From: Microlunatus kandeliicorticis
GTDB lineage: Bacteria > Actinomycetota > Actinomycetes > Propionibacteriales > Propionibacteriaceae
Direction of reading: 5' to 3'
Assembly: GCF_014137855.1 (NCBI RefSeq)
Contig: NZ_JACGWT010000005.1
Span: 124,001-188,000 of the forward strand
DNA length: 64,000 bases
Below the pieces are notes generated by a model that was not told the DNA's origin, made no database searches, and worked only from the letters and a program-made list of their open reading frames with translations. Shown here piece after piece: positions 1 through 64,000 of the stretch. Made by a program: the position numbers and the translations under genes. Position 1 is the first letter of the stretch. Each line of letters begins with the position of its first letter.

Positions 1-1
1 G

Positions 2-310
2 GAGGGTCACCGCCCCGGTCGCAAGGCCGGTGCGGTGGTGGTGCTCGTCGACGGCGAGCTGGTGCTCTACGTCGAGCGCGGCGGCAAGACGCTGCTCTGC
101 TTCCGCGGCGACTCCCCGGAGGACCGCGAGGTCGTCGGGCTGGCCACCCGGACGCTGGCCGAGGCGGTGAGCGCCGGACGGCTGGGGCGGATCACCGTCG
201 AGAAGGCCGACGGCGACCACGTCTTCCACTCCGGCGTGCTCAAGGACGCCCTGCTCGAGGCCGGCTTCACCATGACCCCGCAGGGACTCCGGCTCCGTCC
301 CGCCCGCTGA
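2..310 (+). CDS. lhr: Lhr-type ATP-dependent helicase, C-terminal end (partial)
   Basis: The open frame enters from the left edge of the window with no start codon and stops at TGA 308-310, so only about 102 C-terminal residues are seen. The ending (VDGELVLYVERGGKTLL, then GRLTVEKADG-like and GLRLRPAR) matches my memory of the C-terminus of the large actinobacterial Lhr DNA helicases, which unwind DNA or RNA-DNA hybrids in repair. The helicase motifs lie outside the window, so the assignment rests on this tail alone. A short tandem repeat and a GC-rich hairpin follow the stop codon. Confidence 0.72.
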   Translation, partial: EGHRPGRKAGAVVVLVDGELVLYVERGGKTLLCFRGDSPEDREVVGLATRTLAEAVSAGRLGRITVEKADGDHVFHSGVLKDALLEAGFTMTPQGLRLRPAR

Positions 311-314
311 CCGC

Positions 315-369
315 CGGACGACCCCCGGACGACCCCCGGACGCCCGCCGGACGCCCGCCGGACGCCCGC
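315..369. repeat. 11-bp tandem repeat, five copies
   Basis: Five adjacent 11-bp units (CGGACGACCCC twice, then CGGACGCCCGC three times) with a decayed sixth copy follow the lhr stop. The region is noncoding and looks like a replication-slippage minisatellite. Confidence 0.8.
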
Positions 370-381
370 CGGGCGACGGTC

Positions 382-404
382 GGGCGCCCGCCGCCCGGGC
401 GCCC
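382..404 (+). terminator. GC-rich hairpin after lhr
   Basis: GGGCGCCCG and CGGGCGCCC form a perfect 9-bp stem around a 5-nt loop, 72 nt after the lhr stop. There is no T tract, as is common for actinobacterial terminators. The function is inferred from position. Confidence 0.45.
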
Positions 405-472
405 GCAGCCACCCAGCCGGACGTGGCAGCATGACCGCCGGTGAAGGATCCTCGACGAAGGAGTTGGCGATC

Positions 473-2257
473 ATGAGCGAGACCGACGAGGTCGACCGGC
501 GTTACCTCGACCCTGCGCTGTCGGTGGACGACCGGGTGGACGTCCTGCTGCCCCAGCTGACCGCGGCCGACAAGGCCGGGCTGATGTTCCACACGATAAT
601 GCTGCCGAACAGCGACCTCGATCAGGCTGCTCCCGCCTTCGGGCTGCCGTCGCCGCGCGAGTACGTCCTCGACCGCCGGATGAACCACTTCAACCTGCTG
701 GGTCCGATCGCCGACCCCGCCGCGACCGCCCGCTGGCACAACGCCGTCCAGCAGCTGGCCGCCTCGACCCGGTTGCAGATCCCGGTCACCTTCAGCACCG
801 ACCCGCGGCACGCCTTCGTCGAGAACCCGGGCACCAGCTTCGGGGCGTCGGCGTTCTCGCAGTGGCCCGAGGCCATCGGGCTGGCCGCCATCGGCGACGA
901 GGTGCTGGTCGAGCGGTTCGGCGACATCGCCCGCCAGGAGTACCTCTGCGTCGGGATCCGGGTCGCGCTGCACCCCCAGATCGACCTGGCCACCGAGCCG
1001 CGCTGGGCGCGGCAGTCGGCCACCTTCGGCGAGGACGCCGAGCTGACCAGCCGGCTGGTGGTCGGCTACGTCCGCGGGTTCCAGACCGACCAGCTCGGCC
1101 CGGACTCGGTGGCCACCATGACCAAGCACTTCCCCGGTGGCGGCCCGCAGCTGGACGGCGAGGACCCGCACTTCCCCTACGGCCGCGAACAGGTCTACCC
1201 CGGCGGCCAGCAGGAACTGCACCTGCGCCCGTTCCGGGCCGCGCTCGAAGCCGGGACCAGCCAGATCATGCCGTACTACGGGATGCCGGTCGGGACGGAC
1301 TGGGAGGAGGTCGGCTTCGGTTTCAACCGCGACGTGATCACCGGTCTGCTCCGCGACCAGCTCGGCTTCGACGGCATCGTCTGCACCGACTGGGGCCTGA
1401 TCAACGACGCGGTGATCATGGGCGACGAGCACGTGGCCCGGGCCTGGGGCGTTGAGTCGCTGTCGCCGCGGGAACGGATGATCAAGGCGCTCGAGGCGGG
1501 CGTCGACCAGTTCGGCGGCGAGGCCGACACCGCGCTGCTGACCTCGATCATCGAGGCCGGCGAGGTGGGCGCCGAACGGATCGACGTCTCGGTGCGTCGG
1601 CTGCTCCGGGAGAAGTTCGTGCTCGGGCTGTTCGACCGGCGCGAGGTGGACCCGGACGCCGCCACCGCCACCGCCGGCCGGGCCGACTTCGTGGCCGCCG
1701 GGCTCGAGGCCCAGCGCGCCTCGGTGACCGTGCTGGCCAACCGGACCGACGACGCGCACACCCCGGTGCTGCCCATCGACCCCGGGGCGCGGATCTACCT
1801 CGAGGGCATCGATCCTCGCGCCGCGACCGACTACGGCACGGTCGTCGACGACCCGGCCCACGCCGACGTCGCCCTGGTCTCGCTGCCCGCGCCGTTCGAG
1901 CCGCGGACCGCGACCGCCTTCGAGGGGTTCTTCCACGCCGGGTCGCTGGACTTCCCGAAGCAGACGGTGGACCACCTCGCCGACCTGGCCGCCAAGACCA
2001 CGCTGGTCGTGGCGGTGGGTCTCGACCGGCCGGCGATCCTCACCGAGATCGACGGCTTCGCCCGCGGCCTGGTCGCCACCTTCGGAGTGTCACCACAAGC
2101 CCTGCTCGACGTGCTCTTCGGCCGGGCCGTGCCGCGCGGGCGGCTGCCGTTCGACCTGCCGCGGAGCATGGCGGCGGTCGAGGAGAGCCGACCCGACGTG
2201 CCGTTCGACACCGCCGACCCGCTCTACCGGCACGGTCACGGGCTGACGCTGGGCTGA
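473..2257 (+). CDS. Glycoside hydrolase family 3 protein (beta-glucosidase/beta-xylosidase type)
   Basis: This is a cytoplasmic GH3 glycosidase of about 594 residues, expected to release a terminal sugar from beta-linked oligosaccharides by a retaining mechanism. The N-terminal TIM-barrel carries KHFPGGG and, near residue 306, the GIVCTDWG segment whose Asp is the family nucleophile. A smaller C-terminal alpha/beta sandwich follows (about 400-594). There is no signal peptide. I chose ATG 473 because AAGGAG lies about 8 nt upstream; an in-frame ATG at 431 lacks such a site. The substrate cannot be read from sequence. Its 3' end overlaps the convergent MarR gene by 22 bp. No transporter is adjacent. 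Confidence 0.88.
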   Translation: MSETDEVDRRYLDPALSVDDRVDVLLPQLTAADKAGLMFHTIMLPNSDLDQAAPAFGLPSPREYVLDRRMNHFNLLGPIADPAATARWHNAVQQLAASTRLQIPVTFSTDPRHAFVENPGTSFGASAFSQWPEAIGLAAIGDEVLVERFGDIARQEYLCVGIRVALHPQIDLATEPRWARQSATFGEDAELTSRLVVGYVRGFQTDQLGPDSVATMTKHFPGGGPQLDGEDPHFPYGREQVYPGGQQELHLRPFRAALEAGTSQIMPYYGMPVGTDWEEVGFGFNRDVITGLLRDQLGFDGIVCTDWGLINDAVIMGDEHVARAWGVESLSPRERMIKALEAGVDQFGGEADTALLTSIIEAGEVGAERIDVSVRRLLREKFVLGLFDRREVDPDAATATAGRADFVAAGLEAQRASVTVLANRTDDAHTPVLPIDPGARIYLEGIDPRAATDYGTVVDDPAHADVALVSLPAPFEPRTATAFEGFFHAGSLDFPKQTVDHLADLAAKTTLVVAVGLDRPAILTEIDGFARGLVATFGVSPQALLDVLFGRAVPRGRLPFDLPRSMAAVEESRPDVPFDTADPLYRHGHGLTLG

Positions 2258-2733
2258 CCCGGTCCCGGGTCCGCCCCGTCGGGCACGGTCCGCCCCAGCT
2301 CCCCGAGTACGCGGCGGAAGGTGGCGTAGCGCCGCTCGCCGACCGCTTGCGCCCAGCTCGCCTCGAGCGCGGCGAACCGGTCGCTCAACCGCCCGACCAG
2401 GGCGTCGCCCTCCGCGGTGCGACGGACCCAGCGCACCCGCCGGTCCCCGGCCCTGGGCTGCACCGCGAGCAGCCCGAGGTCGACCAACGCGTCGACGAAC
2501 TGCCCCGCCGCCTGTTTGGTCATCCGCACCCGGTCGGCCAGCTCGGTGACGCTGAGACCGTCCTCGGGCACCGAGGACAGCACGCGCAGCTGGGAGAGCC
2601 GCAGACCCGACCACTCCGCCGGCGGCAACGCTTCCCGGATCCGCTCGAACGCGGCCCCGAGCAGCTCGGCCACCCACGCGTCCGGGACCGACGCCCGGTC
2701 GGGCGTCTTGCGACTCTTGACCACGATGGTCAA
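2236..2733 (-). CDS. MarR-family transcriptional regulator
   Basis: This 165-residue protein has the MarR winged-helix layout: an N-terminal dimerisation helix, a recognition region (SVTELADRVRMTKQAAGQFVDALVDLGLL, residues about 60-88), then a wing with the family-typical basic D-R-R turn. MarR dimers usually repress neighbouring genes until a small ligand binds. It is divergent from the phosphotransferase gene at 2795, and the spacer holds a perfect inverted repeat. The start is uncertain: TTG 2731-2733 has AAGG 5 nt upstream and lies inside the left repeat arm, while GTG 2722-2724 is an alternative. Regulation of the neighbour and of itself is inferred. Confidence 0.88.
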   Translation of the reverse strand: MTIVVKSRKTPDRASVPDAWVAELLGAAFERIREALPPAEWSGLRLSQLRVLSSVPEDGLSVTELADRVRMTKQAAGQFVDALVDLGLLAVQPRAGDRRVRWVRRTAEGDALVGRLSDRFAALEASWAQAVGERRYATFRRVLGELGRTVPDGADPGPGQPSVSP

Positions 2734-2770
2734 GCTACCTTACCGTCGTTGATCAGTCAGCTTGACCATC
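2725..2770. promoter_or_regulatory. Candidate MarR operator, perfect 12-bp inverted repeat
   Basis: GATGGTCAAGCT (2725-2736) is the exact reverse complement of AGCTTGACCATC (2759-2770), with 22 bp between. The left arm covers the MarR start codon and the right arm lies between the -35 and -10 boxes of the divergent gene, so one dimer pair could silence both. Confidence 0.6.
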
Positions 2771-2777
2771 CGAAGAT
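2749..2777 (+). promoter_or_regulatory. Promoter of the phosphotransferase-like gene
   Basis: TTGATC (2749-2754), a 17-bp spacer, then GAAGAT (2772-2777) form a sigma-70-type promoter. The right operator arm occupies most of the spacer. Confidence 0.45.
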
Positions 2778-2794
2778 CGAAAGGTCGTGGAGTG

Positions 2795-3958
2795 ATGGAC
2801 CCCGCCCTGGCGCATCTCGGCGTCCGTGACGACGACCACCTCCGGACGTTGATCGCGAGAACGCTCGAGGCCGACGGCGTCCACGCTGCGATCACGTCCT
2901 GGACCCTCCGCGTCAGCCCGGTCGCCTACGACCTCGAGGCGCTCACCACCCTGAGCCGACAGCGGGTGCACGGCCACGTCGAGACGGCCGCCGGCTCCCG
3001 GCCGTTCTCGGTCTTCGTCAAGGTGCTGCGCTCGTGGCGGTGGCGACCGGAGTTCGCCTTCGTCCCCCCGCCGCTCCGTGCGGACGCCGAGCGGTTGCTG
3101 CCCTGGGAGGTCGAACCCGCGGTCTACCGGACCGCCCTCGCCGCCGCCCTGCCGACGGGCCTCTCGATGCCGTCGACCGTGGCGGTGATCGAGCTCGGTG
3201 GCGACGCGGCCGCCGTCTGGATGACCGACGTCGCCACCGATCCGTCGCCGTGGTCGCCGGCCCGCTTCGAGCAGGCGGCCCGACTGCTCGGACGGCTCGC
3301 GGTCTCCCCCGACGTCGTCGCTGCCCTGCGTCCGATCGAGCCGCTGGTGCGACGCCGGACGGTCCGGAGCTATCTCGACGGGCGCGTCCGTCACCAGGTG
3401 CTCCCGGCGCTGCGCGACGAGGGTCTGTGGCAGCACCCGTCGGTCGGTGAGCACTTCGGCCCGCTCCGCTCCGAGCTCGTCCGTCTCGCCGACCGGCTGC
3501 CGTCGCTGGTCGACGAGCTCGACCGGTACAGGTCGGGCGTCGCCCACGGGGACGCCTGCACCCGCAACCTGCTGGTGACTCGGGACGGTGGCCTCTGCCT
3601 GATCGACTTCGGCTTCGTCGCCCTCGCGCCGGTCGGTTTCGACCTGTCCCAGCTCACCGTCGGTGAGCACCAGCTCGGTGAGCGCGACCCGGCGGACCTG
3701 CCGGAGATCTCCGACCGCGTCCTCGACGGCTACGCCGCCGGCTTGGCTGCCGAGGGCGTCCAGACCCCGGACCGCCACCAGCTGCGTCGGGTCCGGGCGG
3801 TGGTGCTCGCGCTGTTCAGCGGGATCAGTGCCGTGCCGTTCGAGCGGCTCGGGGACGGGGACGGCGAGGAGGTCGACCGGATTGTGGCGGGGCGGGCCGT
3901 GGTCTGCCGGTGGATCCTCGACGAGGTGGCCGCCACCGAGGGCCGAGCGGTGCGTTGA
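2795..3958 (+). CDS. Phosphotransferase-family (APH/choline-kinase-like) protein
   Basis: This 387-residue protein has the kinase-fold C-lobe of the aminoglycoside phosphotransferase superfamily: HGDACTRN near residue 251 is the catalytic loop and IDFGF near 271 the metal-binding segment. Such enzymes phosphorylate small hydroxylated compounds such as antibiotics, choline or sugars; the substrate here is unknown. ATG 2795 was chosen because GGAG precedes it, and the in-frame TTG at 2762 lies within the operator. It is divergent from a MarR gene that probably controls it, an arrangement often seen with drug- or aromatic-responsive genes. An actual resistance role is not shown by the sequence. 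Confidence 0.75.
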   Translation: MDPALAHLGVRDDDHLRTLIARTLEADGVHAAITSWTLRVSPVAYDLEALTTLSRQRVHGHVETAAGSRPFSVFVKVLRSWRWRPEFAFVPPPLRADAERLLPWEVEPAVYRTALAAALPTGLSMPSTVAVIELGGDAAAVWMTDVATDPSPWSPARFEQAARLLGRLAVSPDVVAALRPIEPLVRRRTVRSYLDGRVRHQVLPALRDEGLWQHPSVGEHFGPLRSELVRLADRLPSLVDELDRYRSGVAHGDACTRNLLVTRDGGLCLIDFGFVALAPVGFDLSQLTVGEHQLGERDPADLPEISDRVLDGYAAGLAAEGVQTPDRHQLRRVRAVVLALFSGISAVPFERLGDGDGEEVDRIVAGRAVVCRWILDEVAATEGRAVR

Positions 3959-3976
3959 CCGGCTCGACCGGGTGGA

Positions 3977-4270
3977 TCAGGCGGCGGCCTGAGCCAGCGG
4001 CCGGAGCGGGATGACCATCGCCTCGTGCTCGGCCAGTCGCTCGCTGACCACGTTGAGGACGGTCGACAGCGGCAGGTCGAGGGCCCCGGAGATCGCGGCG
4101 AGCAGCTCGCTCGACGCCTCCTTCTGACCGCGTTCGACCTCGGAGAGGTAGCCCAGGCTGACCCGGGCCAGGCCGGAGAGCTGGCGGAGCGTCTTGCCCT
4201 GCCGGATCCGCTCCTCGCGCAGCGCCTCGCCGATGAGCTCACGCACCAGCACCGGCTTCACCTCGACCAT
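3977..4270 (-). CDS. clgR: ClgR-like XRE-family transcriptional regulator
   Basis: This 97-residue protein has one helix-turn-helix domain (about residues 15-70). Its core, [20 protein letters not shown], is characteristic of ClgR, the actinobacterial activator of clp protease and stress genes. ClgR lies near pgsA and cinA in many actinobacteria, as here, although a Ni/Co transporter and a Fur gene are inserted between. The C-terminus ends in two alanines (LAQAAA), which fits ClgR being itself a Clp substrate, though degradation is inferred. TAGAGT ends 6 nt before the ATG, suggesting a leaderless transcript, and an imperfect palindrome spans 4280-4297 at that -10 box, consistent with autoregulation. 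Confidence 0.85.
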
Positions 4271-4310
4271 GCCGACACTCTACCCACGGGGGTGTAGCGC
4301 CGCCGGGAGG

Positions 4311-5474
4311 TCAACCACGATCCGGGTCGCCCGCCACCGCGGTGCCGAATCGCCGCGACCAGCGCTCCTCGACCCGTCCCCAGCGCCACACCGCGAGCGC
4401 GACCAGCCACACCACGACGAACAGCCCGACGACCACGAACCCGACGTTGTTGAGGTCGAGCCCAGCGACGGCGGCCAGTGGACCGGTGCGGATCCCGGCC
4501 CGGTCGACCAGGATCGAGACCAGCTCGATCCCGCCGATCAGCAGCGCCACCGCCACCGACAGCGTGGTCACGGTCAGGTTGTAGAAGATCTTGCGCACCG
4601 GTCGGGAGAAGGCCCAGCCGTAGGCGAAGTTCATGAAGCACCCGTCGATGCTGTCGAGCAGGCTCATTCCGGCCGCGAACAGCACCGGCAGCGTCAGGAT
4701 CGCCCACCACGGCAGGCTGAACGCCGCGGCGCCGCCGGCCAGCACCAGCAGCCCGACCTCGGTCGCGGTGTCGAAGCCGAGGCCGAACAGCAGCCCGACC
4801 GGGTACATCTGCCAGGGCCGGCTGACGGCGCGGGTGACCCCGGCGAGCAGCCGGCTGAGGAACCCGCGGCGGCCGAGCTGGCGATCGAGCTCGGCGGTCA
4901 GCGCCGCCTCGTCGACCTCGCCGCGCCGCATCCGGGCGAACACCCGGACGATCCCGACCAGCACCACCAGGTTGACCAGCCCGATCAGGAACAGGAAGGT
5001 GCCCGAGACCGCGGTCCCCACGACACCGGTGATCCGCTGCAGCAGCGACGAGTCGTCCTCGAGCTGACCGGCCAGCGCCCGGACGCCGAGCGCGAGCAGC
5101 AGCACCAGGACGAAGACGATCGTCGAGTGGCCGAGCGAGAACCAGAACCCGACCGACACCGGCCGTCGGCCCTGCGCCATCAGCTTGCGGGTGGTGTTGT
5201 CGATCGCGGCGATGTGGTCCGCGTCGAACGCGTGCCGCATACCGAGGGTGTAGGCGGTCAACCCGAGCCCGACGCCGAAGAAGGCGTTCGCGCCGACCTG
5301 GTAGTGCGCGGGCACCACCAGCCCGAGCAGGACGCCCCAGCCGAGGACGTGCAGCAGCACGACGAACGCCGCCATCCCGATCACCGAGCGCCACTCGGTC
5401 GGCCGCAGCCGCCCGCCGTGGCCGGCACCGGAGACCGTGAGCCCGCTGCTGGACTGGGTCCCGCTCACCGTCAT
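4311..5474 (-). CDS. NiCoT-family nickel/cobalt transporter
   Basis: This roughly 387-residue integral membrane protein imports Ni2+ or Co2+. The NiCoT signature HAFDADH (residues 81-87, the HX4DH metal-binding motif of helix II) is present, with further family motifs LGFDTATEVGLL and GMSLLDSIDGC. About eight hydrophobic segments are visible. ATG 5474 is preceded by GGAG; the longer open frame upstream runs antisense through the Fur gene and is not coding. It is divergent from a Fur-family regulator with a dyad between them, which suggests metal-dependent control. Metal preference cannot be read from the sequence. Confidence 0.93.
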   Translation of the reverse strand: MTVSGTQSSSGLTVSGAGHGGRLRPTEWRSVIGMAAFVVLLHVLGWGVLLGLVVPAHYQVGANAFFGVGLGLTAYTLGMRHAFDADHIAAIDNTTRKLMAQGRRPVSVGFWFSLGHSTIVFVLVLLLALGVRALAGQLEDDSSLLQRITGVVGTAVSGTFLFLIGLVNLVVLVGIVRVFARMRRGEVDEAALTAELDRQLGRRGFLSRLLAGVTRAVSRPWQMYPVGLLFGLGFDTATEVGLLVLAGGAAAFSLPWWAILTLPVLFAAGMSLLDSIDGCFMNFAYGWAFSRPVRKIFYNLTVTTLSVAVALLIGGIELVSILVDRAGIRTGPLAAVAGLDLNNVGFVVVGLFVVVWLVALAVWRWGRVEERWSRRFGTAVAGDPDRG

Positions 5475-5531
5475 CTGGCTCCGCCCGCTCGCCCGTCCCC
5501 GGCGATCCCGCCGTGTCCGGCGTGATCGAGA

Positions 5532-5546
5532 TGCGACGCTATCGCA
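5532..5546. promoter_or_regulatory. Candidate Fur-family operator between the transporter and regulator genes
   Basis: TGCGA-N5-TCGCA (5532-5546) is a perfect 5-5-5 dyad in the 117-bp divergent spacer. Its spacing resembles the two-half-site operators of nickel-responsive Nur. The binding protein is inferred to be the adjacent Fur-family product. Confidence 0.4.
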
Positions 5547-5591
5547 CCTGGAACGAGGCTCCCTCCGGGGTCGCGGTGGCAGACTGCCGCC

Positions 5592-6032
5592 GTGGCGGAC
5601 GACGGCGAGCAAGCGGCGAGCGCCGGCCGGCTGCGCGCGGCCGGGCTGCGGTCGACGCCGGCCCGGCGGGCGGTGCTCGAGGTGCTGGCCGGGACCGGGG
5701 ACCACCTCGACGCCGACGCCGTGCTGGCCCGGGTGGCCGAGCGCGCGCCCGAGACGCACCGGGCGACCGTCTACCGCGCGCTGCACACCCTCGCCGAGCA
5801 CCACCTGGTCAGCCACACGCACCTGCCGGGCGACGCCACCGTCTACCACCTCGGTGACGCCGCGGGGGCCGACGGCCACGCGCACCTGCAGTGCCACCGG
5901 TGCGGACGGGTGATCGACGTCCCCGGCGACCTGCTCGACCCGCTGGCCGCCACCCTCGGGCAGCGTTTCGGCTTCCGGCTCGACCCGACCCACGGCGCCC
6001 TGCTCGGCCGGTGCGCCGACTGCGTCGACTGA
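5592..6032 (+). CDS. Fur-family metal-responsive regulator (Nur/Zur-like)
   Basis: This 146-residue protein has an N-terminal winged helix (about residues 10-85, with HRATVYRALHTL as the recognition region) and a C-terminal dimer domain. That domain has HAH at 96-98 and two CxxC pairs (C101/C104 and C141/C144) that usually hold a structural zinc. Fur members repress metal uptake when loaded. Because it is divergent from a NiCoT nickel/cobalt transporter, a Nur-like nickel sensor is the best guess, with Zur or Fur possible. CAGACT ends 6 nt before GTG 5592, so the transcript is probably leaderless. Confidence 0.85.
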   Translation: MADDGEQAASAGRLRAAGLRSTPARRAVLEVLAGTGDHLDADAVLARVAERAPETHRATVYRALHTLAEHHLVSHTHLPGDATVYHLGDAAGADGHAHLQCHRCGRVIDVPGDLLDPLAATLGQRFGFRLDPTHGALLGRCADCVD

Positions 6033-6045
6033 GGCGCACGGGTAC

Positions 6046-6196
6046 GCCCTTCGACAGGCTCAGGGCACCGTGGCTGGGCCGCTCAGGGCGGGCTGTGGCG
6101 CCCTTCGACAGGCTCAGGGCACCCTGCGCGGAGCACCTTCGAAGGGTTCTGGGCGCCGCGCCGACCCGATCAGGTGCCCTGAGCCTGTCGAAGGGC
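6046..6196. repeat. Dispersed CTTCGACAGGCTCAG-type repeats, two direct and one inverted
   Basis: The same 24-bp element occurs at 6046-6069 and 6100-6123 and in perfect inverted form at 6173-6196, so the last two can fold into a long hairpin. The core TTCGACAGGCTCA also appears near 13.5 kb and, degenerate, near 36.25 kb. It is an intergenic REP-like element between the convergent Fur and pncC genes and may act as a terminator. Confidence 0.85.
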
Positions 6197-6201
6197 GGGG
6201 C

Positions 6202-6699
6202 TCAGCGCGCCTCGGCGAGCACCGCGGCGAAGCGCTCGAGCAGGCGCTGCACGCTCGCCCGCCGGATCTCGTCCCGGCTGCCGGACAGCGCCAGCCGGTC
6301 GACCACGGGCTCGGCGCCGGCGCCGACCACCGCGACGAAGACGGTGCCCGGCGGGTGGCCCTCCTGCGGGTCCGGACCGGCCACCCCGGTGGTGGCCAGA
6401 CCCCAGTCGGCGCCGCAGCGCTCGGCGGTGCCGCGGGCCATCGCGGCGGCGGTGTCGGCGGCCACTGCGCCCTGGGCTTCCAGCAGGTCCTGCGGCACCC
6501 CGGCCAGCGTGTGCTTGAGGTCGGTCGCGTAGCTCACCAGCCCGCCGCGGTAGGCGGCCGAGGAACCGGCCACCGCCGTCATTGCGGCCCCGACGAGCCC
6601 GCCGGTGAGCGACTCGCAGGTGGCGACCGTCTCACCGCGCTGCACCAGTGCGGTGATCACCGCGACCGCCGCCGGGTACGCGGGGTCCGGATCAGCCAC
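6202..6699 (-). CDS. pncC: Nicotinamide-nucleotide amidohydrolase, CinA C-terminal domain (PncC)
   Basis: This 165-residue protein is a stand-alone CinA C-terminal domain. The signature runs from VATCESLTGGLVGAAMT near residue 27 to TTGVAGPDPQEGHPPGTVF near 105-124. The family deamidates NMN to nicotinate mononucleotide in pyridine-nucleotide salvage. The N-terminal MoCF domain of full CinA is absent, which is usual for the actinobacterial gene. It overlaps pgsA by 8 bp and ends the ftsK-rimO-pgsA-cinA run, so it is probably cotranscribed with pgsA and rimO. Confidence 0.92.
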   Translation of the reverse strand: MADPDPAYPAAVAVITALVQRGETVATCESLTGGLVGAAMTAVAGSSAAYRGGLVSYATDLKHTLAGVPQDLLEAQGAVAADTAAAMARGTAERCGADWGLATTGVAGPDPQEGHPPGTVFVAVVGAGAEPVVDRLALSGSRDEIRRASVQRLLERFAAVLAEAR

Positions 6700-7291
6700 G
6701 CGCCCGCAGCGCCGCGCGGCGCATCCGCGCCGCCTGCACCAGGTAGTCGATGCCGCTCACCACGGTGACCACGAACGCGGCGGCCATGATCACCCGGGCC
6801 GGCCACAGCAGCCAGCCGAGGGCCGGGACGAGCTGCAGCGGCAGCAGATAGAGCACCAGCGCCACCGCCTGCAGGGCGGTCTTGATCTTGCCGCCCCGGT
6901 TCGCGGCCATCACCCCGTAGCGGATGATCACGAACCGGAGCAGGGTGATGCCCCACTCGCGGACCAGGATCACGATGGTCACCCACCACCACAGCTCGCC
7001 GATCACGCTCAGCCCGATGAAGGCCATCCCGGTCAGCGCCTTGTCGGCGATCGGGTCGGCCAGCTTGCCGAAGCTGGTGACGATGTCGTACTTGCGGGCC
7101 AGATAGCCGTCGACGAAGTCGGTGGCGATGGCCAGCGCGAAGATCACCGTCGCGGCCACCCGCCAGCCGATATCGTGCGGGTGCCCGAGCAGGACCACCG
7201 CGAACACCGGCACCAGCACGATCCGGAACGCGGTCAGCGCGTTCGGGACGTTCCACGGCGTGGTCTCGCGCCGGGTCTCCGCGGCGGTCAC
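6692..7291 (-). CDS. pgsA: CDP-diacylglycerol-glycerol-3-phosphate 3-phosphatidyltransferase
   Basis: This 199-residue membrane enzyme makes phosphatidylglycerol phosphate from CDP-diacylglycerol and glycerol-3-phosphate. The CDP-alcohol phosphotransferase motif DGX2ARX8GX3DX3D is complete, starting at [10 protein letters not shown] near residue 63 and ending in KLADPIADK. Several hydrophobic helices are visible. It overlaps rimO by 4 bp and pncC by 8 bp, indicating translational coupling in one operon. Confidence 0.95.
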
Positions 7292-8769
7292 CGGTCCCCG
7301 GCTCCTGCGACGGCGAGCGGCTCGGTCACCAGGTCGACGCCGTCGCTGGCCACCACCCGGGCGGTGACGATCCGTCCCACCGGGGCGGGTCCGTCCCGGT
7401 CGGGGACGACCACGGTGGTGCCGTCGACCTCGGGGGCCTGGTGCTCGGCCCGGCCCTCCCAGACCCGGGGGCCTTCGGAGCCGTCGGTCTCGCCGAGCAC
7501 CAGCACCGAGACGGTCTCGCCGATCCGCTCCTCGGCCCGCTGCGCGACCAGCTCGTCGGCGAGGTCGGCGACCGCCGAGCGCCGGGCCTCGATCTCGCCC
7601 TCGTCGAGGTGACCGTCGAGCCGGACCGCCTCGGTGCCGTCCTCGTCGGAGTAGCCGAAGACCCCGATGGCGTCGAGCCGGGCGGCGGACAGGAAATCGG
7701 TGAGCACGGCCAGATCGGCCTCCGTCTCCCCCGGGAACCCGCAGATCACGTTGCTGCGGACCCCCGCCCGCGGGCTGAGGGTCCGGATCCGGTCGAGCAG
7801 GCCGAGGAAGCTGTCCGGGTCACCGAACCGGCGCATCCGGCGCAGCACGCCCGGCGCGGCGTGCTGGAACGACAGGTCGAAGTAGGGCAGCACCCTGGGC
7901 GTCGACGTCATCACCTCGACCAGACCGGGCCGCAGCTCGGCGGGTTGGAGGTAGGAGACCCGGATCCAGTCGAGCCCGTCGACCCCCGAGAGCTCGACCA
8001 GCAGCTTCTCGAGCAGCCGGAGGTCGGCCAGGTCCTTGCCGTAGGCGGAGGTGTTCTCGCTGACCAGGAACACCTCACGGACGCCCTGCTCGACCAGCCA
8101 CTGCGCCTCGGCGACGATCTCGGCCGGCGGTCTGGACAGGTAGGCACCGCGGAAGGTGGGGATCGCGCAGAAGCTGCACCGGCGGTCGCACCCGGAGGCG
8201 ATCTTCAGCGGGCCGCTCGGGCCGCCGTCGAGCCGGCGGCGGACCGGTCGCGGACCGGCGGCCGGGGCCAGTCCGGCGGGCAGGTCGGGGGTGGCGTGAC
8301 CGGGGACGGCCAACCCGGCGGCGGGCCGGTCGACCGGGCTGATCGGGAGCAGGGTGCGGCGGTCGCGCGGCACGTGGGCGGCCGGACGCTCGCCCGCGAG
8401 GATCGCCTGGAGGCGCTCGGCGATGGTGCCGTAGGCGTCGAACCCGAGCACGGCGTCCGCCTCGGGCAGCGACTCGGCGAGCTCGTGGCCGTACCGCTCG
8501 GCCAGGCACCCGACCGCGACCACGGCCTGGGCGCGTCCGCCCTGACCGGCGCTCTGTTTGAGGTCGGCGGCGGCGAGCAGCTCGTCGACGGAGTCCTTCT
8601 TGGCCGACTCGACGAACCCGCAGGTGTTGACGAGGACGGCGTCGGCGGCCTCGGGATCGTCGACCAGCCGGAAGCCGCCGTCGGCCAGCCGGCCGGCGAG
8701 CTCCTCGGAGTCGACCTCGTTCCGGGCGCAGCCGAGGGTGACCAGGTGAACCGCGGTGAGCGACGTCAT
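7288..8769 (-). CDS. rimO: Ribosomal protein S12 methylthiotransferase
   Basis: This 493-residue radical-SAM methylthiotransferase modifies an aspartate of ribosomal protein S12. The N-terminal UPF0004 domain has cluster cysteines in [14 protein letters not shown] (C14), [11 protein letters not shown] (near C50) and [11 protein letters not shown] (near C84). The radical-SAM triad is CDRRCSFC near residues 192-199, and a C-terminal TRAM domain follows (about 420-490). A Pro/Ala-rich linker of about 60 residues precedes the SAM triad. ATG 8769 was chosen because homologues begin shortly before the first cysteine and GAGG precedes it; the open frame further upstream is noncoding. Confidence 0.95.
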
Positions 8770-9065
8770 AACCTCGCCAGTCTCCCCCACCGGCCCAGCG
8801 GTTGTCAGATCGGCGTCCGCGACCGGACCGGTCCGACCCGACGCCCGCCCCGGACGAACGAACACCCCGTCCGCGGTCGTGATGGGCACTCGGGGGATTG
8901 CCGACAACGACCGGGGTCCGGGGCGTTCGTCCGGGGGTTCTTCGGGGGGTGACTGCATCCGGGGTTCGCACCCGCCGGAGGACCCGGATGGGTGCCCGCG
9001 ACGATTCTCAGAGTTTTTTCAGACCGGAGAGAAATCCGGTCGGTTGGTCGCCGCCACACCGGAAC
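8770..9065. other. Intergenic region between ftsK and rimO
   Basis: About 300 bp without a convincing gene on either strand. It contains G-rich runs on the plus strand and a short AT-richer stretch (9008-9032), and must hold the rimO-pgsA-pncC promoter on the minus strand. I could not pick a convincing -35/-10 pair. Confidence 0.5.
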
Positions 9066-9097
9066 GACCCGCCCCCGGACGGCGCCGGGGACGGGTC
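9066..9097 (-). terminator. Hairpin downstream of ftsK
   Basis: A 13-bp stem (9066-9078 with 9085-9097, one G-U pair) around a 6-nt loop lies 24 nt after the ftsK stop. No T tract follows, so it is a candidate intrinsic terminator of the actinobacterial kind. Confidence 0.5.
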
Positions 9098-9120
9098 GGA
9101 CGGATCAGGATCGACCGGCA

Positions 9121-11820
9121 TCAGCCGGCGCGCAGGTTGTCCATCACCACGTCGAGCTCGTCGGGCTTGACCAGCACGTCGCGCGGCTTCGAGCCCTCCG
9201 AGGGCCCGACCACGCCGCGGGTCTCGAGGATGTCCATCAGCCGGCCGGCCTTGGCGAAGCCGACGCGGAGCTTGCGCTGCAGCATCGAGGTCGACCCGAG
9301 CTGGAGGGTGACCACCAGCTCGACCGCCTGCAGCACCAGGTCGAGGTCGTCGCCGATGTCCTCGGCCACCTTGGTGCTCGTCTCGGCCGAAGCCGTGACG
9401 TCCTCGCGGTAGTTCGGCTTGAGCTGCTCCGAGACGTGCTTGACCACCGCCCGGATCTCGTTCTCGGTGACCCAGGCACCCTGGATCCGGGTCGGCTTGC
9501 CCGCCCCCATCGGCAGGAACAGACCGTCGCCCTGACCGACCAGCTTCTCCGCGCCGGGCTGGTCGAGGATGACCCGCGAGTCGGTCATCGAGCTGGTGGC
9601 CAGGGCCAGCCGGCTCGGGACGTTGGCCTTGATCAACCCGGTGACCACGTCGGTGCTCGGCCGCTGGGTGGCCAGCACCAGGTGGATGCCGGCCGCCCGG
9701 GCCAGCTGGGTGATCCGGACCACCGAGTCCTCGACGTCGCGCGGGGCGACCATCATCAGGTCGGCGAGCTCGTCGACGATCACCAGCAGGTACGGGTAAG
9801 GCGCGAGCACCCGCTCCGAGCCCTCGGGCACCTTGACGCTGCCCGCCCGGACCGCCTTGTTGAAGTCGTCGACGTGCCGGAAGCCGAACGCGGCCAGGTC
9901 GTCGTAGCGCATGTCCATCTCGCGGACGACCCACTGCAGCGCCTCGGCCGCCTTCTTCGGCGCCGTGATGATCGGGGTGACCAGGTGCGGGACACCCTCG
10001 TAGGCGGTCAGCTCGACCCGCTTGGGGTCGACCAGCAGCAGCCGGACCTCGTCCGGGGTGGCCCGCATCAGGATCGAGGTGATCATGGTGTTGATCACCA
10101 CCGACTTGCCCGAGCCGGTGGCGCCGGCCACCAGCAGGTGCGGCATCTTGGCCAGGTTGGCCACCACGAACCCGCCCTCGACGTCCTTGCCGAGCCCGAC
10201 GGTCATCGGGTGGTGGTCGTTGCGCGCCTTGGTGCTGCGGAGCACGTCGCCGAGGCTGACGACCTCCTTGTCGGTGTTCGGGATCTCGATGCCGATCGCC
10301 GACTTGCCGGGGATCGGCGAGAGGATCCGCACCTCGTTGCTGGCCACCGCGTAGGAGATGTTCTTGCTCAGCGCGGTGACCTTCTCGACCTTGACCGCGG
10401 GGCCGAGCTCGACCTCGTAGCGGGTCACCGTCGGGCCGCGGGTGTAGCCGGTGACCTGGGCGTCGATGTCGAACTGCTCGAGCACCCCGGTCAGTCGGCC
10501 GACCACCGAGTCCGAGGCCTCGGTCCGCGGTCGGTGGGCGGTGCCCTGCTTGAGCTGCTCGCTGTCGGGCAGCACGTACTGGACGTCGCCGGACAGCTGG
10601 AGCTGCTCGACGCGCTGCGGGACCGGGGTGTGCGGCGGCGGCTCCAGCACGGCGGACCCGGCCTCGTCACCGTCGCTCTCGCCGTGAACGACGAAGCTCG
10701 GGGCGCGTCCCGCGGTGGTGCGGGCCTTGCCGTCGGTCCCGGCGGGGGTCTTGGGGAGCCCGGCGGTGATCGTGCGCCGCCCCGGGCTCTCGGTCTCGGT
10801 GATCTCCTCGAGCTCGGCGTCGACGACGTCCGCGTCGGACGCCTCGGTCTCCGGCTCCTCGGTGCGCCGGCGGCGGCGCGACCGCCGGCCCTCGGACCCG
10901 TCGGTGATCATCGGGGTGTCGTAGGCGCGGTCGGCGTCGTAGCTGATCTCGCCGACGACCTCACCGTCGACAACCCGGCCCTGCGGCGTGAAGCGTTCGC
11001 GGAGCGCCTGCAGCCGCCCGGGGATCTCGTGCAGCGGGATGCCGAGCACCACCAGCACGCCGAAGACCAACAGCAGTGCCAGCAGCGGCGCGGCGACCCA
11101 GTTGGTCTTGAGCAGGTCGTGCAGCAGCGAGGAGGAGATGAAACCCAGGACGCCGCCGGCCTGGCGCATCTGCTCCGGATGGTCCGGGCGGGGCAGGCCG
11201 TGGGCGAGGTTGATCAGGCCGAGCAGCCCGAGCAGGACGGCGGTCCAGCCGACCGCCTGCCGGCCGCCGGGGCCGTTGCGCTCGGGGTTCCGCAGGGTGC
11301 GCCAGGCCATCCCCGCCAGCAGGATGGGCGCGGCGTAGGCGAGCGTCCCGATGACGCTGGTCAGCCCGGTGTGGATCCAGGGGCCCACAGGAGCGGGCAG
11401 GCCCCACCAGAACTCGGCGGCGACGACAATCGCGCACCCGACCAGGAACAGCCCGACGCCGTCACGCCGGAGAGCGGGGTCGAGGCCCTCGCGCTGGTCG
11501 CGGCCCGAGCCGACCATCCGGGCGCCGTGACCGACTGCGTGCGCCACCCCCAGCCAGGCGCCGCGCAGACCGCGCCCGAGCTGATTGCCGACCGAGGGAC
11601 GTGAGCCGGCACGACCGGCCGGGCGGCGGTTGCCGCTCGGTTGGTTCTGCCGGGGCCGGGGCGCCGGGCGCGACCCGCCCGACGAGCCGTTCCGCGACCG
11701 GGAGCCGGACGTGGAGGCACGCTGGGTGGGTTTCTTGCTTCCGGACGACCGCGGAGCCGAACCGCCACCACGGGTGGCGGAGCTACGGGACCGCGGTGGG
11801 GAAGACGCGCGGGTCGCCAT
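9121..11820 (-). CDS. ftsK: DNA translocase FtsK
   Basis: This 899-residue protein couples chromosome segregation to division at the septum. A basic Ser/Arg/Pro-rich N-terminus (about 1-100) is followed by four membrane helices (about 110-270) and an acidic linker. The alpha-beta motor domain has Walker A GATGSGKS near residue 565 and a Walker B region LLLVDPKRVEL. The C-terminal gamma winged helix (about 830-899; QLGSTSMLQRKLRVGFAKAGRLMD) reads DNA polarity sequences. ATG 11820 was chosen because TAACCT ends 7 nt upstream, a leaderless arrangement; an in-frame start 42 nt upstream would lie ahead of that promoter. Translation-facilitated polarity sites were not sought. Confidence 0.96.
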   Translation of the reverse strand: MATRASSPPRSRSSATRGGGSAPRSSGSKKPTQRASTSGSRSRNGSSGGSRPAPRPRQNQPSGNRRPAGRAGSRPSVGNQLGRGLRGAWLGVAHAVGHGARMVGSGRDQREGLDPALRRDGVGLFLVGCAIVVAAEFWWGLPAPVGPWIHTGLTSVIGTLAYAAPILLAGMAWRTLRNPERNGPGGRQAVGWTAVLLGLLGLINLAHGLPRPDHPEQMRQAGGVLGFISSSLLHDLLKTNWVAAPLLALLLVFGVLVVLGIPLHEIPGRLQALRERFTPQGRVVDGEVVGEISYDADRAYDTPMITDGSEGRRSRRRRRTEEPETEASDADVVDAELEEITETESPGRRTITAGLPKTPAGTDGKARTTAGRAPSFVVHGESDGDEAGSAVLEPPPHTPVPQRVEQLQLSGDVQYVLPDSEQLKQGTAHRPRTEASDSVVGRLTGVLEQFDIDAQVTGYTRGPTVTRYEVELGPAVKVEKVTALSKNISYAVASNEVRILSPIPGKSAIGIEIPNTDKEVVSLGDVLRSTKARNDHHPMTVGLGKDVEGGFVVANLAKMPHLLVAGATGSGKSVVINTMITSILMRATPDEVRLLLVDPKRVELTAYEGVPHLVTPIITAPKKAAEALQWVVREMDMRYDDLAAFGFRHVDDFNKAVRAGSVKVPEGSERVLAPYPYLLVIVDELADLMMVAPRDVEDSVVRITQLARAAGIHLVLATQRPSTDVVTGLIKANVPSRLALATSSMTDSRVILDQPGAEKLVGQGDGLFLPMGAGKPTRIQGAWVTENEIRAVVKHVSEQLKPNYREDVTASAETSTKVAEDIGDDLDLVLQAVELVVTLQLGSTSMLQRKLRVGFAKAGRLMDILETRGVVGPSEGSKPRDVLVKPDELDVVMDNLRAG

Positions 11821-11928
11821 GATCGCGAGGTTACGCGATGCCGCGCTCCCCCGGACCGCCACACGCCGGTCCCGCGCCGCCCGGGGCTCGCGGACCCTCG
11901 AGCGCCCTCCGAGGCCTCGCGGGCCCGC

Positions 11929-12939
11929 TCAGCGGCGGAAGTGGTCCCAGCCGCGCGCACCTTCCCACTCTCGACCGTCGACCGTCACCCGGCCCTCGGC
12001 GGCGTCCGGGCGCAGCACCCGACCGACCACCGTCCAACCCTCGGGGACGTCCTCGGCGGAGAAGGCGGCGGCCAGCGCGTGGTCCTCGCCCCCGGTGAGG
12101 ATCAGCGTGAGCGGGTCCGAGCCGGTGGCCGCGGCGACCGCCCGCAGCGGATCCGGCACCGCGAACGCCGCGGGGTCGAGATCGATGATCACCTTGGAGG
12201 CACGGGCGACGTGGCCGAGGTCGGCGAGCAGACCGTCGGAGATGTCGATCATGGCGTGGGCCCCGGCGGCGGCGGCCGCCCGACCCTGTCCGTAGGGCAC
12301 CGCCGGCACGCGTTGGGCCTCGACGACCGCGCGTGGTGACCGGAAACCGCGACCCAGCACGGCCAGCCCGGCGGCCGCCCAGCCGAGCCTCCCGCAGACC
12401 GCGACCACGTCGCCCGGCCGGGCGTTGTCCCGGGTGATCGCCTCGCCGGGCAGGGTACCGAGCGCGGTCACCGCGATCATGATCACCGGCCCGCGGGTGG
12501 TGTCGCCGCCGAGCAGCGCCGCGCCCGCGGTCCGGCACTCCTGCCGGACCCCGGCGGCGAAGTCCAGCGCCCAGCGGGTGGGCAGCTCGGCCGGCGCGGT
12601 GAACCCGACCAGCACCCCGACCGGGGCCGCCCCCATCGCCTCGAGGTCGGCCAGGTTGACCGCCACCGCCTTGCGGCCGACGTCGAGCGCCTCGGACCAG
12701 TCGGTGCGGAAGTGCACGCCCTCCACCAGGCAGTCGATCGAGCTGACCACCGGACCGTCGGCCAGCAGCACCGCACCGTCGTCGCCGGGACCGAGCAGTA
12801 CGCGGCCACCGACCGCCGCGGCCAGCTCGGGCTCGAGGTCGGCGGTGATCGCCGAGATCAGCGCGAACTCACCGGTCGTCCCGAGGGTCTCGGCGGCCGG
12901 GTCGTCGGAGCCGCGCGGTGGTCGGCGCTCGGTCTGCAC
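11929..12939 (-). CDS. thiL: Thiamine-monophosphate kinase
   Basis: This 336-residue enzyme phosphorylates thiamine monophosphate to thiamine diphosphate with ATP. The metal/nucleotide motifs are GPGDDGAVL near residue 51, SSIDCLVEGVHF near 66-77, VNLADLEAMGA near 94 and IDISDGLLADL. GTG 12939 fits the usual N-terminus, and AACAAT ends 6 nt upstream, implying a leaderless mRNA. It is divergent from the Lrp ligand-domain gene. The first 20 or so residues are a poorly conserved tail. Confidence 0.95.
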   Translation of the reverse strand: MQTERRPPRGSDDPAAETLGTTGEFALISAITADLEPELAAAVGGRVLLGPGDDGAVLLADGPVVSSIDCLVEGVHFRTDWSEALDVGRKAVAVNLADLEAMGAAPVGVLVGFTAPAELPTRWALDFAAGVRQECRTAGAALLGGDTTRGPVIMIAVTALGTLPGEAITRDNARPGDVVAVCGRLGWAAAGLAVLGRGFRSPRAVVEAQRVPAVPYGQGRAAAAAGAHAMIDISDGLLADLGHVARASKVIIDLDPAAFAVPDPLRAVAAATGSDPLTLILTGGEDHALAAAFSAEDVPEGWTVVGRVLRPDAAEGRVTVDGREWEGARGWDHFRR

Positions 12940-13081
12940 GCGACGATTGTTGCCGAACGCCGGTCGTCCGGCCGATCCGGACCGGGTACGGTTCTCTCGG
13001 CCTCACGGAGGCCGCTGCGGTCCGCGCCGAGCGCGGCGCCGGAGTCGACGGGAGCAGTGTCCACGAGAGGGGGCGTAGTCG

Positions 13082-13318
13082 ATGGTCGTGCAGGCCTACA
13101 TCCTGGTGCAGACCGGTGTCGGAAAGGCCGCGGAGGTCGCGGGCGAGATCCGCGCCATCAAGGGCGTCACCCTGGCCGAGGACGTCACCGGCCCCTACGA
13201 CGTGATCGTCCGCGCCGAGGCGGCGAACGTCGACGAGCTCGGCCAGCTGGTGGTCGCCAAGGTGCAGAACGTCGCGGGCATCACCCGCACCGTCACCTGC
13301 CCCGTGGTCCACATCTGA
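13082..13318 (+). CDS. Stand-alone Lrp/AsnC ligand-binding (RAM) domain protein
   Basis: This 78-residue protein consists only of the RAM beta-alpha-beta domain of Lrp/AsnC regulators, with GPYDVIVRAEAANVDELGQLV in the middle and TRTVTCPVVHI at the end. It has no DNA-binding helix-turn-helix. Such single-domain proteins oligomerise and bind amino acids, and often sit beside thiL in actinobacteria. A role as partner or modulator of a full Lrp is possible but inferred. GAGAGGGGG precedes the ATG. Confidence 0.88.
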   Translation: MVVQAYILVQTGVGKAAEVAGEIRAIKGVTLAEDVTGPYDVIVRAEAANVDELGQLVVAKVQNVAGITRTVTCPVVHI

Positions 13319-13500
13319 AGATCTGAGCTCGTTCGCGCACGCCGCGCTGAACTGCTCGTCTTCCTCCTGCTCGCGCGGCCCGGGCACGCGCCCGTGCAGA
13401 CGTTTCGTCGGCTGCACCTGTCTGTCCGGCCGCGCTCGTGCGGCGTGCAGACGAGCAGGCGCGGCTCAGAGGACGCTCACGAGCGGACTGGCGTGCGGAC

Positions 13501-13554
13501 GCGCGCTGAGCCTGTCGAAGCGCCAGCACGCGCGCTGAGCCTGTCGAAGCGCCA
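13501..13554. repeat. GCGCTGAGCCTGTCGAAGCG repeat, two direct copies
   Basis: Two copies (13501-13525 and 13530-13554) of the same dispersed element as at 6.1 kb lie 29 bp apart, downstream of the kinase-like gene that ends at 13573. The rest of 13319-13500 shows only short GTGCAGACG repeats and no gene. Confidence 0.8.
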
Positions 13555-13572
13555 ACACGCACGCCGGCACGC

Positions 13573-14463
13573 TCAGGCGGCGAGGGCGCGGGCGAGGGCG
13601 GCCAGGTCGGGCCAGTCGGGGCTGTCCTGTATGCAGCGGGCGAAGAGCCAGTGGCGCACCCGGGTGGGGTCCAGGTCGGCCTCGTCGCAGACCCGGGCGA
13701 TCAGCCCGAGAGGGTCGGCGAGCAGGCTGTCGAAGCAGTTGAGCAGGTGCTGGAGCACGTCGTAGTGCGGGTCGCCGACGTACGGCTTCGGGTCGATCAG
13801 CAGCCAGGGCAGCCGGGTGCCGGAGAGCACGTTGCCGCCGTGCAGGTCGGTGCACAGCAGCACCGCGGTGTCCGCGTCGCGCGGCAGTGCCCGGAACAGC
13901 GCCAGGCCCTCGCGGACCAGCCCCGGATCGACGCCGGGCGGACGCTCGGCGTGCGCGGTCTCCGCCTCGTCGGCCCACAGGTCGCAGAGCTCGGTCAGCG
14001 GCCGGAACGGGTGATCGGCCGGCACCGGCACAGCCCGGATCCGGCGCAGCAGCGCGCCGATCACCCGGTGCTGCTCGCCCTCGGGCCGGGTCCGCAGCTC
14101 CTCCCCCGGTCGGCAGCGTTCGAGCAGCGCGGCCGTGGTGGGTCCGTGGTTCTCGTACCGGAAGACCTGCACGGCACCCTCGCCGCCGAGGACGGCCAGC
14201 CCCTCGGCCTCGTCGCGCGCCTCGGTGTGGGTCCAGCCCACCTTGAGCACCAGGTCGGCACCGCCGGCGTCGGTCGCCGGGGCTACCCACGACCCCGAGC
14301 CGCCCGGTTCGAACGGCGCCCCGAGCTCCAGCTCCCAACGCTGGGCCAGGTCCGCGATCCGGTCCGGCAGCCCGGCGTACCAGGCGCGCATCCCGGCCGA
14401 CCGGGTCCGCTCGGCCGAGGCGCGGAGGTTGGCCGGCATCGGCACCGCGGCGGCCCCGGTCAC
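13573..14463 (-). CDS. Aminoglycoside/hydroxyurea kinase-family protein (APH(6)-like)
   Basis: This 296-residue protein resembles the aminoglycoside/hydroxyurea resistance kinase family (APH(6)/StrB type). The catalytic loop is CTDLHGGNVL and the metal-binding segment LLIDPKPYVGDPHYDVLQHLLNC, near residues 205-245. Family members phosphorylate streptomycin or hydroxyurea, but many chromosomal members have no shown drug substrate. It starts 16 bp after the ddl stop on the same strand, so it is probably cotranscribed with ddl. Resistance is not established. The dispersed repeats lie just downstream of its stop. Confidence 0.82.
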   Translation of the reverse strand: MTGAAAVPMPANLRASAERTRSAGMRAWYAGLPDRIADLAQRWELELGAPFEPGGSGSWVAPATDAGGADLVLKVGWTHTEARDEAEGLAVLGGEGAVQVFRYENHGPTTAALLERCRPGEELRTRPEGEQHRVIGALLRRIRAVPVPADHPFRPLTELCDLWADEAETAHAERPPGVDPGLVREGLALFRALPRDADTAVLLCTDLHGGNVLSGTRLPWLLIDPKPYVGDPHYDVLQHLLNCFDSLLADPLGLIARVCDEADLDPTRVRHWLFARCIQDSPDWPDLAALARALAA

Positions 14464-14479
14464 AACCGATCCCGGGCGC

Positions 14480-15631
14480 TCAGCGCAACCCGGTGGGCCG
14501 CTGCAGCGCGAGCTGGAGCAGCCGGTCGACCAGGCTCGGGTAGTCCAGGCCGCTGGCCGCCCACACCCGCGGGAACATCGAGTGCTCGGTGAAGCCGGGC
14601 ATGGTGTTGATCTCGTTGACCACCAGCCGGCGGTCTTCGGTGAGGAAGAAGTCGACCCGCGCGAGCCCCTCGCAGCCGATCGCCTCGAACGTCCGCGCCG
14701 CCAGCTGCTGCATCTCGGCGGCGACCGCCGGGTCGAGCTCGGCGGGGACGTCGAGGTCGACCTGCTCCTCGGGCAGGTACTTGGCCTCGAAGTCGTAGAA
14801 CCCGGAGGCGGTGTGCATCCTGATCTCGGCGACCGCGCTCACCTCGGGACTGCCGTCGTCGAGTGACTGCAGCACCCCGCACTCGAGCTCGCGGGCGTTG
14901 ACGAAGCCCTGTTCGACCACCACCTTCGGGTCGTAGCCGCGGGCGAACTCGACCGCCGCCTCGAGGTCGGCGGGGTCGTCGACCCGCCGGATGCCGAGGC
15001 TCGACCCACCGCGGGCCGGCTTGACGAAGAGCGGATAGGTCAGTGTCGCCACCGACTCGAGCGCGGCGCCGCGGTCGTGCTCCCACTGCCGCGGCGTGAT
15101 CACCGCGTACGGCCCGATCGGCAGTCCGGAGGCAGCCAGCACCAGCTTCATGGCGTGCTTGTCCATGCCGACCGCGCTGGCCAGCACGCCGGCGCCGACG
15201 TAGCGGACGCCCATCAGCTCGAACATCCCCTGGATCGTGCCGTCCTCGCCGAACGGCCCGTGGAGCAGCGAGAACGCGACGTCGATCCGGCCGAGCGCGG
15301 CCAGCGAGCCCTGCTCGCGCCGGGCCAGCTCGCTGCCGGTCTCCCCGCGCACCAGCACCGCCTCGGCCGCGTCCTCGGTCAGTTCGGGAAGCCGCCCGTC
15401 GGTGACGTGCAGCCGTTCGAGCACCTCCGGGCCGGCGACCACCAGTCGCCCGGACCGGGTGATCCCGATGCCGGTGACCTCGTAGCGCTCGGGATCCAGC
15501 GCGGCCAGCACGCCGCCCGCGGTCAGGCAGCTGACGCTGTGTTCGGAGCTCTGTCCGCCGAACACGACGGCGACGCGGACGCGGGCCGGGGGCTGCGGCG
15601 CGGTCGACGGGGCCTCGGGGATGGACGGCAC
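14480..15631 (-). CDS. ddl: D-alanine-D-alanine ligase
   Basis: This 383-residue ATP-grasp enzyme joins two D-alanines for peptidoglycan precursors. Motifs include VVFGGQSSEHSVS near residue 22, LLHGPFGEDGTIQGMFEL, the ATP-grasp loop KPARGGSSLGI and the metal site EINTMPGFTEHSMFP. The GEDG active-site context is that of ordinary Ddl, and no vanH/vanX neighbours exist, so it is not a Van-type D-Ala-D-Lac ligase. TAGCCT ends 6 nt before GTG 15631, pointing to a leaderless start. gpsA lies beyond the inserted plus-strand cystathionine gene, preserving a plsC-gpsA-ddl neighbourhood. Confidence 0.95.
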   Translation of the reverse strand: MPSIPEAPSTAPQPPARVRVAVVFGGQSSEHSVSCLTAGGVLAALDPERYEVTGIGITRSGRLVVAGPEVLERLHVTDGRLPELTEDAAEAVLVRGETGSELARREQGSLAALGRIDVAFSLLHGPFGEDGTIQGMFELMGVRYVGAGVLASAVGMDKHAMKLVLAASGLPIGPYAVITPRQWEHDRGAALESVATLTYPLFVKPARGGSSLGIRRVDDPADLEAAVEFARGYDPKVVVEQGFVNARELECGVLQSLDDGSPEVSAVAEIRMHTASGFYDFEAKYLPEEQVDLDVPAELDPAVAAEMQQLAARTFEAIGCEGLARVDFFLTEDRRLVVNEINTMPGFTEHSMFPRVWAASGLDYPSLVDRLLQLALQRPTGLR

Positions 15632-15766
15632 CCGCAGAGGCTATCCATCCGATCAGGGGACGACCGGCAGGCGCGCAGACCGGCACCGCCGAGCGGCCAC
15701 GGCCGGTGTGCGGACCACGGTCGACCACCGCGGCAGGAGCGGCCACCGGGCCGGGACAATGTCCGG

Positions 15767-16921
15767 GTGAGTGATCCGCACCCGTCCGACGACGACCAGA
15801 CCGCCACCCGCTGGCGGCCCGAGACGCTGGCGGTGGCCGCCGGACGCCCGGAGCGAACGATCGACGCGCCGCTCAACGAGCCGATCACCCCGGCCTCCAC
15901 CTACGTCGCGGCGGCCGACCCGACCGGCACGGTGGGCTACGGCCGCTACGGCAACCCGGGCTGGACCGCGCTCGAGGCGGCGGTCGGCGCGCTCGAGGGC
16001 GGGCCCGCGCTGGCCTTCGCCTCGGGCATGGCGGCGGCGCACGCGCTGCTCGAGCTGGTGCCCGACGGCGGCGTGCTCGTGCTCCAGCAGCAGTGCTATC
16101 TCGGCGTCGGTTCGCTGGCCGCCGAGTACGCGCAGCGACAGCGGTTCACGCTGCGGCTGGTCGACGGGGCCGACACCGAGGCCGTGCTCGCCGCCGCCGA
16201 GGGGGCCGACCTGGTCTGGCTCGAGACCCCGGCCAACCCGACGATGGAGGTGGCCGACGTCCGGGCCGTGGCCGCCGGACGTCCGGAGGGTGCCCTGCTG
16301 GTGGTCGACAACACCTTCGCCACCCCGGTCCAGCAGCGACCGCTCACCCTCGGTGCCGACCTGGCGCTGCACTCGGCGACCAAGTTCCTCTCCGGTCACT
16401 CCGACGCCCTCTGCGGGATGGTGGTCGCGGCCCCGGGTCGGCAGGACCTGCTGGACCGCCTCGGCGCCGTCCGCCGGCTCCACGGAGCCACCCCCGGGGT
16501 GCTCGAGACCTTCCTGGTGCTCCGGGGACTGCGGACGCTGCCGTTGCGGGTCCGGCAGGCCACGGCCAGCGCGGGCGAGCTGGCCCGGCGGCTGGCCGGG
16601 CACCCGGCGATCTTGCGGGTCCGCTACCCCGGGCTGACCGACGACCGGTTCCACGCCCTCGCCGCGACGCAGATGGACGGCTTCGGCTCGCTGGTCTCGA
16701 TCGAGCTGGCCGGAGCGGCCGCCGCCGAGACGCTGATCGAGCGGCTGCGGCTGTGGGTGCACGCGACCAGCCTCGGTGGGGTGGAGTCCACCCTCGAACG
16801 CCGTCGCCGCTGGCCGGCCGAGCTGCCCGCCGTCCCCGAGGGGCTGGTGCGGATGTCCGTCGGGCTCGAGCACGTCGAGGACCTGTGGGACGACCTCGAC
16901 CAGGCGCTCCGCGGGCTCTGA
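15767..16921 (+). CDS. Cystathionine gamma-synthase/lyase (trans-sulfuration PLP enzyme)
   Basis: This 384-residue PLP enzyme belongs to the Cys/Met metabolism family. The Schiff-base lysine is in [16 protein letters not shown] near residue 205, [14 protein letters not shown] is near 55-68 and [15 protein letters not shown] near 150. Members interconvert cystathionine, cysteine and homocysteine precursors; gamma-synthase, gamma-lyase and beta-lyase cannot be told apart reliably here. GTG 15767 was chosen because GACAAT ends 6 nt upstream; the frame is open far upstream but only as antisense of ddl. It stands alone on the plus strand between ddl and gpsA. Confidence 0.85.
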
Positions 16922-16945
16922 GAGCCGGGGCTCAGGTCTCGTCGC

Positions 16946-17947
16946 TCAGGTCTCGTCGCGCTCGGGGCGCGCGGCGCGGGCCAGCAGGTGGGCGACCATC
17001 TCGCCCGGAGGCTCGCCGTTCTCGATCACCCGCACCACGGCCTCGACGATCGGCAGCTCGACGCCGTGGGCGCTGCCCAGGGCGCGGATCGCCGTGCAGG
17101 ACTTGACCCCTTCGGCCACCTGCCGGGTCGACCCGGCGATCTCGGCCACCGACCGACCGCGGCCGAGCTCCTCGCCGAACGACCGGTTGCGCGACAGCGG
17201 CGAGCTGCAGGTCGCCACCAGGTCGCCCATGCCGGCCAGGCCGGAGAACGTGTGCGGATCAGCCCCCAGCGCGCGTCCCAGCCGGCTGATCTCAGCCAGC
17301 CCGCGGGTGATCACCGACGCGGTGGCGTTGTCGCCGAAGCCGAGCCCGACCGCCATCCCGACCGCCAGCGCGATGACGTTCTTGGTGGCGCCGCCGAGCT
17401 CGCACCCGATCACGTCGGTGTTGGTGTAGGGCCGGAACGTCGGCGAGTGGCAGATCTTCTGCACCAGGGCCGCGGTCTCGTGCGCCGTCGAGGCGATCAC
17501 CGACGCGGCCGGTTGCCGCTCGGCGATCTCGTGCGACAGGTTCGGGCCGGTGAGCACGGCGATCCGCTCGTCGGGCAGCCCGGTGACCTCGGCGACCACC
17601 TCGCTCATCCGGCGTCCGGTGCCGAGCTCGATCCCCTTGGCCAGGCTCAGCACCACCGCGGTCTCGGGCAGCCGCCAGCCGGTCAGGTTCTGCCTCAGCG
17701 TCTGCGACGGCACGGCCAGCACGACCAGGTCGGCCTCGGCCATCGCCCGTTGCGGGTCGTCGGTCGCGGTCAGCGTCGGGGGCAGCTCGAGGTCGGGGAA
17801 GTAGTCGGGGTTGCGGTGCTCGGTGTTCACCGCCCGGCACACCTCGATCCGCCGGGCCCACAGCCGGACGTCGTTGCCGGCGTCGCAGAGGGTCAGCGCG
17901 AACGCCGTGCCCCACGACCCCGAACCCATCACCGCGACCCCGCTCAC
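16946..17947 (-). CDS. gpsA: NAD(P)-dependent glycerol-3-phosphate dehydrogenase
   Basis: This 333-residue enzyme reduces dihydroxyacetone phosphate to sn-glycerol-3-phosphate for phospholipid synthesis. The nucleotide-binding GSGSWGTAF lies at residues 8-16, with SLAKGIE, TGPNLSHEI and the substrate-binding segment GGATKNVIALAVGMAVGLGFGDN (catalytic Lys) near 180-205. GTG 17947 overlaps the plsC stop by 4 bp, so the two lipid genes are translationally coupled; GpsA supplies the glycerol-3-phosphate that is then acylated. Confidence 0.96.
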   Translation of the reverse strand: MSGVAVMGSGSWGTAFALTLCDAGNDVRLWARRIEVCRAVNTEHRNPDYFPDLELPPTLTATDDPQRAMAEADLVVLAVPSQTLRQNLTGWRLPETAVVLSLAKGIELGTGRRMSEVVAEVTGLPDERIAVLTGPNLSHEIAERQPAASVIASTAHETAALVQKICHSPTFRPYTNTDVIGCELGGATKNVIALAVGMAVGLGFGDNATASVITRGLAEISRLGRALGADPHTFSGLAGMGDLVATCSSPLSRNRSFGEELGRGRSVAEIAGSTRQVAEGVKSCTAIRALGSAHGVELPIVEAVVRVIENGEPPGEMVAHLLARAARPERDET

Positions 17948-18759
17948 CGGTTCTCCCCCGGCCCGTCCTGGTGACCATGATCACCGGAATCCGTTGTGGG
18001 ACGGGGATCCGGGACGGTCGCGCCGGCACGCTGGTAGGGCTGGGCGGGTGGGGTGGCTCCGCGCAGCTCGGCCACCAACGCGGTGATCGCGGCGGTGATC
18101 CGGTCGGTCGCCTCCCGGGTGACATCATGGGTCAGCGGCCGACCGCGGAGGTCGTCGAGATCGACCGGCGGGCCGGCCGCGACCCGGAGGGTCGGTCGCG
18201 GGAGCAGCCGCGGCAGCGTCGGGCGCACCCCGGGCATCACCTGCTGAGCGCCCCACTGCCCCACCGGGACCACGGGAGCACCGGTCTCCAGGGCGATCCG
18301 GGCCGCACCGGTCTTGCCGGCCATCGGCCAGAGCTCCGGGTCCCGGGTGATGGTGCCCTCGGGATAGACCACCACGCACTTCCCGGCGCGCACGGCCGCC
18401 GCTGCCTGGGTCAGCCCGCGCGCGGAGTCGCGGCTGTTCCGCTCGACCGGGATCTGACCGCACCGGGTGACCACGGTGCGCACCAGCGGCACCTTCCACA
18501 GCGACGCCTTGGCCAGGAACCGCGGCCAGCGACCCGACCAGATCAGGAAGTGCGCGAGGGCGAGCGGGTCGAAGTTCGAGAGGTGGTTGGCCACGAGCAC
18601 CAGACCGCCCGTCGAGGGAACGTTCTGCTGCCCGCGCCAGTCCTGGCGGGTGGTCCGCCTGAGCAGCTGCCCGAGCACCCAGACGATCCGGTAGAGGAAC
18701 GGCTCGGCCGGTTCGCTGATCACCGACCGGAGCGGCCGGCGGGCCGGGCTGCTGGACAT
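17944..18759 (-). CDS. plsC: 1-acyl-sn-glycerol-3-phosphate acyltransferase (PlsC family)
   Basis: This 271-residue membrane-associated acyltransferase adds the second acyl chain to make phosphatidic acid. The catalytic HX4D motif is NHLSNFD near residues 58-64, with later blocks GQIPVERN and YPEGTITRD. ATG 18759 has AGGAA upstream and gives the usual N-terminal length; the longer frame is antisense of cofC. The C-terminal 45 residues are Pro/Thr/Asp-rich and look disordered. It is coupled to gpsA by a 4-bp overlap. Confidence 0.9.
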   Translation of the reverse strand: MSSSPARRPLRSVISEPAEPFLYRIVWVLGQLLRRTTRQDWRGQQNVPSTGGLVLVANHLSNFDPLALAHFLIWSGRWPRFLAKASLWKVPLVRTVVTRCGQIPVERNSRDSARGLTQAAAAVRAGKCVVVYPEGTITRDPELWPMAGKTGAARIALETGAPVVPVGQWGAQQVMPGVRPTLPRLLPRPTLRVAAGPPVDLDDLRGRPLTHDVTREATDRITAAITALVAELRGATPPAQPYQRAGATVPDPRPTTDSGDHGHQDGPGENR

Positions 18760-18864
18760 CGGTTCCTCGACTTCTGCTCGGACGGCGCACCACCTGGGTC
18801 GTCCCAGGTTAGCGGCGCGGCGGTCGGCGGGCCCCCAGCCGCGGTGCTCTGAGAGGATCGGCGG

Positions 18865-19788
18865 GTGGCGAGCCCGGGGCATGATCAGCGTCCGGTCGGC
18901 CGGCCGCAGGTCGGATCCGTCCTGGCGCTCAAGCCGCTGACCGAGGCCAAGAGCCGGCTCGACCTGCCGGCACCGTTGCGCCGCCGGCTCGCGCTGGCGA
19001 TGTTCGTCGACACCCTGGCCGCGCACGCCGCGGTGGCCGACCTCACCGTGGTGGTCAGCGACCAACCGGCGCTCCGGACGCTGCTGCGCAGGGCCGGGAT
19101 CCCCGACACGGTGGCGATCCGGCCCGAGACCGACAACGGGCTCAACCCTGCCTTCGCCCAGGGTGACCACTGGCTCCGCGAGCAGGGCTGCGACGTGGTG
19201 GTGGCCGGTGTCGGCGACCTGCCGACGTTGCGACCCGACGACCTCACGGCGGCGATCACCGCGGCCCTCGGGTCAGCGGAGGCGGCGTCGAGCGACAGCG
19301 ACGCCCTCGGGACCGGGCGCGGGTTCGTCGCGGACGCCTCGGGCGTCGGCACCTCGCTGCTGGTCGCCGTCGCGATCCCCCTGGACCCACGCTTCCAGGG
19401 ACGCTCGGCCGAAGCGCACGCGGCCAGCGGCGCACGAGCCCTGGTGCCGGTGCTGGACCGGCCGCGGCCGACGCTGCGCCGCGACGTCGACACCGCGACC
19501 GACCTGCGCGAGGCGGCCGCCCTCGGTCTCGGCCCGGCGACCCGCGCACTGGTCGACCCCGACAGCGGGGACCTCGGCCGCTGGGAACCGGTGACCGTCG
19601 CCGAACCCCGCGCGCACGACGACCGACCCTGGACCGCCGACGACCCGGGGCTGGCGGTGATCACTGCCGGTGGTCACCGGCTCCCGCTGCCGGCGACCGC
19701 GCACCCGGACGGCAGCCGGGTGCTGCGTCCGGGACAGCGGCTCGACGCGGTGATCAGCGGCGACCGGGTGCTGGCCACCTGGTGGTGA
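18865..19788 (+). CDS. cofC: Phosphoenolpyruvate/2-phospholactate guanylyltransferase of F420 synthesis, with C-terminal extension
   Basis: Residues about 17-225 match CofC/FbiD, which activates a three-carbon phosphate with GTP in coenzyme F420 synthesis: LALKPLTEAKSRL near residue 20, RPETDNGLNPA near 90 and GVGDLPTLRPDDL near 113. The C-terminal 75 residues form an extra module ending in GGHRLPLPATAHPDGSRVLR and a WW terminus, of the size of a small beta-barrel. I cannot assign it with certainty. GTG 18865 has GAGGAT 6 nt upstream. It is divergent from plsC and convergent with hup. Confidence 0.82.
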   Translation: MASPGHDQRPVGRPQVGSVLALKPLTEAKSRLDLPAPLRRRLALAMFVDTLAAHAAVADLTVVVSDQPALRTLLRRAGIPDTVAIRPETDNGLNPAFAQGDHWLREQGCDVVVAGVGDLPTLRPDDLTAAITAALGSAEAASSDSDALGTGRGFVADASGVGTSLLVAVAIPLDPRFQGRSAEAHAASGARALVPVLDRPRPTLRRDVDTATDLREAAALGLGPATRALVDPDSGDLGRWEPVTVAEPRAHDDRPWTADDPGLAVITAGGHRLPLPATAHPDGSRVLRPGQRLDAVISGDRVLATWW

Positions 19789-19839
19789 CCCGACCCGAAC
19801 CCGCGTTCCTTCCAGGACGCGAACCCGGCCCGGACGCGA

Positions 19840-19869
19840 CTCAGCCCGGGCCGAACGGCCCGGGCTGAG
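19840..19869. terminator. Bidirectional terminator between cofC and hup
   Basis: CTCAGCCCGGGCC (19840-19852) pairs perfectly with 19857-19869 around GAAC, giving a 13-bp stem midway between two convergent genes. Confidence 0.75.
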
Positions 19870-19880
19870 CGAGAAGCAGG

Positions 19881-20627
19881 TCAGCTCTTGCGCGCGGTGC
19901 GCTTCGCGGTGGTCTTGGCCGGCGTGGCCTTGGTCGCGGTCTTCTTGGCCGGGCTGGCCTTGGTGGCGGTCGTCTTCTTCGCCGCGGTGGTCTGCGCCGG
20001 GCTGGTCTTGGTGGCCGTCTTGCGCGCCGGGGCCTTGGCGGTGCTCTTGGCCGCCGTGGTCTTGGCCGGGGTCGCCTTGGTCGCGGTCTTGCGCGCCGGC
20101 GCCTTGGTCGCGGTGGTCTTGGCCGCGCTGGTCTTGGCCGGGGTCGCCTTGGTCGCGGTCTTCTTCGCCGCCGTGGTCTTCGCGGGGGTCGCCTTGGCCG
20201 CGGTCCGGGTGGCGGTGGTCTTGGCCGGGGTCGCCTTGGTGGCCGTGGTCTTGGCCGGCGTCGCGGTCTTGGTCGCCGCACTCTTGGTGGCGGTGGTCTT
20301 GGCGGCGGTCGTCGGGGCAGGCGCCTTCTTGGTGGCCCGCGGCACCTTCTTCTCGCCGGAGACGAAGGCCTTGAGGTCGGTGCCCGCGCGGAACCGCGGC
20401 ACCGAGGTCGCCTTGGCCCGCTTGCGTTCCCCGGTCCGGGGGTTGCGCACCATCCGGGCCGAGCGGTGGACCTTCTCGAACACCCCGAAGCCGGTGATCG
20501 AGACCTTCTCGCCCCGGGCGGTCTGGTGGGTGATCGTCTCGGTGACGGCGTTGAGGGCCTTGGCCGCCTGGGCTTTGCTGCCGTCGTAGTAACCCGACAG
20601 CGCCTCGATCAACTCAGCCTTGTTCAC
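19881..20627 (-). CDS. hup: HU-family nucleoid protein with long Lys/Ala/Thr/Pro tail
   Basis: This 248-residue DNA-binding protein compacts the nucleoid. Residues 1-91 are a complete HU domain, with GFGVFEKVHRSARMVRNPRTG as its DNA-contacting arm. Residues about 95-248 are a histone H1-like tail of imperfect repeats such as TKATPAKTTA and APARKTATK, as in mycobacterial HupB but long. The tail is expected to be disordered and to bind DNA along its length. GTG 20627 (VNKAELIEAL) has AAGGGGAG upstream and matches the HU start; the frame extends upstream without support. DNA for the tail is internally repetitive. Confidence 0.93.
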   Translation of the reverse strand: MNKAELIEALSGYYDGSKAQAAKALNAVTETITHQTARGEKVSITGFGVFEKVHRSARMVRNPRTGERKRAKATSVPRFRAGTDLKAFVSGEKKVPRATKKAPAPTTAAKTTATKSAATKTATPAKTTATKATPAKTTATRTAAKATPAKTTAAKKTATKATPAKTSAAKTTATKAPARKTATKATPAKTTAAKSTAKAPARKTATKTSPAQTTAAKKTTATKASPAKKTATKATPAKTTAKRTARKS

Positions 20628-20704
20628 TGCTCCCCTTCTCACGAACGCAATCTCAGCAAGCCTGTCAGGCATCGCGGCAGCCGCAACCTGCGACCACGCG
20701 CCCA

Positions 20705-20733
20705 ACGCTAGGCAAACAAGGGCGTCCGAACAA
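20705..20733 (-). promoter_or_regulatory. Putative hup promoter
   Basis: On the minus strand TTGTTC, a 17-bp spacer and TAGCGT lie about 80 nt upstream of the hup start, implying a 5' untranslated region of about 70 nt. Confidence 0.45.
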
Positions 20734-20750
20734 TCACCGCAAGCGCGCCA

Positions 20751-20777
20751 CGCCGACGAAATCAACCGATTTCGGCG
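20751..20777 (-). terminator. Bulged hairpin downstream of leuCD
   Basis: GAAATC and GATTTC with flanking CGCC/GGCG form a bulged stem about 145 nt after the leuD stop and upstream of the hup promoter. The role is inferred. The rest of the 290-bp hup-leuD spacer shows no gene. Confidence 0.3.
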
Positions 20778-20919
20778 AATTCGGGACGAGATCGGCCGCA
20801 GACGTGGGATTCCGAACTCCTGGGTCCCGCGCTGCGGTCTGCTGCACCGTCCGGGCGTCGTCCCCTTCCGCGGTCAGCCGCTCGCTCGCACGGTCGGGGA
20901 CGACGGATCCCGGCCGGGA

Positions 20920-21528
20920 TCAGGAGGCGGTGTGCGCCGGCAGCGTCCGGGGCTTGAAGGCCGGGCGTCCAGCCTCGTAGGCGTCGATGTCCTCGGCCCG
21001 CCGCAGGGTCAGGCCGATGTCGTCGAGGCCCTCGAGCAGCCGCCACCGGGTGTAGTCGTCGATGTCGAAGATCACGTCGATCTCCCCGCCGGCGAGGATC
21101 CGGCGCTCGGCCAGGTCGACGGTGATCTCGGTGGCCGGGTTGGTCTCGATCAGCTTCCAGAGCTGCTCGACCACGTCCTGGGTGACCACCGCGATCAGCA
21201 GCCCGGCCTTGCCCGAGTTGCCGCGGAAGATGTCGCCGAACCGCGAGCCGATGACCACCTTGAAGCCGTAGTTCTGCAGCGCCCAGACGGCGTGCTCGCG
21301 GGAGGAGCCGGTGCCGAAGTCCGGGCCGGGGACCAAGATCGTCGCCTGCCGGAACTCCGGCTGGTTGAGCACGAAGTCCGGGTCGTTGCGCCAGGCGGCG
21401 AACAGCCCGTCCTCGAAACCGCTCTTGGTCACCCGCTTGAGGTAGACGGCCGGGATGATCTGGTCGGTGTCGACGTTGCTGCGCCGCAGCGGCAGCCCGG
21501 TCCCGGTGTGGGTGGTGAACTTGTCCAT
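20920..21528 (-). CDS. leuD: 3-isopropylmalate dehydratase, small subunit
   Basis: This 202-residue small subunit of isopropylmalate isomerase converts 2- to 3-isopropylmalate in leucine synthesis with LeuC. Family motifs include [18 protein letters not shown] near residue 16 and [17 protein letters not shown] near 70. It follows leuC by 52 bp on the same strand, so the two form an operon divergent from an IclR regulator. Confidence 0.97.
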
Positions 21529-21580
21529 GATCAGCTCCTGATCAGTTCCTGCTGGGTGTGGGAACGCTGGGATCGGGCGG

Positions 21581-23014
21581 TCAGAGGTCGGCGGGCGCGG
21601 CCAGCGTGCCCTTCACCGCGGTGGCCGCGGCGACCAGCGGCGAGACCAGGTGGGTCCGGCCGCCCTTGCCCTGTCGTCCCTCGAAGTTGCGGTTGGAGGT
21701 CGAGGCGCTGCGCTCGCCGGGAGCGAGCTGGTCGGGGTTCATGCCCAGACACATCGAGCACCCCGCGGCCCGCCACTCGGCACCGGCCTCCTTGAAGACG
21801 ATGTCGAGCCCCTCGGCCTCGGCCTGGAGCCGCACCCGCGCCGACCCTGGCACCACGAGCATCCGGACGCTGTCGGCCACCTGGTGGCCCTTGATCACGT
21901 CGGCCGCGGCCCGCAGGTCCTCGATCCGGCCGTTGGTGCAGGAGCCCAGGAACACCGTGTCCACGGCGATCCGGCGCATCGGCGTGCCGGCCTCGAGCCC
22001 CATGTAGCGCAGGGCGTTGGTCGCGGCGACCCGGTCGGACTCGTCGATGAAGCTGTCCGGGTTGGGCACCGAGGACCCGAGCGGGACGCCCTGGCCGGGA
22101 TTCGTCCCCCAGGTGACGAAGGGCGTCAGGGTCGAGGCGTCGAGCTCGACCTCGCGGTCGAAGACGGCGTCGTCGTCGGTGCGCAGGGTGCGCCAGTAGT
22201 CGACGGCCGCGTCCCAGTCGGCACCCTGAGGCGCGTGCGGACGTCCTTCGAGGTAGGCGAAGGTGGTCTCGTCCGGCGCGATCAGCCCGGCCTTCGCCCC
22301 CCACTCGATGCTCATGTTGCAGATGGTCATCCGGCCCTCCATCGAGAGCGCCTCGATGGCCGGCCCGCGGTACTCGACGATGTGGCCCTGGCCGCCGCCG
22401 GTGCCGACCTGCGCGATCAGCGCGAGCACGATGTCCTTGGCGGTGACGCCGGCCGGCAGCTCACCGGTGACGTTGACCGCCATGGTCTTCGGCCGGGCCT
22501 GCGGCAGCGTCTGGGTGGCGAGCACGTGCTCGACTTCGGAGGTGCCGATCCCGAAGGCGATCGCCCCGAACGCCCCGTGGGTCGAGGTGTGCGAGTCGCC
22601 GCAGACCACGGTCAGTCCCGGCTGGGTCAGCCCCAGCTGCGGGCCGATGATGTGGACGATCCCCTGGTCGAGGTCACCGAGGCTGTGGATGCGGATGCCG
22701 AACTCCTCGGCGTTGCGACGCAGGGTCTCCACCTGGGTCCGCGACACCGGGTCGGCGATCGGCTTGTCGATGTCGACGGTCGGGGTGTTGTGGTCCTCGG
22801 TGGCCAGCGTCAGGTCGGGCCGGCGCACCGGCCGACCGGCCTGCCGGAGGCCGTCGAACGCCTGCGGGCTGGTGACCTCGTGCACCAGGTGCAGGTCGAT
22901 GTAGAGCAGGTCGGGCGCACCGTGCCCCGCACCCTCGGCGCCACCCTCGGCGCCGGGCACGACGTGCGCGTCCCAGATCTTCTCGCTCAGCGTGCGGCCA
23001 GCGGTGCTCGCCAT
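21581..23014 (-). CDS. leuC: 3-isopropylmalate dehydratase, large subunit
   Basis: This 477-residue aconitase-family subunit carries the [4Fe-4S] cluster. The cluster ligands are in [14 protein letters not shown] and [13 protein letters not shown], and [20 protein letters not shown] (near residues 125-150) is the family signature. ATG 23014 has GAGGGA upstream and begins with [19 protein letters not shown], the expected start; the same frame stays open for almost 2 kb more but only as antisense of two regulators. About 215 bp separate it from the divergent IclR gene. Confidence 0.97.
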
Positions 23015-23194
23015 CGTCCCTCGAACCTCTTCCCTCGGTGATCTGTTGTCCTGCCGTGGTCCCGGCCGGTCGCGCGTCCCGGAGCACGGCTCGCGGTGAC
23101 GCGGACGGCGGGGAGTCGGCCTGCCCCGTGGACTGGAGGGCTGCGCCGTCTCGACCGACGGCCCGGAACTCTGCTCGCCACGGCTGCCGCGGAT

Positions 23195-23221
23195 TTGCCA
23201 TATCAGCATCCGAGACGGCAA
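23195..23221. promoter_or_regulatory. Candidate operator between leuC and the IclR gene
   Basis: TTGCC (23195-23199) and GGCAA (23217-23221) are inverted, and the same stretch shows the direct pair GCCATATCA and GCAATATCA. It lies 9-35 bp upstream of the IclR start, where NdgR/LtbR-type regulators usually bind. The exact site is uncertain. Confidence 0.35.
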
Positions 23222-23230
23222 TATCAAGGC

Positions 23231-23953
23231 ATGGACAACTCTAGCGGTGTGGGCGTCCTCGACAAAGCCGCCCTCGTGCTCGGTGCGCTCGAGACCGGAC
23301 CGACGACTCTGGCCGGTCTGGTGTCGGCCACCGGGCTCGCCCGACCGACCGCGCACCGGCTCGCGGTTGCCCTCGAGCACCACCGGCTGGTCAGCCGCGA
23401 CCTGCAGGGACGGTTCATCCTCGGGCCCCGGCTCGGCGAGCTGGCCTCGGCCGCCGGTGAGGACCGGCTGCTGGCCACAGCCGGCCCGGTGCTGGCACGG
23501 CTCCGCGACATCACCGGGGAGTCGGCACAGATGTTCCGCCGGCAGGGCGACTACCGGATCTGCGTGGCCACCGCCGAACGCACCTCGGGGCTGCGCGACT
23601 CGGTCCCGGTCGGCACCCAGCTGACCATGACCGCCGGCTCGGCCGCCCAGGTGCTGCTCGCCTGGGAGGAGCCCGACCGGATGCAGCGCGGGCTGCGCGG
23701 TTCGCGGTTCTCCGCGGTCGCCCTGGCCGCGGTCCGGCGCCGCGGCTGGGCCCACTCGGTCGGCGAGCGCGAGCCGGGCGTCGCGTCGGTGTCGGCGCCG
23801 GTCCGCTCCCCCTCGGGCAAGGTGATCGCCGCGGTCAGCGTCTCCGGACCGATCGAGCGGCTGTCCCGCCAGCCCGGCCGGCTGCACGCTCCGGCCGTGA
23901 TCGCCGCCGCCGAGAGGCTCACCGAGGTGCTGCGCCGCACCGGCGGCGAGTGA
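23231..23953 (+). CDS. IclR-family regulator of leucine synthesis (NdgR/LtbR-like)
   Basis: This 240-residue protein has an N-terminal winged helix (about residues 10-65; [20 protein letters not shown]) and a C-terminal IclR ligand domain. The opening [18 protein letters not shown] is the hallmark of the actinobacterial NdgR/LtbR group, which controls leuCD and other amino-acid genes. It is divergent from leuCD, the conserved arrangement. The ATG at 23231 fits the homologues' start. Control of leuCD and itself is inferred from family and position. Confidence 0.92.
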
Positions 23954-24049
23954 CCCTGCGGCCGGTCCGGTCACCCACCGCGGTCCGGCCGGATTGCCGG
24001 CGCCGGTAAACCGTCGGCCGGCACCGGCGTTCGGTCCTATCCTCTCAGC

Positions 24050-24775
24050 GTGTCCCTCACCGACGTCGCCATCGACAAGATCAAACAGATGATCATCGAC
24101 GGGCGGCTGCAGCCGGGATCGCGGCTGCCCAAGGAGAGTGAGCTCGCCGACGAGCTGGGGATCTCGCGCAGCTCGCTCCGCGAGGCCGTCCGGGCGCTGT
24201 CGCTGGTGCGGATCCTCGACGTCCGGCAGGGAGACGGCACCTACGTGACCAGCCTGCGGCCGGAGATCCTGATGGAGGTCATGGGCTTCGTCCTCGACCT
24301 GCACGTCGACGCCAGCGTCCTGCACCTGTTCGAGGTCCGCCGGGCTCTCGAACCGATCGCCGCCGAGAAGGCGGCGGTGCAGATGCACCCCGACGAGGCC
24401 CGCGGCCTGCTCCGGCTGCTCGACGACGTGGACCCGTCCGCCGACCACCCGGCGGCCGACCCCGCCGCTCCGGCGCCGGACGTCGACGCGCTGGTGGCCA
24501 ACGACATCGAGTTCCACCGCCGGATCGCCGAGGCGACCGGCAACCCCGTGCTGTGCTCGCTGCTCGAGGGGCTCTCCAGCCGGACCCAGCGGGCGCGGAT
24601 CTGGCGGGGCCTGACCGACACCGACGCCACCCGGCGGACCCTGCAGGAGCACCGGGCGATCGCCCAGGCGATCATCGACCGGCGTCCGGACGTCGCGCGG
24701 TCCTGGTCGACCGTCCACGTCGCCGGGGTGGAGGACTGGATCCGGCGCTCGCTGCCCGCCGACGACGAGGACTGA
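24050..24775 (+). CDS. GntR/FadR-family (FCD domain) transcriptional regulator
   Basis: This 241-residue regulator has a GntR winged helix at residues 4-70 ([25 protein letters not shown]) and an FCD ligand domain (about 85-230) with the usual helix [15 protein letters not shown]. FadR-type proteins respond to sugar acids or other carboxylates. It precedes a sugar-catabolic operon on the same strand by 164 bp and probably controls it, perhaps in response to a keto-deoxy sugar acid. TATCCT ends 6 nt before GTG 24050, so translation is probably leaderless. Confidence 0.88.
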
Positions 24776-24870
24776 GCGCCGCCGGAACCCGAGACATCCG
24801 ACCTCTGTCCCCTCGTGGATCGACCCTTGCGTGCCTCGACCGCTCACGACCCCGGCCGACCGGTCGGCAA

Positions 24871-24890
24871 ACATCCGAGCTTGATAGGGT
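24871..24890 (+). promoter_or_regulatory. Possible promoter of the sugar-acid operon
   Basis: TAGGGT (24885-24890) could be a -10 box about 50 nt upstream of the FAH start. ACATCCGA at 24871-24878 repeats an identical 8-mer at 24794-24801, which may be half-sites for the GntR protein. The -35 is weak. Confidence 0.25.
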
Positions 24891-24939
24891 CATGGCCGCA
24901 CAGCGGCCCCACCGGGCGGTCGCGGACGAGGAGGGATCG

Positions 24940-25764
24940 ATGAGGATCGCACGGGTCGGACCAGCCGGGCAGGAGCAGGTGGTCGCCGCCGGCTCCGACG
25001 GCATCTGGCACCTGATCGAGGGCGACGACGCGGACCTCGCGTTGCGCACCGCGCTCGACCGTCCCGCACTCGACGACCTGCCGGTGATCGAGCAGGTCGA
25101 CCGGTTCGGCCCGCCGCTCGGACGGATCGGCAAGATCGTCTGCATCGGGCTCAACTACCGCGACCACGCCGCCGAGACCAAGGCGGAGATCCCGGGCGAG
25201 CCGATCGTCTTCCTCAAGACCCCGGACACCGTGGTCGGTCCCGACGACGAGGTGCTGATCCCGCGGAAGTCGACCAAGACCGACTGGGAGGTCGAGCTGG
25301 CCGTGGTGATCGGGCGCGAGGCGCGCTATCTCGACTCCCCCGAGCAGGCCCTCGACCACGTGCTCGGCTACGCGGTGAGCAACGACGTCTCCGAGCGCGA
25401 GTTCCAGATCGAGCGCGGCGGCCAGTGGGACAAGGGCAAGAACTGCGAGACCTTCAACCCGTTCGGGCCGTGGCTGCTGACCGCCGACGAGGTCGCGGAC
25501 CCGCAGCAGCTCGGGCTCCGGCTCTGGGTCAACGGCAAGCAGTGGCAGAACGGCACCACCGCCGACATGATCTTCGGGGTCGCGCACCTGGTCTGGTACC
25601 TCAGCCAGTTCATGGTGCTGCGACCCGGCGACGTGATCAACACCGGCACCCCGGCCGGGGTCGCGCTCGGCCAGCCGGACAAGCCCTACCTGCGGGCGGG
25701 CGACGTGGTGGAGCTCGAGATCGACGGTCTCGGCAAGCAGCGACAGACGTTCGGAGCGGCGTGA
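24940..25764 (+). CDS. FAH-family hydrolase, probably 2,4-diketo-3-deoxy-L-fuconate hydrolase
   Basis: This 274-residue fumarylacetoacetate-hydrolase-fold enzyme binds a metal through the family carboxylates in DWEVELAVVIGR; other motifs are GLNYRDHAAE near residue 69 and GDVINTGTPAGV near 229. In operons with an SDR, a mutarotase and a fucose-type dehydrogenase, such enzymes cleave 2,4-diketo-3-deoxy-L-fuconate to pyruvate and L-lactate; that substrate is inferred from the neighbours. GAGGAGG precedes ATG 24940. The stop and the next start share a TGATG, so the two genes are translationally coupled. Confidence 0.82.
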   Translation: MRIARVGPAGQEQVVAAGSDGIWHLIEGDDADLALRTALDRPALDDLPVIEQVDRFGPPLGRIGKIVCIGLNYRDHAAETKAEIPGEPIVFLKTPDTVVGPDDEVLIPRKSTKTDWEVELAVVIGREARYLDSPEQALDHVLGYAVSNDVSEREFQIERGGQWDKGKNCETFNPFGPWLLTADEVADPQQLGLRLWVNGKQWQNGTTADMIFGVAHLVWYLSQFMVLRPGDVINTGTPAGVALGQPDKPYLRAGDVVELEIDGLGKQRQTFGAA

Positions 25765-26537
25765 TGAGTCAAGCAACACAGGGAAATCGGCCGCTGGACG
25801 GGCTCCGGGCCCTGGTCACCGGCGGCGCGTCGGGCATCGGGCTGGCCACCGCCCGCGAGCTGCTCTGGCAGGGCGCGAGCGTGGCGGTGATCGATGCGGC
25901 GCCGAGCGCGCCCGAGGGCGTCGAGCTGGCCGGCTTCGCCTCCGCCGACATCACCGACGACGCGGCCGTGCGGGCCGGCGTCGAGCAGGCGGTCGGTGCG
26001 CTCGGCGGGCTGGACATCCTGGTCAACAACGCCGGCATCGGCGCCCAGGGTGGGGTCGAGGACAACGACGACGACGAGTGGCGCCGGGTGCTCGACGTCA
26101 ACGTGATCGGCATGGTGCGGGTGACCCGCGCCGCGCTGCCCGCGCTCCGCCGGTCCGACCACGGCGCGATCGTCAACACCTGCTCGATCGCCGCCACCGC
26201 CGGGCTCCCGCAGCGGGTGCTCTACTCGGCCAGCAAGGGTGCCGTGCTCTCGCTGAGCCAGGCGATGGCCGCCGACCTCGTCGCCGACGGCATCCGGGTC
26301 AACACGGTGAACCCGGGCACCGCCGACACCCCGTGGATCGGCCGGCTGCTCGACCGGGCCGACGACCCGGCCGCCGAGCGGACCGCGCTCGAGGCCCGTC
26401 AGCCGCACGGCCGGCTGGTCTCGGCCGAGGAGGTCGCCGCGGCGATCGTCTTCCTGGCCTCGCCGGCGTCCGGCTCCACCACCGGCACCTCGCTCGCCGT
26501 CGACGGCGGCATGCAGGGCCTCCGGCTGAGGAAGTGA
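25764..26537 (+). CDS. SDR-family dehydrogenase, probably 2-keto-3-deoxy-L-fuconate dehydrogenase
   Basis: This 257-residue classical short-chain dehydrogenase has the cofactor loop TGGASGIGLA near residue 20, NNAG near 90, a catalytic Ser in NTCSIAA, and YSASK near 155-159. In this context it would oxidise 2-keto-3-deoxy-L-fuconate to the 2,4-diketo acid used by the preceding FAH enzyme; the assignment comes from the operon. Its ATG overlaps the upstream stop by one base. The C-terminal segment GTSLAVDGGMQGL is typical of classical SDRs. Confidence 0.82.
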   Translation: MSQATQGNRPLDGLRALVTGGASGIGLATARELLWQGASVAVIDAAPSAPEGVELAGFASADITDDAAVRAGVEQAVGALGGLDILVNNAGIGAQGGVEDNDDDEWRRVLDVNVIGMVRVTRAALPALRRSDHGAIVNTCSIAATAGLPQRVLYSASKGAVLSLSQAMAADLVADGIRVNTVNPGTADTPWIGRLLDRADDPAAERTALEARQPHGRLVSAEEVAAAIVFLASPASGSTTGTSLAVDGGMQGLRLRK

Positions 26538-26544
26538 GGGCGTC

Positions 26545-26871
26545 GTGACCCAGCGGATCGCCACCGTCATCAGACTGCGTCCCGAGAAGGAGGCCGAGTA
26601 CCGCGAGCTGCACGCCGCGGTCTGGCCCGAGGTGCTGGCCACCCTCAAGCGCGCCAAGATGAGCAACTACTCGATCTTCCTGCGCGACGGTCTGTTGTTC
26701 TCCTACCTCGAGTACGACGGTGACGACTACGCGGCCGACTCCGCGCTGATCGCCGCGGACCCCGACACCCAGCGGTGGTGGAAGCTCACCGACCCGTGCC
26801 AGCAGCCGGTGGAGAGCGCGGCCGACGGCGAGTGGTGGGCACCGACCGAGGAGGTCTTCCACCTTGACTGA
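26545..26871 (+). CDS. L-rhamnose/L-fucose mutarotase family protein
   Basis: This 108-residue protein matches the RhaM mutarotase family throughout: IRLRPEKEAEYRELHAAVWPEV at the start (the His is catalytic in the family), NYSIFLRDGLLFSYLEY in the middle, and the WWKLTDPCQQP ending near residue 82. It interconverts sugar anomers, feeding the anomer that the sugar dehydrogenase uses. GTG 26545 lies 7 nt after the SDR stop. With these neighbours L-fucose is the more likely sugar than L-rhamnose. Confidence 0.9.
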   Translation: MTQRIATVIRLRPEKEAEYRELHAAVWPEVLATLKRAKMSNYSIFLRDGLLFSYLEYDGDDYAADSALIAADPDTQRWWKLTDPCQQPVESAADGEWWAPTEEVFHLD

Positions 26872-26919
26872 GGTCCGCGCCGCGTGGGCGGCCGGCTGCG
26901 GTCGGTCCGGACGGCTCCG

Positions 26920-27888
26920 GTGAGACGACACCGGCTGGGCCGGACCGCTGTCGAGGTCACCGAGCTCGGCTTCGGGGCCGCCCCGATCGCCAACCTCTAC
27001 TCCGCGGTCGATCCCGAGACTGCCGAGCGTGCGGTGCGCGCGGCCGCCGAGGCCGGGATCGGCTACTTCGACACCGCCCCGCACTACGGTCTGGGACTGT
27101 CCGAACGGCGGCTCGGGGCGGTGTTGTCGACGCTGCCCCGGGACTCGTTCGTGATCTCGACCAAGGTCGGGCGCCTGCTGGTCCCGAACCCGGAGCGGAC
27201 CGGGTCGGACCTGGAGAGCGGTGGCTTCGACCTGCCCGACGACCTCACCCGGGTGCGCGACTACAGCCGCGACGGGGTCCGTCGCAGCCTCGAGGCGAGC
27301 CTGGAGCGGCTCGGACTCGACCGGGTCGACATCGTCTACGTCCACGACCCCGAGGACTCCATGGACCAGGCGGTCGGCGAGGCCGTGCCCGCGCTGGCCG
27401 AGCTCCGCGACCAGGGCGTCATCGGGGCGATCGGCGCCGGCATGAACTACGTCGAGCCGCTGACCCGGATCGTGGCCGAGACCGACGTCGACGTGATCAT
27501 GGTCGCCGGCCGGTGGACGCTGCTCGACCGGAGCGCGGAGTCGCTGGTCGACCGGTGCGCCGAGCGCGGGGTGAGCGTGGTGTCGGCCGCGCCGTTCAAC
27601 TCGGGCATGCTCGCGCGGACCGAGGTGGCCGACGACGCCACCTTCGACTACAGCCGGGCCGCCCCCGAGCTGATCGGCCGGGCCCGCCGGCTGGCCGCGC
27701 TGTGCCGCGAGCACGGCGCAGAGCTGCCGCAGGCGGCGCTCCAGGCCCCGCTGCGGCACCCGGCGGTGGCGGCGGTGGTCGCCGGACTCGGCAACGCCGA
27801 CGAGGTGGCCGCGGCCGTCGAGCGGATCGAGCGTCCGGTCCCGGACGCGCTGTGGCCGCTGCTCGACCAGGTGGTCGCCCCGGCCTGA
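26920..27888 (+). CDS. Aldo/keto reductase, probably L-fucose (D-threo-aldose) dehydrogenase
   Basis: This 322-residue aldo/keto reductase has the catalytic set in FDTAPHYGLGLSE (Asp and Tyr near 45-50), ISTKVGR (Lys near 75) and VYVHDPE (His near 130). In this operon it would oxidise L-fucose to its lactone, the first step of the non-phosphorylative route. GTG 26920 gives the normal family start (RRHRLGRTAVEVTELGFG); GTG 26884 would add 12 residues and cannot be excluded. The lactonase and fuconate dehydratase expected in the pathway are not in the window. Confidence 0.8.
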   Translation: MRRHRLGRTAVEVTELGFGAAPIANLYSAVDPETAERAVRAAAEAGIGYFDTAPHYGLGLSERRLGAVLSTLPRDSFVISTKVGRLLVPNPERTGSDLESGGFDLPDDLTRVRDYSRDGVRRSLEASLERLGLDRVDIVYVHDPEDSMDQAVGEAVPALAELRDQGVIGAIGAGMNYVEPLTRIVAETDVDVIMVAGRWTLLDRSAESLVDRCAERGVSVVSAAPFNSGMLARTEVADDATFDYSRAAPELIGRARRLAALCREHGAELPQAALQAPLRHPAVAAVVAGLGNADEVAAAVERIERPVPDALWPLLDQVVAPA

Positions 27889-27897
27889 CCGGGAGGC

Positions 27898-28290
27898 TCA
27901 GAAGCCGACGCCGGAGACCTTGTCGACGGCGATGACCAGCAGCACCCGCTGCTGGTCGCGCCCCCCGTACCAGGCGTACGGGGCGCCGGTGTACTTCTGC
28001 GCCAGCGCCTCGATGTGCTCGGCCGCGCCGTCGGTGCGGGTCTCGACCACCCGGCCGCGGACCTGCAGGTAGCGGACCGGATGCTCGGGGTCGGCGACGG
28101 CCACCGCGACCCGCGGGTCGCGCTCGACGTTGCGGAGTTTCTGGAACCCGGCGACGGTGTTGATCAGCACGTGCTCGCCGTCGGTGTCGGCCCAGGTCTC
28201 GGTGAGCTGGGGCGACCCGTCGGGCATGGTCGTCGCGATGAAGCAGAGCGCGCGGCCGCGGAGCAGCGCATGGAGGTCGTCGGTCACCAC
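27898..28290 (-). CDS. PPOX-class (split-barrel) F420/FMN-dependent oxidoreductase family protein
   Basis: This 130-residue split-barrel protein resembles the actinobacterial F420-binding PPOX group: FIATTMPDGSPQLTETWAD at residues 17-35, NTVAGFQKLRNVERDPRVAVAV in the middle and a closing YLQVRGRVVE strand. The substrate is unknown. Two GTG codons are adjacent; CAGACT ends exactly 6 nt before the second (28285-28287), so a leaderless start there is possible, one residue shorter. It is convergent with the fucose operon. F420 use would fit the cofC gene elsewhere in the window, but this is inference. Confidence 0.75.
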   Translation of the reverse strand: MVTDDLHALLRGRALCFIATTMPDGSPQLTETWADTDGEHVLINTVAGFQKLRNVERDPRVAVAVADPEHPVRYLQVRGRVVETRTDGAAEHIEALAQKYTGAPYAWYGGRDQQRVLLVIAVDKVSGVGF

Positions 28291-28367
28291 CCCAGTCTGC
28301 CCAGCCAGGTCGGGTGGAGCGTCAGGGGCCTCTCCCGGGGTCGAGCACCCGACACCCGCGAGGATGC

Positions 28368-28381
28368 ATCACACCGGTGAT
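28368..28381. promoter_or_regulatory. Candidate toxin-antitoxin operator
   Basis: ATCAC-N4-GTGAT lies 12 bp before the antitoxin start and overlaps the 8-bp palindrome CACCGGTG. Antitoxins of this kind usually bind such a dyad and repress their own operon. Confidence 0.4.
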
Positions 28382-28392
28382 ACGGTTGAGCG

Positions 28393-28638
28393 ATGGCCGT
28401 CACGACCGCGAGGACCCAGCAGATCAGCATCCGCCTCCCGCACGAGGCGATCGCCTACCTCGACACTCACGGCAACCGCTCGGCCTTCATCGCGAAACTC
28501 ATCCGCCGAGCGCAACGCGCCGAGCAGGCCCGCCAAGAGGCGGACGAGATGCTGGCCGCCGGCGACGACGGTGACATCGGCATCGATCCCGATTGGCTGG
28601 CTCGGAACGCCGCCCGGACGCTGCAGGGCTTGGATTGA
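28393..28638 (+). CDS. Ribbon-helix-helix antitoxin-like protein
   Basis: This 81-residue protein begins with a ribbon-helix-helix DNA-binding segment (QISIRLPHEAIAYLDTHGNRSAFIAKLIRRA, residues about 9-40) and continues with an acidic tail that would wrap the toxin. It overlaps the following MazF-like gene by 4 bp, the standard layout of type II toxin-antitoxin operons. A dyad sits immediately upstream. Confidence 0.75.
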   Translation: MAVTTARTQQISIRLPHEAIAYLDTHGNRSAFIAKLIRRAQRAEQARQEADEMLAAGDDGDIGIDPDWLARNAARTLQGLD

Positions 28639-28937
28639 GGCCCATCTGGCTGGTCCAGCTCGACGAGGTCCGGCCCGCACTCCTGCTGACGCGCCAGGAG
28701 GCTCTGCGCTATCTCGCGTCGGTCACCGTCGCCCCGATCACCTCGACGGTCCGGAACAAGCGCTTCGAGGTGCCGGTCGGCCCGGGCAACGGGCTCGACC
28801 ACGACTCGGTGATCAACCTCGACACGGTCACGAGCGTGCCAGTCGGCGCGCTGATCCGGGAGATCGGCGTGATCTCCGAGGACCAGGAGGACGAACTGGT
28901 TGAGGCGTTGGCGTTCTGCTGGGGACTCGCCGTCTGA
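28635..28937 (+). CDS. MazF/PemK-like toxin
   Basis: This protein of about 100 residues has the MazF-type beta-barrel pattern: RPIWLVQLDEVRPALLLTR at the start, SVTVAPITSTVR near residues 42-53, and an NLDTVTSVP strand followed by the family-typical C-terminal helix. MazF toxins are RNA endonucleases held in check by the antitoxin. I place the start at TTG 28635, which overlaps the antitoxin stop by 4 bp; the frame is open 42 nt further upstream inside the antitoxin but without a better start. Toxin activity is inferred. Confidence 0.72.
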   Translation: MRPIWLVQLDEVRPALLLTRQEALRYLASVTVAPITSTVRNKRFEVPVGPGNGLDHDSVINLDTVTSVPVGALIREIGVISEDQEDELVEALAFCWGLAV

Positions 28938-28964
28938 GCCACTGCCCCCGGACGCACGAAACCC

Positions 28965-28984
28965 CTGGTCGGAGATCCGACCAG
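28965..28984. terminator. Hairpin between the toxin gene and tRNA-Glu
   Basis: CTGGTCGGA and TCCGACCAG form a perfect 9-bp stem. On the minus strand it is followed by GGGGTTTCG, so it probably ends the tRNA transcript, and it may also end the toxin operon. Confidence 0.6.
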
Positions 28985-28997
28985 AGGTTTCACTCGG

Positions 28998-29070
28998 TAG
29001 CCCCGACGGGATTCGAACCCGCGCTACTGCCTTGAGAGGGCAGCGTGCTAGGCCGCTACACAACGGGGCC
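28998..29070 (-). tRNA. tRNA-Glu (anticodon CTC)
   Basis: The 73-nt minus-strand sequence folds into a cloverleaf. Its acceptor is GGCCCCG with CGGGGCT and discriminator A; the anticodon arm is CTGCC-CTCTCAA-GGCAG (anticodon CTC, reading GAG), and the T arm contains GGTTCGAATCC. CCA is not encoded. The gltX gene that charges it lies about 1.3 kb upstream on the same strand. Confidence 0.95.
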
Positions 29071-29168
29071 CTAGCGTCGTCCGGTCACCCGGACGGACTG
29101 CGGAAGCCTAACAACTGCATCCGGGAGGCACGAAATCGTGCTCAGCCAGCGCGGAGGAGCTTCCGTCG

Positions 29169-29240
29169 CTGGGGTACTAGGACTCGAACCTAGACTAACT
29201 GAACCAGAATCAGTCGGGCTGCCAATTACCCCATACCCCA
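29169..29240 (-). tRNA. tRNA-Gln (anticodon CTG)
   Basis: The 72-nt minus-strand sequence folds into a cloverleaf. Its acceptor is TGGGGTA with TACCCCA and discriminator G; the anticodon arm is CTGA-TTCTGGT-TCAG (anticodon CTG, reading CAG), and the T arm contains GGTTCGAGTCC. A terminal U1-A72 pair is typical of tRNA-Gln. CCA is not encoded. Confidence 0.95.
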
Positions 29241-29282
29241 TCGCCACCGGCGCGCGAACGCCGTGGGCAACGACGCTGAACA

Positions 29283-30365
29283 TTACCGGACGAGACCGCC
29301 CGTCCCCAAACCGGCGCCGACACGGGTCTGCAGCCCCATCCGCCGGCCGACCAGCCAGGCCAGCGCCGCGAACAGCGCGAAGCTGCCCACGTCGGCGGCC
29401 GCGTTGAGCCAGCTGATCGTGGAGATGGCGTGCACGGCCGCGATGCTGCCGGTCAGCCCGGCCAGCGTGAAGGCCAGCACGTTGTTCACCACGTGCGCCG
29501 CGATACCGGCCTCCAGCCCCCCGGTGAGCCGCACCAGCAGCGCCGCCAGCAGGCCGAAGCCGAGCCGATCGACGAACAGGGCCGGGCTCTGGATGCCGTG
29601 GAAGATCGCGAACACCACCGACGAGGCGACGATCGCGAACCACGGGTTGGCGACCAGGCTGCCGAAGACCTGGAGCAGGTAGCCGCGGAAGAAGTACTCC
29701 TCGGCCAGCGCCTGGACCGGCGAGGTCAGCAGGATGACCACCAGGAAGCCGGCGAAGCCCGGCTGCGGCCGGAACACGGTCGGGCCGGAGGCGAACAGGG
29801 TGAGCGCGGTCACCCCCCCGATGGCCAGCAGGGCCACCAGCAGGCACGGCGCCAGGTAGCCCCAGCGGAGCCGGGGCCGGACCGATGACAGCCAACGCGG
29901 CCGGACCCGATGGACGAACCCCACCAGGAACATCGAGATCGGGATCAGCGTGGCGATGGCCAGGTTCTGGGCGAGCATCCCGCTGGGCCGCTCGAAGGCG
30001 ATCGCCTGCGCGAAGAAGGTCCGGTAGGCCGGCGGCTCGGCGACCAGGTCGACGACACCGAAGCTGACCAGCACGACCAGCTGGATGATCACCGCGGGCA
30101 GGATGGCGTAGAAGGCCAGGGCCAGGGCCAGGCCCCCGATGGACCGCCGCCAGTCCCGCCCCGAGGTCCGCAGCACCTGCGGGTAGAGCGCGCCCTCGGG
30201 CGGCTGCTGCTCGCTGCCGAGCAGCTCCTCACCCGGGATCGCCGCACCGGCCGTCCGTGCGGGCGACGGCGTCCGGGCGGCCTGACTCCCCCCACGGCTG
30301 GTCGGACGCGGCGGCGCAGCCGGGTTGCCCGACCGGCGCGAGCCCGGACGTCGCTTCTTGCTCAT
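29283..30365 (-). CDS. CPBP (CAAX-like) intramembrane metalloprotease family protein
   Basis: This 360-residue protein has a Pro/Arg/Ser-rich cytoplasmic N-terminus (about 1-75) followed by about eight membrane helices. The CPBP/Abi catalytic motifs are present: LAEEYFFRG near residue 222, FAIFHG near 253 and HVVNNVLAF near 285. The substrates of such proteases in actinobacteria are mostly unknown. It starts 13 bp after the gltX stop on the same strand, so it is probably cotranscribed with gltX. Confidence 0.88.
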   Translation of the reverse strand: MSKKRRPGSRRSGNPAAPPRPTSRGGSQAARTPSPARTAGAAIPGEELLGSEQQPPEGALYPQVLRTSGRDWRRSIGGLALALAFYAILPAVIIQLVVLVSFGVVDLVAEPPAYRTFFAQAIAFERPSGMLAQNLAIATLIPISMFLVGFVHRVRPRWLSSVRPRLRWGYLAPCLLVALLAIGGVTALTLFASGPTVFRPQPGFAGFLVVILLTSPVQALAEEYFFRGYLLQVFGSLVANPWFAIVASSVVFAIFHGIQSPALFVDRLGFGLLAALLVRLTGGLEAGIAAHVVNNVLAFTLAGLTGSIAAVHAISTISWLNAAADVGSFALFAALAWLVGRRMGLQTRVGAGLGTGGLVR

Positions 30366-30378
30366 CGCACCTCTCGGC

Positions 30379-31923
30379 TCAGCCGATCGCGGCGCGGGCC
30401 GCGCGGATCCGGGTCAGCGCCGACTCCCGGCCGAGCAGCTCGATCGACTCGAACAGCGGCGGCGAGATCCGCCGCCCGCTGACCGCCGCCCGGACGGGGC
30501 CGAACGCGTTCCGCGGCTTGAGCCCGAGCCCGTCGACGAGGGCCGCCCGCAGCGCCGCCTCGATCGCGGCGTGGTCGAACGGCTCCACCGTGGCCACCGC
30601 CTGCTCGGCCGCGGCGAGCACCGGCTCGGCGTCGGGCTTGAGCCCCGCGTCCGCGGAGATCACCAGGGCGTCGTCGTCGACGAAGAGGAAGGCCAGCAGG
30701 TCGACCGCGTCGCCCAGGGTGTTGATCCGCTCCTGGACCAGCGGCGTCGCGGCGGCCAGCAGCTCGGTCTGGGCCGGGGTCGGCGGGTCGGCCACCACCC
30801 CGGCGTCCACCAGGTAGGGCATCAGCCGGGTGGTCAGCTCGGGCGTCGGGAGCAGCCGGATGTGCGCGGCGTTGATCGCCTCGCACTTCTTCGGGTCGAA
30901 CCGCGCCGGGTTCGGGTTGACCCGGCGGATGTCGAAGGCGGCGGCCAGCTCGTCGGGGCTGAACACGTCGCGGTCCTCGGCGATCGACCAGCCCAGCAGC
31001 GCCAGGTAGTTGAGCAGCCCCTCGGGCAGGTAGCCCTGCTGGCGGTACTCGAGCAGCCCGGAGCCCTTGTCCCGCTTGGACAGCCGCCGGTTGCCCTCCC
31101 CCATGACCAGCGGCAGGTGACCGAACACCGGCACCCGTCCGCTCCCGATCCCGAGCCGGGCCAGCGCCTCGTACATGACGATCTGCCGCGGGGTCGAGGG
31201 CAGCAGGTCCTCGCCGCGGAGCACGTGGGTGATCCGCATCAACGCGTCGTCGACCGGGTTGACCAGGGTGTAGAGCGGCTCGCCGTTGGTGCGGACGATG
31301 ACGTAGTCCGGGACGTGGGTGCCCTCGAAGACCACCTCGCCGCGGACCAGGTCGGTGAAGGCGATCGAGTCGTCGCGGACCCGCATCCGGATCACCGCGG
31401 GGATGTGCGCCCGCAGCTTGGTCTCGACCTCGTCGGCGGGCAGGTGCCGGCAGTGCCCGTCGTAGCCCGACGGCGCGCCCTGCGGCCGGGCCGTCTCCCG
31501 CTCCTCGATCTCCTCGCGGGTGCAGAAGCAGCGATAGGCGAGGTCGGCGGCCAGCAGCCGCTCGACCACGTCGGTGTGGATCGCCGTGCGCTCCGACTGG
31601 ATGTACGGGCCGTAGTCGCCGCCCTGCACCGGGCCCTCGTCGGGGTCGAGCCCGAGCCAGGAGAGCGAGTCGAGCAGGTTCTGCAGCCCGTCCTCGGTGT
31701 TCCGGGCCTTGTCGGTGTCCTCGACGCGGAGCACCATCGTGCCGCCGAAGTGCCGCGCGAACGCCCAGTTGAACAGCGCGCTGCGGACGTTGCCGACGTG
31801 CAGGTTCCCGGTGGGCGACGGGGGGAACCGGACCCGGACGTCGGCAGGGGCCACGCCGCCGAGCACCGCGTCGAGATCGGTGGGGGCGGCGCTGGCGTCG
31901 ATGGTCGGGGCAGGCTCGGTCAC
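30379..31923 (-). CDS. gltX: Glutamyl-tRNA synthetase
   Basis: This 514-residue class I synthetase has the ATP-binding block RFPPSPTGNLHVGNVRSALF near residue 33 (HIGH-type motif as HVGN) and the KMSKS-type RLSKRDKGS near 282. It charges tRNA-Glu and, in bacteria without GlnRS, probably also tRNA-Gln for amidation by GatCAB; the latter is inferred. GTG 31923 has TACAGT 8 nt upstream. Its own tRNAs for Glu and Gln lie downstream beyond the CPBP gene. Confidence 0.96.
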   Translation of the reverse strand: MTEPAPTIDASAAPTDLDAVLGGVAPADVRVRFPPSPTGNLHVGNVRSALFNWAFARHFGGTMVLRVEDTDKARNTEDGLQNLLDSLSWLGLDPDEGPVQGGDYGPYIQSERTAIHTDVVERLLAADLAYRCFCTREEIEERETARPQGAPSGYDGHCRHLPADEVETKLRAHIPAVIRMRVRDDSIAFTDLVRGEVVFEGTHVPDYVIVRTNGEPLYTLVNPVDDALMRITHVLRGEDLLPSTPRQIVMYEALARLGIGSGRVPVFGHLPLVMGEGNRRLSKRDKGSGLLEYRQQGYLPEGLLNYLALLGWSIAEDRDVFSPDELAAAFDIRRVNPNPARFDPKKCEAINAAHIRLLPTPELTTRLMPYLVDAGVVADPPTPAQTELLAAATPLVQERINTLGDAVDLLAFLFVDDDALVISADAGLKPDAEPVLAAAEQAVATVEPFDHAAIEAALRAALVDGLGLKPRNAFGPVRAAVSGRRISPPLFESIELLGRESALTRIRAARAAIG

Positions 31924-32042
31924 GACGGACCACTGTAGTAGCCGAGGCTCGGCCGGGCCGACTCGCTTTCAGCGCCCCCTCGGACCGTCCCGGGCCGAGA
32001 AACCGGTGGCCCGGACCGGCGTCCGCGGGGCAGGCTGGCCGG

Positions 32043-32516
32043 GTGACCGAGGTGCCGCTGCCGCTGACCGTCCGTGACCTCACCGCCGACGACCTGCCGG
32101 TCTGCGGCTGGGCCGGCTCCGGCGTCCCCCGGGGCCTCGACCGGGCCGCCCGCGGTGAGGCGGACTACCTCGTGGTCTGCGGACCGTCCGGTCTCCCGCT
32201 GGCCACCGGCGGGGTCGACTGGACCAAGCACCCCGACGCCGGCGAGCTCTACCAGCTGCACGTGCACGAGCTGGTCCGCTCGGCCGGTGTCGGCACCGTG
32301 CTGATCGCCGCCCTCGAGCAGCGGATCCGGGACCGCGGCCGCGACCGGGCCGAGCTGGGGGTCGACGTCCAGGAACCGCGGCCGCAGCGGCTCTACGAGC
32401 GGCTCGGCTACACCGCCTACGGCAGCGAGCAGGTGGGCTGGGACCAGCTGCAGCCCGACGGCAGCCACCGGCCGTACACCACGACCGCGACGCTGCTGCG
32501 CAAGCCGCTGCGCTGA
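32043..32516 (+). CDS. GNAT-family N-acetyltransferase
   Basis: This 157-residue protein has the GNAT core: YQLHVHELVRSAGVGTVLIAALE near residues 62-84 contains the acetyl-CoA loop (VRSAGVGT), and RLYERLGYTAYG near 118-129 is the family's C-terminal motif. The substrate is unknown. GTG 32043 follows CAGGCT by 6 nt, suggesting a leaderless mRNA. It is divergent from gltX and convergent with the FAH gene. Confidence 0.88.
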   Translation: MTEVPLPLTVRDLTADDLPVCGWAGSGVPRGLDRAARGEADYLVVCGPSGLPLATGGVDWTKHPDAGELYQLHVHELVRSAGVGTVLIAALEQRIRDRGRDRAELGVDVQEPRPQRLYERLGYTAYGSEQVGWDQLQPDGSHRPYTTTATLLRKPLR

Positions 32517-32523
32517 ACGCGGA

Positions 32524-33324
32524 TCACTCCGCGGCGATCACCGGGTTGCTGAGCTCGCCGACGCCGTCGATCTCGATGCTGACCTCGTCCCCGGGCTTCA
32601 GCGGCCCCACCCCGGACGGCGTCCCGGTGAGGATGAGGTCACCGGGGAGCAGCGTGGTGTAGCTGCTGACGAAGGCGATCAGCTCGGGGATCTTGATCAG
32701 CATGTCGGCGGTGGTGCCGTCCTGCTTGAGCTCGCCGTTGACCCGCGTGGTGATCGAGAGGTCGGCCACCTCCTCGAGGGTCAGGTGGGTGACCATCCAG
32801 GGGCCCAGCGGGCAGAAGGTGTCGCTGCCCTTGGCCCGGCTCCACTGGCCGTCCGACTTCTGCCAGTCGCGCGCGGTGACGTCGTTGGCCACCGTGTAGC
32901 CGAAGATCACGTCCTGGGCCCGCTCGACCGGGACCTCCTTGGCGATCCGGCCGATCACCACCGCGAGCTCGCCCTCGAAGCTCACCTGGTCGGTGCCGTC
33001 CGGGTGCACGATGGCCTCCCCCGGGCCGATCACCGAGGTGTTCGGCTTGAAGAAGGTGAGCGGGGTCTCGGGCACCGCGTTGCCGAGCTCGGCGGCGTGG
33101 GCGGCGTAGTTCCGGCCGATCCCGATCACCTTGCTCCGCGGGATCACCGGGGCCAGCAGCCGGACGTCGGCCAGCGGGTGACGCTGACCGGTGAACTGCA
33201 CCGGGGTGGCCAGCGGGTCACCGGTCACCACCGAGACGGTGTCCGGGTGGTCTCCCTGGTCGACGGCGAGCTCGACGATGCCGTACTGGGGGTCCGATCC
33301 GGTCGAGAAACGGGCGATGCGCAT
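32524..33324 (-). CDS. Fumarylacetoacetate hydrolase-family protein
   Basis: This 266-residue FAH-fold protein has GIGRNYAAHAAELGN near residue 73, the metal-binding FEGELAVVIGR near 116 and a closing GDLILTGTPSGVG motif near 229. Members act on 2-keto acid or beta-diketone substrates; this one belongs to the broad group annotated as 2-hydroxyhepta-2,4-diene-dioate isomerase or acylpyruvase. A gene like this often accompanies gltX in actinobacteria, reason unknown. TAACCT ends 6 nt before the ATG. Confidence 0.85.
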   Translation of the reverse strand: MRIARFSTGSDPQYGIVELAVDQGDHPDTVSVVTGDPLATPVQFTGQRHPLADVRLLAPVIPRSKVIGIGRNYAAHAAELGNAVPETPLTFFKPNTSVIGPGEAIVHPDGTDQVSFEGELAVVIGRIAKEVPVERAQDVIFGYTVANDVTARDWQKSDGQWSRAKGSDTFCPLGPWMVTHLTLEEVADLSITTRVNGELKQDGTTADMLIKIPELIAFVSSYTTLLPGDLILTGTPSGVGPLKPGDEVSIEIDGVGELSNPVIAAE

Positions 33325-33364
33325 GCCGCGAGGTTAGCGGGCCCGACCGGGCATACTCACGGCC

Positions 33365-34660
33365 ATGGTGGCCGAGCCCTACGACGCGCCCAGCCTGATC
33401 CGCACCAAGCGCGACGGCGGGACCCTGGACGCCGACCGGATCGGCTGGCTGATCGAGGCCGGCACCCGCGGGGCGGTGACCGACGAGCAGCTGGCCGCGC
33501 TGCTGATGGCCGTGTGGTTCCGCGGGCTCGACGCCGACGAGCTGTCGCACTGGACCACGGCGATGATCGACAGTGGTGAACGGCTCGACTTCACCGGGCT
33601 GTCGCGGCCGAGTGTCGACAAGCACTCGACCGGCGGGGTCGGGGACAAGATCACCCTCCCGCTGGCCCCGCTGGTGGCCGCCTGCGGGGTCGCGGTGCCG
33701 CAGCTCTCCGGACGCGGTCTCGGGCACACCGGCGGCACGCTCGACAAGCTCGAGGCGATCCCGGGCTGGCGCGCTGAGCTCGGCCTCGACGAGATCCGGC
33801 GGCAGCTCGAGGAGGTCGGGGCGGTGGTCTGTGCCGCGGGCCCGGGGCTGGCCCCCGCCGACGCCAAGCTCTACGCACTGCGCGACGTCACCTCGACCGT
33901 CGACTCGATCCCGCTGATCGCCAGCTCGATCATGAGCAAGAAGATCGCCGAGGGCGCCGGGGCGCTGGTGCTCGACGTCAAGACCGGCTCCGGGGCGTTC
34001 ATGACCGACCCGGCGCAGGCCCGCGAGCTCGCGGCGACCATGGTCGGTCTCGGGGCGAACGCCGGGCTGCCCACCACCGCGTTGATCACCGACATGTCCA
34101 CCCCGCTGGGGAGAACGGCGGGTAACGCGCTCGAGGTGGCCGAGGCGGTCGAGGTGCTGCAGGGCTGCGGACCGGCCGACGTCGTCGAGCTGACCCTGGC
34201 CCTGGCTCGCGAGATGATCACCGCGGCCGGGGTCGACGAGCACGACCCGGCCGAGCGGTTGGCCTCCGGCGCGGCGTACCGGGTCTGGCGCTCCATGATC
34301 AGCGCGCAGGGCGGCGACCCGGACGCCCCGCTCCCCCGCGCACGCGAGACCGAGACCCTGACCGCCGACCGCGACGGTTGGCTCGGCCGGCTCGACGCCT
34401 ACCCGGTGGGCATCGCGGCCTGGCGGCTCGGCGCCGGGCGGGCCCGTCGCGGTGACCCGGTGCAGGCGGCGGCGGGCGTCGTGCTGCACGCCAAGCCGGG
34501 CGACCCGGTCCGGGCCGGGCAACCGCTGCTCACCCTGCACACCGACGACGCCGCGCTGGTGCCGCGCGCGGTCGAGGCGCTCGCCGGCGCCTGGACGGTC
34601 ACCGACGAGCCTCCGGCGGCGCGCCCGCTGGTGCTCGACCGGGTCAGCGCCGAGCACTGA
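33365..34660 (+). CDS. deoA: Thymidine phosphorylase
   Basis: This 431-residue pyrimidine-nucleoside phosphorylase cleaves thymidine with phosphate to thymine and deoxyribose-1-phosphate. The family signature SGRGLGHTGGTLDKLEAIPG is near residues 116-135; DKHSTGGVGDKITLPLAPLV near 84 binds phosphate, and IMSKKIAEGAGALVLDVKTG is near 190-209. CATACT ends 7 nt before ATG 33365. No cdd or upp gene is adjacent. Confidence 0.95.
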   Translation: MVAEPYDAPSLIRTKRDGGTLDADRIGWLIEAGTRGAVTDEQLAALLMAVWFRGLDADELSHWTTAMIDSGERLDFTGLSRPSVDKHSTGGVGDKITLPLAPLVAACGVAVPQLSGRGLGHTGGTLDKLEAIPGWRAELGLDEIRRQLEEVGAVVCAAGPGLAPADAKLYALRDVTSTVDSIPLIASSIMSKKIAEGAGALVLDVKTGSGAFMTDPAQARELAATMVGLGANAGLPTTALITDMSTPLGRTAGNALEVAEAVEVLQGCGPADVVELTLALAREMITAAGVDEHDPAERLASGAAYRVWRSMISAQGGDPDAPLPRARETETLTADRDGWLGRLDAYPVGIAAWRLGAGRARRGDPVQAAAGVVLHAKPGDPVRAGQPLLTLHTDDAALVPRAVEALAGAWTVTDEPPAARPLVLDRVSAEH

Positions 34661-34712
34661 CCGGCGTCGCGCCGGTCTTCCGCGGACGGCCGGCGCTGGC
34701 CAGACTGGGCCG

Positions 34713-35186
34713 ATGGCGCACCCGAAGATGTTCGACGACGACGACCCGCGGCTCGCCCGGGTCCGCGCGATCGCGCTGGACCTCCCGGACGCGGCGGAGA
34801 AGATCACCCACGGACACCCGGCCTTCTCCACGACCAAGGTGTTCGCCTACTACGGCGGCTCGCTCCGGGTCGACGGCGCCTGGGAGTCCCGGCCGCACAG
34901 CCTGCTGGTGATGGTGGCCGGTGACGAACGCCGGGCCCTGCTGGAGGACGCGCGCTGCTACGTCCCCGCCTACCTCGGGCCGGCCGGGTGGATCGGGTTC
35001 GCCCTGCCGGCACCGAGGGCGTCGCGTCGCGCCTGGGACGAGGTGGCCGAGCTGGTCGAGGACTCCTACCGGCTCACCGCGGGCGTCCGGCGGGTGGCCC
35101 GGCTCGACGCCTGGGCGGCGTCGGCCGGGGTCGGCGGCCGAGGTCGGCGGCCGATGACGCCGGGGCCGATGAAGCAGGGCCGATGA
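34713..35186 (+). CDS. MmcQ/YjbR-family protein with repeat-derived tail
   Basis: This protein of about 157 residues is related to the MmcQ/YjbR CyaY-like fold family: MFDDDDPRLARVRAIALDLP at the start, then THGHPAFSTTKVFAYYGG and a closing WDEVAELVEDSYRLTA helix. Function in the family is unknown. ATG 34713 follows CAGACT by 6 nt. The last 12 or so residues (RPMTPGPMKQGR) are encoded by a degenerate 14-16 bp tandem repeat that continues past the stop, so the C-terminus appears newly acquired. Confidence 0.8.
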   Translation: MAHPKMFDDDDPRLARVRAIALDLPDAAEKITHGHPAFSTTKVFAYYGGSLRVDGAWESRPHSLLVMVAGDERRALLEDARCYVPAYLGPAGWIGFALPAPRASRRAWDEVAELVEDSYRLTAGVRRVARLDAWAASAGVGGRGRRPMTPGPMKQGR

Positions 35187-35222
35187 AGCAGGGCCGATGA
35201 GTTCGGGAGCCGATGAGATCGG
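35149..35222. repeat. Degenerate GCCGATGA tandem repeat
   Basis: Units starting near 35149, 35164, 35178, 35192 and 35208 share GGCCGATGA with a variable filler; two carry GGCCGATGAAGCAG exactly. The array spans the stop codon of the YjbR-like gene and the spacer before the hydrolase gene. Confidence 0.75.
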
Positions 35223-35272
35223 GGGTCGGGGGCGGTCTGACCCGGTGAGCGCACGACCCGAGAGGTGATCCG

Positions 35273-36181
35273 ATGACCGAGACCGCACCCGCCCCCACGA
35301 CGCACACGCTCCGGACGTCCGAGGCCGAGCTCGTCTACGACGTCCGCGGCGACCTGGGCACGGCGACCGCCGACCGCCCGGCGCTGCTCGCGGTCGGGAC
35401 GCCGATGGACGCCCGCGGCTTCGCCACCCTGGCCGGCCACTTCGCCGACCGGCCGGTGATCACCTACGACCCCCGGAACGTCGGCCGCAGCCGGCGCCAG
35501 GACCCGGACCGGACGCCGGCGCCGGAGGACCACGCCGCCGATCTGCACGCGCTGATCACCGAGCTCGGCGTCGGCCCGGTCGACGTCTTCGGCAGCTCGG
35601 GCGGCGCCGTCAACGCGCTGGCGCTCGCCGCCGCGCACCCGGAGGACCTGCGCACGGTGGTCGCGCACGAGCCGCCCGCCGGTGGCGCGCTGCCCGACGC
35701 CGACGCGGTCCGGGCGGCCTGCCGGGCCGTCCACGCGCGCTACCAGCGGGCCGGCTCCGGGGTGGGGATGGCCAGCTTCATCCTGCTCGTGTCCCACCAG
35801 GGACCGTTCCCCACGGACTGGGCGGACGGTCCGGATCCCGACCCGGCGATGTTCGGGATGCCCGCCGGGGACGACGGCCGCCGCGACGACCCGCTGATGG
35901 CGAACATGCTCACCATCCCGGTGTGGGCACCCGACGTCGACCGGTTGCGGACCGCCGGGTGCCGGGTGGTGCTCGGCGTGGGCGCCGAGTCCGGTGAGAC
36001 GCTGGCGGCGCGGGCGCCCCGGGCGATCGCCGAGCAGACCGGCCGCGACCTGGTGGTCTTCCCGGGCGACCACACCGGCTTCGCCGGCGGCGAGTTCGGT
36101 CAGGTCGGCGAGCCGGACGCCTTCGCCGCCCGGCTGCACGAGGTCCTCGACCGCTGGGCCCACCCGCGCTCGGTCCGCTGA
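35273..36181 (+). CDS. Alpha/beta-fold hydrolase
   Basis: This 302-residue hydrolase has the nucleophile elbow GSSGG near residues 104-108, an oxyanion region near VGTPMDARGF, and a C-terminal GDHTGFAGG in which the His would complete the triad. The natural substrate is unknown. A GAGAGGTG element lies just before ATG 35273. It stands alone between the YjbR-like gene and a convergent membrane-protein gene. Confidence 0.85.
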   Translation: MTETAPAPTTHTLRTSEAELVYDVRGDLGTATADRPALLAVGTPMDARGFATLAGHFADRPVITYDPRNVGRSRRQDPDRTPAPEDHAADLHALITELGVGPVDVFGSSGGAVNALALAAAHPEDLRTVVAHEPPAGGALPDADAVRAACRAVHARYQRAGSGVGMASFILLVSHQGPFPTDWADGPDPDPAMFGMPAGDDGRRDDPLMANMLTIPVWAPDVDRLRTAGCRVVLGVGAESGETLAARAPRAIAEQTGRDLVVFPGDHTGFAGGEFGQVGEPDAFAARLHEVLDRWAHPRSVR

Positions 36182-36252
36182 GCCGGTCAGGGACCACCAC
36201 CGAGGCGTTCCGACAGCCGCAGCGCACGGACGCGCGCAGCACGGCGACAGGC

Positions 36253-36960
36253 TCAGCTCGCGCGGACCAGGGCGATCGACGACCAGACGAGCAGCGCCAG
36301 CCCGACCACGATGATCACCACCGCGAGCGGGCGGCGCAGGTCGCGGCGGCTGAGCGCCGCCGTGGCCGCCGCCACCCGGCGGGCGAACGGCGGGATGCGG
36401 GTCAGAGCCACCGCCAGCACCGTGTACGGCAGCGCCAGCCCGATCAGGAAGATCACGTACTCGGGCAACCAGAGCACCGGCCGGGTGGTGCCGATGGTCC
36501 GCACCACCAGGTACATGGTGGCCGGGCTGGTGGTGCTGAGCAGGCTGTTGGCCAGCACCACGCCGAAGAGCACCCGCGGACGCTCGAGCCGTCCGGGCGG
36601 TCGGGGCCGCCTCGGCCGCCGCGCCCGTCGCCACTGGATCGACCCGACCATGATCAGCAGCAGCCCCACGGCCGCGTCGAACCACCGCTGGGTGAGGATC
36701 GTCCGCACCCGGCCGGTCCACAGCGCGTGCAGGGTGTTGGGACTGACCAGCACGAAGAGCACCGCCAGCAGCGTGGCGGCGAGCGCCACCGCCGCGGCGA
36801 TGACGATCACGCGGGTGCGGGTGCGCCGGCCGTCCTCGACCGCCCCGATCTCGATCCCGAACGTGGTGGGGCTGAAGGCCAGCGCCATCCCCAGCACCAG
36901 CAGCCCGCCGACCGCGCGGGCCAGGTGGCCCGCGTCGCCGAGCAGACCGAGGAGCTCCAT
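36253..36960 (-). CDS. Multi-pass membrane protein, GAP/LysE-like exporter family
   Basis: This 235-residue integral membrane protein has six likely helices in two halves with a basic loop (QWRRARRPRRPRPPGRLERP) between. The opening FSPTTFGIEIGAVEDGRR and the second-half LANSLLSTTSPATMYLVVR resemble the mycobacterial Sap/GAP group, distantly related to LysE exporters. The transported substrate is unknown. TACCCT ends 6 nt before the ATG. A degenerate copy of the dispersed CGACAGGCTCA repeat touches its stop codon. Confidence 0.68.
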   Translation of the reverse strand: MELLGLLGDAGHLARAVGGLLVLGMALAFSPTTFGIEIGAVEDGRRTRTRVIVIAAAVALAATLLAVLFVLVSPNTLHALWTGRVRTILTQRWFDAAVGLLLIMVGSIQWRRARRPRRPRPPGRLERPRVLFGVVLANSLLSTTSPATMYLVVRTIGTTRPVLWLPEYVIFLIGLALPYTVLAVALTRIPPFARRVAAATAALSRRDLRRPLAVVIIVVGLALLVWSSIALVRAS

Positions 36961-37058
36961 CCGCCGAGGGTAGGGCGGTCACTCCGCCAGGACCAGCCGA
37001 CGCCCGCGCGGCGGAAAAGCGGGTGACGGCCGACTCCGCCTGGCCGAGACTGGCGCCC

Positions 37059-37709
37059 GTGATCACCGTCGAGCAGGTCTGGCCGCCCTACCCGCTGCAG
37101 ATCACCTGCGGTGACCTGTCGCTGCGGGTCGTGCGCGACGAAGACCTTCCCGAGCTGATCGAGCTCGCGCTGGCCGGCGTGCACGCCCCGGACCGGATGC
37201 CGTTCTCGGTGCCGTGGACCCGACAGGACCCGGCCGACCTGCCCCGCGAGTACGTCCGCTTCCACTGGGGCTCCCGGGCCGCGTTCTCCCGCGAGCGGTT
37301 CTCGCTCGAGTTCGCCGTCCGGGTCGGCGGCACGCTGGTCGGCAGCCAGGGTCTGAGTGCGAGCGACTTCGCGGTCACCCGGTCGGCAGGGACCGGGTCC
37401 TGGCTCGGGCTGGCCCACCAGGGCCGCGGGATCGGCACCCGGATGCGGCAGGCGGTCTGCGTGTTCGGGTTCGACACCCTGGGCGCCACCGAGCTGCGGA
37501 GCAGCGCGTTCGTGGACAACCCGGCGTCGCTGGGGGTCAGCCGCAAGGTCGGCTACCGGCCGGACGGGACCTTCGTCACCGCTCGCGACGGCCGGGCCGC
37601 CGACGAGCAACGGCTGCTGCTCCGCCCGGGCTGGCTCCACCGGCCCGCCGAGCCGGTGGTGGTCACCGGGGCCGAACCGCTGCTCGACTACCTCGGGCTG
37701 CGCCGCTGA
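37059..37709 (+). CDS. GNAT-family N-acetyltransferase
   Basis: This 216-residue acetyltransferase of the RimJ/RimL-like type has an acetyl-CoA loop at GLAHQGRGIGTRMRQAV (near residues 122-138) and a following DNPASLGVSRKVGYRPDG block. The substrate is unknown. GTG 37059 was chosen because GAGACT ends 7 nt upstream; an in-frame GTG at 37023 would add 12 residues. It is convergent with cimA, with only 9 bp between the stop codons. Confidence 0.85.
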   Translation: MITVEQVWPPYPLQITCGDLSLRVVRDEDLPELIELALAGVHAPDRMPFSVPWTRQDPADLPREYVRFHWGSRAAFSRERFSLEFAVRVGGTLVGSQGLSASDFAVTRSAGTGSWLGLAHQGRGIGTRMRQAVCVFGFDTLGATELRSSAFVDNPASLGVSRKVGYRPDGTFVTARDGRAADEQRLLLRPGWLHRPAEPVVVTGAEPLLDYLGLRR

Positions 37710-37718
37710 GCCGTCGGG

Positions 37719-39338
37719 TCAGACGCCGACCGGCTCCGGCGACACCCCGGCGTGGATCAGCCCGTAGACGTAGGCCTCGGTGAGCGCCTCCCAGGAGGCC
37801 TCGATGATGTTCTCGCCGACCCCGACGGTGGTCCAGGCGCGCAGTCCGTCGGTGGTCTCGATCAGCACCCGGACGGTGGCGTCGGTGCCGTGGCCCTGGT
37901 CGAGGATCCGGACCCGGTAGTCGATCAGCTCGAACTTCTCCACCACCGCGTAGGTCTCGTGCAGCGCCCGGCGGAGCGCCATGTCCAGCGCGTTGACCGG
38001 GCCGTTGCCCTCGCCGACCACCCGGGTCGACTCGCCGCGCGCGGTCAGCCGGACGGTGGCTTCGGTGTCCATCTCGCCGTCCGCGGCCTGCTGGGTCAGC
38101 ACCCGCCACGACTCGGCGGTGAAGTAGCTCGGCAGCTGGTCGAGCTCGCGACGCAGCAGCAGCTCGAAGCTGGCGTCGGCGGACTCGTAGGTGTAGCCGG
38201 CCGCCTCGGCCGCCTTGACCTGGTCGGTGATCCGGGCCGCCAGGTCGCGGTCGGAGAGGTCGAAGCCGAGCTCCTCGCCCTTGAGCTGGATGTTGGCCCG
38301 GCCGGCCATGTCCGAGACCAGCATCCGCATGTCGTTGCCCACCAGGTGCGGATCGATGTGCTGGTAGAGGTTCGGGTCCACCTTGATCGCGCTGGCGTGC
38401 AGCCCGGCCTTGTGCGCGAACGACGACAGCCCGACGTACGGCGCCCGCCCGCTGGCCGGCATGTTGGTCACCTCGGCGATCGCGTGGGCCACCCGGGTCG
38501 CCTCGCGCAGCGCCCCGGTGGGCAGCAGGTGCCAGCCGTACTTGAGCTCGAGGTTGGCCACCACCGAGATCAGGTCGGCGTTCCCGGTCCGCTCGCCGTA
38601 GCCGTTGACGGTGCCCTGGACGTGGATCGCCCCGGCGTCGACCGCGGCCACCGTGTTCGCCACCGCGCAGCCGGTGTCGTTGTGGCAGTGGATCCCCAGC
38701 GGCGCCCCGAGGGTCGCCGCCTCCGCGACGATCTCGCCGATCCACGGCGGCAGCATCCCGCCGTTGGTGTCGCAGAGCACCACCGCCTCCGCGCCGGCCT
38801 CCGCAGCGGTCCGCACCACCTCGAGGGCGTAGTCGCGGTTGGCCCGGAAGCCGTCGAAGAAGTGCTCGCAGTCGACGAAGACGCGCTGACCCTCGGCGCG
38901 CAGGTGGGTCACCGTGTCGGTGATCATGGCCAGGTTCTCGGCCAGGGTGGTGCGCAGCGCCCGCTCGACGTGCTGGTCGTGGCTCTTGGCCACCAGACAG
39001 ACGACCGGCGCGTGGGATTCCCGCAACGCCGCCGTGAGCGGATCATCCGCCGCCCTGAGCCCGACACGGCGGGTCGCGCCGAACGCGGTCAGGGTGGCGT
39101 GCTTGAAGGTCGCCGCGCCGTCGGCCAGCGCGGCGAAGAAGGCGGTGTCGTTGGGGTTCGCCCCGGGCCACCCGCCCTCGATGTAGTCGACCCCCAGCTC
39201 GTCGAGCAGGGTGGCGATCTGGAGCTTGTCGGAGACCGAGAGCCGGAGCCCCTCCTGCTGCGCGCCGTCCCGCAGCGTCGTGTCGTACACGTGGAAGACC
39301 GGCGGCTGTGCCGGGATCCTCGGGGCGGTGACGGACAT
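37719..39338 (-). CDS. cimA: (R)-citramalate synthase
   Basis: This 539-residue LeuA-family enzyme condenses pyruvate and acetyl-CoA to citramalate, a threonine-independent entry to isoleucine. Motifs are VYDTTLRDGAQQEGLRLSV near residue 18, GIHCHNDTGCAVANT near 207 and GYGERTGNADL near 235. A C-terminal regulatory domain (about 395-530) gives feedback control. The order of motifs and the length fit CimA rather than 2-isopropylmalate synthase. GAGG precedes the ATG. Upstream lie a Leu-Val-Ile-Ile leader peptide, a hairpin and a terminator. Confidence 0.92.
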   Translation of the reverse strand: MSVTAPRIPAQPPVFHVYDTTLRDGAQQEGLRLSVSDKLQIATLLDELGVDYIEGGWPGANPNDTAFFAALADGAATFKHATLTAFGATRRVGLRAADDPLTAALRESHAPVVCLVAKSHDQHVERALRTTLAENLAMITDTVTHLRAEGQRVFVDCEHFFDGFRANRDYALEVVRTAAEAGAEAVVLCDTNGGMLPPWIGEIVAEAATLGAPLGIHCHNDTGCAVANTVAAVDAGAIHVQGTVNGYGERTGNADLISVVANLELKYGWHLLPTGALREATRVAHAIAEVTNMPASGRAPYVGLSSFAHKAGLHASAIKVDPNLYQHIDPHLVGNDMRMLVSDMAGRANIQLKGEELGFDLSDRDLAARITDQVKAAEAAGYTYESADASFELLLRRELDQLPSYFTAESWRVLTQQAADGEMDTEATVRLTARGESTRVVGEGNGPVNALDMALRRALHETYAVVEKFELIDYRVRILDQGHGTDATVRVLIETTDGLRAWTTVGVGENIIEASWEALTEAYVYGLIHAGVSPEPVGV

Positions 39339-39371
39339 CGGACCTCGATCTCGTGGAGGTGAGCGGACATG

Positions 39372-39400
39372 AAAAAACCTCCCGTACGAGCACAGGAGGT
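39372..39400 (-). terminator. Attenuator terminator in the cimA leader
   Basis: On the minus strand ACCTCC pairs with GGAGGT around a 12-nt loop, followed directly by six T. It lies between the leader peptide and cimA, so reading through it is needed for cimA expression. Confidence 0.75.
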
Positions 39401-39402
39401 CG

Positions 39403-39428
39403 GCGCGCTGACGAACGGGTCAGCGCGC
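39403..39428 (-). promoter_or_regulatory. Leader hairpin preceding the cimA attenuator
   Basis: GCGCGCTGAC and GTCAGCGCGC form a perfect 10-bp stem around a 6-nt loop, beginning at the leader-peptide stop codon. A ribosome stalled in the leader or resting on its stop would differ in how it affects this stem. Confidence 0.65.
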
Positions 39429-39454
39429 TAGCTAATGATCACCAGGTGATGCAC
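39428..39454 (-). CDS. cimA leader peptide (regulatory, 8 residues)
   Basis: GTG 39454 opens a frame reading MHHLVIIS and then TAG. The peptide has one Leu, one Val and two Ile in a row, the products of the pathway downstream. A CACACT box ends 7 nt before the GTG, so the leader may be translated from a leaderless transcript. Scarcity of charged branched-chain tRNAs would stall the ribosome here. The mechanism is inferred by analogy with ilv attenuators. Confidence 0.65.
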   Translation of the reverse strand: MHHLVIIS

Positions 39455-39542
39455 ACCGGCCAGTGTGGCCCGGCCGGTCCGGTGGCGTCACGCCGGCGTC
39501 TCGCCATCCGGACCGGCCGTCTCGGCGCACGGCGGCCGCCGG

Positions 39543-39857
39543 TCACCCGCGGACGCTCGTCCCGTCGGCGAACCGCACCTCGACCACGTCGACCGGGTGC
39601 CGCGGCGGCTCCCCGTCGACCTGCACGCGGCGCGTCTCGAGCACCCGGTGCACCGCGGGGTGCACGACGGTGGCGAAGGCCGCGTCGTGCTGCTCGCGGT
39701 CCTCCCAGACGTCGAGATAGCGCATCCGCCCGCTCTCGGTCCGGATCGCCACGTGCACGACGAGTCCCGGCATCGGTGTGGTGCCGATCCGTCCGGTGAT
39801 GTCGTCGTAGGCGTCGGCATCGATCGGCAGGTCCTGGGTCCACGCGTAGAAGGCCAT
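39543..39857 (-). CDS. Hypothetical protein, possibly dimeric alpha/beta-barrel fold
   Basis: This 104-residue protein has alternating strand and helix segments (GLVVHVAIRTESGRMRYLDVWEDREQHDAAF) that resemble antibiotic-biosynthesis-monooxygenase-like small proteins, but I do not recognise the family with certainty. GGGAGGGGGAGGG precedes the ATG. It is divergent from a TetR gene across a perfect dyad at 39875-39899, so the TetR product probably controls it. An enzymatic role is not shown by the sequence. Confidence 0.7.
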   Translation of the reverse strand: MAFYAWTQDLPIDADAYDDITGRIGTTPMPGLVVHVAIRTESGRMRYLDVWEDREQHDAAFATVVHPAVHRVLETRRVQVDGEPPRHPVDVVEVRFADGTSVRG

Positions 39858-39874
39858 CGCCCTCCCCCTCCCAT

Positions 39875-39899
39875 TTCATCCGAGCCCATCTCGGATGAA
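39875..39899. promoter_or_regulatory. TetR-type operator, perfect 9-bp dyad
   Basis: TTCATCCGA (39875-39883) and TCGGATGAA (39891-39899) are perfect inverted arms separated by 7 bp. The site lies between the divergent hypothetical gene and the TetR gene, a few bases upstream of the latter's likely -10 box. Confidence 0.7.
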
Positions 39900-39918
39900 T
39901 GTGTCTAAGCTAGGACCC

Positions 39919-40599
39919 GTGTCACCGACCGTCAAGACCTCCGAACCGAGCGGGAGCGGACGGCGCCGCTACGACACGAGCAACCGGCGGGCGGCGGCCG
40001 AGCAGACCCGCGAGCGCGTGCTGGCTGCGGCGCACGAGCGGTTCCTCGCCGACGGCTACGCGGCGACCACGGTGGCCGCGGTCGCCCGCGCGGCCGGTGT
40101 CGCCGCGGACACCGTCTACGCCTCGGTCGGGCGGAAACCGGCACTCTTCCGCGAGCTGGTCGAACGCGCGCTGTCGGGCACCGCACGGGCGGTGCCGGGG
40201 CGGGAACGGGACTACGCGGTCGCGCTGCGGGCAGCCCCCGACGCCCGGGCCAAGCTCGCCGTCTACGCGGGGGCGGTGGCCGCGCTCCAGGGGCGGTTGG
40301 CCCCACTGTTCCTGGTGCTGCGCGAGGCGGCCGCCGCCGAGCCCGAGCTGGCGGCGCTGTGGTCCGGCATCGCCGAGCGCCGGGCCCGGAACATGCGCGA
40401 GCTCGCCGACGACCTGCTGGTCACCGGCGAGCTGCGCTCCGACCTCAGCCGCGACGAGATCGCCGACGTGATCTGGACGATGAACAGCGCCGAGTACTAC
40501 GCGCAGCTGGTCGTCGAGCGCGGGTGGAGCCCGGAGCGGTTCGCCGACTGGCTGCTCGACGCCTGGTCCCGACTGCTGCTGGCCCGACCGCCCCGCTGA
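39919..40599 (+). CDS. TetR-family transcriptional regulator
   Basis: This 226-residue regulator has the TetR helix-turn-helix at residues about 20-65 (ERVLAAAHERFLADGYAATT, then VARAAGVAADTVYASVGRKPALF) and a helical ligand domain. GTG 39919 is preferred over ATG 39895 because that ATG lies inside the operator arm, while TAAGCT ends 7 nt before the GTG. It probably represses itself and the divergent 104-residue protein. The ligand is unknown. Confidence 0.88.
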   Translation: MSPTVKTSEPSGSGRRRYDTSNRRAAAEQTRERVLAAAHERFLADGYAATTVAAVARAAGVAADTVYASVGRKPALFRELVERALSGTARAVPGRERDYAVALRAAPDARAKLAVYAGAVAALQGRLAPLFLVLREAAAAEPELAALWSGIAERRARNMRELADDLLVTGELRSDLSRDEIADVIWTMNSAEYYAQLVVERGWSPERFADWLLDAWSRLLLARPPR

Positions 40600-40608
40600 G
40601 CCGCGCGG

Positions 40609-41694
40609 TCAGCAGACCTTGCTCATCCAGCCGTGGACGTCCTCGGCCCGGCCGTACTGGACGTCGAGCAGCCGCGCGCGGATCGCGGTGGTGGTCTCCC
40701 CCGCCTCGCCGGAGCCGACCGGGTGCTGGCCCTCGGCGGTCTTGAGAGAGCCGATCGGCGTGATCACCGCGGCGGTGCCGCAGGCGAAGACCTCGCTGAC
40801 CGAGCCCGAGGCGATGCCCTCGAGCAGCTCGGCGATCTCGATCCGGCGCTCGACCGGGGTCAGGCCGAACTCCGCGGCCAGGGTGAGGATCGCGTCCCGG
40901 GTGACGCCCTCGAGGATCGAGCCGTTGAGCTCGGGGGTGATCAGCTCGCCGTCGGTGGTGATCAGGTAGACGTTCATCCCGCCGAGCTCCTCGAGCCACT
41001 TGTGCTCGACCGCGTCGGCGAACAGCACCTGCTCGCAGCCGTGCTCGGCGGCCTCGGCCTGCGCGATCAGGCTGGCCGCGTAGTTGCCACCGCACTTCGC
41101 CGCCCCGGTGCCGCCGGGCGCGGCCCGGACGTAGGTGGTGGACAGCCAGATGTTCACCGGCTTCACCCCCGAGGAGAAGTACGGTCCGGCCGGGCTGGCG
41201 ATCACGCAGTAGGTGGCCCGCCGCGACGGGCGGACCCCGAGGAACGCCTCCGAGGCGAACATGAACGGCCGCAGGTAGAGGCTGTCCTCGCCGCCCTTGG
41301 CCACCCACTTCTGGTCGGTGGTGACCAGCGCCTCGAGGCTGCCGACGAAGTCCTCGGCCGGCAGCTCCGGGAGGGCCAGCCGGTGCGCCGAGGCGGCGAA
41401 CCGGGCGGCGTTGCGGTCGGGCCGGAACAGCCAGATCGAGTCGTTGGCGTGCCGGTAGGCCTTGAGCCCCTCGAAGATCTCCTGGGCGTAGTGCAGCACC
41501 GCGGTGGCCGGGTCCATCGCCAGCGGGCCGTAGGGCACGATCGCCGAGTCCTGCCAGCCGTCCGAGGCGGTCCAGGTGGCGGTGGCCATGTGGTCGGTGA
41601 AGTGGTCCCCGAACCCCGGCCGGGCCAGGATCGCCTCCCGCTCCGCGTCGCTGCGCGGGTGCGGGTTGGGGTGGACGTCGAACAGCATGGTCAT
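40609..41694 (-). CDS. ilvE: Branched-chain amino-acid aminotransferase
   Basis: This 361-residue fold-type IV PLP enzyme makes Val, Ile and Leu from their keto acids. Family features include YAQEIFEGLKAYRH near residue 68, the PLP lysine region GGTGAAKCGGNYAASL near 195 and ELGGMNVYLITTDGELITPEL. TAGGTT ends 7 nt before ATG 41694, consistent with a leaderless mRNA. It is divergent from leuB. No attenuator is visible in the 95-bp spacer. Confidence 0.95.
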   Translation of the reverse strand: MTMLFDVHPNPHPRSDAEREAILARPGFGDHFTDHMATATWTASDGWQDSAIVPYGPLAMDPATAVLHYAQEIFEGLKAYRHANDSIWLFRPDRNAARFAASAHRLALPELPAEDFVGSLEALVTTDQKWVAKGGEDSLYLRPFMFASEAFLGVRPSRRATYCVIASPAGPYFSSGVKPVNIWLSTTYVRAAPGGTGAAKCGGNYAASLIAQAEAAEHGCEQVLFADAVEHKWLEELGGMNVYLITTDGELITPELNGSILEGVTRDAILTLAAEFGLTPVERRIEIAELLEGIASGSVSEVFACGTAAVITPIGSLKTAEGQHPVGSGEAGETTTAIRARLLDVQYGRAEDVHGWMSKVC

Positions 41695-41789
41695 GATCGG
41701 GAACCTAACACTCGGGACGCCCCGCGACCGGGGCCGGAACTGGTGAGACGAGGCCCGTCGGGGACGGGCGTGCTGGCTACGATCGGCCG

Positions 41790-42878
41790 ATGACCGAGCA
41801 GCAGAACGGAAGCGGCGCCGGCGCCGACCGACGCCGCACGCTGGCGGTGATCGGCGGGGACGGGATCGGCCCCGAGGTGGTCGCCGAGGGCCTCAAGGTG
41901 CTCGAGGCGGTGACCTCCCCCGACGCCTTCGAGCTGGTGCACTACGACCTCGGCGCGACCCGCTGGCAGCGGACCGGCGAGGTGCTGCCCGACTCGGTGC
42001 TGGACGAGCTGACCCGGGTCGACGGGATCCTGCTCGGCGCCGTCGGCGCGGCCCCCGGGGCCAAGGACGTGCCGAGCGGTCTGCTCGAGCGCGGCCTGCT
42101 GCTCCGGCTGCGGTTCGCCTTCGACCACTACGTCAACCTGCGGCCGAGCCGGCTCTATCCCGGCGTCCCCACCCCGCTGGCCGACGAGGTCGTCGCCGGC
42201 AAGGAGGTCGACTTCGTCGTCGTCCGCGAGGGCACCGAGGGGCTCTACTGCGGCAACGGCGGGGTGGTCCGCGCCGGCACCCCGAACGAGATCGCCACCG
42301 AGGTCAGCGTCAACACCGCGCTCGGGGTCGAGCGGGTGGTCCGGGACGCGTTCGCCCGCGCCGCCCGGCGTCGGAACAAGATCACCCTGGTCCACAAGCA
42401 CAACGTGCTGGTCAACGCGGGCGGGTTGTGGCGCCGGGTCTTCGAGCAGGTGGCCGCCGAGTTCCCCGACGTGGCCACCGACTACCTGCACGTCGACGCG
42501 GCGACGATCTTCCTGGCCACCGACCCGGCCCGGTTCGACGTGATCGTCACCGACAACCTGTTCGGCGACATCCTGACCGACCTGGCCGCGGCGGTGACCG
42601 GCGGCATCGGGCTCGCGGCGAGCGGCAACATCAACCCGTCGGGCGCGTACCCGTCGATGTTCGAACCGGTGCACGGTTCAGCTCCTGACATCGCTGGGAA
42701 GGGAGTGGCCGACCCGACGGCGACGATCCTGTCGGTCGGCCTGCTGCTGGACCACCTCGGCCTGGGTGAGGAGGCGGCTCGCGTCGAGAAGGCGGTGCTG
42801 GCCGACATCGCCGCCCGGCAGGGCGGGGAGCGGCGGAGCACCAGTGCGGTCGGGGACGCGATCGCGTCGACCGTCTGA
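41790..42878 (+). CDS. leuB: 3-isopropylmalate dehydrogenase
   Basis: This 362-residue enzyme oxidises and decarboxylates 3-isopropylmalate in leucine synthesis. It shows [11 protein letters not shown] near residue 20, [12 protein letters not shown] near 147-158, and the family signature [25 protein letters not shown], where metal-binding Asp residues lie. Length and motifs fit the actinobacterial LeuB. TACGAT ends 6 nt before the ATG. A strong hairpin follows the stop. Confidence 0.95.
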
Positions 42879-42890
42879 CGTCACCGTGAT

Positions 42891-42915
42891 CCGGCCCGCC
42901 GTCGGGGCGGGCCGG
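42891..42915. terminator. Hairpin terminator after leuB
   Basis: CCGGCCCGCC and GGCGGGCCGG form a perfect 10-bp stem around GTCGG, 12 nt past the leuB stop and between convergent genes. Confidence 0.7.
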
Positions 42916-42947
42916 CACGGCCGGGGCACTGAGGAGCGCGGCGAGGG

Positions 42948-43109
42948 TTACTTGCCGGCGCTGCGGAGCTGCTCGAGGGCGACGATGATCTGCGGATCTA
43001 CTCGGTGGGTCCGGCGCGCACGGCGGCGCGGCCGCTCGGTCGTCCTGGTCCGCTCGTCGTGCTCGGCGGTCCACCGGTCCGGGTACATCTCGTACATCGT
43101 CAGCGTCAC
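42948..43109 (-). CDS. Small basic protein of 53 residues, unknown function
   Basis: GTG 43109 opens a 53-codon frame reading MTLTMYEMYPDRW, then an Arg/Thr/Glu-rich middle (TERPRRRARRTHRVDP) and a helix-like end IIVALEQLRSAGK. Net charge is strongly positive. It is convergent with leuB across a terminator and divergent from the methyltransferase across an unusual AT-richer dyad, which supports a real gene. M5 is an alternative start. I do not recognise a family. Confidence 0.5.
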   Translation of the reverse strand: MTLTMYEMYPDRWTAEHDERTRTTERPRRRARRTHRVDPQIIVALEQLRSAGK

Positions 43110-43154
43110 ATTCTCGTGGTGGGGACCCGCCGGATGGGCAGGTCCGCGACTGGC

Positions 43155-43198
43155 TCCTGATCGAGATACTAGGACACCCGAGTATTTCCTGGTCAGGA
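43155..43198. promoter_or_regulatory. Imperfect 44-bp dyad in an AT-richer divergent spacer
   Basis: Outer arms TCCTGA/TCAGGA (43155-43160, 43193-43198) and inner arms GAGATACT/AGTATTTC (one mismatch) are nested around ACACCC-like spacer DNA. AGTATT and AGTATC could serve as -10 boxes in both directions. It lies between the 53-residue gene and the methyltransferase gene. Confidence 0.4.
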
Positions 43199-43264
43199 TG
43201 CGGACGATTCGTCTCGGATGACGGGACAGCGTCCCGGCGGCCCGACCACTGCGAGACTGGCCCG

Positions 43265-43828
43265 GTGAGTGCTCCGCCCGAACTCCCCGAACTGGTCGTG
43301 CGGGCGCTGCGGCTCTCGCTGCAGCGCGGCTACATGCAGACCTCGCGCACCGAGACCGGCCGGCTGCTCGCCGCCCTGGCCGCCACCCGGACCGGGACGA
43401 TCGCCGAGTGCGGCACCGGGTGCGGCGTCGGCGCCGCCTGGTTGCGCAGCGGTGCCCCGAAGGACACCCGGGTGATCACCGCCGAGCTCGACCCGGACCT
43501 CGCGCACGGGGTGATGGACATGTTCGCCGACGACGACATCGACGTGATGCACGCCGACTGGACGAGCCTGGCCGCGCACGCGCCGTTCTCGCTGGTCTTC
43601 CTCGACGCCGGCAGCGCCCGGGCCGCGGCCCGCGAGCAGATCGTCGAGCTGGTCGAGCCCGGCGGGATGGTGGTGCTCGACGACTTCGTGCCCTGCCCCG
43701 GCTGGCCCCCGCTCGAGCACGGGCGGGTCGACCAGCTGCGCCAGGCCTGGCTCTCGGACGAGCGGTTCACCAGCGTCGACGTGATGGTCGCCGAGGACAC
43801 CAGCGTCATCGTGGCCGTCCGCAGCTGA
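43265..43828 (+). CDS. O-methyltransferase-like class I SAM-dependent methyltransferase
   Basis: This 187-residue protein is similar to caffeoyl-CoA-type O-methyltransferases: the SAM loop IAECGTGCGVGAAWL is near residue 46, an acidic strand end VITAELDPD near 75, then LVFLDAGSAR near 114 and GGMVVLDDFVP near 137. The substrate is unknown. GAGACT ends 6 nt before GTG 43265. It is followed 58 bp later by a membrane-anchored protein gene with its own promoter-like box. Confidence 0.85.
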   Translation: MSAPPELPELVVRALRLSLQRGYMQTSRTETGRLLAALAATRTGTIAECGTGCGVGAAWLRSGAPKDTRVITAELDPDLAHGVMDMFADDDIDVMHADWTSLAAHAPFSLVFLDAGSARAAAREQIVELVEPGGMVVLDDFVPCPGWPPLEHGRVDQLRQAWLSDERFTSVDVMVAEDTSVIVAVRS

Positions 43829-43886
43829 CCGGACGCCGCCCGCGCAGCACCCGGGTCCGGCCGGTCGGGTGTGGCATCCTGTCCGC

Positions 43887-44432
43887 GTGGCGTTGACGCG
43901 GAGGCCGGGCAAACCGCTCCGGGTCCTCGGCGGCATGTTCCTGATGGTCGGCTCGGTCGCCGTGCTGCTCGCGGTGCTGACCCGCTTCGCCGGCGCCTGG
44001 GGCGTCCCCTACTTCAGCTTCACCAGCGACCGCGGCAGCGGCTGCGTGAACACCTGGACCGGGTTCAGCTGCGACCGGCTCAGCCTGGCCGAGGTCGAGT
44101 GGCGCGCCGACGTCGACCTGCCGGCGAGCACCCAGGTGCTGTCCGGGCGCTACGTCTCCACCCACGACTACACGATCGACGCCATCCTGCGGACGCCGAA
44201 GGCCGACGCCGCGGCGGCGCTCGAGGCGCTGCAGGGCTCGTTCGGGAAGTGTCTCGACGACCGCCCGGCGCCGACCGGGGCCGGCGGCTTGAAGAGCCTG
44301 TGTGTGCTCGCCGACGACCTCTCCGACGCCGACAGCGACGACCCGGGCAAGTCGAGCCGGCTCTACACCGTCGGCACCGGGCTGGACCGCAACGGCGACC
44401 GGGTCACCGTGCTCTCGGTCCGCTCGCGCTGA
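43887..44432 (+). CDS. Membrane-anchored extracytoplasmic protein, unknown function
   Basis: This 181-residue protein starts with a basic segment (ALTRRPGKPLR) and one hydrophobic helix (about residues 15-40), then an outside domain. Four cysteines are in GCVNTWTGFSC, GKCLDD and SLCVLADD, so two disulfides are likely. I do not recognise the domain. GTG 43887 follows CATCCT by 6 nt. It is convergent with ilvC across a strong hairpin. Location outside the membrane is inferred from the helix orientation and the cysteines. Confidence 0.7.
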   Translation: MALTRRPGKPLRVLGGMFLMVGSVAVLLAVLTRFAGAWGVPYFSFTSDRGSGCVNTWTGFSCDRLSLAEVEWRADVDLPASTQVLSGRYVSTHDYTIDAILRTPKADAAAALEALQGSFGKCLDDRPAPTGAGGLKSLCVLADDLSDADSDDPGKSSRLYTVGTGLDRNGDRVTVLSVRSR

Positions 44433-44468
44433 GCCCCGCGCTCGCCGCATCCGCGCCCGGAAGGACGA

Positions 44469-44499
44469 ACCGGCCGGCCCCGTGCGGGGACCGGCCGGT
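44469..44499. terminator. Bidirectional terminator between the membrane protein gene and ilvC
   Basis: ACCGGCCGG (44469-44477) pairs with CCGGCCGGT (44491-44499), extended by an inner CCCC/GGGG, giving a long GC-rich stem with one bulged A. Confidence 0.75.
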
Positions 44500-44512
44500 G
44501 CGAGGACGCGGC

Positions 44513-45640
<1,128 letters not shown>

Positions 45641-45673
45641 CTAGGGCGTGCGGCGGCGCGGGCGCGCGCGGTC

Positions 45674-46231
45674 TCAGACCAGTCGCATCGCCTTCGGGCG
45701 CTCGGAGCGCGGGGACCGGTCGGTGATCGAGCGGCTCCCCCGCCCGATGGCCACCAGACCGGACTGGACCAGCTCCTTGACCCCGTAGGGCTCGAGCAGC
45801 CGGAGCAGGGCCTCGAGCTTGTCGGGGCTGCCCACGGCCTCGATGGTGATCGTGTCGTGGGTGATGTCGACGGCCTTGCCGCCGAAGATCTGGATGATCT
45901 CCAGCACCTGGCCGCGGTCGGCGGCGGTGGTGCGGACCTTGACCAGGATCAGCTCGCGGCGGGCCGCACCCGGCTCGAGCTCGACGATCTTGATCACCTC
46001 GATCAGCTTGTTGAGCTGCTTGGTGAGCTGCTCCAGGGTCTCGTCGACGACGTTCGCGGACAGGGTGATCCGCGAGACGTCGGGGTGCTCGGTGGGCCCG
46101 ACCGCGAGGCTGTCGATGTTGAACCCGCGGCGGGAGAACAGCCCGGCCACCCGGGCCAGGACACCCGGCTTGTTCTCGACCAGCACGCTCAACGTGTGGC
46201 TGCGGGTGATCCCCGTCGTCGGGCCGGTCAC
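45674..46231 (-). CDS. ilvN: Acetolactate synthase, small (regulatory) subunit
   Basis: This 185-residue ACT-domain protein gives valine feedback control to IlvB. The ACT segment [30 protein letters not shown] (residues about 13-42) and the C-terminal domain with [11 protein letters not shown] are complete. The C-terminal tail [21 protein letters not shown] extends about 15 residues past the usual end. Its GTG overlaps the ilvB stop by 4 bp. Confidence 0.96.
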
Positions 46232-48042
46232 AGCGTCTCCCCGTCCCAGTCCGGAGCCATGTCGCGGGCCACCTGGATCTCGTCGTTGCTGGTGCCGGCG
46301 GCCACCATCGGCCAGACCATCGCGTCCTTGTGCACCACGAACTCGACCACGACCGGGCGGTCGTTGATCGACAGCGCCTTCTCGATCACCGGGTCGACCT
46401 CGTCGGGGTGCTCGGCGCGCAACCCGATGCAGCCCATCGCCTCGGCCAGCTTCTGGAAGTCAGGGACGCGGTTGGTCTTGAGATCGGTGTTGGAGTAGCG
46501 GCTGTTATAGAACAGGGTCTGCCACTGCCGGACCATGCCCAGGCTCTGATTGTTGATCACCGCGATCTTCACCGGGATGCCCTCGAGCGCGCAGGTGACC
46601 AGCTCCTGGTTGGTCATCTGGAAGCAGCCGTCGCCGTCGACGCACCACACCAGCTGGTCGGGTGCGCCGACCTTGGCGCCCATCGCCGCCGGGACGCCGT
46701 AGCCCATCGTCCCGAGCCCGCCGGAGTTGAGCCAGTGGCCCGGCTTCTCGAAGGGCAGGAAGTGCGCCGACCACATCTGGTGCTGGCCGACCCCCGCCAC
46801 GTAGTAGGCCTCGGGTCCGCTGAGCTCGCCGATCCGCTTGATCACGGCTTGCGGCGACAGCATCCCGTCGCTCGGCTCCTCGAACCCGGTCGGGTAGCGC
46901 CGCTGGACGTCCTGCAGCTGCTCCACCCAGGCCGCGGTGTCGGGCAGCTCGTCGCGGTGCTCGGCGAGCAGCTCCAGCAGCTGGGTCAGCACCTCGCTGA
47001 CGTCACCGACGATCGGCACGTCGGCGGCGCGGTTCTTGCTGATCTCGGCCGGGTCGATGTCGGCGTGGATCACCTTGGCCTCGGGCGCGAAGCTCGACAG
47101 CTTCCCGGTCACCCGGTCGTCGAAGCGGGCTCCGAGGGTGATCAGCAGGTCGCTGCGCTGGAGCGCCCCGACCGCGGCCACGGTGCCGTGCATGCCGGGC
47201 ATCCCCATGTTGAGCGGGTGGCTGTCCGGCAGCGCGCCGAGCGCGGTCAGCGTGGTCACCGCGGGGATGTTCCCGAGCTCGGCGAGCCGGCGGACCAGTG
47301 CCGAGGCCCCGGACTTGATCACGCCGCCACCGATGTAGAGCACCGGGCGCTCGGCGGCGAGGATCAGCTTGGCCGCCTCCTTGACCTGCTTGTGGTGCGG
47401 GCGGGTCACCGGCCGGTAGCCCGGCAGGTCCACCTCGTCGGGCATCGCGAACGGCGCGGTGGCCTGGAGCGCGTCCTTGGTGATGTCGACCAGCACCGGC
47501 CCGGGTCGTCCGGTGGCGGCGATGTGGAAGGCCGCCTTGATCGCCCCCGGGATGTCCTCGGGGCGCCGGACCAGGAAGTTGTGCTTGGTGATCGGCATGG
47601 TGATGCCGGTGATGTCGGCTTCCTGGAAGGCATCGGTGCCGATCGAGGCCGACCCGACCTGGCCGGTGATGGCCACGATCGGGACCGAGTCCATGTAGGC
47701 GTCGGCGATCGGGGTGACCAGGTTGGTCGCGCCCGGGCCGGAGGTGGCCATGCAGACGCCGACCTTGCCGGTCACCATCGCGTAGCCCTCGGCGGCGTGC
47801 CCGGCGCCCTGCTCGTGCCGGACCAGGATGTGGCGGACGCCCTCGGAGTCGTAGAGCGGGTCGTAGGCCGGGAGGATCGCGCCCCCCGGGATCCCGAAGA
47901 CGACCTCGGCGCCGACCAGCTCGAGGGACCGGACCAGGGCCTGGGCCCCGGTGAGCTCGTCCACCTGCGGGCCGCGCGCAGCGGCCGGTGCGGTGGTCTG
48001 GTGCGGGGCTGCGGGCTTCGGCGCCTGCTCCGTCTCCGTCAT
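46228..48042 (-). CDS. ilvB: Acetolactate synthase, large (catalytic) subunit
   Basis: This 604-residue ThDP and FAD enzyme makes acetolactate or acetohydroxybutyrate. [15 protein letters not shown] near residue 43 and [16 protein letters not shown] (with the ThDP-activating Glu) are N-terminal. The ThDP/Mg motif runs from [12 protein letters not shown] to INNQS near 470-500. ATG 48042 has AGGAG 5 nt upstream; a GTG two codons earlier overlaps that site. The gene follows an attenuator with a 15-residue leader peptide. Confidence 0.97.
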
Positions 48043-48126
48043 GTCCACTCCTGGTTGCTGATCCGATGATCGTACGCCGATCCCCGGTACCCCCGCCGGA
48101 CGGCAGAGGTCGGGTGCCCGAGCAAG

Positions 48127-48200
48127 AAAAAACCCCCGCCGCCGATAGGCAGACGAGGGAGCGCGTCGGACGAGTGAGCTTGTGGCTCAGCCGACACGCT
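48127..48200 (-). promoter_or_regulatory. ilvB transcription attenuator
   Basis: On the minus strand a first hairpin pairs AGCGTGTCGG with CCGACGCGCT (one G-U), with an inner TGAGC/GCTCA stem. Right after it comes a GC-rich imperfect hairpin (48133-48159) ending in six T (48127-48132). The first arm lies within the end of the leader peptide, as in classical ribosome-mediated attenuators. Confidence 0.8.
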
Positions 48201-48234
48201 GTCGAACTACGAGGATCCGGGTGATCGAACGCAC
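48187..48234 (-). CDS. ilvB leader peptide
   Basis: GTG 48234 opens a 15-codon frame reading MRSITRILVVRQRVG, with Ile-Leu-Val-Val in a row, stopping at TGA inside the first attenuator stem. Leaders of this kind precede ilvB in many actinobacteria. Stalling at these codons when branched-chain tRNAs are uncharged would favour read-through into ilvBNC. A promoter lies 6 nt upstream, so translation is probably leaderless. Confidence 0.85.
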   Translation of the reverse strand: MRSITRILVVRQRVG

Positions 48235-48240
48235 GACCCC

Positions 48241-48268
48241 ATCTTGCCCCACCCGCCGGGCAAGTCAA
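48241..48268 (-). promoter_or_regulatory. ilvBNC promoter
   Basis: TTGACT, a 16-bp spacer and CAAGAT on the minus strand end 6 nt before the leader GTG, placing the transcript start at or near that codon. The 150 bp upstream (48269-48417) show no gene. Confidence 0.65.
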
Positions 48269-48417
48269 TCGCCGACACCCGCCGTCTTGTCATCCGGAAG
48301 GACGTTCGGGTGCCCTAGTGGTTGTCGGCTCCCGCGCCGTCCGACCCGTCCGACCGGGCACCGCCCGGACCCCGGAGGGTCCGAGCGGCGCCCGAGCAGA
48401 GTCGGCTCAGTAGTGGA

Positions 48418-48585
48418 TCAGTAGTGGATCTGGGGGTGCCGCGGGTCGAAGGCCAGCGTGTGCCCCACGGACACGGCGAGGCGGTGCACCCGCTCCCGGG
48501 TCTCCGGGGCGGCGGTGCGGATCAGGGCGATCACCGGGACGACGAGGATCACGGCGAAGGCGAGGACGGCGACGAAGATGCTCAC
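48418..48585 (-). CDS. One-helix small membrane protein of 55 residues
   Basis: GTG 48585, with AAGGA about 8 nt upstream, opens a 55-codon frame. The N-terminal hydrophobic helix FVAVLAFAVILVVPVIALI (residues 4-22) is followed by a charged tail with RTAAPETRERVHRLAVSVGH and an FDPRHPQIHY end. Its first 24 residues closely resemble those of the 45-residue protein encoded at 48764-48901. The tail would be cytoplasmic or outside depending on orientation. The last codons and the spacer after them form a 12-bp direct duplication. Function is unknown. Confidence 0.6.
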   Translation of the reverse strand: MSIFVAVLAFAVILVVPVIALIRTAAPETRERVHRLAVSVGHTLAFDPRHPQIHY

Positions 48586-48638
48586 GAGGAGTCCTTCCGG
48601 TCAGCGACTGGGTCGGTCACAACCCCACTGTTGCGCCA

Positions 48639-48663
48639 TCTGGTATGCACCAGACGATACCAG
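48639..48663. promoter_or_regulatory. Overlapping dyads upstream of the 55-residue membrane protein
   Basis: TCTGGTATGCACCAGA (48639-48654) is a 6-4-6 inverted repeat, and CTGGTAT (48640-48646) is also inverted to ATACCAG (48657-48663). The first resembles operators of GntR-family (DasR-like) regulators, whose core is TGGTCT-AGACCA. It lies about 55 nt upstream of the gene at 48418-48585. Confidence 0.45.
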
Positions 48664-48763
48664 CAACCATGCCAGTGGTCCGTCTATTCCCCGCCGGTGA
48701 CCGCGTGCCGCCTGAGCCGAAGCCGAGCCGAGGCCGCGGTCGAGGTCGTGATCGAGGGCGAGG

Positions 48764-48901
48764 TCAGTGGCGCCCGGCGTCGAGCCGTGCGTCGGCGGCG
48801 CGACCGACCGGAGCCTGGGTCGGCCGGAAGGTGGAGGCGATGGCGACGACCGGGACGACCAGCACGACGACGAAGGCCAGCACGGCGATCAGGGTGTCCA
48901 C
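48764..48901 (-). CDS. One-helix small membrane protein of 45 residues, paralogue of the neighbour
   Basis: GTG 48901, with AGGAG upstream, opens a 45-codon frame. The helix LIAVLAFVVVLVVPVVAIAS (residues 4-23) aligns with that of the 55-residue protein (shared VLAF, VVPV and AI pattern), while the tail (FRPTQAPVGRAADARLDAGRH) is different. The two genes are tandem and same-strand, 178 bp apart. Function is unknown. Conserved helix and good ribosome site support a real gene. Confidence 0.58.
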   Translation of the reverse strand: MDTLIAVLAFVVVLVVPVVAIASTFRPTQAPVGRAADARLDAGRH

Positions 48902-48996
48902 GAGAACTCCTCGGTGAGGGTGGGCGGATGGGTCGACGCCGCTGTCGTGGTCGGCGACCAGCCTACCGGCTCGCGCGCGACCGCCGGGACGACGAA

Positions 48997-49022
48997 CGGC
49001 CCGGGCCGCAGGGCCCGGGCCG
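48997..49022. terminator. Hairpin terminator downstream of aceE
   Basis: CGGCCCGGGCC (48997-49007) and its inverse (49012-49022) form a perfect 11-bp stem around GCAG, 27 nt after the aceE stop. Confidence 0.75.
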
Positions 49023-49048
49023 GTCGCGTCAGACCGTGCGGGACGACG

Positions 49049-51832
49049 TCAGGCGTCGCCGCCCGCGTTGCCGGAGGTGCCGGCGTTGACGTCGAGCAGG
49101 TCGTACTTGCGGACCGCCTCGGCAGCCGCCTCGGCCGGGAGCTTGCCCTCCTGCGCCAGCGCCTGGACCGCCTTGGCGGCGATCGAGTGGCTGTCGATGG
49201 TGAAGTAGCGCCGGGCCGCCGGGCGGGTGTCGGAGAAGCCGTGGTCGTCGGCCCCGAGCACGTGGTACGGGTTCGGGAACAGACCGCGGATCTGGTCCGG
49301 CACCCCGGTGGCGTAGTCGGAGCTGGCGATCACCGGTCCCTCGGCGCCGGCCAGCTTCTCGGCCAGGTAGCCGGTCCGCCGCTCCTCGTCCGGGTGCAGC
49401 CAGTTGTGCCGCTCGGCCGCCAGGGCGTCGCGCCGGAGCTCGACCCAGGAGGTCACCGACCAGACGTCGGCGCTGACCCCCCAGTCGTCGCGGAGCAGCT
49501 TCTGGGCCTCGAGCGCCCACGGGACCCCGACACCGGAGGCCATCAGCTGCACCTTGGGGCCGTCGCCGTCGTCGCCGGCGACCTTGTGGATGCCGCGGAC
49601 GATGCCCTCGGTGTCGACGCCCTCGGGCTCGGCCGGCTGGACCATCGGCTCGTTGTAGACCGTCAGGTAGTACATGACGTCGCGCTGGTCGTCGGGGGTG
49701 TCGGGGCCGTACATCTGCTCGAGCCCGGCCCGGACGATGTGCGCGATCTCGTACCCGTAGGCCGGGTCGTAGATCTTCATCGCCGGGTTCGAGGAGGCGA
49801 GCAGCGGGCTGTGGCCGTCGGCGTGCTGCAGGCCCTCGCCGGTCAGCGTGGTGCGGCCGGCGGTGGCCCCGATCACGAACCCGCGGGCCATCTGGTCCAT
49901 CGCCGCCCAGAGCCCGTCACCGGTGCGCTGGAAGCCGAACATCGAGTAGAAGACGTAGACCGGCAGCATCGGCTCGCCGTGCGTGGCGTAGCTGGTCGCC
50001 GCCGCGGTGAACGCCGCCACCGAGCCGGCCTCGTTGATCCCGGCGTGCAGGATCTGGCCCTGCTCGGACTCCTTGTAGCTGAGCAGCAGCGCCCGGTCGA
50101 CCGAGGTGTAGTGCTGGCCGCGCGGGTTGTAGATCTTGGCGCTCGGGAAGAAGCTGTCCATCCCGAAGGTCCGGGCCTCGTCGGGGATGATCGGCACCAC
50201 CTGGGCGCCGTAGTCCTTGTCCCGCATCAGGTCGCGGAGCAGCCGGACGAAGGCCATCGTGGTGGCCGCCTCCTGCTTGCCCGAGCCCTTGCGGATCCCC
50301 TCGAAGACCTTGTCGTCGGCGCGCAGCGTGGTCGAGGTGGCGTGCCGGCGCTCGGGGACGAACCCGCCGAGCTTGCGGCGCCGCTCGACCGCGTACTGCA
50401 CCACGTCGGAGTCCGCCCCCGGGTGGTAGTACGGGACGCCGTAGGTGTCCTCGTCGATCTGGGCGTCGGTGACCGGGATGTTCATCAGGTCCCGGAACGC
50501 CTTGAGGTCGTCCTTGGTGAGCTTCTTCATCTGGTGGGTCGCGTTGCGCGCCTCGAAGTGCGCCCCGAGCCCGTAGCCCTTGACCGTCTTGGCCAGGATC
50601 ACCGTCGGCCGGCCGGCCGCCATCCCCTGCCGGCTGGTGGCGGCGTGGTAGGCGGCGTAGACCTTGCGGTAGTCGTGGCCGCCGCGCTTGAGGCCCCAGA
50701 TCTGCTCGTCGGTGTAGCTGTCGACCAGCGCCTTGGTCTCCGGGGTCTTGCCGAAGAAGTTCTCCCGGACGTAGGCCCCGGACTCGCCCTTGTAGGTCTG
50801 GAAGTCGCCGTCGGGGGTCTCGTTCATGATCCGCACCAGCTGACCCGAGCTGTCCTGGGCGAACAGGTCGTCCCACTCGCGGCCCCAGAGCACCTTGATG
50901 ACGTTCCAGCCGGCGCCGCGGAAGAAGCCCTCGAGCTCCTGGACGATCTTGCCGTTGCCGCGGACCGGACCGTCGAGCCGCTGCAGGTTGCAGTTGATCA
51001 CGAAGGTCAGGTTGTCCAGACCGTCGTTGGCCGCCAGCTGGAGCAGGCCGCGGGACTCGGGCTCGTCCATCTCGCCGTCACCGAGGAAGGCCCAGACGTG
51101 CTGGTCGGAGGTGTCCTTGATGCCGCGGTTGTGCAGGTAGCGGTTGAACTGCGCCTGGTAGATGGCGTTCATCGGACCGATGCCCATCGACACCGTCGGG
51201 AACTGCCAGAAGTCCGGCATCAGCCGCGGGTGCGGGTAGGAGCTCAGGCCGTGCGGAGCCTTCGACTTCTCCTGCCGGAAGCCGTCGAGGTCGGCCTCGC
51301 TCATCCGGCCCTCGAGGAAGGCGCGGGCGTACATGCCGGGCGAGGCGTGGCCCTGGAAGAAGACCTGGTCGCCGCCGCCCGGGTGGTCCGGGCCGCGGAA
51401 GAAGTGGTTGAGCCCGACCTCGTAGAGGGTGGCCGCGCCGGCGTAGGTGGAGATGTGCCCGCCGACCGCGATGTCCGGGCGCTGGGCGCGCTGGACCAGC
51501 ACGGCCGCGTTCCAGCGCAGCAGCTTGCGGAACTGGCGCTCGAGCGCCTCGTCACCGGCGAAGTCCGGCTCGTCCTCGGGCGGGATCGTGTTGACGTAGT
51601 CGGTGGTCACCGGGGCGACCGAGGGCAGCCCGGACGCGGTGGCGCGGGCGGCGACCGCCCGGATGATCTCCTCGGCCCGCTGCGCGCCGCGGCTGGCGAT
51701 CAGCGCATCGACCGACTCCAGCCACTCGGACAGCTCCTCCGGGTCCTGCCCCGCCCGGTCGGGCTCGGGCTGCTGCCCCGGGAGAACCGGCTTGGCTGAG
51801 CCGTTGGTGCGTGCGTCGGATACGGCGGTCAC
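49049..51832 (-). CDS. aceE: Pyruvate dehydrogenase E1 component (homodimeric)
   Basis: This 927-residue ThDP enzyme decarboxylates pyruvate and acylates the lipoyl domain of E2. The first ThDP region holds [20 protein letters not shown] near residue 122 and [19 protein letters not shown] near 240. The transketolase-like middle domain (about 500-720) and a C-terminal domain complete the actinobacterial AceE type, which works with a shared SucA/E2 system. GTG 51832 fits the usual N-terminus. No E2 or E3 gene is adjacent. It is last on the minus strand before the small membrane genes. Confidence 0.97.
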
Positions 51833-51879
51833 GGTGTCGACTGACTCCTCTGCTCGGCAGCCCGCTGGTCGGATCGCGA

Positions 51880-53451
51880 TCAGTGCGGCTGGTCTTTCGC
51901 GGTGTCGCAGACCCGACAGTCCACCACGGAACCGGCGGCGTCCACCACAGGAACATTATTCCCGTCCGCATCGACGATGCGTCCGCCGGTGATCCGGTCC
52001 CCCTCGCGGAGCTGCCCGAGGGTGGTCAGGTCCTCGTAGCGGACGCTGCGGACGGGGGCCTTGGCGAACACCGACGGGTCGGACCGCGGCGTCCCGCCGA
52101 GGTGGTGGAAGACCAGGTTGAGCACGATGGCCATCAGGGCCGCCGAGCTGATCCCGGAGTGGAAGATGACCTGGAACCAGCCCGGGAAGCGGTCCCAGAA
52201 GTCGGGGCTGGCCACCGGGATCAGACCGACCCCGAGCGAGATGGCCACGATCACCAGGTTGAGGTTGCCCTCGTAGTCGACCTTGGCCAGCGTCCGGATG
52301 CCCGAGGCGGTGACGGTGCCGAAGAGCACCAGCCCGGCTCCGCCGAGCACCGGGTACGGGATCGCGGCGACCACCCGGCCGAGCACCGGCAGCAACCCCA
52401 GGACGAGCAGGATCAGCCCGCCCGCGGTGACCACGTACCGGCTCTTGACCCGGGTGATGGCGACCAGCCCGACGTTCTGGGCGAAGGCGGTCTGGTGGAA
52501 GCCGTTGAACAGCGGGGCGATCGCCGAGGACAGCATGTCGGCGCGCAGCCCGTTGCCGATCCGGCGCTTGTCGACGCGGGTGCCGACGATCTCGCCGACG
52601 GCCAGGATGTCGGCGGTGGTCTCGGTCATCGCCACCAGCACCACGATCAGCAGCGAGACCGTCGCGGCCAGCTCGAACCGCGGCATCCCGAAGGCCAGCG
52701 GGGTCGGGAAGGCCACCACCGGCCCGGTGCCGACGCCGGAGAAGTCGGCCCGGCCGAGCACCGCGGCGATCACCGTGCCCAGCACGATCGCAAGCAGGAT
52801 CGAGAGTCGCGAGATCGCCGCGACCCCCACCTTGCTGAGCACGATGACGATCAGCAGGGTCAGCCCGGCCAGCCCGATGTTGCCGGTCGAGCCGTACCCG
52901 GGCGCCTTGCTGTCGTTGCCGAGCGCCCAGTTGGCGGCCACCGGGAACAGGCTCAGCCCGATCGAGGTGATCACCACCCCGGCGACCACCGGCGGGAAGA
53001 ACTTGATCACCCGGGCGAAGAACGGGGTGAGCAGCAGCCCGATCACCGAGGAGAGCAGCACCGCACCGAACACCACCGGGAGACCGCTGCCGTCGCGGGC
53101 ACCGCCGGCCGCGATGGTGGCCATGGTGGCCACCCCGGCGAACGAGGTGCCCTGGACCAGCGGCAGCTGCGAACCGAAGAACGGCAGCCCGAACGACTGG
53201 AGCACGGTGGCCAGCCCGCCGATGAACAGGCAGCAGGCGACCAGCAGGGCGATCCGGTCGCTGGGCAGCCCGGCCGCGCCGCCGACGATCAGCGGCGGGG
53301 CGATGATCCCCCCGTACATGGTCAGGACGTGCTGGGCGCCGTAGGCGAGGCTGCGGCCGAGCCCGAGGTACTCGTCCTCGGGTCGGCCCGAGCGGGCCGG
53401 GCGGCCGAACCGGCGCGGGGCGGTCGGGACTGCGGGCGGCGCAGAGGTCAT
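51880..53451 (-). CDS. Nucleobase:cation symporter-2 family permease (urate/xanthine type)
   Basis: This 523-residue permease has about 14 helices. The NAT/NCS2 signature appears as [14 protein letters not shown] near residue 325, and the substrate helix motif is [15 protein letters not shown] near 277. It starts 109 bp after the uricase stop, so it most likely imports urate or xanthine. The C-terminal 65 or so residues form an unusual hydrophilic tail ([20 protein letters not shown]) ending in [13 protein letters not shown], with a CxxC pair. Its substrate is inferred from context. Confidence 0.9.
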
Positions 53452-53560
53452 GGCGTCGTTGCCTTCGGGTGTGCGGTGGCCGGCGTCCGGCCGGGTGGGT
53501 GTGCGGGAACGACCGCCGGCGGGCGCCGGCGGACCTGGCGGGGCTCTGACGCGCGGGGCC

Positions 53561-54514
53561 TCAGCAGAAGCCGGCGATGCCGACCCAGGCGGCCTCGGCG
53601 CTCGGTGCGCCCTTGCGGGCGATGGTGGCCTCGATCAGCCCGTAGGGCCGGTCGGCGGCGTGGTAGACGACGTTGGGGTTGTCCAGACCGCAGAAGCTGA
53701 GGTCGGAGAGGAAGTGGTGGTTGTTGGGGCAGGAGAACTTGATCTCGTCGATGGTCGGGTTGGCGGTGATGACGGACTCGGCCATCTGGAACAGGGTGTG
53801 CTGCAGCGCCTTGGAGTAGCCGGCCGCGAAGGTGGCGAGGATCGTCTCGCGGACCGCGGCGTAGGTGGCGTCGTAGTCGACCTCGGTGGTGTTGTAGCGC
53901 CACCGGGTGGCGAGATCGGTGGCCAGGATCCGGTCGGTCGTCTCGGCCAGCGTGGTGTAGCGGTCGCGGGGGTAGCCGACGAACCCGGACTCGGTCGACT
54001 TGAGCACGGTGAGCCCGTGGAAGCCGGCGATGACGGTCTCGGTGTCGCCGTCCTTGACCACCACCGCGGTGCGGGTCTCCGGACCCGCCTTGTAGAACGC
54101 GTGGTCGTGGTCGTTGATCCGGGCCCACAGGGTCTGCTCGGCCGCCCAGCGGCCGCCGGTGACCCAGCCGAAGCTCTCGGTGAAGTGCCGGCCGAGCCGG
54201 AGCAGGAACTGCTCGGGGGTGTCGATCCCCTCACGGGCGAAGGCGAAGACGGTGTTCTTCTGGGTGTCGGTGGCGACCACGTGGGCGTTGTCGCCCTCGG
54301 TGTGCGCCGCCTCGAAGTCGCCGCGCAGCTGCGAGGTGACCACCAGGTCCTCGATCCGGTGCCGGGCGCCGGCGCCGCGGTCGGCGTCCCGGGTGATCCG
54401 GACGACGTGGTTGCCCGCCTTGCCGTACTGGTTGGCGGTCAGCTCCACCTCGGCCGCCGCGGCGGGCCGGCCCGCGGTGCCGGAATCCGTGCGGTCGGTC
54501 ACGGTGTCGGTCAT
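53561..54514 (-). CDS. Urate oxidase (uricase)
   Basis: This 317-residue enzyme oxidises urate to 5-hydroxyisourate. The catalytic Lys is in NQYGKAGNHVV, the Thr in VVATDTQKNTVF near residue 82 and the His in CPNNHHFLSDLSFCG near 264, with a repeated T-fold. ATG 54514 gives the normal N-terminus. The frame stays open upstream through the tandem repeat and the next genes only because the repeat has period nine. It lies downstream of the OHCU decarboxylase and HIU hydrolase genes, giving the three consecutive urate-to-allantoin enzymes. Confidence 0.96.
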   Translation of the reverse strand: MTDTVTDRTDSGTAGRPAAAAEVELTANQYGKAGNHVVRITRDADRGAGARHRIEDLVVTSQLRGDFEAAHTEGDNAHVVATDTQKNTVFAFAREGIDTPEQFLLRLGRHFTESFGWVTGGRWAAEQTLWARINDHDHAFYKAGPETRTAVVVKDGDTETVIAGFHGLTVLKSTESGFVGYPRDRYTTLAETTDRILATDLATRWRYNTTEVDYDATYAAVRETILATFAAGYSKALQHTLFQMAESVITANPTIDEIKFSCPNNHHFLSDLSFCGLDNPNVVYHAADRPYGLIEATIARKGAPSAEAAWVGIAGFC

Positions 54515-54532
54515 GTCTGCTCCCTCGGGTGT

Positions 54533-54582
54533 GGCGGGTCGGGCGGGTCGGGCGGGTCGGGCGGGTCGGGCGGGTCGGGCGG
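54533..54582. repeat. GGGCGGGTC 9-bp tandem repeat
   Basis: About 5.4 copies of the 9-mer lie in the 83-bp spacer between the HIU hydrolase stop and the uricase start. The plus strand has repeated GGG runs and could form a G-quadruplex. On the template side it would fall in the mRNA leader of uricase as C-rich RNA. Confidence 0.85.
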
Positions 54583-54597
54583 CGGGTGGGTGGTCGG

Positions 54598-54933
54598 TCA
54601 GCTGCCGCGGTAGGTCGAGTAGGCGAACGGGCTGAGCAGCAGCGGGACGTGGTAGTGCGGGTCGGCTCCGACGGCGACCAGCACCCGGACCTCGGGGTAG
54701 AAGGTCGGGGTGCCGCGGTCGGCGAACCAGGCTCCGGTGCCGAAGGTGATCGCGTAGGCGCCCGGCTCGAGCGTCTCGGGGCCGAGCTCGCGGACCCGGC
54801 CGTCGGCGTCGGTGAGCGCGGTGGCGAGCGGCGCGTCGGACCCGGCGGCGTCGGCGCGGCGGAGCTCGACGGTCATCCCGGCGGCCGGCGCGCCGCCGAC
54901 CGCGTCGAGGACGTGCGCGGTGATCAGGCTCAT
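54598..54933 (-). CDS. 5-hydroxyisourate hydrolase (transthyretin-like)
   Basis: This 111-residue transthyretin-like enzyme hydrolyses 5-hydroxyisourate. The family hallmarks are the N-terminal LITAHVLDAVGGAPAAG (catalytic His), a central Arg-containing ELRRADA and the C-terminal YRGS. Hydrophobic strands match the beta-sandwich. Its ATG overlaps the OHCU decarboxylase stop by 4 bp. Confidence 0.96.
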   Translation of the reverse strand: MSLITAHVLDAVGGAPAAGMTVELRRADAAGSDAPLATALTDADGRVRELGPETLEPGAYAITFGTGAWFADRGTPTFYPEVRVLVAVGADPHYHVPLLLSPFAYSTYRGS

Positions 54934-55487
54934 CGGGGGTCCGTTCGCTGGTCCGTTCGCTGGTCCGGGGCGGGCGGTCCGTCGTCGGGTCCGCCGCCGA
55001 CGGCACCCTGCAGCCGCACCAGGGCGATCTGGCGGAGCTGCTCAGCGGTCTCGGCGGCCTCGGTCTCGTCGTCGTTGCCGAGCCGGCGGTCGAGCTCGGC
55101 GAGGATCTCCTCGCTGCTCCGGCCCGCGGCCCGGATCAGGAACACCCGGCCGAAGCGCCGCTCGTAGGCGGCGTTGCCCTCCCGCAATCGTCGCGGCACG
55201 TCGCCGCCGGTGTCCAGACCCGCCTGCTCCCCACGCGACAGGCCGGCCTCGGCGCTCTCCCCCGCGGCCCGCTCGCCGATCCGCGGGTGGTGGGCCAGCG
55301 CGCTCTCGACCTCGGCCGCGCTCAACGGGTCGGCGGCCGCGGCGGCCGTGGCGGTCAGGGCGTCGGTGTCGGCGTACGGGCGACCGGCGACGACCTCGGC
55401 GATCCAGCGGTCGACGTCGAGGCAGGGCCGGAGCACGGAGGCGGCCCGGTCGGGGGCCGCCGCGTTGAAGTCTGCGAGAGTGACCAT
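54930..55487 (-). CDS. 2-oxo-4-hydroxy-4-carboxy-5-ureidoimidazoline (OHCU) decarboxylase
   Basis: This 185-residue helical enzyme gives (S)-allantoin from OHCU. Motifs are ADFNAAAPDRAASVLRPCLD near residue 5, the catalytic HHPRIGER near 65 and FGRVFLIRAAGRSSEEIL near 110-130. The C-terminus ends in DQRTDQRTDPR, encoded by a 12-bp duplication. It is the first gene after a promoter carrying two dyads, and it overlaps the HIU hydrolase gene by 4 bp. Confidence 0.94.
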   Translation of the reverse strand: MVTLADFNAAAPDRAASVLRPCLDVDRWIAEVVAGRPYADTDALTATAAAAADPLSAAEVESALAHHPRIGERAAGESAEAGLSRGEQAGLDTGGDVPRRLREGNAAYERRFGRVFLIRAAGRSSEEILAELDRRLGNDDETEAAETAEQLRQIALVRLQGAVGGGPDDGPPAPDQRTDQRTDPR

Positions 55488-55505
55488 CAGGAGCTACCTC
55501 ACTGA

Positions 55506-55569
55506 TTCCGTATCGCGGAAGTGATCTTCCGCATGACGACATCTTGGAGTGGTTCCAGTCTTCTGTCAA
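55506..55569 (-). promoter_or_regulatory. Urate-operon promoter with two TTCCG-N5 operator dyads
   Basis: On the minus strand TTGACA (55564-55569), a 17-bp spacer and CAAGAT (55541-55546) form a near-consensus promoter. A perfect TTCCG-TATCG-CGGAA dyad (55506-55520) lies just past the start point, and a second TTCCG half with a weaker partner (55527-55541) starts 21 bp away and touches the -10 box. The same arrangement occurs before malic enzyme at 62852. Such dyads fit IclR-type regulators, an inference. Confidence 0.75.
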
Positions 55570-55611
55570 GGACCGGACGCCGGGCGGACGGTCGCGAGCG
55601 AGGGAGCAGCG

Positions 55612-56382
55612 ATGGCGGAGCGACCACAGTCCCAGGTCGTGGTGGTCACCGGGGGCGGCAGCGGGATCGGACGCGCCGCGGCGCGGGCCCTGCTGGCCCG
55701 AGGGCACCGGGTGGCGGTCACCGGACGACGCCCGGAGCCGCTGACCGAGACCCTCGAGGGCGACGGGGTCGCGGCCGGTGGCGCCGGACTCACGGTGCCG
55801 ATGGACGTCAGCGACCCCGCCTCGGTGGAGGCCGGCTTCGCCGCCGTCGAGGCCCGGTTCGGCCGGGTGGACGCGCTGTTCAACAACGCCGGGATCGGCG
55901 CCTCCGGCGCGGTCGACGAGGTCGACCACGACGCGTGGCAGCAGGTGGTGGCGATCAACCTGACCGGCTCCATGCTCTGCGCGGCGGCCGCGGTCCGGAT
56001 CATGAAGCGGCAGGACCCGCAGGGCGGCCGGATCATCAACAACGGGTCGATCTCGGCGCACGCGCCGCGACCGGCCAGCGTGGCCTACACGGCGACCAAG
56101 CACGCGATCACCGGGCTGACCAAGTCGATCGAGCTCGACGGCCGGCCGTTCTCGGTGCGCGGCGGTCAGATCGACATCGGCAACGCGGCCACCCAGATGA
56201 TGAGCGGCATCGGCGACGACGTCGGGGCGCTGCAGCCCAACGGGTCCCGGATGGTCGAGCCGACCTTCGACGTCGCGCAGGTGGCCGAGGCGGTCTGCTG
56301 GATGGTCGAGCTGCCGCTGTCCACCAGCGTCAACTCGCTCGTCATCACGGCAGCCGGGATGCCCTTCGTCGGTCGCGGCTGA
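55612..56382 (+). CDS. SDR-family NAD(P)-dependent oxidoreductase
   Basis: This 256-residue short-chain dehydrogenase has TGGGSGIGRAAARA near residue 14, NNAGIG near 91, the Ser in NNGSISA and YTATK near 161-165. GAGGGA precedes ATG 55612. It is divergent from the urate operon and shares its regulatory spacer, so it may be co-regulated, but its substrate is unknown. The C-terminus lacks the classical final DGG segment, having VITAAGMPF instead. Confidence 0.85.
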   Translation: MAERPQSQVVVVTGGGSGIGRAAARALLARGHRVAVTGRRPEPLTETLEGDGVAAGGAGLTVPMDVSDPASVEAGFAAVEARFGRVDALFNNAGIGASGAVDEVDHDAWQQVVAINLTGSMLCAAAAVRIMKRQDPQGGRIINNGSISAHAPRPASVAYTATKHAITGLTKSIELDGRPFSVRGGQIDIGNAATQMMSGIGDDVGALQPNGSRMVEPTFDVAQVAEAVCWMVELPLSTSVNSLVITAAGMPFVGRG

Positions 56383-57331
56383 GCCGGAGCAGGGTGGCCA
56401 GGTCGAGCCGGATCTTGGCCAGGGTGCGGACCAGCGGCTCCTCGCGCCACTCGTCGGGCAGGTCGTCGAACCGCACCGCGCGGTGCCGGGCGACCAGCAG
56501 CCCGAGCGCGGTGCCGAGCACCCAGAAGGCCAGCCCGGTGACGGCCATGGTGATCGCCCGGGCCCCGTGGGCGTGGATGTGCAGCACGGTGTTGTCGTCG
56601 ATCAGCCGCGGCAGGTCGCTCACCGGACTGACCAGGGCGTAGAGCGCGTAGGGCAGCCCGAGCGCGACGCCCCAGCGCAGCGTCCGCCAGCGGTCGCGCC
56701 GGTTGATCCAGCGTTGCCGCAACGGCAGCGCCGCCACCGGCATGGCCACCGAGACGAGGTTGCCGATCCCCAGCCAGGTGAGGATCGGGAACAGCACCCC
56801 CAGCCCGGTGAACAGCACCGCGACCGCGTGGTGGCTGTCGACCAGCGCGATCCCACCGGTGAGCAGCAGCGTGGGCAGCCCGACGATGATCAGCAGCGTC
56901 AGGTTCTTGACCAGCAGGATGCGGCGCAGCGGGATGCCGTGACGGAGCCGGGCCGTCACCCGGACCGCGTCCGCGCCGAGCACGTTGGTGGTGGTGACGT
57001 CGGCCAGCACCCAGACCGCGAAGTAGCTGCCGACGATGACCGCCCAGGCCCGCCGGTCGCCGTGGTGCAGCGGGTCGACGAACAGCCACAGCGCGCCGAG
57101 CACGAGGTTGATCACCACCCCGGCCAGCCAGTTCCACGGGGGCCGGAAGGCCCAGCGGAGGTCGGCCCACACCTGCCGGTGCAGCCGGCGCTCGGCCGGG
57201 TCGCCGACCAGCGGTGCGCGGGCCGGGAGCTGCGGGTCGACCGGCAGCCCCGGGTCGCCCGGACCGAGCTCCACCGGCGTCCCGAGAACGGGGGTCAGAC
57301 CCGTCCCCAGCTCACCGGCCGCGCTCGTCAC
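56345..57331 (-). CDS. Multi-pass membrane protein, unknown function
   Basis: This 328-residue protein has about six hydrophobic helices between residues 60 and 280, with Arg-rich loops (RQRWINRRDRWR) and a basic C-terminal tail. The spacing of helices resembles the membrane subunit of an ABC-type exporter, but no ATPase gene is adjacent and I do not assign it. Its 3' end overlaps the convergent SDR gene by 38 bp. GTG 57331 is the likely start, 64 nt downstream of allE on the same strand. Confidence 0.6.
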   Translation of the reverse strand: MTSAAGELGTGLTPVLGTPVELGPGDPGLPVDPQLPARAPLVGDPAERRLHRQVWADLRWAFRPPWNWLAGVVINLVLGALWLFVDPLHHGDRRAWAVIVGSYFAVWVLADVTTTNVLGADAVRVTARLRHGIPLRRILLVKNLTLLIIVGLPTLLLTGGIALVDSHHAVAVLFTGLGVLFPILTWLGIGNLVSVAMPVAALPLRQRWINRRDRWRTLRWGVALGLPYALYALVSPVSDLPRLIDDNTVLHIHAHGARAITMAVTGLAFWVLGTALGLLVARHRAVRFDDLPDEWREEPLVRTLAKIRLDLATLLRLSRDRRRASRLP

Positions 57332-57395
57332 GACGCCAGTCTGCCACCGCGCCGGAGCGGTTCCCGGGCTCGTCCGGGAGGGTCGTCCGGAGGGC

Positions 57396-58304
57396 TCAGC
57401 CGAACGGTCGGCCGAGCGGCATGTGCCGGTTGACGTCCTTGTAGAGCAGATAGCGGAACCGGCCCGGGCCAGCGGCGTAGCAGGCCTGCGGGCAGAACGC
57501 CCGCAGCCACAGGAAGTCGCCCTCCTGCACCTCGACCCAGTCGTCGTTGAGCCGGTAGACCGCCCGGCCCTCGAGGATGTAGAGCCCGTGCTCCATCACG
57601 TGGGTCTCGGCGAACGGGATCAGCCCACCGGGCTCGAAGCTGACGATGTTGACGTGCATGTCGTGCCGCAGGTCGTCGGGGTCGACGAACCGGGTGGTCG
57701 ACCAGCGCTCGCCCCACTCGGGCATCCGGCCCGGGGTGATCGCCGACTCCTCGGTGATCACCGGATCGGGCGCGTCCAGACCGTCGACGCGCTGATAGTT
57801 CTTCCGGATCCAGTGGAACCGGGCGGTCGCGCCGCCGCGATTGTGCAGCGTCCAGTCCGCCGCCGGCGGCAGATAGGCGTAGCCGCCGGTGGGCAGCGGG
57901 TGGCTCGTCCCGTCCAGCGTCAGCTCGAGCGTGCCGTCGACCACGAACAGCACCGTCTCGGCGTCGGGGTCGGTCTCCGGCCGGTCGCTCCCGCCGCCGG
58001 CGGCCACCTCGACCAGGTACTGCGAGAACGTCTCGGCGAACCCGGTCTGCGGCCGGGCCAGCACCCAGAGCCGGGTGCCGGTCCAGAACGGCAGCAAGCT
58101 GGTGACGATGTCGCGCAGGCACCCGCGCGGGATCACCGCGTAGGAGGTGGTGACCACCGCCCGGTCGGTGACCAGGTCGTTCCAGCCCGGCATGCCACCG
58201 GTCGGGGTGTAGTAGGCCCCGTGCTCGGTGGTCCGGCCGGGCGCCGCGCCGTGCGGGTAGGCGTGCGGGTGGGCGTGCGGGCGGTCCGGACGGTCGGTGC
58301 TCAC
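57396..58304 (-). CDS. allE: (S)-ureidoglycine aminohydrolase
   Basis: This 302-residue bicupin converts (S)-ureidoglycine to ureidoglycolate in allantoin catabolism. The cupin cores lie near VLFVVDGTLELTLDG (about residue 120) and ETHVMEHGLYILEGRAVYRLNDDWVEV (about 235-262), where the Mn ligands (His, Glu, Gln-type) lie. A His/Pro-rich N-terminus (about 10-22) could bind metal. AGGAGG precedes GTG 58304, which overlaps the upstream gene's stop by 4 bp. Confidence 0.9.
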   Translation of the reverse strand: MSTDRPDRPHAHPHAYPHGAAPGRTTEHGAYYTPTGGMPGWNDLVTDRAVVTTSYAVIPRGCLRDIVTSLLPFWTGTRLWVLARPQTGFAETFSQYLVEVAAGGGSDRPETDPDAETVLFVVDGTLELTLDGTSHPLPTGGYAYLPPAADWTLHNRGGATARFHWIRKNYQRVDGLDAPDPVITEESAITPGRMPEWGERWSTTRFVDPDDLRHDMHVNIVSFEPGGLIPFAETHVMEHGLYILEGRAVYRLNDDWVEVQEGDFLWLRAFCPQACYAAGPGRFRYLLYKDVNRHMPLGRPFG

Positions 58305-59683
58305 CGGTGGTCCTCCTGGTCGGTCGGGTCGGCGCCGGCGGCGCCCGGGGTCGCCCGGCCCGTCGGGGGAAGGTCGACGTTCTCGGTGTCCGAGCGGGGC
58401 CGGGCCAGCGCACCGAGCGCGTCCGGGCCCAGCCCGGTCGCGGCGGTCAGCTGCTCGGCGTCGGTGGCTCCGCACTGGTACCCGCGGTACAGGTAGCGGG
58501 CCAGCGCCCGGGCGGTGGCCGGCTCGTCGAGCACGCCGCCGCCGGTCCGCCCGACGTAGGCGGCCAGTCGGGCCGCGGCGGCGTCGAAGTCCTCGGTCCA
58601 GAACGCGATATTGGCCGCGTACCGGGTCGGCAGCTGGGCCGGGTGCAGGTCCCAGCCCTGGTAGAAGCCGCGCTCGAGCGAGCGCCGGACCAGTCGGTGG
58701 TGCAGACGCCAGGCCGCCAGCACCTGGTCGCGCGAACCGACCGGGAGCACGTTGGTCGAGCCGTCGGAGAGCTGGACGCCGGTGCCCGCCGCGACCAGCT
58801 GCATGACCTGCTTGGCGTGGTCGGCGGCCGGGTGCTCCATCGACTGGTGGGCGGCGGCGATCTGCAGCGAGGCGCTGTAGTCGTAGGTGCCGTAGTGCAG
58901 GCCGGTGACCCGGCCGCCGCCGGCGTGCAGGGCCGGTGCGAGCGGGCAGCTGCCGTCGGCGGCCAGGATGAGCTGCGGGGTCTCGACCTGGATCTCGAAG
59001 CCGAGCCGGCCCGGAGGCAGCCCGGCCGTCTGCTCGAACGCCGCGCAGACGTCGACCATCACGGCCACCTGGTCGACGGTGCTGACCTTGGGCAGCGTGA
59101 GCCGGAGCCCGTCGGGCAGCGGACCGTGCTCGAGCAGGGTGCCGAGGAAGAGGTCGAGCGTCCGGATCCCCCGGTGCCGGGTCGGGGCCTCGAAGCACTT
59201 GAACCGGATCCCGACGAACGGCGGCGCGGTGCCGTCGTTCACGGTCCGGGCCAGGGCGGTGGCCGCGGCGACCACCTCGGCGTCCTCGTCCGGGCGCGGG
59301 CCGTAACCGTCCTCGAAGTCGATCCGCAGGTCCTCGATCGGTTCGCGGGCCAGCTTGGCGTCGATCCGGGACGCCACCGCGGCGGAGCGCTCCCCCAGCC
59401 CGAGCGCCGCGGTCATCGCCTCGGCACCGCCGAACCGGGCGACGGCGTCGCGGGCCTGCTCCCCCCACGCCGCGACGGTGCCGGCGTCGAACCGGTGGCC
59501 CGGGACGTAGACCGTGTGCACCGGCTGCCGGCTGCCGTCCTCGCCCGGGTAGGCGGTGGCGAGCAGCGCGTCGGTGCCGGCCAGCCGGGCGTCGGCCGCG
59601 GCGAGCACGGCCGGGTCGAGTACGGCCGCGTCGGGCTGCGGGCGTCCCGGACGCGGTGCGGTCGGCGTGGGGGTCGGGGTCAT
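58301..59683 (-). CDS. Aldolase/citrate-lyase-like protein (DUF6986 type)
   Basis: This 460-residue protein has the HpcH/HpaI/CitE-type TIM barrel: IDFEDGYGPRPDED near residue 120 and KVSTVDQVAVMVD near 200. The metal-binding GFEIQVETPQLI is near 228, and LHYGTYDYSASLQIAAAHQ is near 258. It lies between allE and malate synthase with a 4-bp overlap on one side and 10 bp on the other. A role in glyoxylate or malyl metabolism is likely from the context; the reaction is unknown. Confidence 0.78.
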   Translation of the reverse strand: MTPTPTPTAPRPGRPQPDAAVLDPAVLAAADARLAGTDALLATAYPGEDGSRQPVHTVYVPGHRFDAGTVAAWGEQARDAVARFGGAEAMTAALGLGERSAAVASRIDAKLAREPIEDLRIDFEDGYGPRPDEDAEVVAAATALARTVNDGTAPPFVGIRFKCFEAPTRHRGIRTLDLFLGTLLEHGPLPDGLRLTLPKVSTVDQVAVMVDVCAAFEQTAGLPPGRLGFEIQVETPQLILAADGSCPLAPALHAGGGRVTGLHYGTYDYSASLQIAAAHQSMEHPAADHAKQVMQLVAAGTGVQLSDGSTNVLPVGSRDQVLAAWRLHHRLVRRSLERGFYQGWDLHPAQLPTRYAANIAFWTEDFDAAAARLAAYVGRTGGGVLDEPATARALARYLYRGYQCGATDAEQLTAATGLGPDALGALARPRSDTENVDLPPTGRATPGAAGADPTDQEDHR

Positions 59684-59693
59684 CCGGTGGCGC

Positions 59694-61292
59694 TCACTTG
59701 ATCAGCTCGTAGGCGGGCAGGGTGAGGAAGTCGACGAAGTCCTCGCCGAGACACAGGTCGGCCAGCAGCTTCTTCGCCGGGACGTAGTACTTCTCCCAGG
59801 TGTCGGCCGGGACGCTCTGCTGGAGTTTGCCGGCCTCCTCGTCGAGCAGCCGCTGGACGAGCTTGCGGCTGACCGTCTCGCCGGTGTCGGCGAGGATCAC
59901 CTTGTTGTGGATCTCCTGCCACACCTGCGACCGGCTGATCTCGGCGGTGGCGGCGTCCTCCATCAGGTTGTGGATGGCCACCGCCCCGTTCCCGGACAGC
60001 CAGGTGGCGATGTAGACCAGCGCGACCTCGAGGTTGTTGCGCAGCCCCTGCTCGGTGTTGGCGCCCTGGGCCGAGGAGATGTCGAGCAGCTCGAAGGGGT
60101 CGACCCGGACGTCCTCGCGGAGCCGGTCGAGCTGGTTGGGCTTGTCGCCGAGCGTCTCGGTGAACACCTCGGCGCAGAGCTCGACCATGTCGGGGTGGGC
60201 GACCCAAGAGCCGTCGAAGCCGTCTGCGGCCTCGCGGGACTTGTCGGAGCGCACCTTCTCGAAGGCGGCGGCGTTGACCGCCTCGTCCTTGCGGCTGGGG
60301 ATGAACGCGGCCATCCCGCCCATCGCGAACGCACCGCGCTTGTGGCAGGTGCGGACCAACAGCTCGGTGTAGGCCCGCATGAACGGCGCGGTCATGGTGA
60401 TGTCGGCGCGGTCGACCAGCACGAACCGGCTGCCCGCGTCGCGGAAGTACTTGATGATGCTGAACAGGTAGTCCCAGCGACCGGCGTTCAGCCCCGAGGC
60501 GTGCTCGCGGAGCTCGTAGAGGATCTCCTCCATCTCGAAGGCGGCCGGGATGGTCTCGATCAGCACCGTGGCCCGGACCGTGCCGTGCTCGATCCCCAGC
60601 TCGGCCTCGGCGAAGGTGAAGACGTCGTTCCACAGCCGCGCCTCGAGGTGGCTCTCCATCTTGGGCAGGTAGTAGTACGGCCCGTGCCCGTTCTCGATCA
60701 GCGTGCGGGCCAGGTGGAAGAAGTGCAGCCCGAAGTCGGTCAGCGCCCCCACGGTCGGCTTGCCGTCGACGCGGACGTGGTCCTCGGGCAGGTGCCAGCC
60801 GCGCGGCCGCATCACCACCACGGCGAGCGGGGCGTCGGTGCGCAGCGCGTAGGACTTGCCCTGCGCGTTGGTGAAGGCGAGCGTGCCGCGGGCGGCGTCG
60901 CGCAGGTTGAGGATCGAGTCGATCACGTTCGACCAGCGCGGGTGCCCGGCGTCCTCCAGGTCGGCCAGCCAGACCTTGGCGCCCGAGTTCAGCGCGTTGA
61001 TCGCCATGTTGGCCGGTGAGGCGGGGCCGGTCATCTCGACCCGGCGGTCCTGCAGCGCGGGCGGGGCGGGCGCGACCTGCCAGTCGCCGTTGCGCACGTC
61101 GACGGTGTGCGGCAGCAGCTCGAGCCGGCCCGACCGGGACGCCTCCAGCCGGTTGCCCCTGCGGGCGGCGACCAGGTCGTCGCGGCGCGCCCCGAAGGTG
61201 CGGTGCAGCTTCTCCAGGAAGGCCAGCGCCTCGTCGGTGAGGATCTCCTCGGCACGGTCGATCGGGTGCGGGTCGGTGACCTCGATGCTCAT
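59694..61292 (-). CDS. aceB: Malate synthase
   Basis: This 532-residue enzyme condenses glyoxylate and acetyl-CoA to malate. The malate synthase A signature REHASGLNAGRWDYLF is near residues 263-278; VLIETIPAAFEMEEIL near 245 holds a catalytic-site Glu, and residue-rich RGWHLPEDHV is N-terminal. It is placed after allE and the CitE-like gene rather than with isocitrate lyase, so it probably serves glyoxylate from purines. GAGG precedes the ATG. Confidence 0.96.
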   Translation of the reverse strand: MSIEVTDPHPIDRAEEILTDEALAFLEKLHRTFGARRDDLVAARRGNRLEASRSGRLELLPHTVDVRNGDWQVAPAPPALQDRRVEMTGPASPANMAINALNSGAKVWLADLEDAGHPRWSNVIDSILNLRDAARGTLAFTNAQGKSYALRTDAPLAVVVMRPRGWHLPEDHVRVDGKPTVGALTDFGLHFFHLARTLIENGHGPYYYLPKMESHLEARLWNDVFTFAEAELGIEHGTVRATVLIETIPAAFEMEEILYELREHASGLNAGRWDYLFSIIKYFRDAGSRFVLVDRADITMTAPFMRAYTELLVRTCHKRGAFAMGGMAAFIPSRKDEAVNAAAFEKVRSDKSREAADGFDGSWVAHPDMVELCAEVFTETLGDKPNQLDRLREDVRVDPFELLDISSAQGANTEQGLRNNLEVALVYIATWLSGNGAVAIHNLMEDAATAEISRSQVWQEIHNKVILADTGETVSRKLVQRLLDEEAGKLQQSVPADTWEKYYVPAKKLLADLCLGEDFVDFLTLPAYELIK

Positions 61293-61379
61293 TCTCGCCT
61301 CATTCGTCGGTCGCGGGTCGGGTGCGGGGACGCCGGCGGTCGGCCGACGCCCGCGTCAGGGGCCCAGCCAACCACTGAC

Positions 61380-62837
61380 TCACACCCCGACGGGGACCGG
61401 CTGCTCGACCCGGTGCGGTGTCGCGTCCGGCTCGCCCCCGGTCGGCACCGGCCGTCCCTCCCCCGCCACCCGCGCCACCGCGGCGGCGACCGCCGGGGCG
61501 ACCCGGGCGTCGAACACGCTGGGGACGATGTAGCTGGCGTTGAGCTCGTCGGGCCCGACACAGTCGGCGATCGCCTCGGCGGCGGCGACCAGCATCGGTG
61601 TGGTGATGTCGCGCGCGGCGGCGTCGAGCAGGCCGCGGAACAGTCCGGGGAAGGCCAGCACGTTGTTGATCTGGTTGGGGAAGTCGCTGCGCCCGGTGGC
61701 CACCACCGCGGCGTGCTCGGCCGCCTCGGCCGGCGCGATCTCGGGGTCCGGGTTGGCCAGCGCCAGCACGATCGCTCCGTCGGCCATGGTCGCCACGTCG
61801 GCTCCGGTGAGCAGGTCGGGACCGGAGACGCCGATGAACACGTCCGCACCGGCGAGCGCCTGCACCAGCGTGCCGTCGAACCCGTCGGGGTTGGTGTGGT
61901 CGGCGATCCAGCGGCGGTGGGCGTCGGTGTAGGAGCCACCGCGGTGGACGGCTCCGCTGCGGGCGCAGGCGACGATCCGGGTCGCCCCCTGGGCGCGGAG
62001 CAGCTGGACGATCGCGTGCCCGGCCGCGCCGACCCCGGAGACGACGATCCGGGCCCGGTCGATGGTCTTGCCGACCAGCCGGAGCGCGTTGACCAGGGCG
62101 GCCAGTACGACGATCGCGGTCCCGTGCTGGTCGTCATGGAAGACCGGGATGTCGAGCTCGGCGCGCAGCCGGGCCTCGATCTCGAAGCACCGCGGGGCAG
62201 CGATGTCCTCGAGATTGACGCCGCCGTAGACCGGAGCGAGGGCGTTGACGATCGCGATGATCTGTTCGGTGTCGGTGGTGTCCAGGCAGACCGGCCACGC
62301 GTCGACGTCGGCGAACTGCTTGAACAGGGCCGCCTTGCCCTCCATCACCGGGAGTGCGGCGGCCGGACCGATGTCACCCAGTCCGAGCACCGCGGTGCCG
62401 TCGGTGACCACCGCGACGGTGTTGCGCTTGATGGTCAGCCGGCGCGCGTCCTCCGGGTGCGCGGCGATGGCCCGGCAGACCCGGGCGACGCCCGGGGTGT
62501 AGGCGCGGGACAGGTCGTCACGGTTGCGGAGCCGCACCTTGGGCTCGACGGCCAGCTTGCCGCCCAGGTGCAGCAGGAACGTCCGGTCGCTGACCTTGCG
62601 GACCGCGACCCCGGGCAGCGTCTCGAGCGCCGCCGCGACCGTGGTGGCGTGGTCCTCGCCGCTGGTGTCGCAGGTCAGGTCGACGACCAGGGCGTCGGGC
62701 CGGGACTCGACGATGTCGAGCGCGGTCACCGAGCCGCCGGCGGCGGCGACGCACCGGGCCAGCTCGGAGGTGACGGTGGGGCTGGCGGGGGCGTCGATCC
62801 GCAGCGTGATCGCGTAGCCCGGGCTCGGAGTCGGCAT
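61380..62837 (-). CDS. NAD(P)-dependent malic enzyme with N-terminal ACT domain
   Basis: This 485-residue enzyme decarboxylates malate to pyruvate. An N-terminal ACT domain (about residues 8-75; [19 protein letters not shown]) precedes the malic-enzyme core. That core has [10 protein letters not shown] near 112, the metal-binding [15 protein letters not shown] near 205, [11 protein letters not shown] and the nucleotide loop [11 protein letters not shown] near 266. The ACT domain suggests amino-acid or metabolite control. Its promoter carries the same operator pair as the urate operon. It starts the run malic enzyme, malate synthase, CitE-like, allE. Confidence 0.92.
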
Positions 62838-62851
62838 GAGGTCCTCTCGTT

Positions 62852-62893
62852 TTCCGTATCGCGGACGTTAGCTTCTGCGAAGCGGAATGACAA
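62852..62893 (-). promoter_or_regulatory. Malic-enzyme promoter with two TTCYG-N5-CGGAM dyads
   Basis: On the minus strand TTGTCA (62888-62893), a 17-bp spacer and TAACGT (62865-62870) form a promoter. One dyad, TTCTG-N5-CGGAA (62873-62887), fills the spacer; the second, TTCCG-TATCG-CGGAC (62852-62866), overlaps the -10/start region. The dyads start 21 bp apart, exactly as upstream of the urate operon. Confidence 0.75.
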
Positions 62894-62902
62894 GCAGGTC
62901 GG

Positions 62903-63313
62903 TCAGCCGGCTGGCGGCGCGTCCAGCACGTCCGGCCCGGCCACCGCGATCCGCCCGTCGGCCCGGGCGCGGAGCTCCGGGTCGTCGGTCACCAGCACGT
63001 CGGCCTGGAGGACGGCGACGGCGAGGTACTCGGCCGCGGTGACGTCGTCCCAGTCGGCCTCGCGGGCGATCCGCCACGCGGTCGCCCGGGACACCCGGTC
63101 GCCGAGCAGCCGGATCCGGAAGCCGGCCAGCCGGTCGACCAGGGCGCGGCCGGCCGGCTCGTCCAGCCGGCCGGACCGGACGTCGGCCCAGACCCGGGCC
63201 AGCACCTGGGAGCGCAGCACCGCCGGTCCGACCAGCGGGTGGCGCCGGTCGGCGTCGGAGGCCCGGCGGACCAGGTCGAGGGCGACGGCGGCGTCGATCG
63301 CGTAGCGGGTCAC
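62903..63313 (-). CDS. PIN-domain protein (VapC-like)
   Basis: This 136-residue PIN-fold protein has acidic active-site residues in YAIDAAVALDL (Asp near 7), a helical middle, DWDDVTAAEYLAVAVL near residues 90-105 and VLVTDDPEL near 110-118. PIN proteins are often ribonuclease toxins. I find no antitoxin frame in the short spacers on either side, so it is an orphan or works with a distant partner. GTG 63313 is the likely start. Confidence 0.75.
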   Translation of the reverse strand: MTRYAIDAAVALDLVRRASDADRRHPLVGPAVLRSQVLARVWADVRSGRLDEPAGRALVDRLAGFRIRLLGDRVSRATAWRIAREADWDDVTAAEYLAVAVLQADVLVTDDPELRARADGRIAVAGPDVLDAPPAG

Positions 63314-63365
63314 GGCCCGATGGTGGCAGCAAGCACCGACACCGGACGTCCGGCGACGGCGCGGT

Positions 63366-64000
63366 TCAGGCGGCGGAGGCGAGCCGGCCGCGCTCGACCG
63401 CCTCGGGCAGCGCGGCGAGCAGGGCGGCGACGTCCGCCTCGGTGCTCGGGTGCCCGAGCGAGAACCGGAGGGCCGAACGCGCCTGCCGCGGGTCGCGGCC
63501 CATGGCCAGCAGGACGTGGCTGGGCTGGGCCAGTCCTGCGCTGCAGGCCGAACCGGTCGAGCAGTCGATCCCGGCCCGGTCGAGCAGCATCAGCACCGCG
63601 TCGGCGTCGGCGCCGGCGAACTCGAGGTTGGCGATCCCGGGCAGCCGCTCCCCGCCGCCGTTCAGCCGGGAGCCGGGGACCGCGGCGAGGACCCCGGCGA
63701 CCAGCCGGTCGCGGAGGGCGGCGCGGCGGGGCTGCTCGGTGGCCAGCGCCGCGACGGCGGCGTCGACCGCGGCCGCGAACCCGGCGATCCCGGCCACGTC
63801 GAGGGTCCCGGAGCGCAGCTCGCGCTCCTGTCCCCCGCCGAACTGGATCGGGTCGACCGCGGCGTCGCGGCGGAGCAGCAGGGCGCCGGTGCCGACCGGA
63901 CCGCCGAGCTTGTGCCCGGTCAGGCTGACCGCGTCGAGCCCGGAGTCGGCGAACGAGAACGGCCGCTGACCGACCAGCTGGACGGCGTCGCTGTGCAGCA
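63366..64000 (-). CDS. Cysteine desulfurase (NifS/IscS-like), C-terminal part
   Basis: The frame runs off the right edge, so about the last 211 residues are seen. It shows the PLP lysine in SLTGHKLGGPVGTGALLL, then ERELRSGTLDVAGIAGF and the active-site cysteine in CSTGSACSAGLAQPSHVLLAMG. The family removes sulfur from cysteine for Fe-S clusters and tRNA thiolation. Which subgroup it belongs to cannot be told without the N-terminus or its neighbours. A short spacer separates it from the PIN gene. Confidence 0.93.
   Translation of the reverse strand, partial: LHSDAVQLVGQRPFSFADSGLDAVSLTGHKLGGPVGTGALLLRRDAAVDPIQFGGGQERELRSGTLDVAGIAGFAAAVDAAVAALATEQPRRAALRDRLVAGVLAAVPGSRLNGGGERLPGIANLEFAGADADAVLMLLDRAGIDCSTGSACSAGLAQPSHVLLAMGRDPRQARSALRFSLGHPSTEADVAALLAALPEAVERGRLASAA

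Follow-up and report, generated by a model that had tools for sequence, protein, structure and literature searches.

The window analysed here, a stretch of 64,000 nucleotides from Microlunatus kandeliicorticis, carries a urate operon on the minus strand in the order uraD-uraH-uricase-permease. These genes encode OHCU decarboxylase (uraD, 54930-55487; TIGR03180 above cut-off, PF09349), 5-hydroxyisourate hydrolase (uraH, 54598-54933; TIGR02962 above cut-off), uricase (urate hydroxylase, 53561-54514; TIGR03383 above cut-off), and an NCS2 permease of the xanthine/urate type (51880-53451; TIGR03173 above cut-off). The pyruvate dehydrogenase E1 gene, aceE (49049-51832; TIGR00759 above cut-off), follows the permease gene in the same orientation after a gap of 47 bp; no same-strand promoter- or terminator-like site was found in this gap, and aceE is a possible read-through member of the urate operon.

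A second minus-strand operon has the order maeB-aceB-DUF6986-allE. Its first gene (61380-62837; PF00390/PF03949) encodes a maeB-type malic enzyme and is probably a pathway-dedicated paralogue; another malic enzyme copy, 61% identical to it, lies at G000:C6:3024-4418 (G000 is this genome). The genes that follow encode malate synthase A (aceB, 59694-61292; TIGR01344 above cut-off), a DUF6986 protein (58301-59683; PF22484, 556 bits) whose fold matches malyl-CoA lyase and malate synthase, and (S)-ureidoglycine aminohydrolase (allE, 57396-58298; NF008376 above cut-off), the last also scoring above the cut-off of NF040771 for bifunctional allantoicase/ureidoglycine aminohydrolase. The initial annotation had proposed a single regulator for urate breakdown and for the malate-to-pyruvate step. 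Shared control is supported by the data below, but the malic enzyme is not a separate metabolic step: because malate synthase, DUF6986, and ureidoglycine aminohydrolase sit in its operon, the operon forms the end of the same urate pathway. On the basis of its context and fold, the DUF6986 protein may be the missing enzyme converting ureidoglycolate to glyoxylate; no paper on DUF6986 by that name was found in the literature searched.

Each operon has a 36-bp paired operator of the TTCCG-N5-CGGAA type, with no strand assigned and with dyad centers 21 bp apart. At the urate operon (55506-55541), TTCCGTATCGCGGAA at 55506-55520 is followed by a second, imperfect dyad at 55527-55541 (TTCCGCATGACGACA from 55527; left half 5/5, right half 3/5); at the maeB operon (62852-62887), TTCCGTATCGCGGAC at 62852-62866 is followed by TTCTGCGAAGCGGAA from 62873 (62873-62887). 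The letters, the coordinates, and the common 21-bp step given for both pairs in the initial annotation were all correct, and the 14-base stretch that it found identical in the two places, TTCCGTATCGCGGA, occurs nowhere else in the 4.30-Mb assembly. The genome holds two exact matches to TTCCGTATCGCGGAM and one place with a single mismatch, TTCCGTATCGCCGAA at C1:371028, which by reading lies upstream of a gene for a DoxX-like membrane protein and at which no partner dyad was seen by eye. The pairs have the architecture of tandem-type IclR operators (centers 18-22 nt apart), a 21-bp spacing being shared by relatives and by the three sites of this genome, one of which is described below; by eye, the urate dyad with its flanks agrees at 14/16 positions with the group 1 (WTT-11-AAW) operator consensus WTTYCRYW3RYGRAAW.

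Scored as pairs over 20 specified bases, the urate and maeB operators both reach 18/20, while the next best place in the window reaches 14. In 300 local-composition shuffles, the maximum was 17, seen once. Single dyads with one mismatch were found 4 times in the window versus 1.8 expected, and because this is about the background rate, the signal rests on the pairing. The same background rate would fit a chance resemblance of the two promoters, a reading of negligible probability that is refuted by the shuffles (0/300) together with the genome-wide restriction and conservation of the pairs. An exact single dyad, TTCCG-N5-CGGAA, occurs at four places in the genome, namely, L001 and L002, with no recognized pathway gene among their open reading frames, L003, at another IclR gene, and the urate site; the single dyad was rejected as a diagnostic sign since its exact matches include places without a recognized pathway gene. 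A search allowing three mismatches gave 81 forward and 85 reverse places in the genome and was too loose for use.

The pairs coincide with putative promoters on the minus strand. The uraD promoter has a -35 box TTGACA at 55564-55569 (6/6) and a -10 box CAAGAT at 55541-55546 (3/6 versus TATAAT), and the maeB promoter has a -35 box TTGTCA at 62888-62893 (5/6) and a -10 box TAACGT at 62865-62870 (3/6 versus TATAAT), each with a 17-bp spacer. Both -10 boxes fall under the threshold of the promoter scan, which at that threshold reported no promoter at either operator. The promoters had been described as good; the spacers and the strong -35 boxes stand, but with such weak -10 boxes both promoters are only moderate. 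Counted from the putative -10 boxes, the pairs extend from about -7 to +29 (uraD) and from -29 to +7 (maeB), the uraD operator lying two turns further downstream, and because both thereby overlap the core promoter, repression is a better guess than activation. Several IclR-family proteins are activators. The differing distances of the pair from the uraD and maeB promoters would suit an activator, or a regulator that represses its own gene and activates elsewhere; such a role is nevertheless unlikely, as the overlap with the core promoter at both operons favors occlusion, and Escherichia coli AllR and IclR repress the corresponding genes according to passages of PMC11323563.

A genome-wide search was made with a model built only from sites of relatives (R1). 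Of 33 sites in relatives with a score of 14 or more, 23 went into it, none of them from this genome and each entered in both orientations. The other ten were removed manually, for the most part because they were coding, overlapping, GC-rich, or weak, but a 16/20 site of L042 (position 2280) was dropped without good reason, and a retained site, in L051, scores 14. The training sites were gathered with a motif from the window's own sites, and the place and spacing of the matches are what is independent. Across the 4.30-Mb genome, R1 matched three places at E<=10: the maeB operator (E = 0.0018), the uraD operator (0.095; G000:C5:179506-179538), and the allR/hyi intergenic region (0.22), two of these E-values being weak taken alone. 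The third place lies outside the window, with an AllR-type IclR-family regulator gene (G000:C4:414494-415264; L037:6495-7265) on one side and hyi-glxR-gcl-glycerate kinase-allantoinase (allB) on the other. The hyi product (L037:7430-8239) resembles hydroxypyruvate isomerase, with 227.8 bits for TIGR03234 versus a cut-off of 353, and the name glxR comes from reading the sequence alone. A regulator gene is thus linked to allantoin and glyoxylate genes that carry its putative operator. The expectation of a shared IclR-family regulator encoded elsewhere is supported by these matches, all of which fall on urate, allantoin, or glyoxylate operons and one beside an IclR gene; they include the allantoinase operon that the initial annotation had anticipated, whereas xanthine dehydrogenase, also anticipated, had no match.

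The protein encoded at C4, one of three with IclR_C matches in this genome, belongs to the IclR family (PF09339, HTH_IclR, 61.9 bits; PF01614, IclR_C, 116.4 bits; both above cut-off). It is not the equivalog of E. coli AllR (NF007548, 95.7 bits versus a cut-off of 406), of BhcR (NF045644, 183.8 versus 350), or of E. coli IclR (NF008601, 153.1 versus 380), although it may work like AllR. In a hand alignment, it keeps four of the five glyoxylate-oxygen-binding positions of IclR listed in Table 1 of PMC11323563, namely, Gly160, Asp212, Ser239, and Ser241.

The phasing of the pairs is conserved. In 25 relatives, drawn from the best AllR matches of 30 genomes after omission of the own locus and of four with at most 41% identity, 12 pairs were found at 21 bp versus 0-5 at each of 20 other spacings, with 0.05 expected in shuffles. 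Among the best 80 of at least 380 relatives, which are mostly Arthrobacter and allies and not independent, the allR/maeB tandem showed the 21-bp spacing in 75/80, a 28-bp spacing in 20, and 16 other spacings in 0-4; these counts used a relaxed motif picked after the strict result had been seen, with the spacing scan as its control. In the same 80, maeB was found in 71, aceB in 69, and DUF6986 and allE in 73 each. With the strict motif, the urate operon tandem had 21 bp in 36/53 named loci (loci were counted if they had a urate gene on the minus strand and 200 bp or more of sequence) and other spacings in at most 9, and 17/53 had no strict pair. The named loci also show a secondary peak, at 28 bp, which counts against the shared-operator reading.

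At the level of single genomes, maeB has an AllR-like gene as its immediate neighbor in G003, G004, G008, G009 (where the match is partial, 52%), and G047; the pairs lying between these neighbors score 15, 16, 16, 16, and 14 of 20, respectively. Pairs also lie directly before hyi-glxR-gcl in G004, G048, and G051 and directly before uraH in G004. The model search covered only two genomes that lack an AllR match (threshold E<=1e-30), G019 and G010; their maeB genes are 78% and 70% identical to the present one, respectively, and neither genome gave a model match at E<=0.1. G010 has a 15/20 pair 3' of maeB, not upstream. Other loci speak against the association: a pair of at least 15 was found at 1/22 of the relatives' uraD loci (L081, in G051); in G015, the AllR-like gene has a pair, but maeB (68%) has none in the 330 bp upstream (best 12/20); and G017 and G002 have AllR-like proteins and no model match at E<=0.1, a GC-rich 17/20 match near the G002 gene having been set aside. 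A 20.7-kb stretch with a regulator copy from an Arthrobacter dokdonellae plasmid (68%; L231) contained no pair of at least 15 and none of the reference genes, although its annotation includes a malate synthase G. The dyads are kept with the genes in many soil-dwelling relatives, but not at every uraD gene or every malic enzyme gene. Direct control of aceE through an operator of its own was also considered and rejected, a pair of at least 15 being present in one (L165) of the 10 loci with enough flank, out of 15; because aceE has no operator pair of its own in this genome, any control over it would be by read-through.

Two other IclR-family proteins of this genome could be thought to bind the pairs. 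The initial annotation had seen no such regulator nearby, which agrees with a candidate encoded elsewhere, yet an IclR gene, taken as NdgR/LtbR-like from its location next to leuCD (leuD named), does lie within the window, about 32 kb off (23234-23953, plus strand). Its product is of the expected family, and the NdgR/LtbR consensus KTYCRSMWYSYGRRM given in PMC8222616 agrees by eye with the dyad at 14/15 positions, which would place the operons under amino acid control. This is quite improbable. The gene is present in 56/57 genomes searched, this one included, versus 31/57 with AllR matches, and in G010 and G019 it is present where the pair (at E<=0.1) is absent. An operator at leuCD/ndgR and wherever NdgR occurs was not found: the NdgR-leuC intergenic region reaches 12/20 as a pair and 7/10 as a single dyad at best, and R1 has no site in the leu region. 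Binding by the third IclR protein (C5:59447), which has a similar dyad in its own promoter, is very improbable, as that site (TTCCGATAATCGGAA) is a lone dyad of 14/20 as a pair, is not matched by R1, and lies between its gene and what by reading is a sugar ABC permease, a transporter gene.

Our results thus argue, with a probability of about 0.84, that both pairs are operators of one AllR-type IclR regulator, the C4 protein, which would repress the urate, maeB, and allR/hyi operons; we infer its binding, repression, effector, and tetrameric state. Two regulator dimers would sit on one side of the helix with two turns between them, covering the core promoters of the urate and maeB-aceB-DUF6986-allE operons, as well as the allR/hyi intergenic region, until glyoxylate or an intermediate of the allantoin pathway frees the DNA. 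The steps from urate to glyoxylate would then be induced together with two outlets for glyoxylate, one through malate synthase with malic enzyme and the other through gcl-hyi-glxR. The operator set looks like an AllR-type allantoin/glyoxylate regulon.

Most of the pathway from urate to central metabolism in Microlunatus, Arthrobacter, and their kin is thereby placed under one predicted repressor, whose operator is precise enough for use in searches, and DUF6986, a conserved family, gains a candidate function. The regulon also suggests a reason for the second malic enzyme in this genome. A modest novelty is the inclusion of this dedicated enzyme, which with the adjacent aceE could regenerate the acetyl-CoA used by malate synthase. 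We speculate, quite tentatively, that the operator-linked genes form a self-priming glyoxylate-burning cycle in which AceB would combine glyoxylate and acetyl-CoA to malate, the dedicated MaeB would convert malate to pyruvate, and AceE would convert pyruvate to acetyl-CoA, and that DUF6986 is the missing enzyme freeing glyoxylate from ureidoglycolate; taken jointly, this is rather doubtful. A passage of PMC12694930 objects that malate synthase is unfit for allantoin catabolism since no acetyl-CoA is co-produced; such a cycle, if real, would answer the objection and would offer a possible explanation for malate synthase working with glyoxylate that derives from purines. No published link among malic enzyme, urate genes, and an IclR regulator was found in the literature searched; Navone et al. 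2015 lies outside that scope, and a prior description is possible.

Tandem sites 18-22 bp apart are an already-known habit of the IclR family: Suvorova and Gelfand 2021 (PMC8222616) report tandem palindromes with centers 18-22 nt apart in 94/181 orthologous groups, and the present pairs share this architecture and the WTT-11-AAW motif type, although the regulon itself is not described in the text passages of that paper that were searched. As with E. coli IclR (aceBAK), whose effectors are glyoxylate and pyruvate according to passages of PMC11323563, a malate synthase is under IclR-family control, but here it is tied to purine catabolism. The E. coli AllR regulon (allR-gcl-hyi-glxR-allW-allB-ybbY-glxK) likewise combines gcl, hyi, glxR, allantoinase, and glycerate kinase genes with a neighboring IclR-family regulator, and DNA binding by E. 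coli AllR is weakened by glyoxylate, again from passages of PMC11323563; however, its motif is AT-rich (PMC8222616, Table 1), unlike the present operator. The C4 protein is 30% identical over 226 residues to AllR of E. coli K-12, whose 14-kb locus has no uricase, malate synthase, or malic enzyme. In Streptomyces coelicolor, AllR is reportedly an IclR-family repressor of allantoin-pathway genes, as Navone et al. 2015 are said to have described. The predicted repressor resembles it in both family and targets, and we infer orthology; Navone et al. 2015 are cited in PMC12772271. In Streptomyces sp. BHT-5-2, a 24.7-kb stretch has no maeB, DUF6986, or urate gene (tblastn, E<=1e-10), and the replicon (L230) encodes, near allantoinase and malate synthase, a protein 61% identical to the C4 regulator; one pair with the 21-bp step stands before malate synthase (16/20) and another next to the gene for this protein (15/20).

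The paired operators at 55506-55541 (uraD promoter) and 62852-62887 (maeB promoter) each scored 18/20 against the pair model TTCCG-N5-CGGAA-N6-TTCCG-N5-CGGAA (36 bp, 20 specified bases); the window's runner-up reached 14, and none of 300 local shuffles of the window reached 18. Single TTCCG-N5-CGGAA dyads were not rare in the window. The letters and coordinates that the initial annotation gave for both dyad pairs were correct when checked against the sequence, and the 14-mer common to both places is absent elsewhere in the assembly. Its description of good promoters held for the -35 boxes but not for the -10 boxes, which are poor (3/6 each), and a promoter scan of both upstream regions returned nothing at the scan threshold. 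Relative to its putative -10 box, the maeB pair extends from about -29 to +7 and the uraD pair from about -7 to +29, positions that suggest repression by occlusion.

A sequence-only model built from 23 pairs in the flanks of relatives' regulator and malic-enzyme genes, to which the organism's own genome contributed none, matched that genome at three places only (E<=10): maeB, uraD, and the allR/hyi region. The genome search proposed in the initial annotation thus gave matches on purine genes and beside an IclR gene. The 4.30-Mb assembly contains three IclR_C matches: an NdgR/LtbR-like gene beside leuCD in the window (23234-23953, + strand), found in 56 of 57 genomes searched; a second gene outside the window, beside an ABC permease gene identified by reading; and the AllR-like gene allR (C4:414494-415264), divergent from hyi-glxR-gcl-glycerate kinase-allantoinase (glxR was named from sequence reading alone). 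The allR/hyi intergenic region carries a third pair, TTCCGCATTGCAAGA-N6-TTTCACGATGCGGAA, with the same 21-bp step as the window pairs. A lone perfect dyad, TTCCGATAATCGGAA, lies between the ABC permease gene and the second IclR gene (L003 1501-1515; G000:C5:59001-59015) and is likely the operator of that other regulator.

The pair and its spacing recur in relatives. In the 400 bp upstream of the regulator in 25 relatives, a pair of at least 15/20 at 21 bp was present in 12, versus 0 to 5 loci at other spacings from 15 to 35 bp and 0.05 in shuffles. Among 53 urate operons at named loci, 36 were preceded by such a pair (32 distinct sequences), with at most 9 at any other spacing. In the allR/maeB intergenic regions of the best 80 of 380 allR loci, which are dominated by Arthrobacter and allies and are not independent, the strict motif at 21 bp gave 8/80 at a score of at least 15 and 27/80 at 14 or more, the latter equaled by the 28-bp spacing. 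The family's relaxed motif, TTYCR-N5-YGRAA, chosen after that result with the spacing scan as control, reached at least 17 in 75/80 at 21 bp, 20 at 28 bp, and 0 to 4 at the remaining tested spacings; the secondary peak is perhaps a third box. The model matched 8 of 12 relatives at E<=0.1; where the genes at a match were inspected, it lay at maeB or allR, upstream of uraH in G004 (C352:4642), or, in G048 and G051, just upstream of hyi-glxR-gcl. Conservation of the dyads with the genes, seen in many relatives, failed at most relatives' uraD loci (a pair of at least 15 in just 1 of 22) and at the malic enzyme gene of G015, which lacks a pair, so the set of pair-bearing genes differs among relatives. 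Streptomyces sp. BHT-5-2 (L230) has 21-bp pairs at 11710 and 14830, one next to its allR-like gene and one upstream of the gene for malate synthase.

The genome search and the conserved pairs uphold the idea of one regulator shared by both operons. Both operators are followed by genes on the - strand: the first by uraD, uraH, and the genes for uricase and an NCS2 permease, the second by those for malic enzyme, malate synthase A, a DUF6986 protein, and ureidoglycine aminohydrolase. The idea of shared control stands, but the malate step is not unrelated to urate breakdown: the gene content of the second operon marks it as the lower end of that pathway. Fetched stretches of the best 80 allR loci contained malic enzyme in 71, malate synthase in 69, DUF6986 and allE in 73 each, hyi in 28, and glxR in 27. 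The genome has two malic enzyme matches at E<=1e-60, the operon copy included; the other (C6:3024-4418, 61% identical to it) had no match of the pair model in the genome scan (E<=10). An SDR-family dehydrogenase gene (55612-56382, +) diverges from the urate operon, with relatives in 10 of the best 80 allR loci.

Right behind the urate operon, 47 bp past the permease gene, is aceE (49049-51832, -). It was present in the fetched stretch of 15 of the best 80 allR loci, adjoins the cluster in two relatives (G004 and G019), and had its own pair at 1 of 10 testable loci. PMC12694930 argues against a role of malate synthase in allantoin breakdown on the ground that acetyl-CoA is not formed alongside. 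Malic enzyme with the adjoining aceE could convert malate to acetyl-CoA, closing a loop in which aceE may feed acetyl-CoA to malate synthase.

Of 57 genomes, 15, with M. kandeliicorticis among them, had a full-length match to the DUF6986 protein (58301-59683, -). AllA (PF04115, ureidoglycolate lyase) occurred in two of the 57, both without full-length DUF6986, and allantoicase in four, with DUF6986 within about 7 kb in three and the fourth genome 83% complete; both enzymes were absent from M. kandeliicorticis in this search. With E-values of 1e-8 to 1e-6 and a TM by query of about 0.5, an AlphaFold model of DUF6986 (21 sequences; mean pLDDT, 84) matched the folds of malate synthase, malyl-CoA lyase, and 3qqw, a putative lyase. 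DUF6986 was not found in the Streptomyces stretch. Because it is present in 73 of the best 80 allR loci while AllA is missing from 55 of 57 genomes, DUF6986 fits as a candidate ureidoglycolate-cleaving enzyme that would release glyoxylate.

In a hand alignment with the IclR chain, the regulator retains Gly160, Asp212, Ser239, and Ser241 of the glyoxylate/pyruvate pocket, whose residues are described in PMC11323563; position 161 is Val, and the pyruvate-methyl positions 143, 146, 154, and 220 are Ala, Met, Ala, and Val. The retained residues therefore make glyoxylate a plausible effector. Two regulator dimers would be seated on one DNA face at each pair. PMC8222616 gives tandem sites 18 to 22 nt apart for 94 of 181 IclR-family groups and links such spacing to tetramer binding. 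On sequence grounds, the predicted AllR-type regulon is well supported; its tandem operator is conserved and of an architecture ordinary for the IclR family, and its gene content is unusual. Its novelty is modest, and parts of it may already have been described in Streptomyces, reportedly by Navone et al. in 2015.
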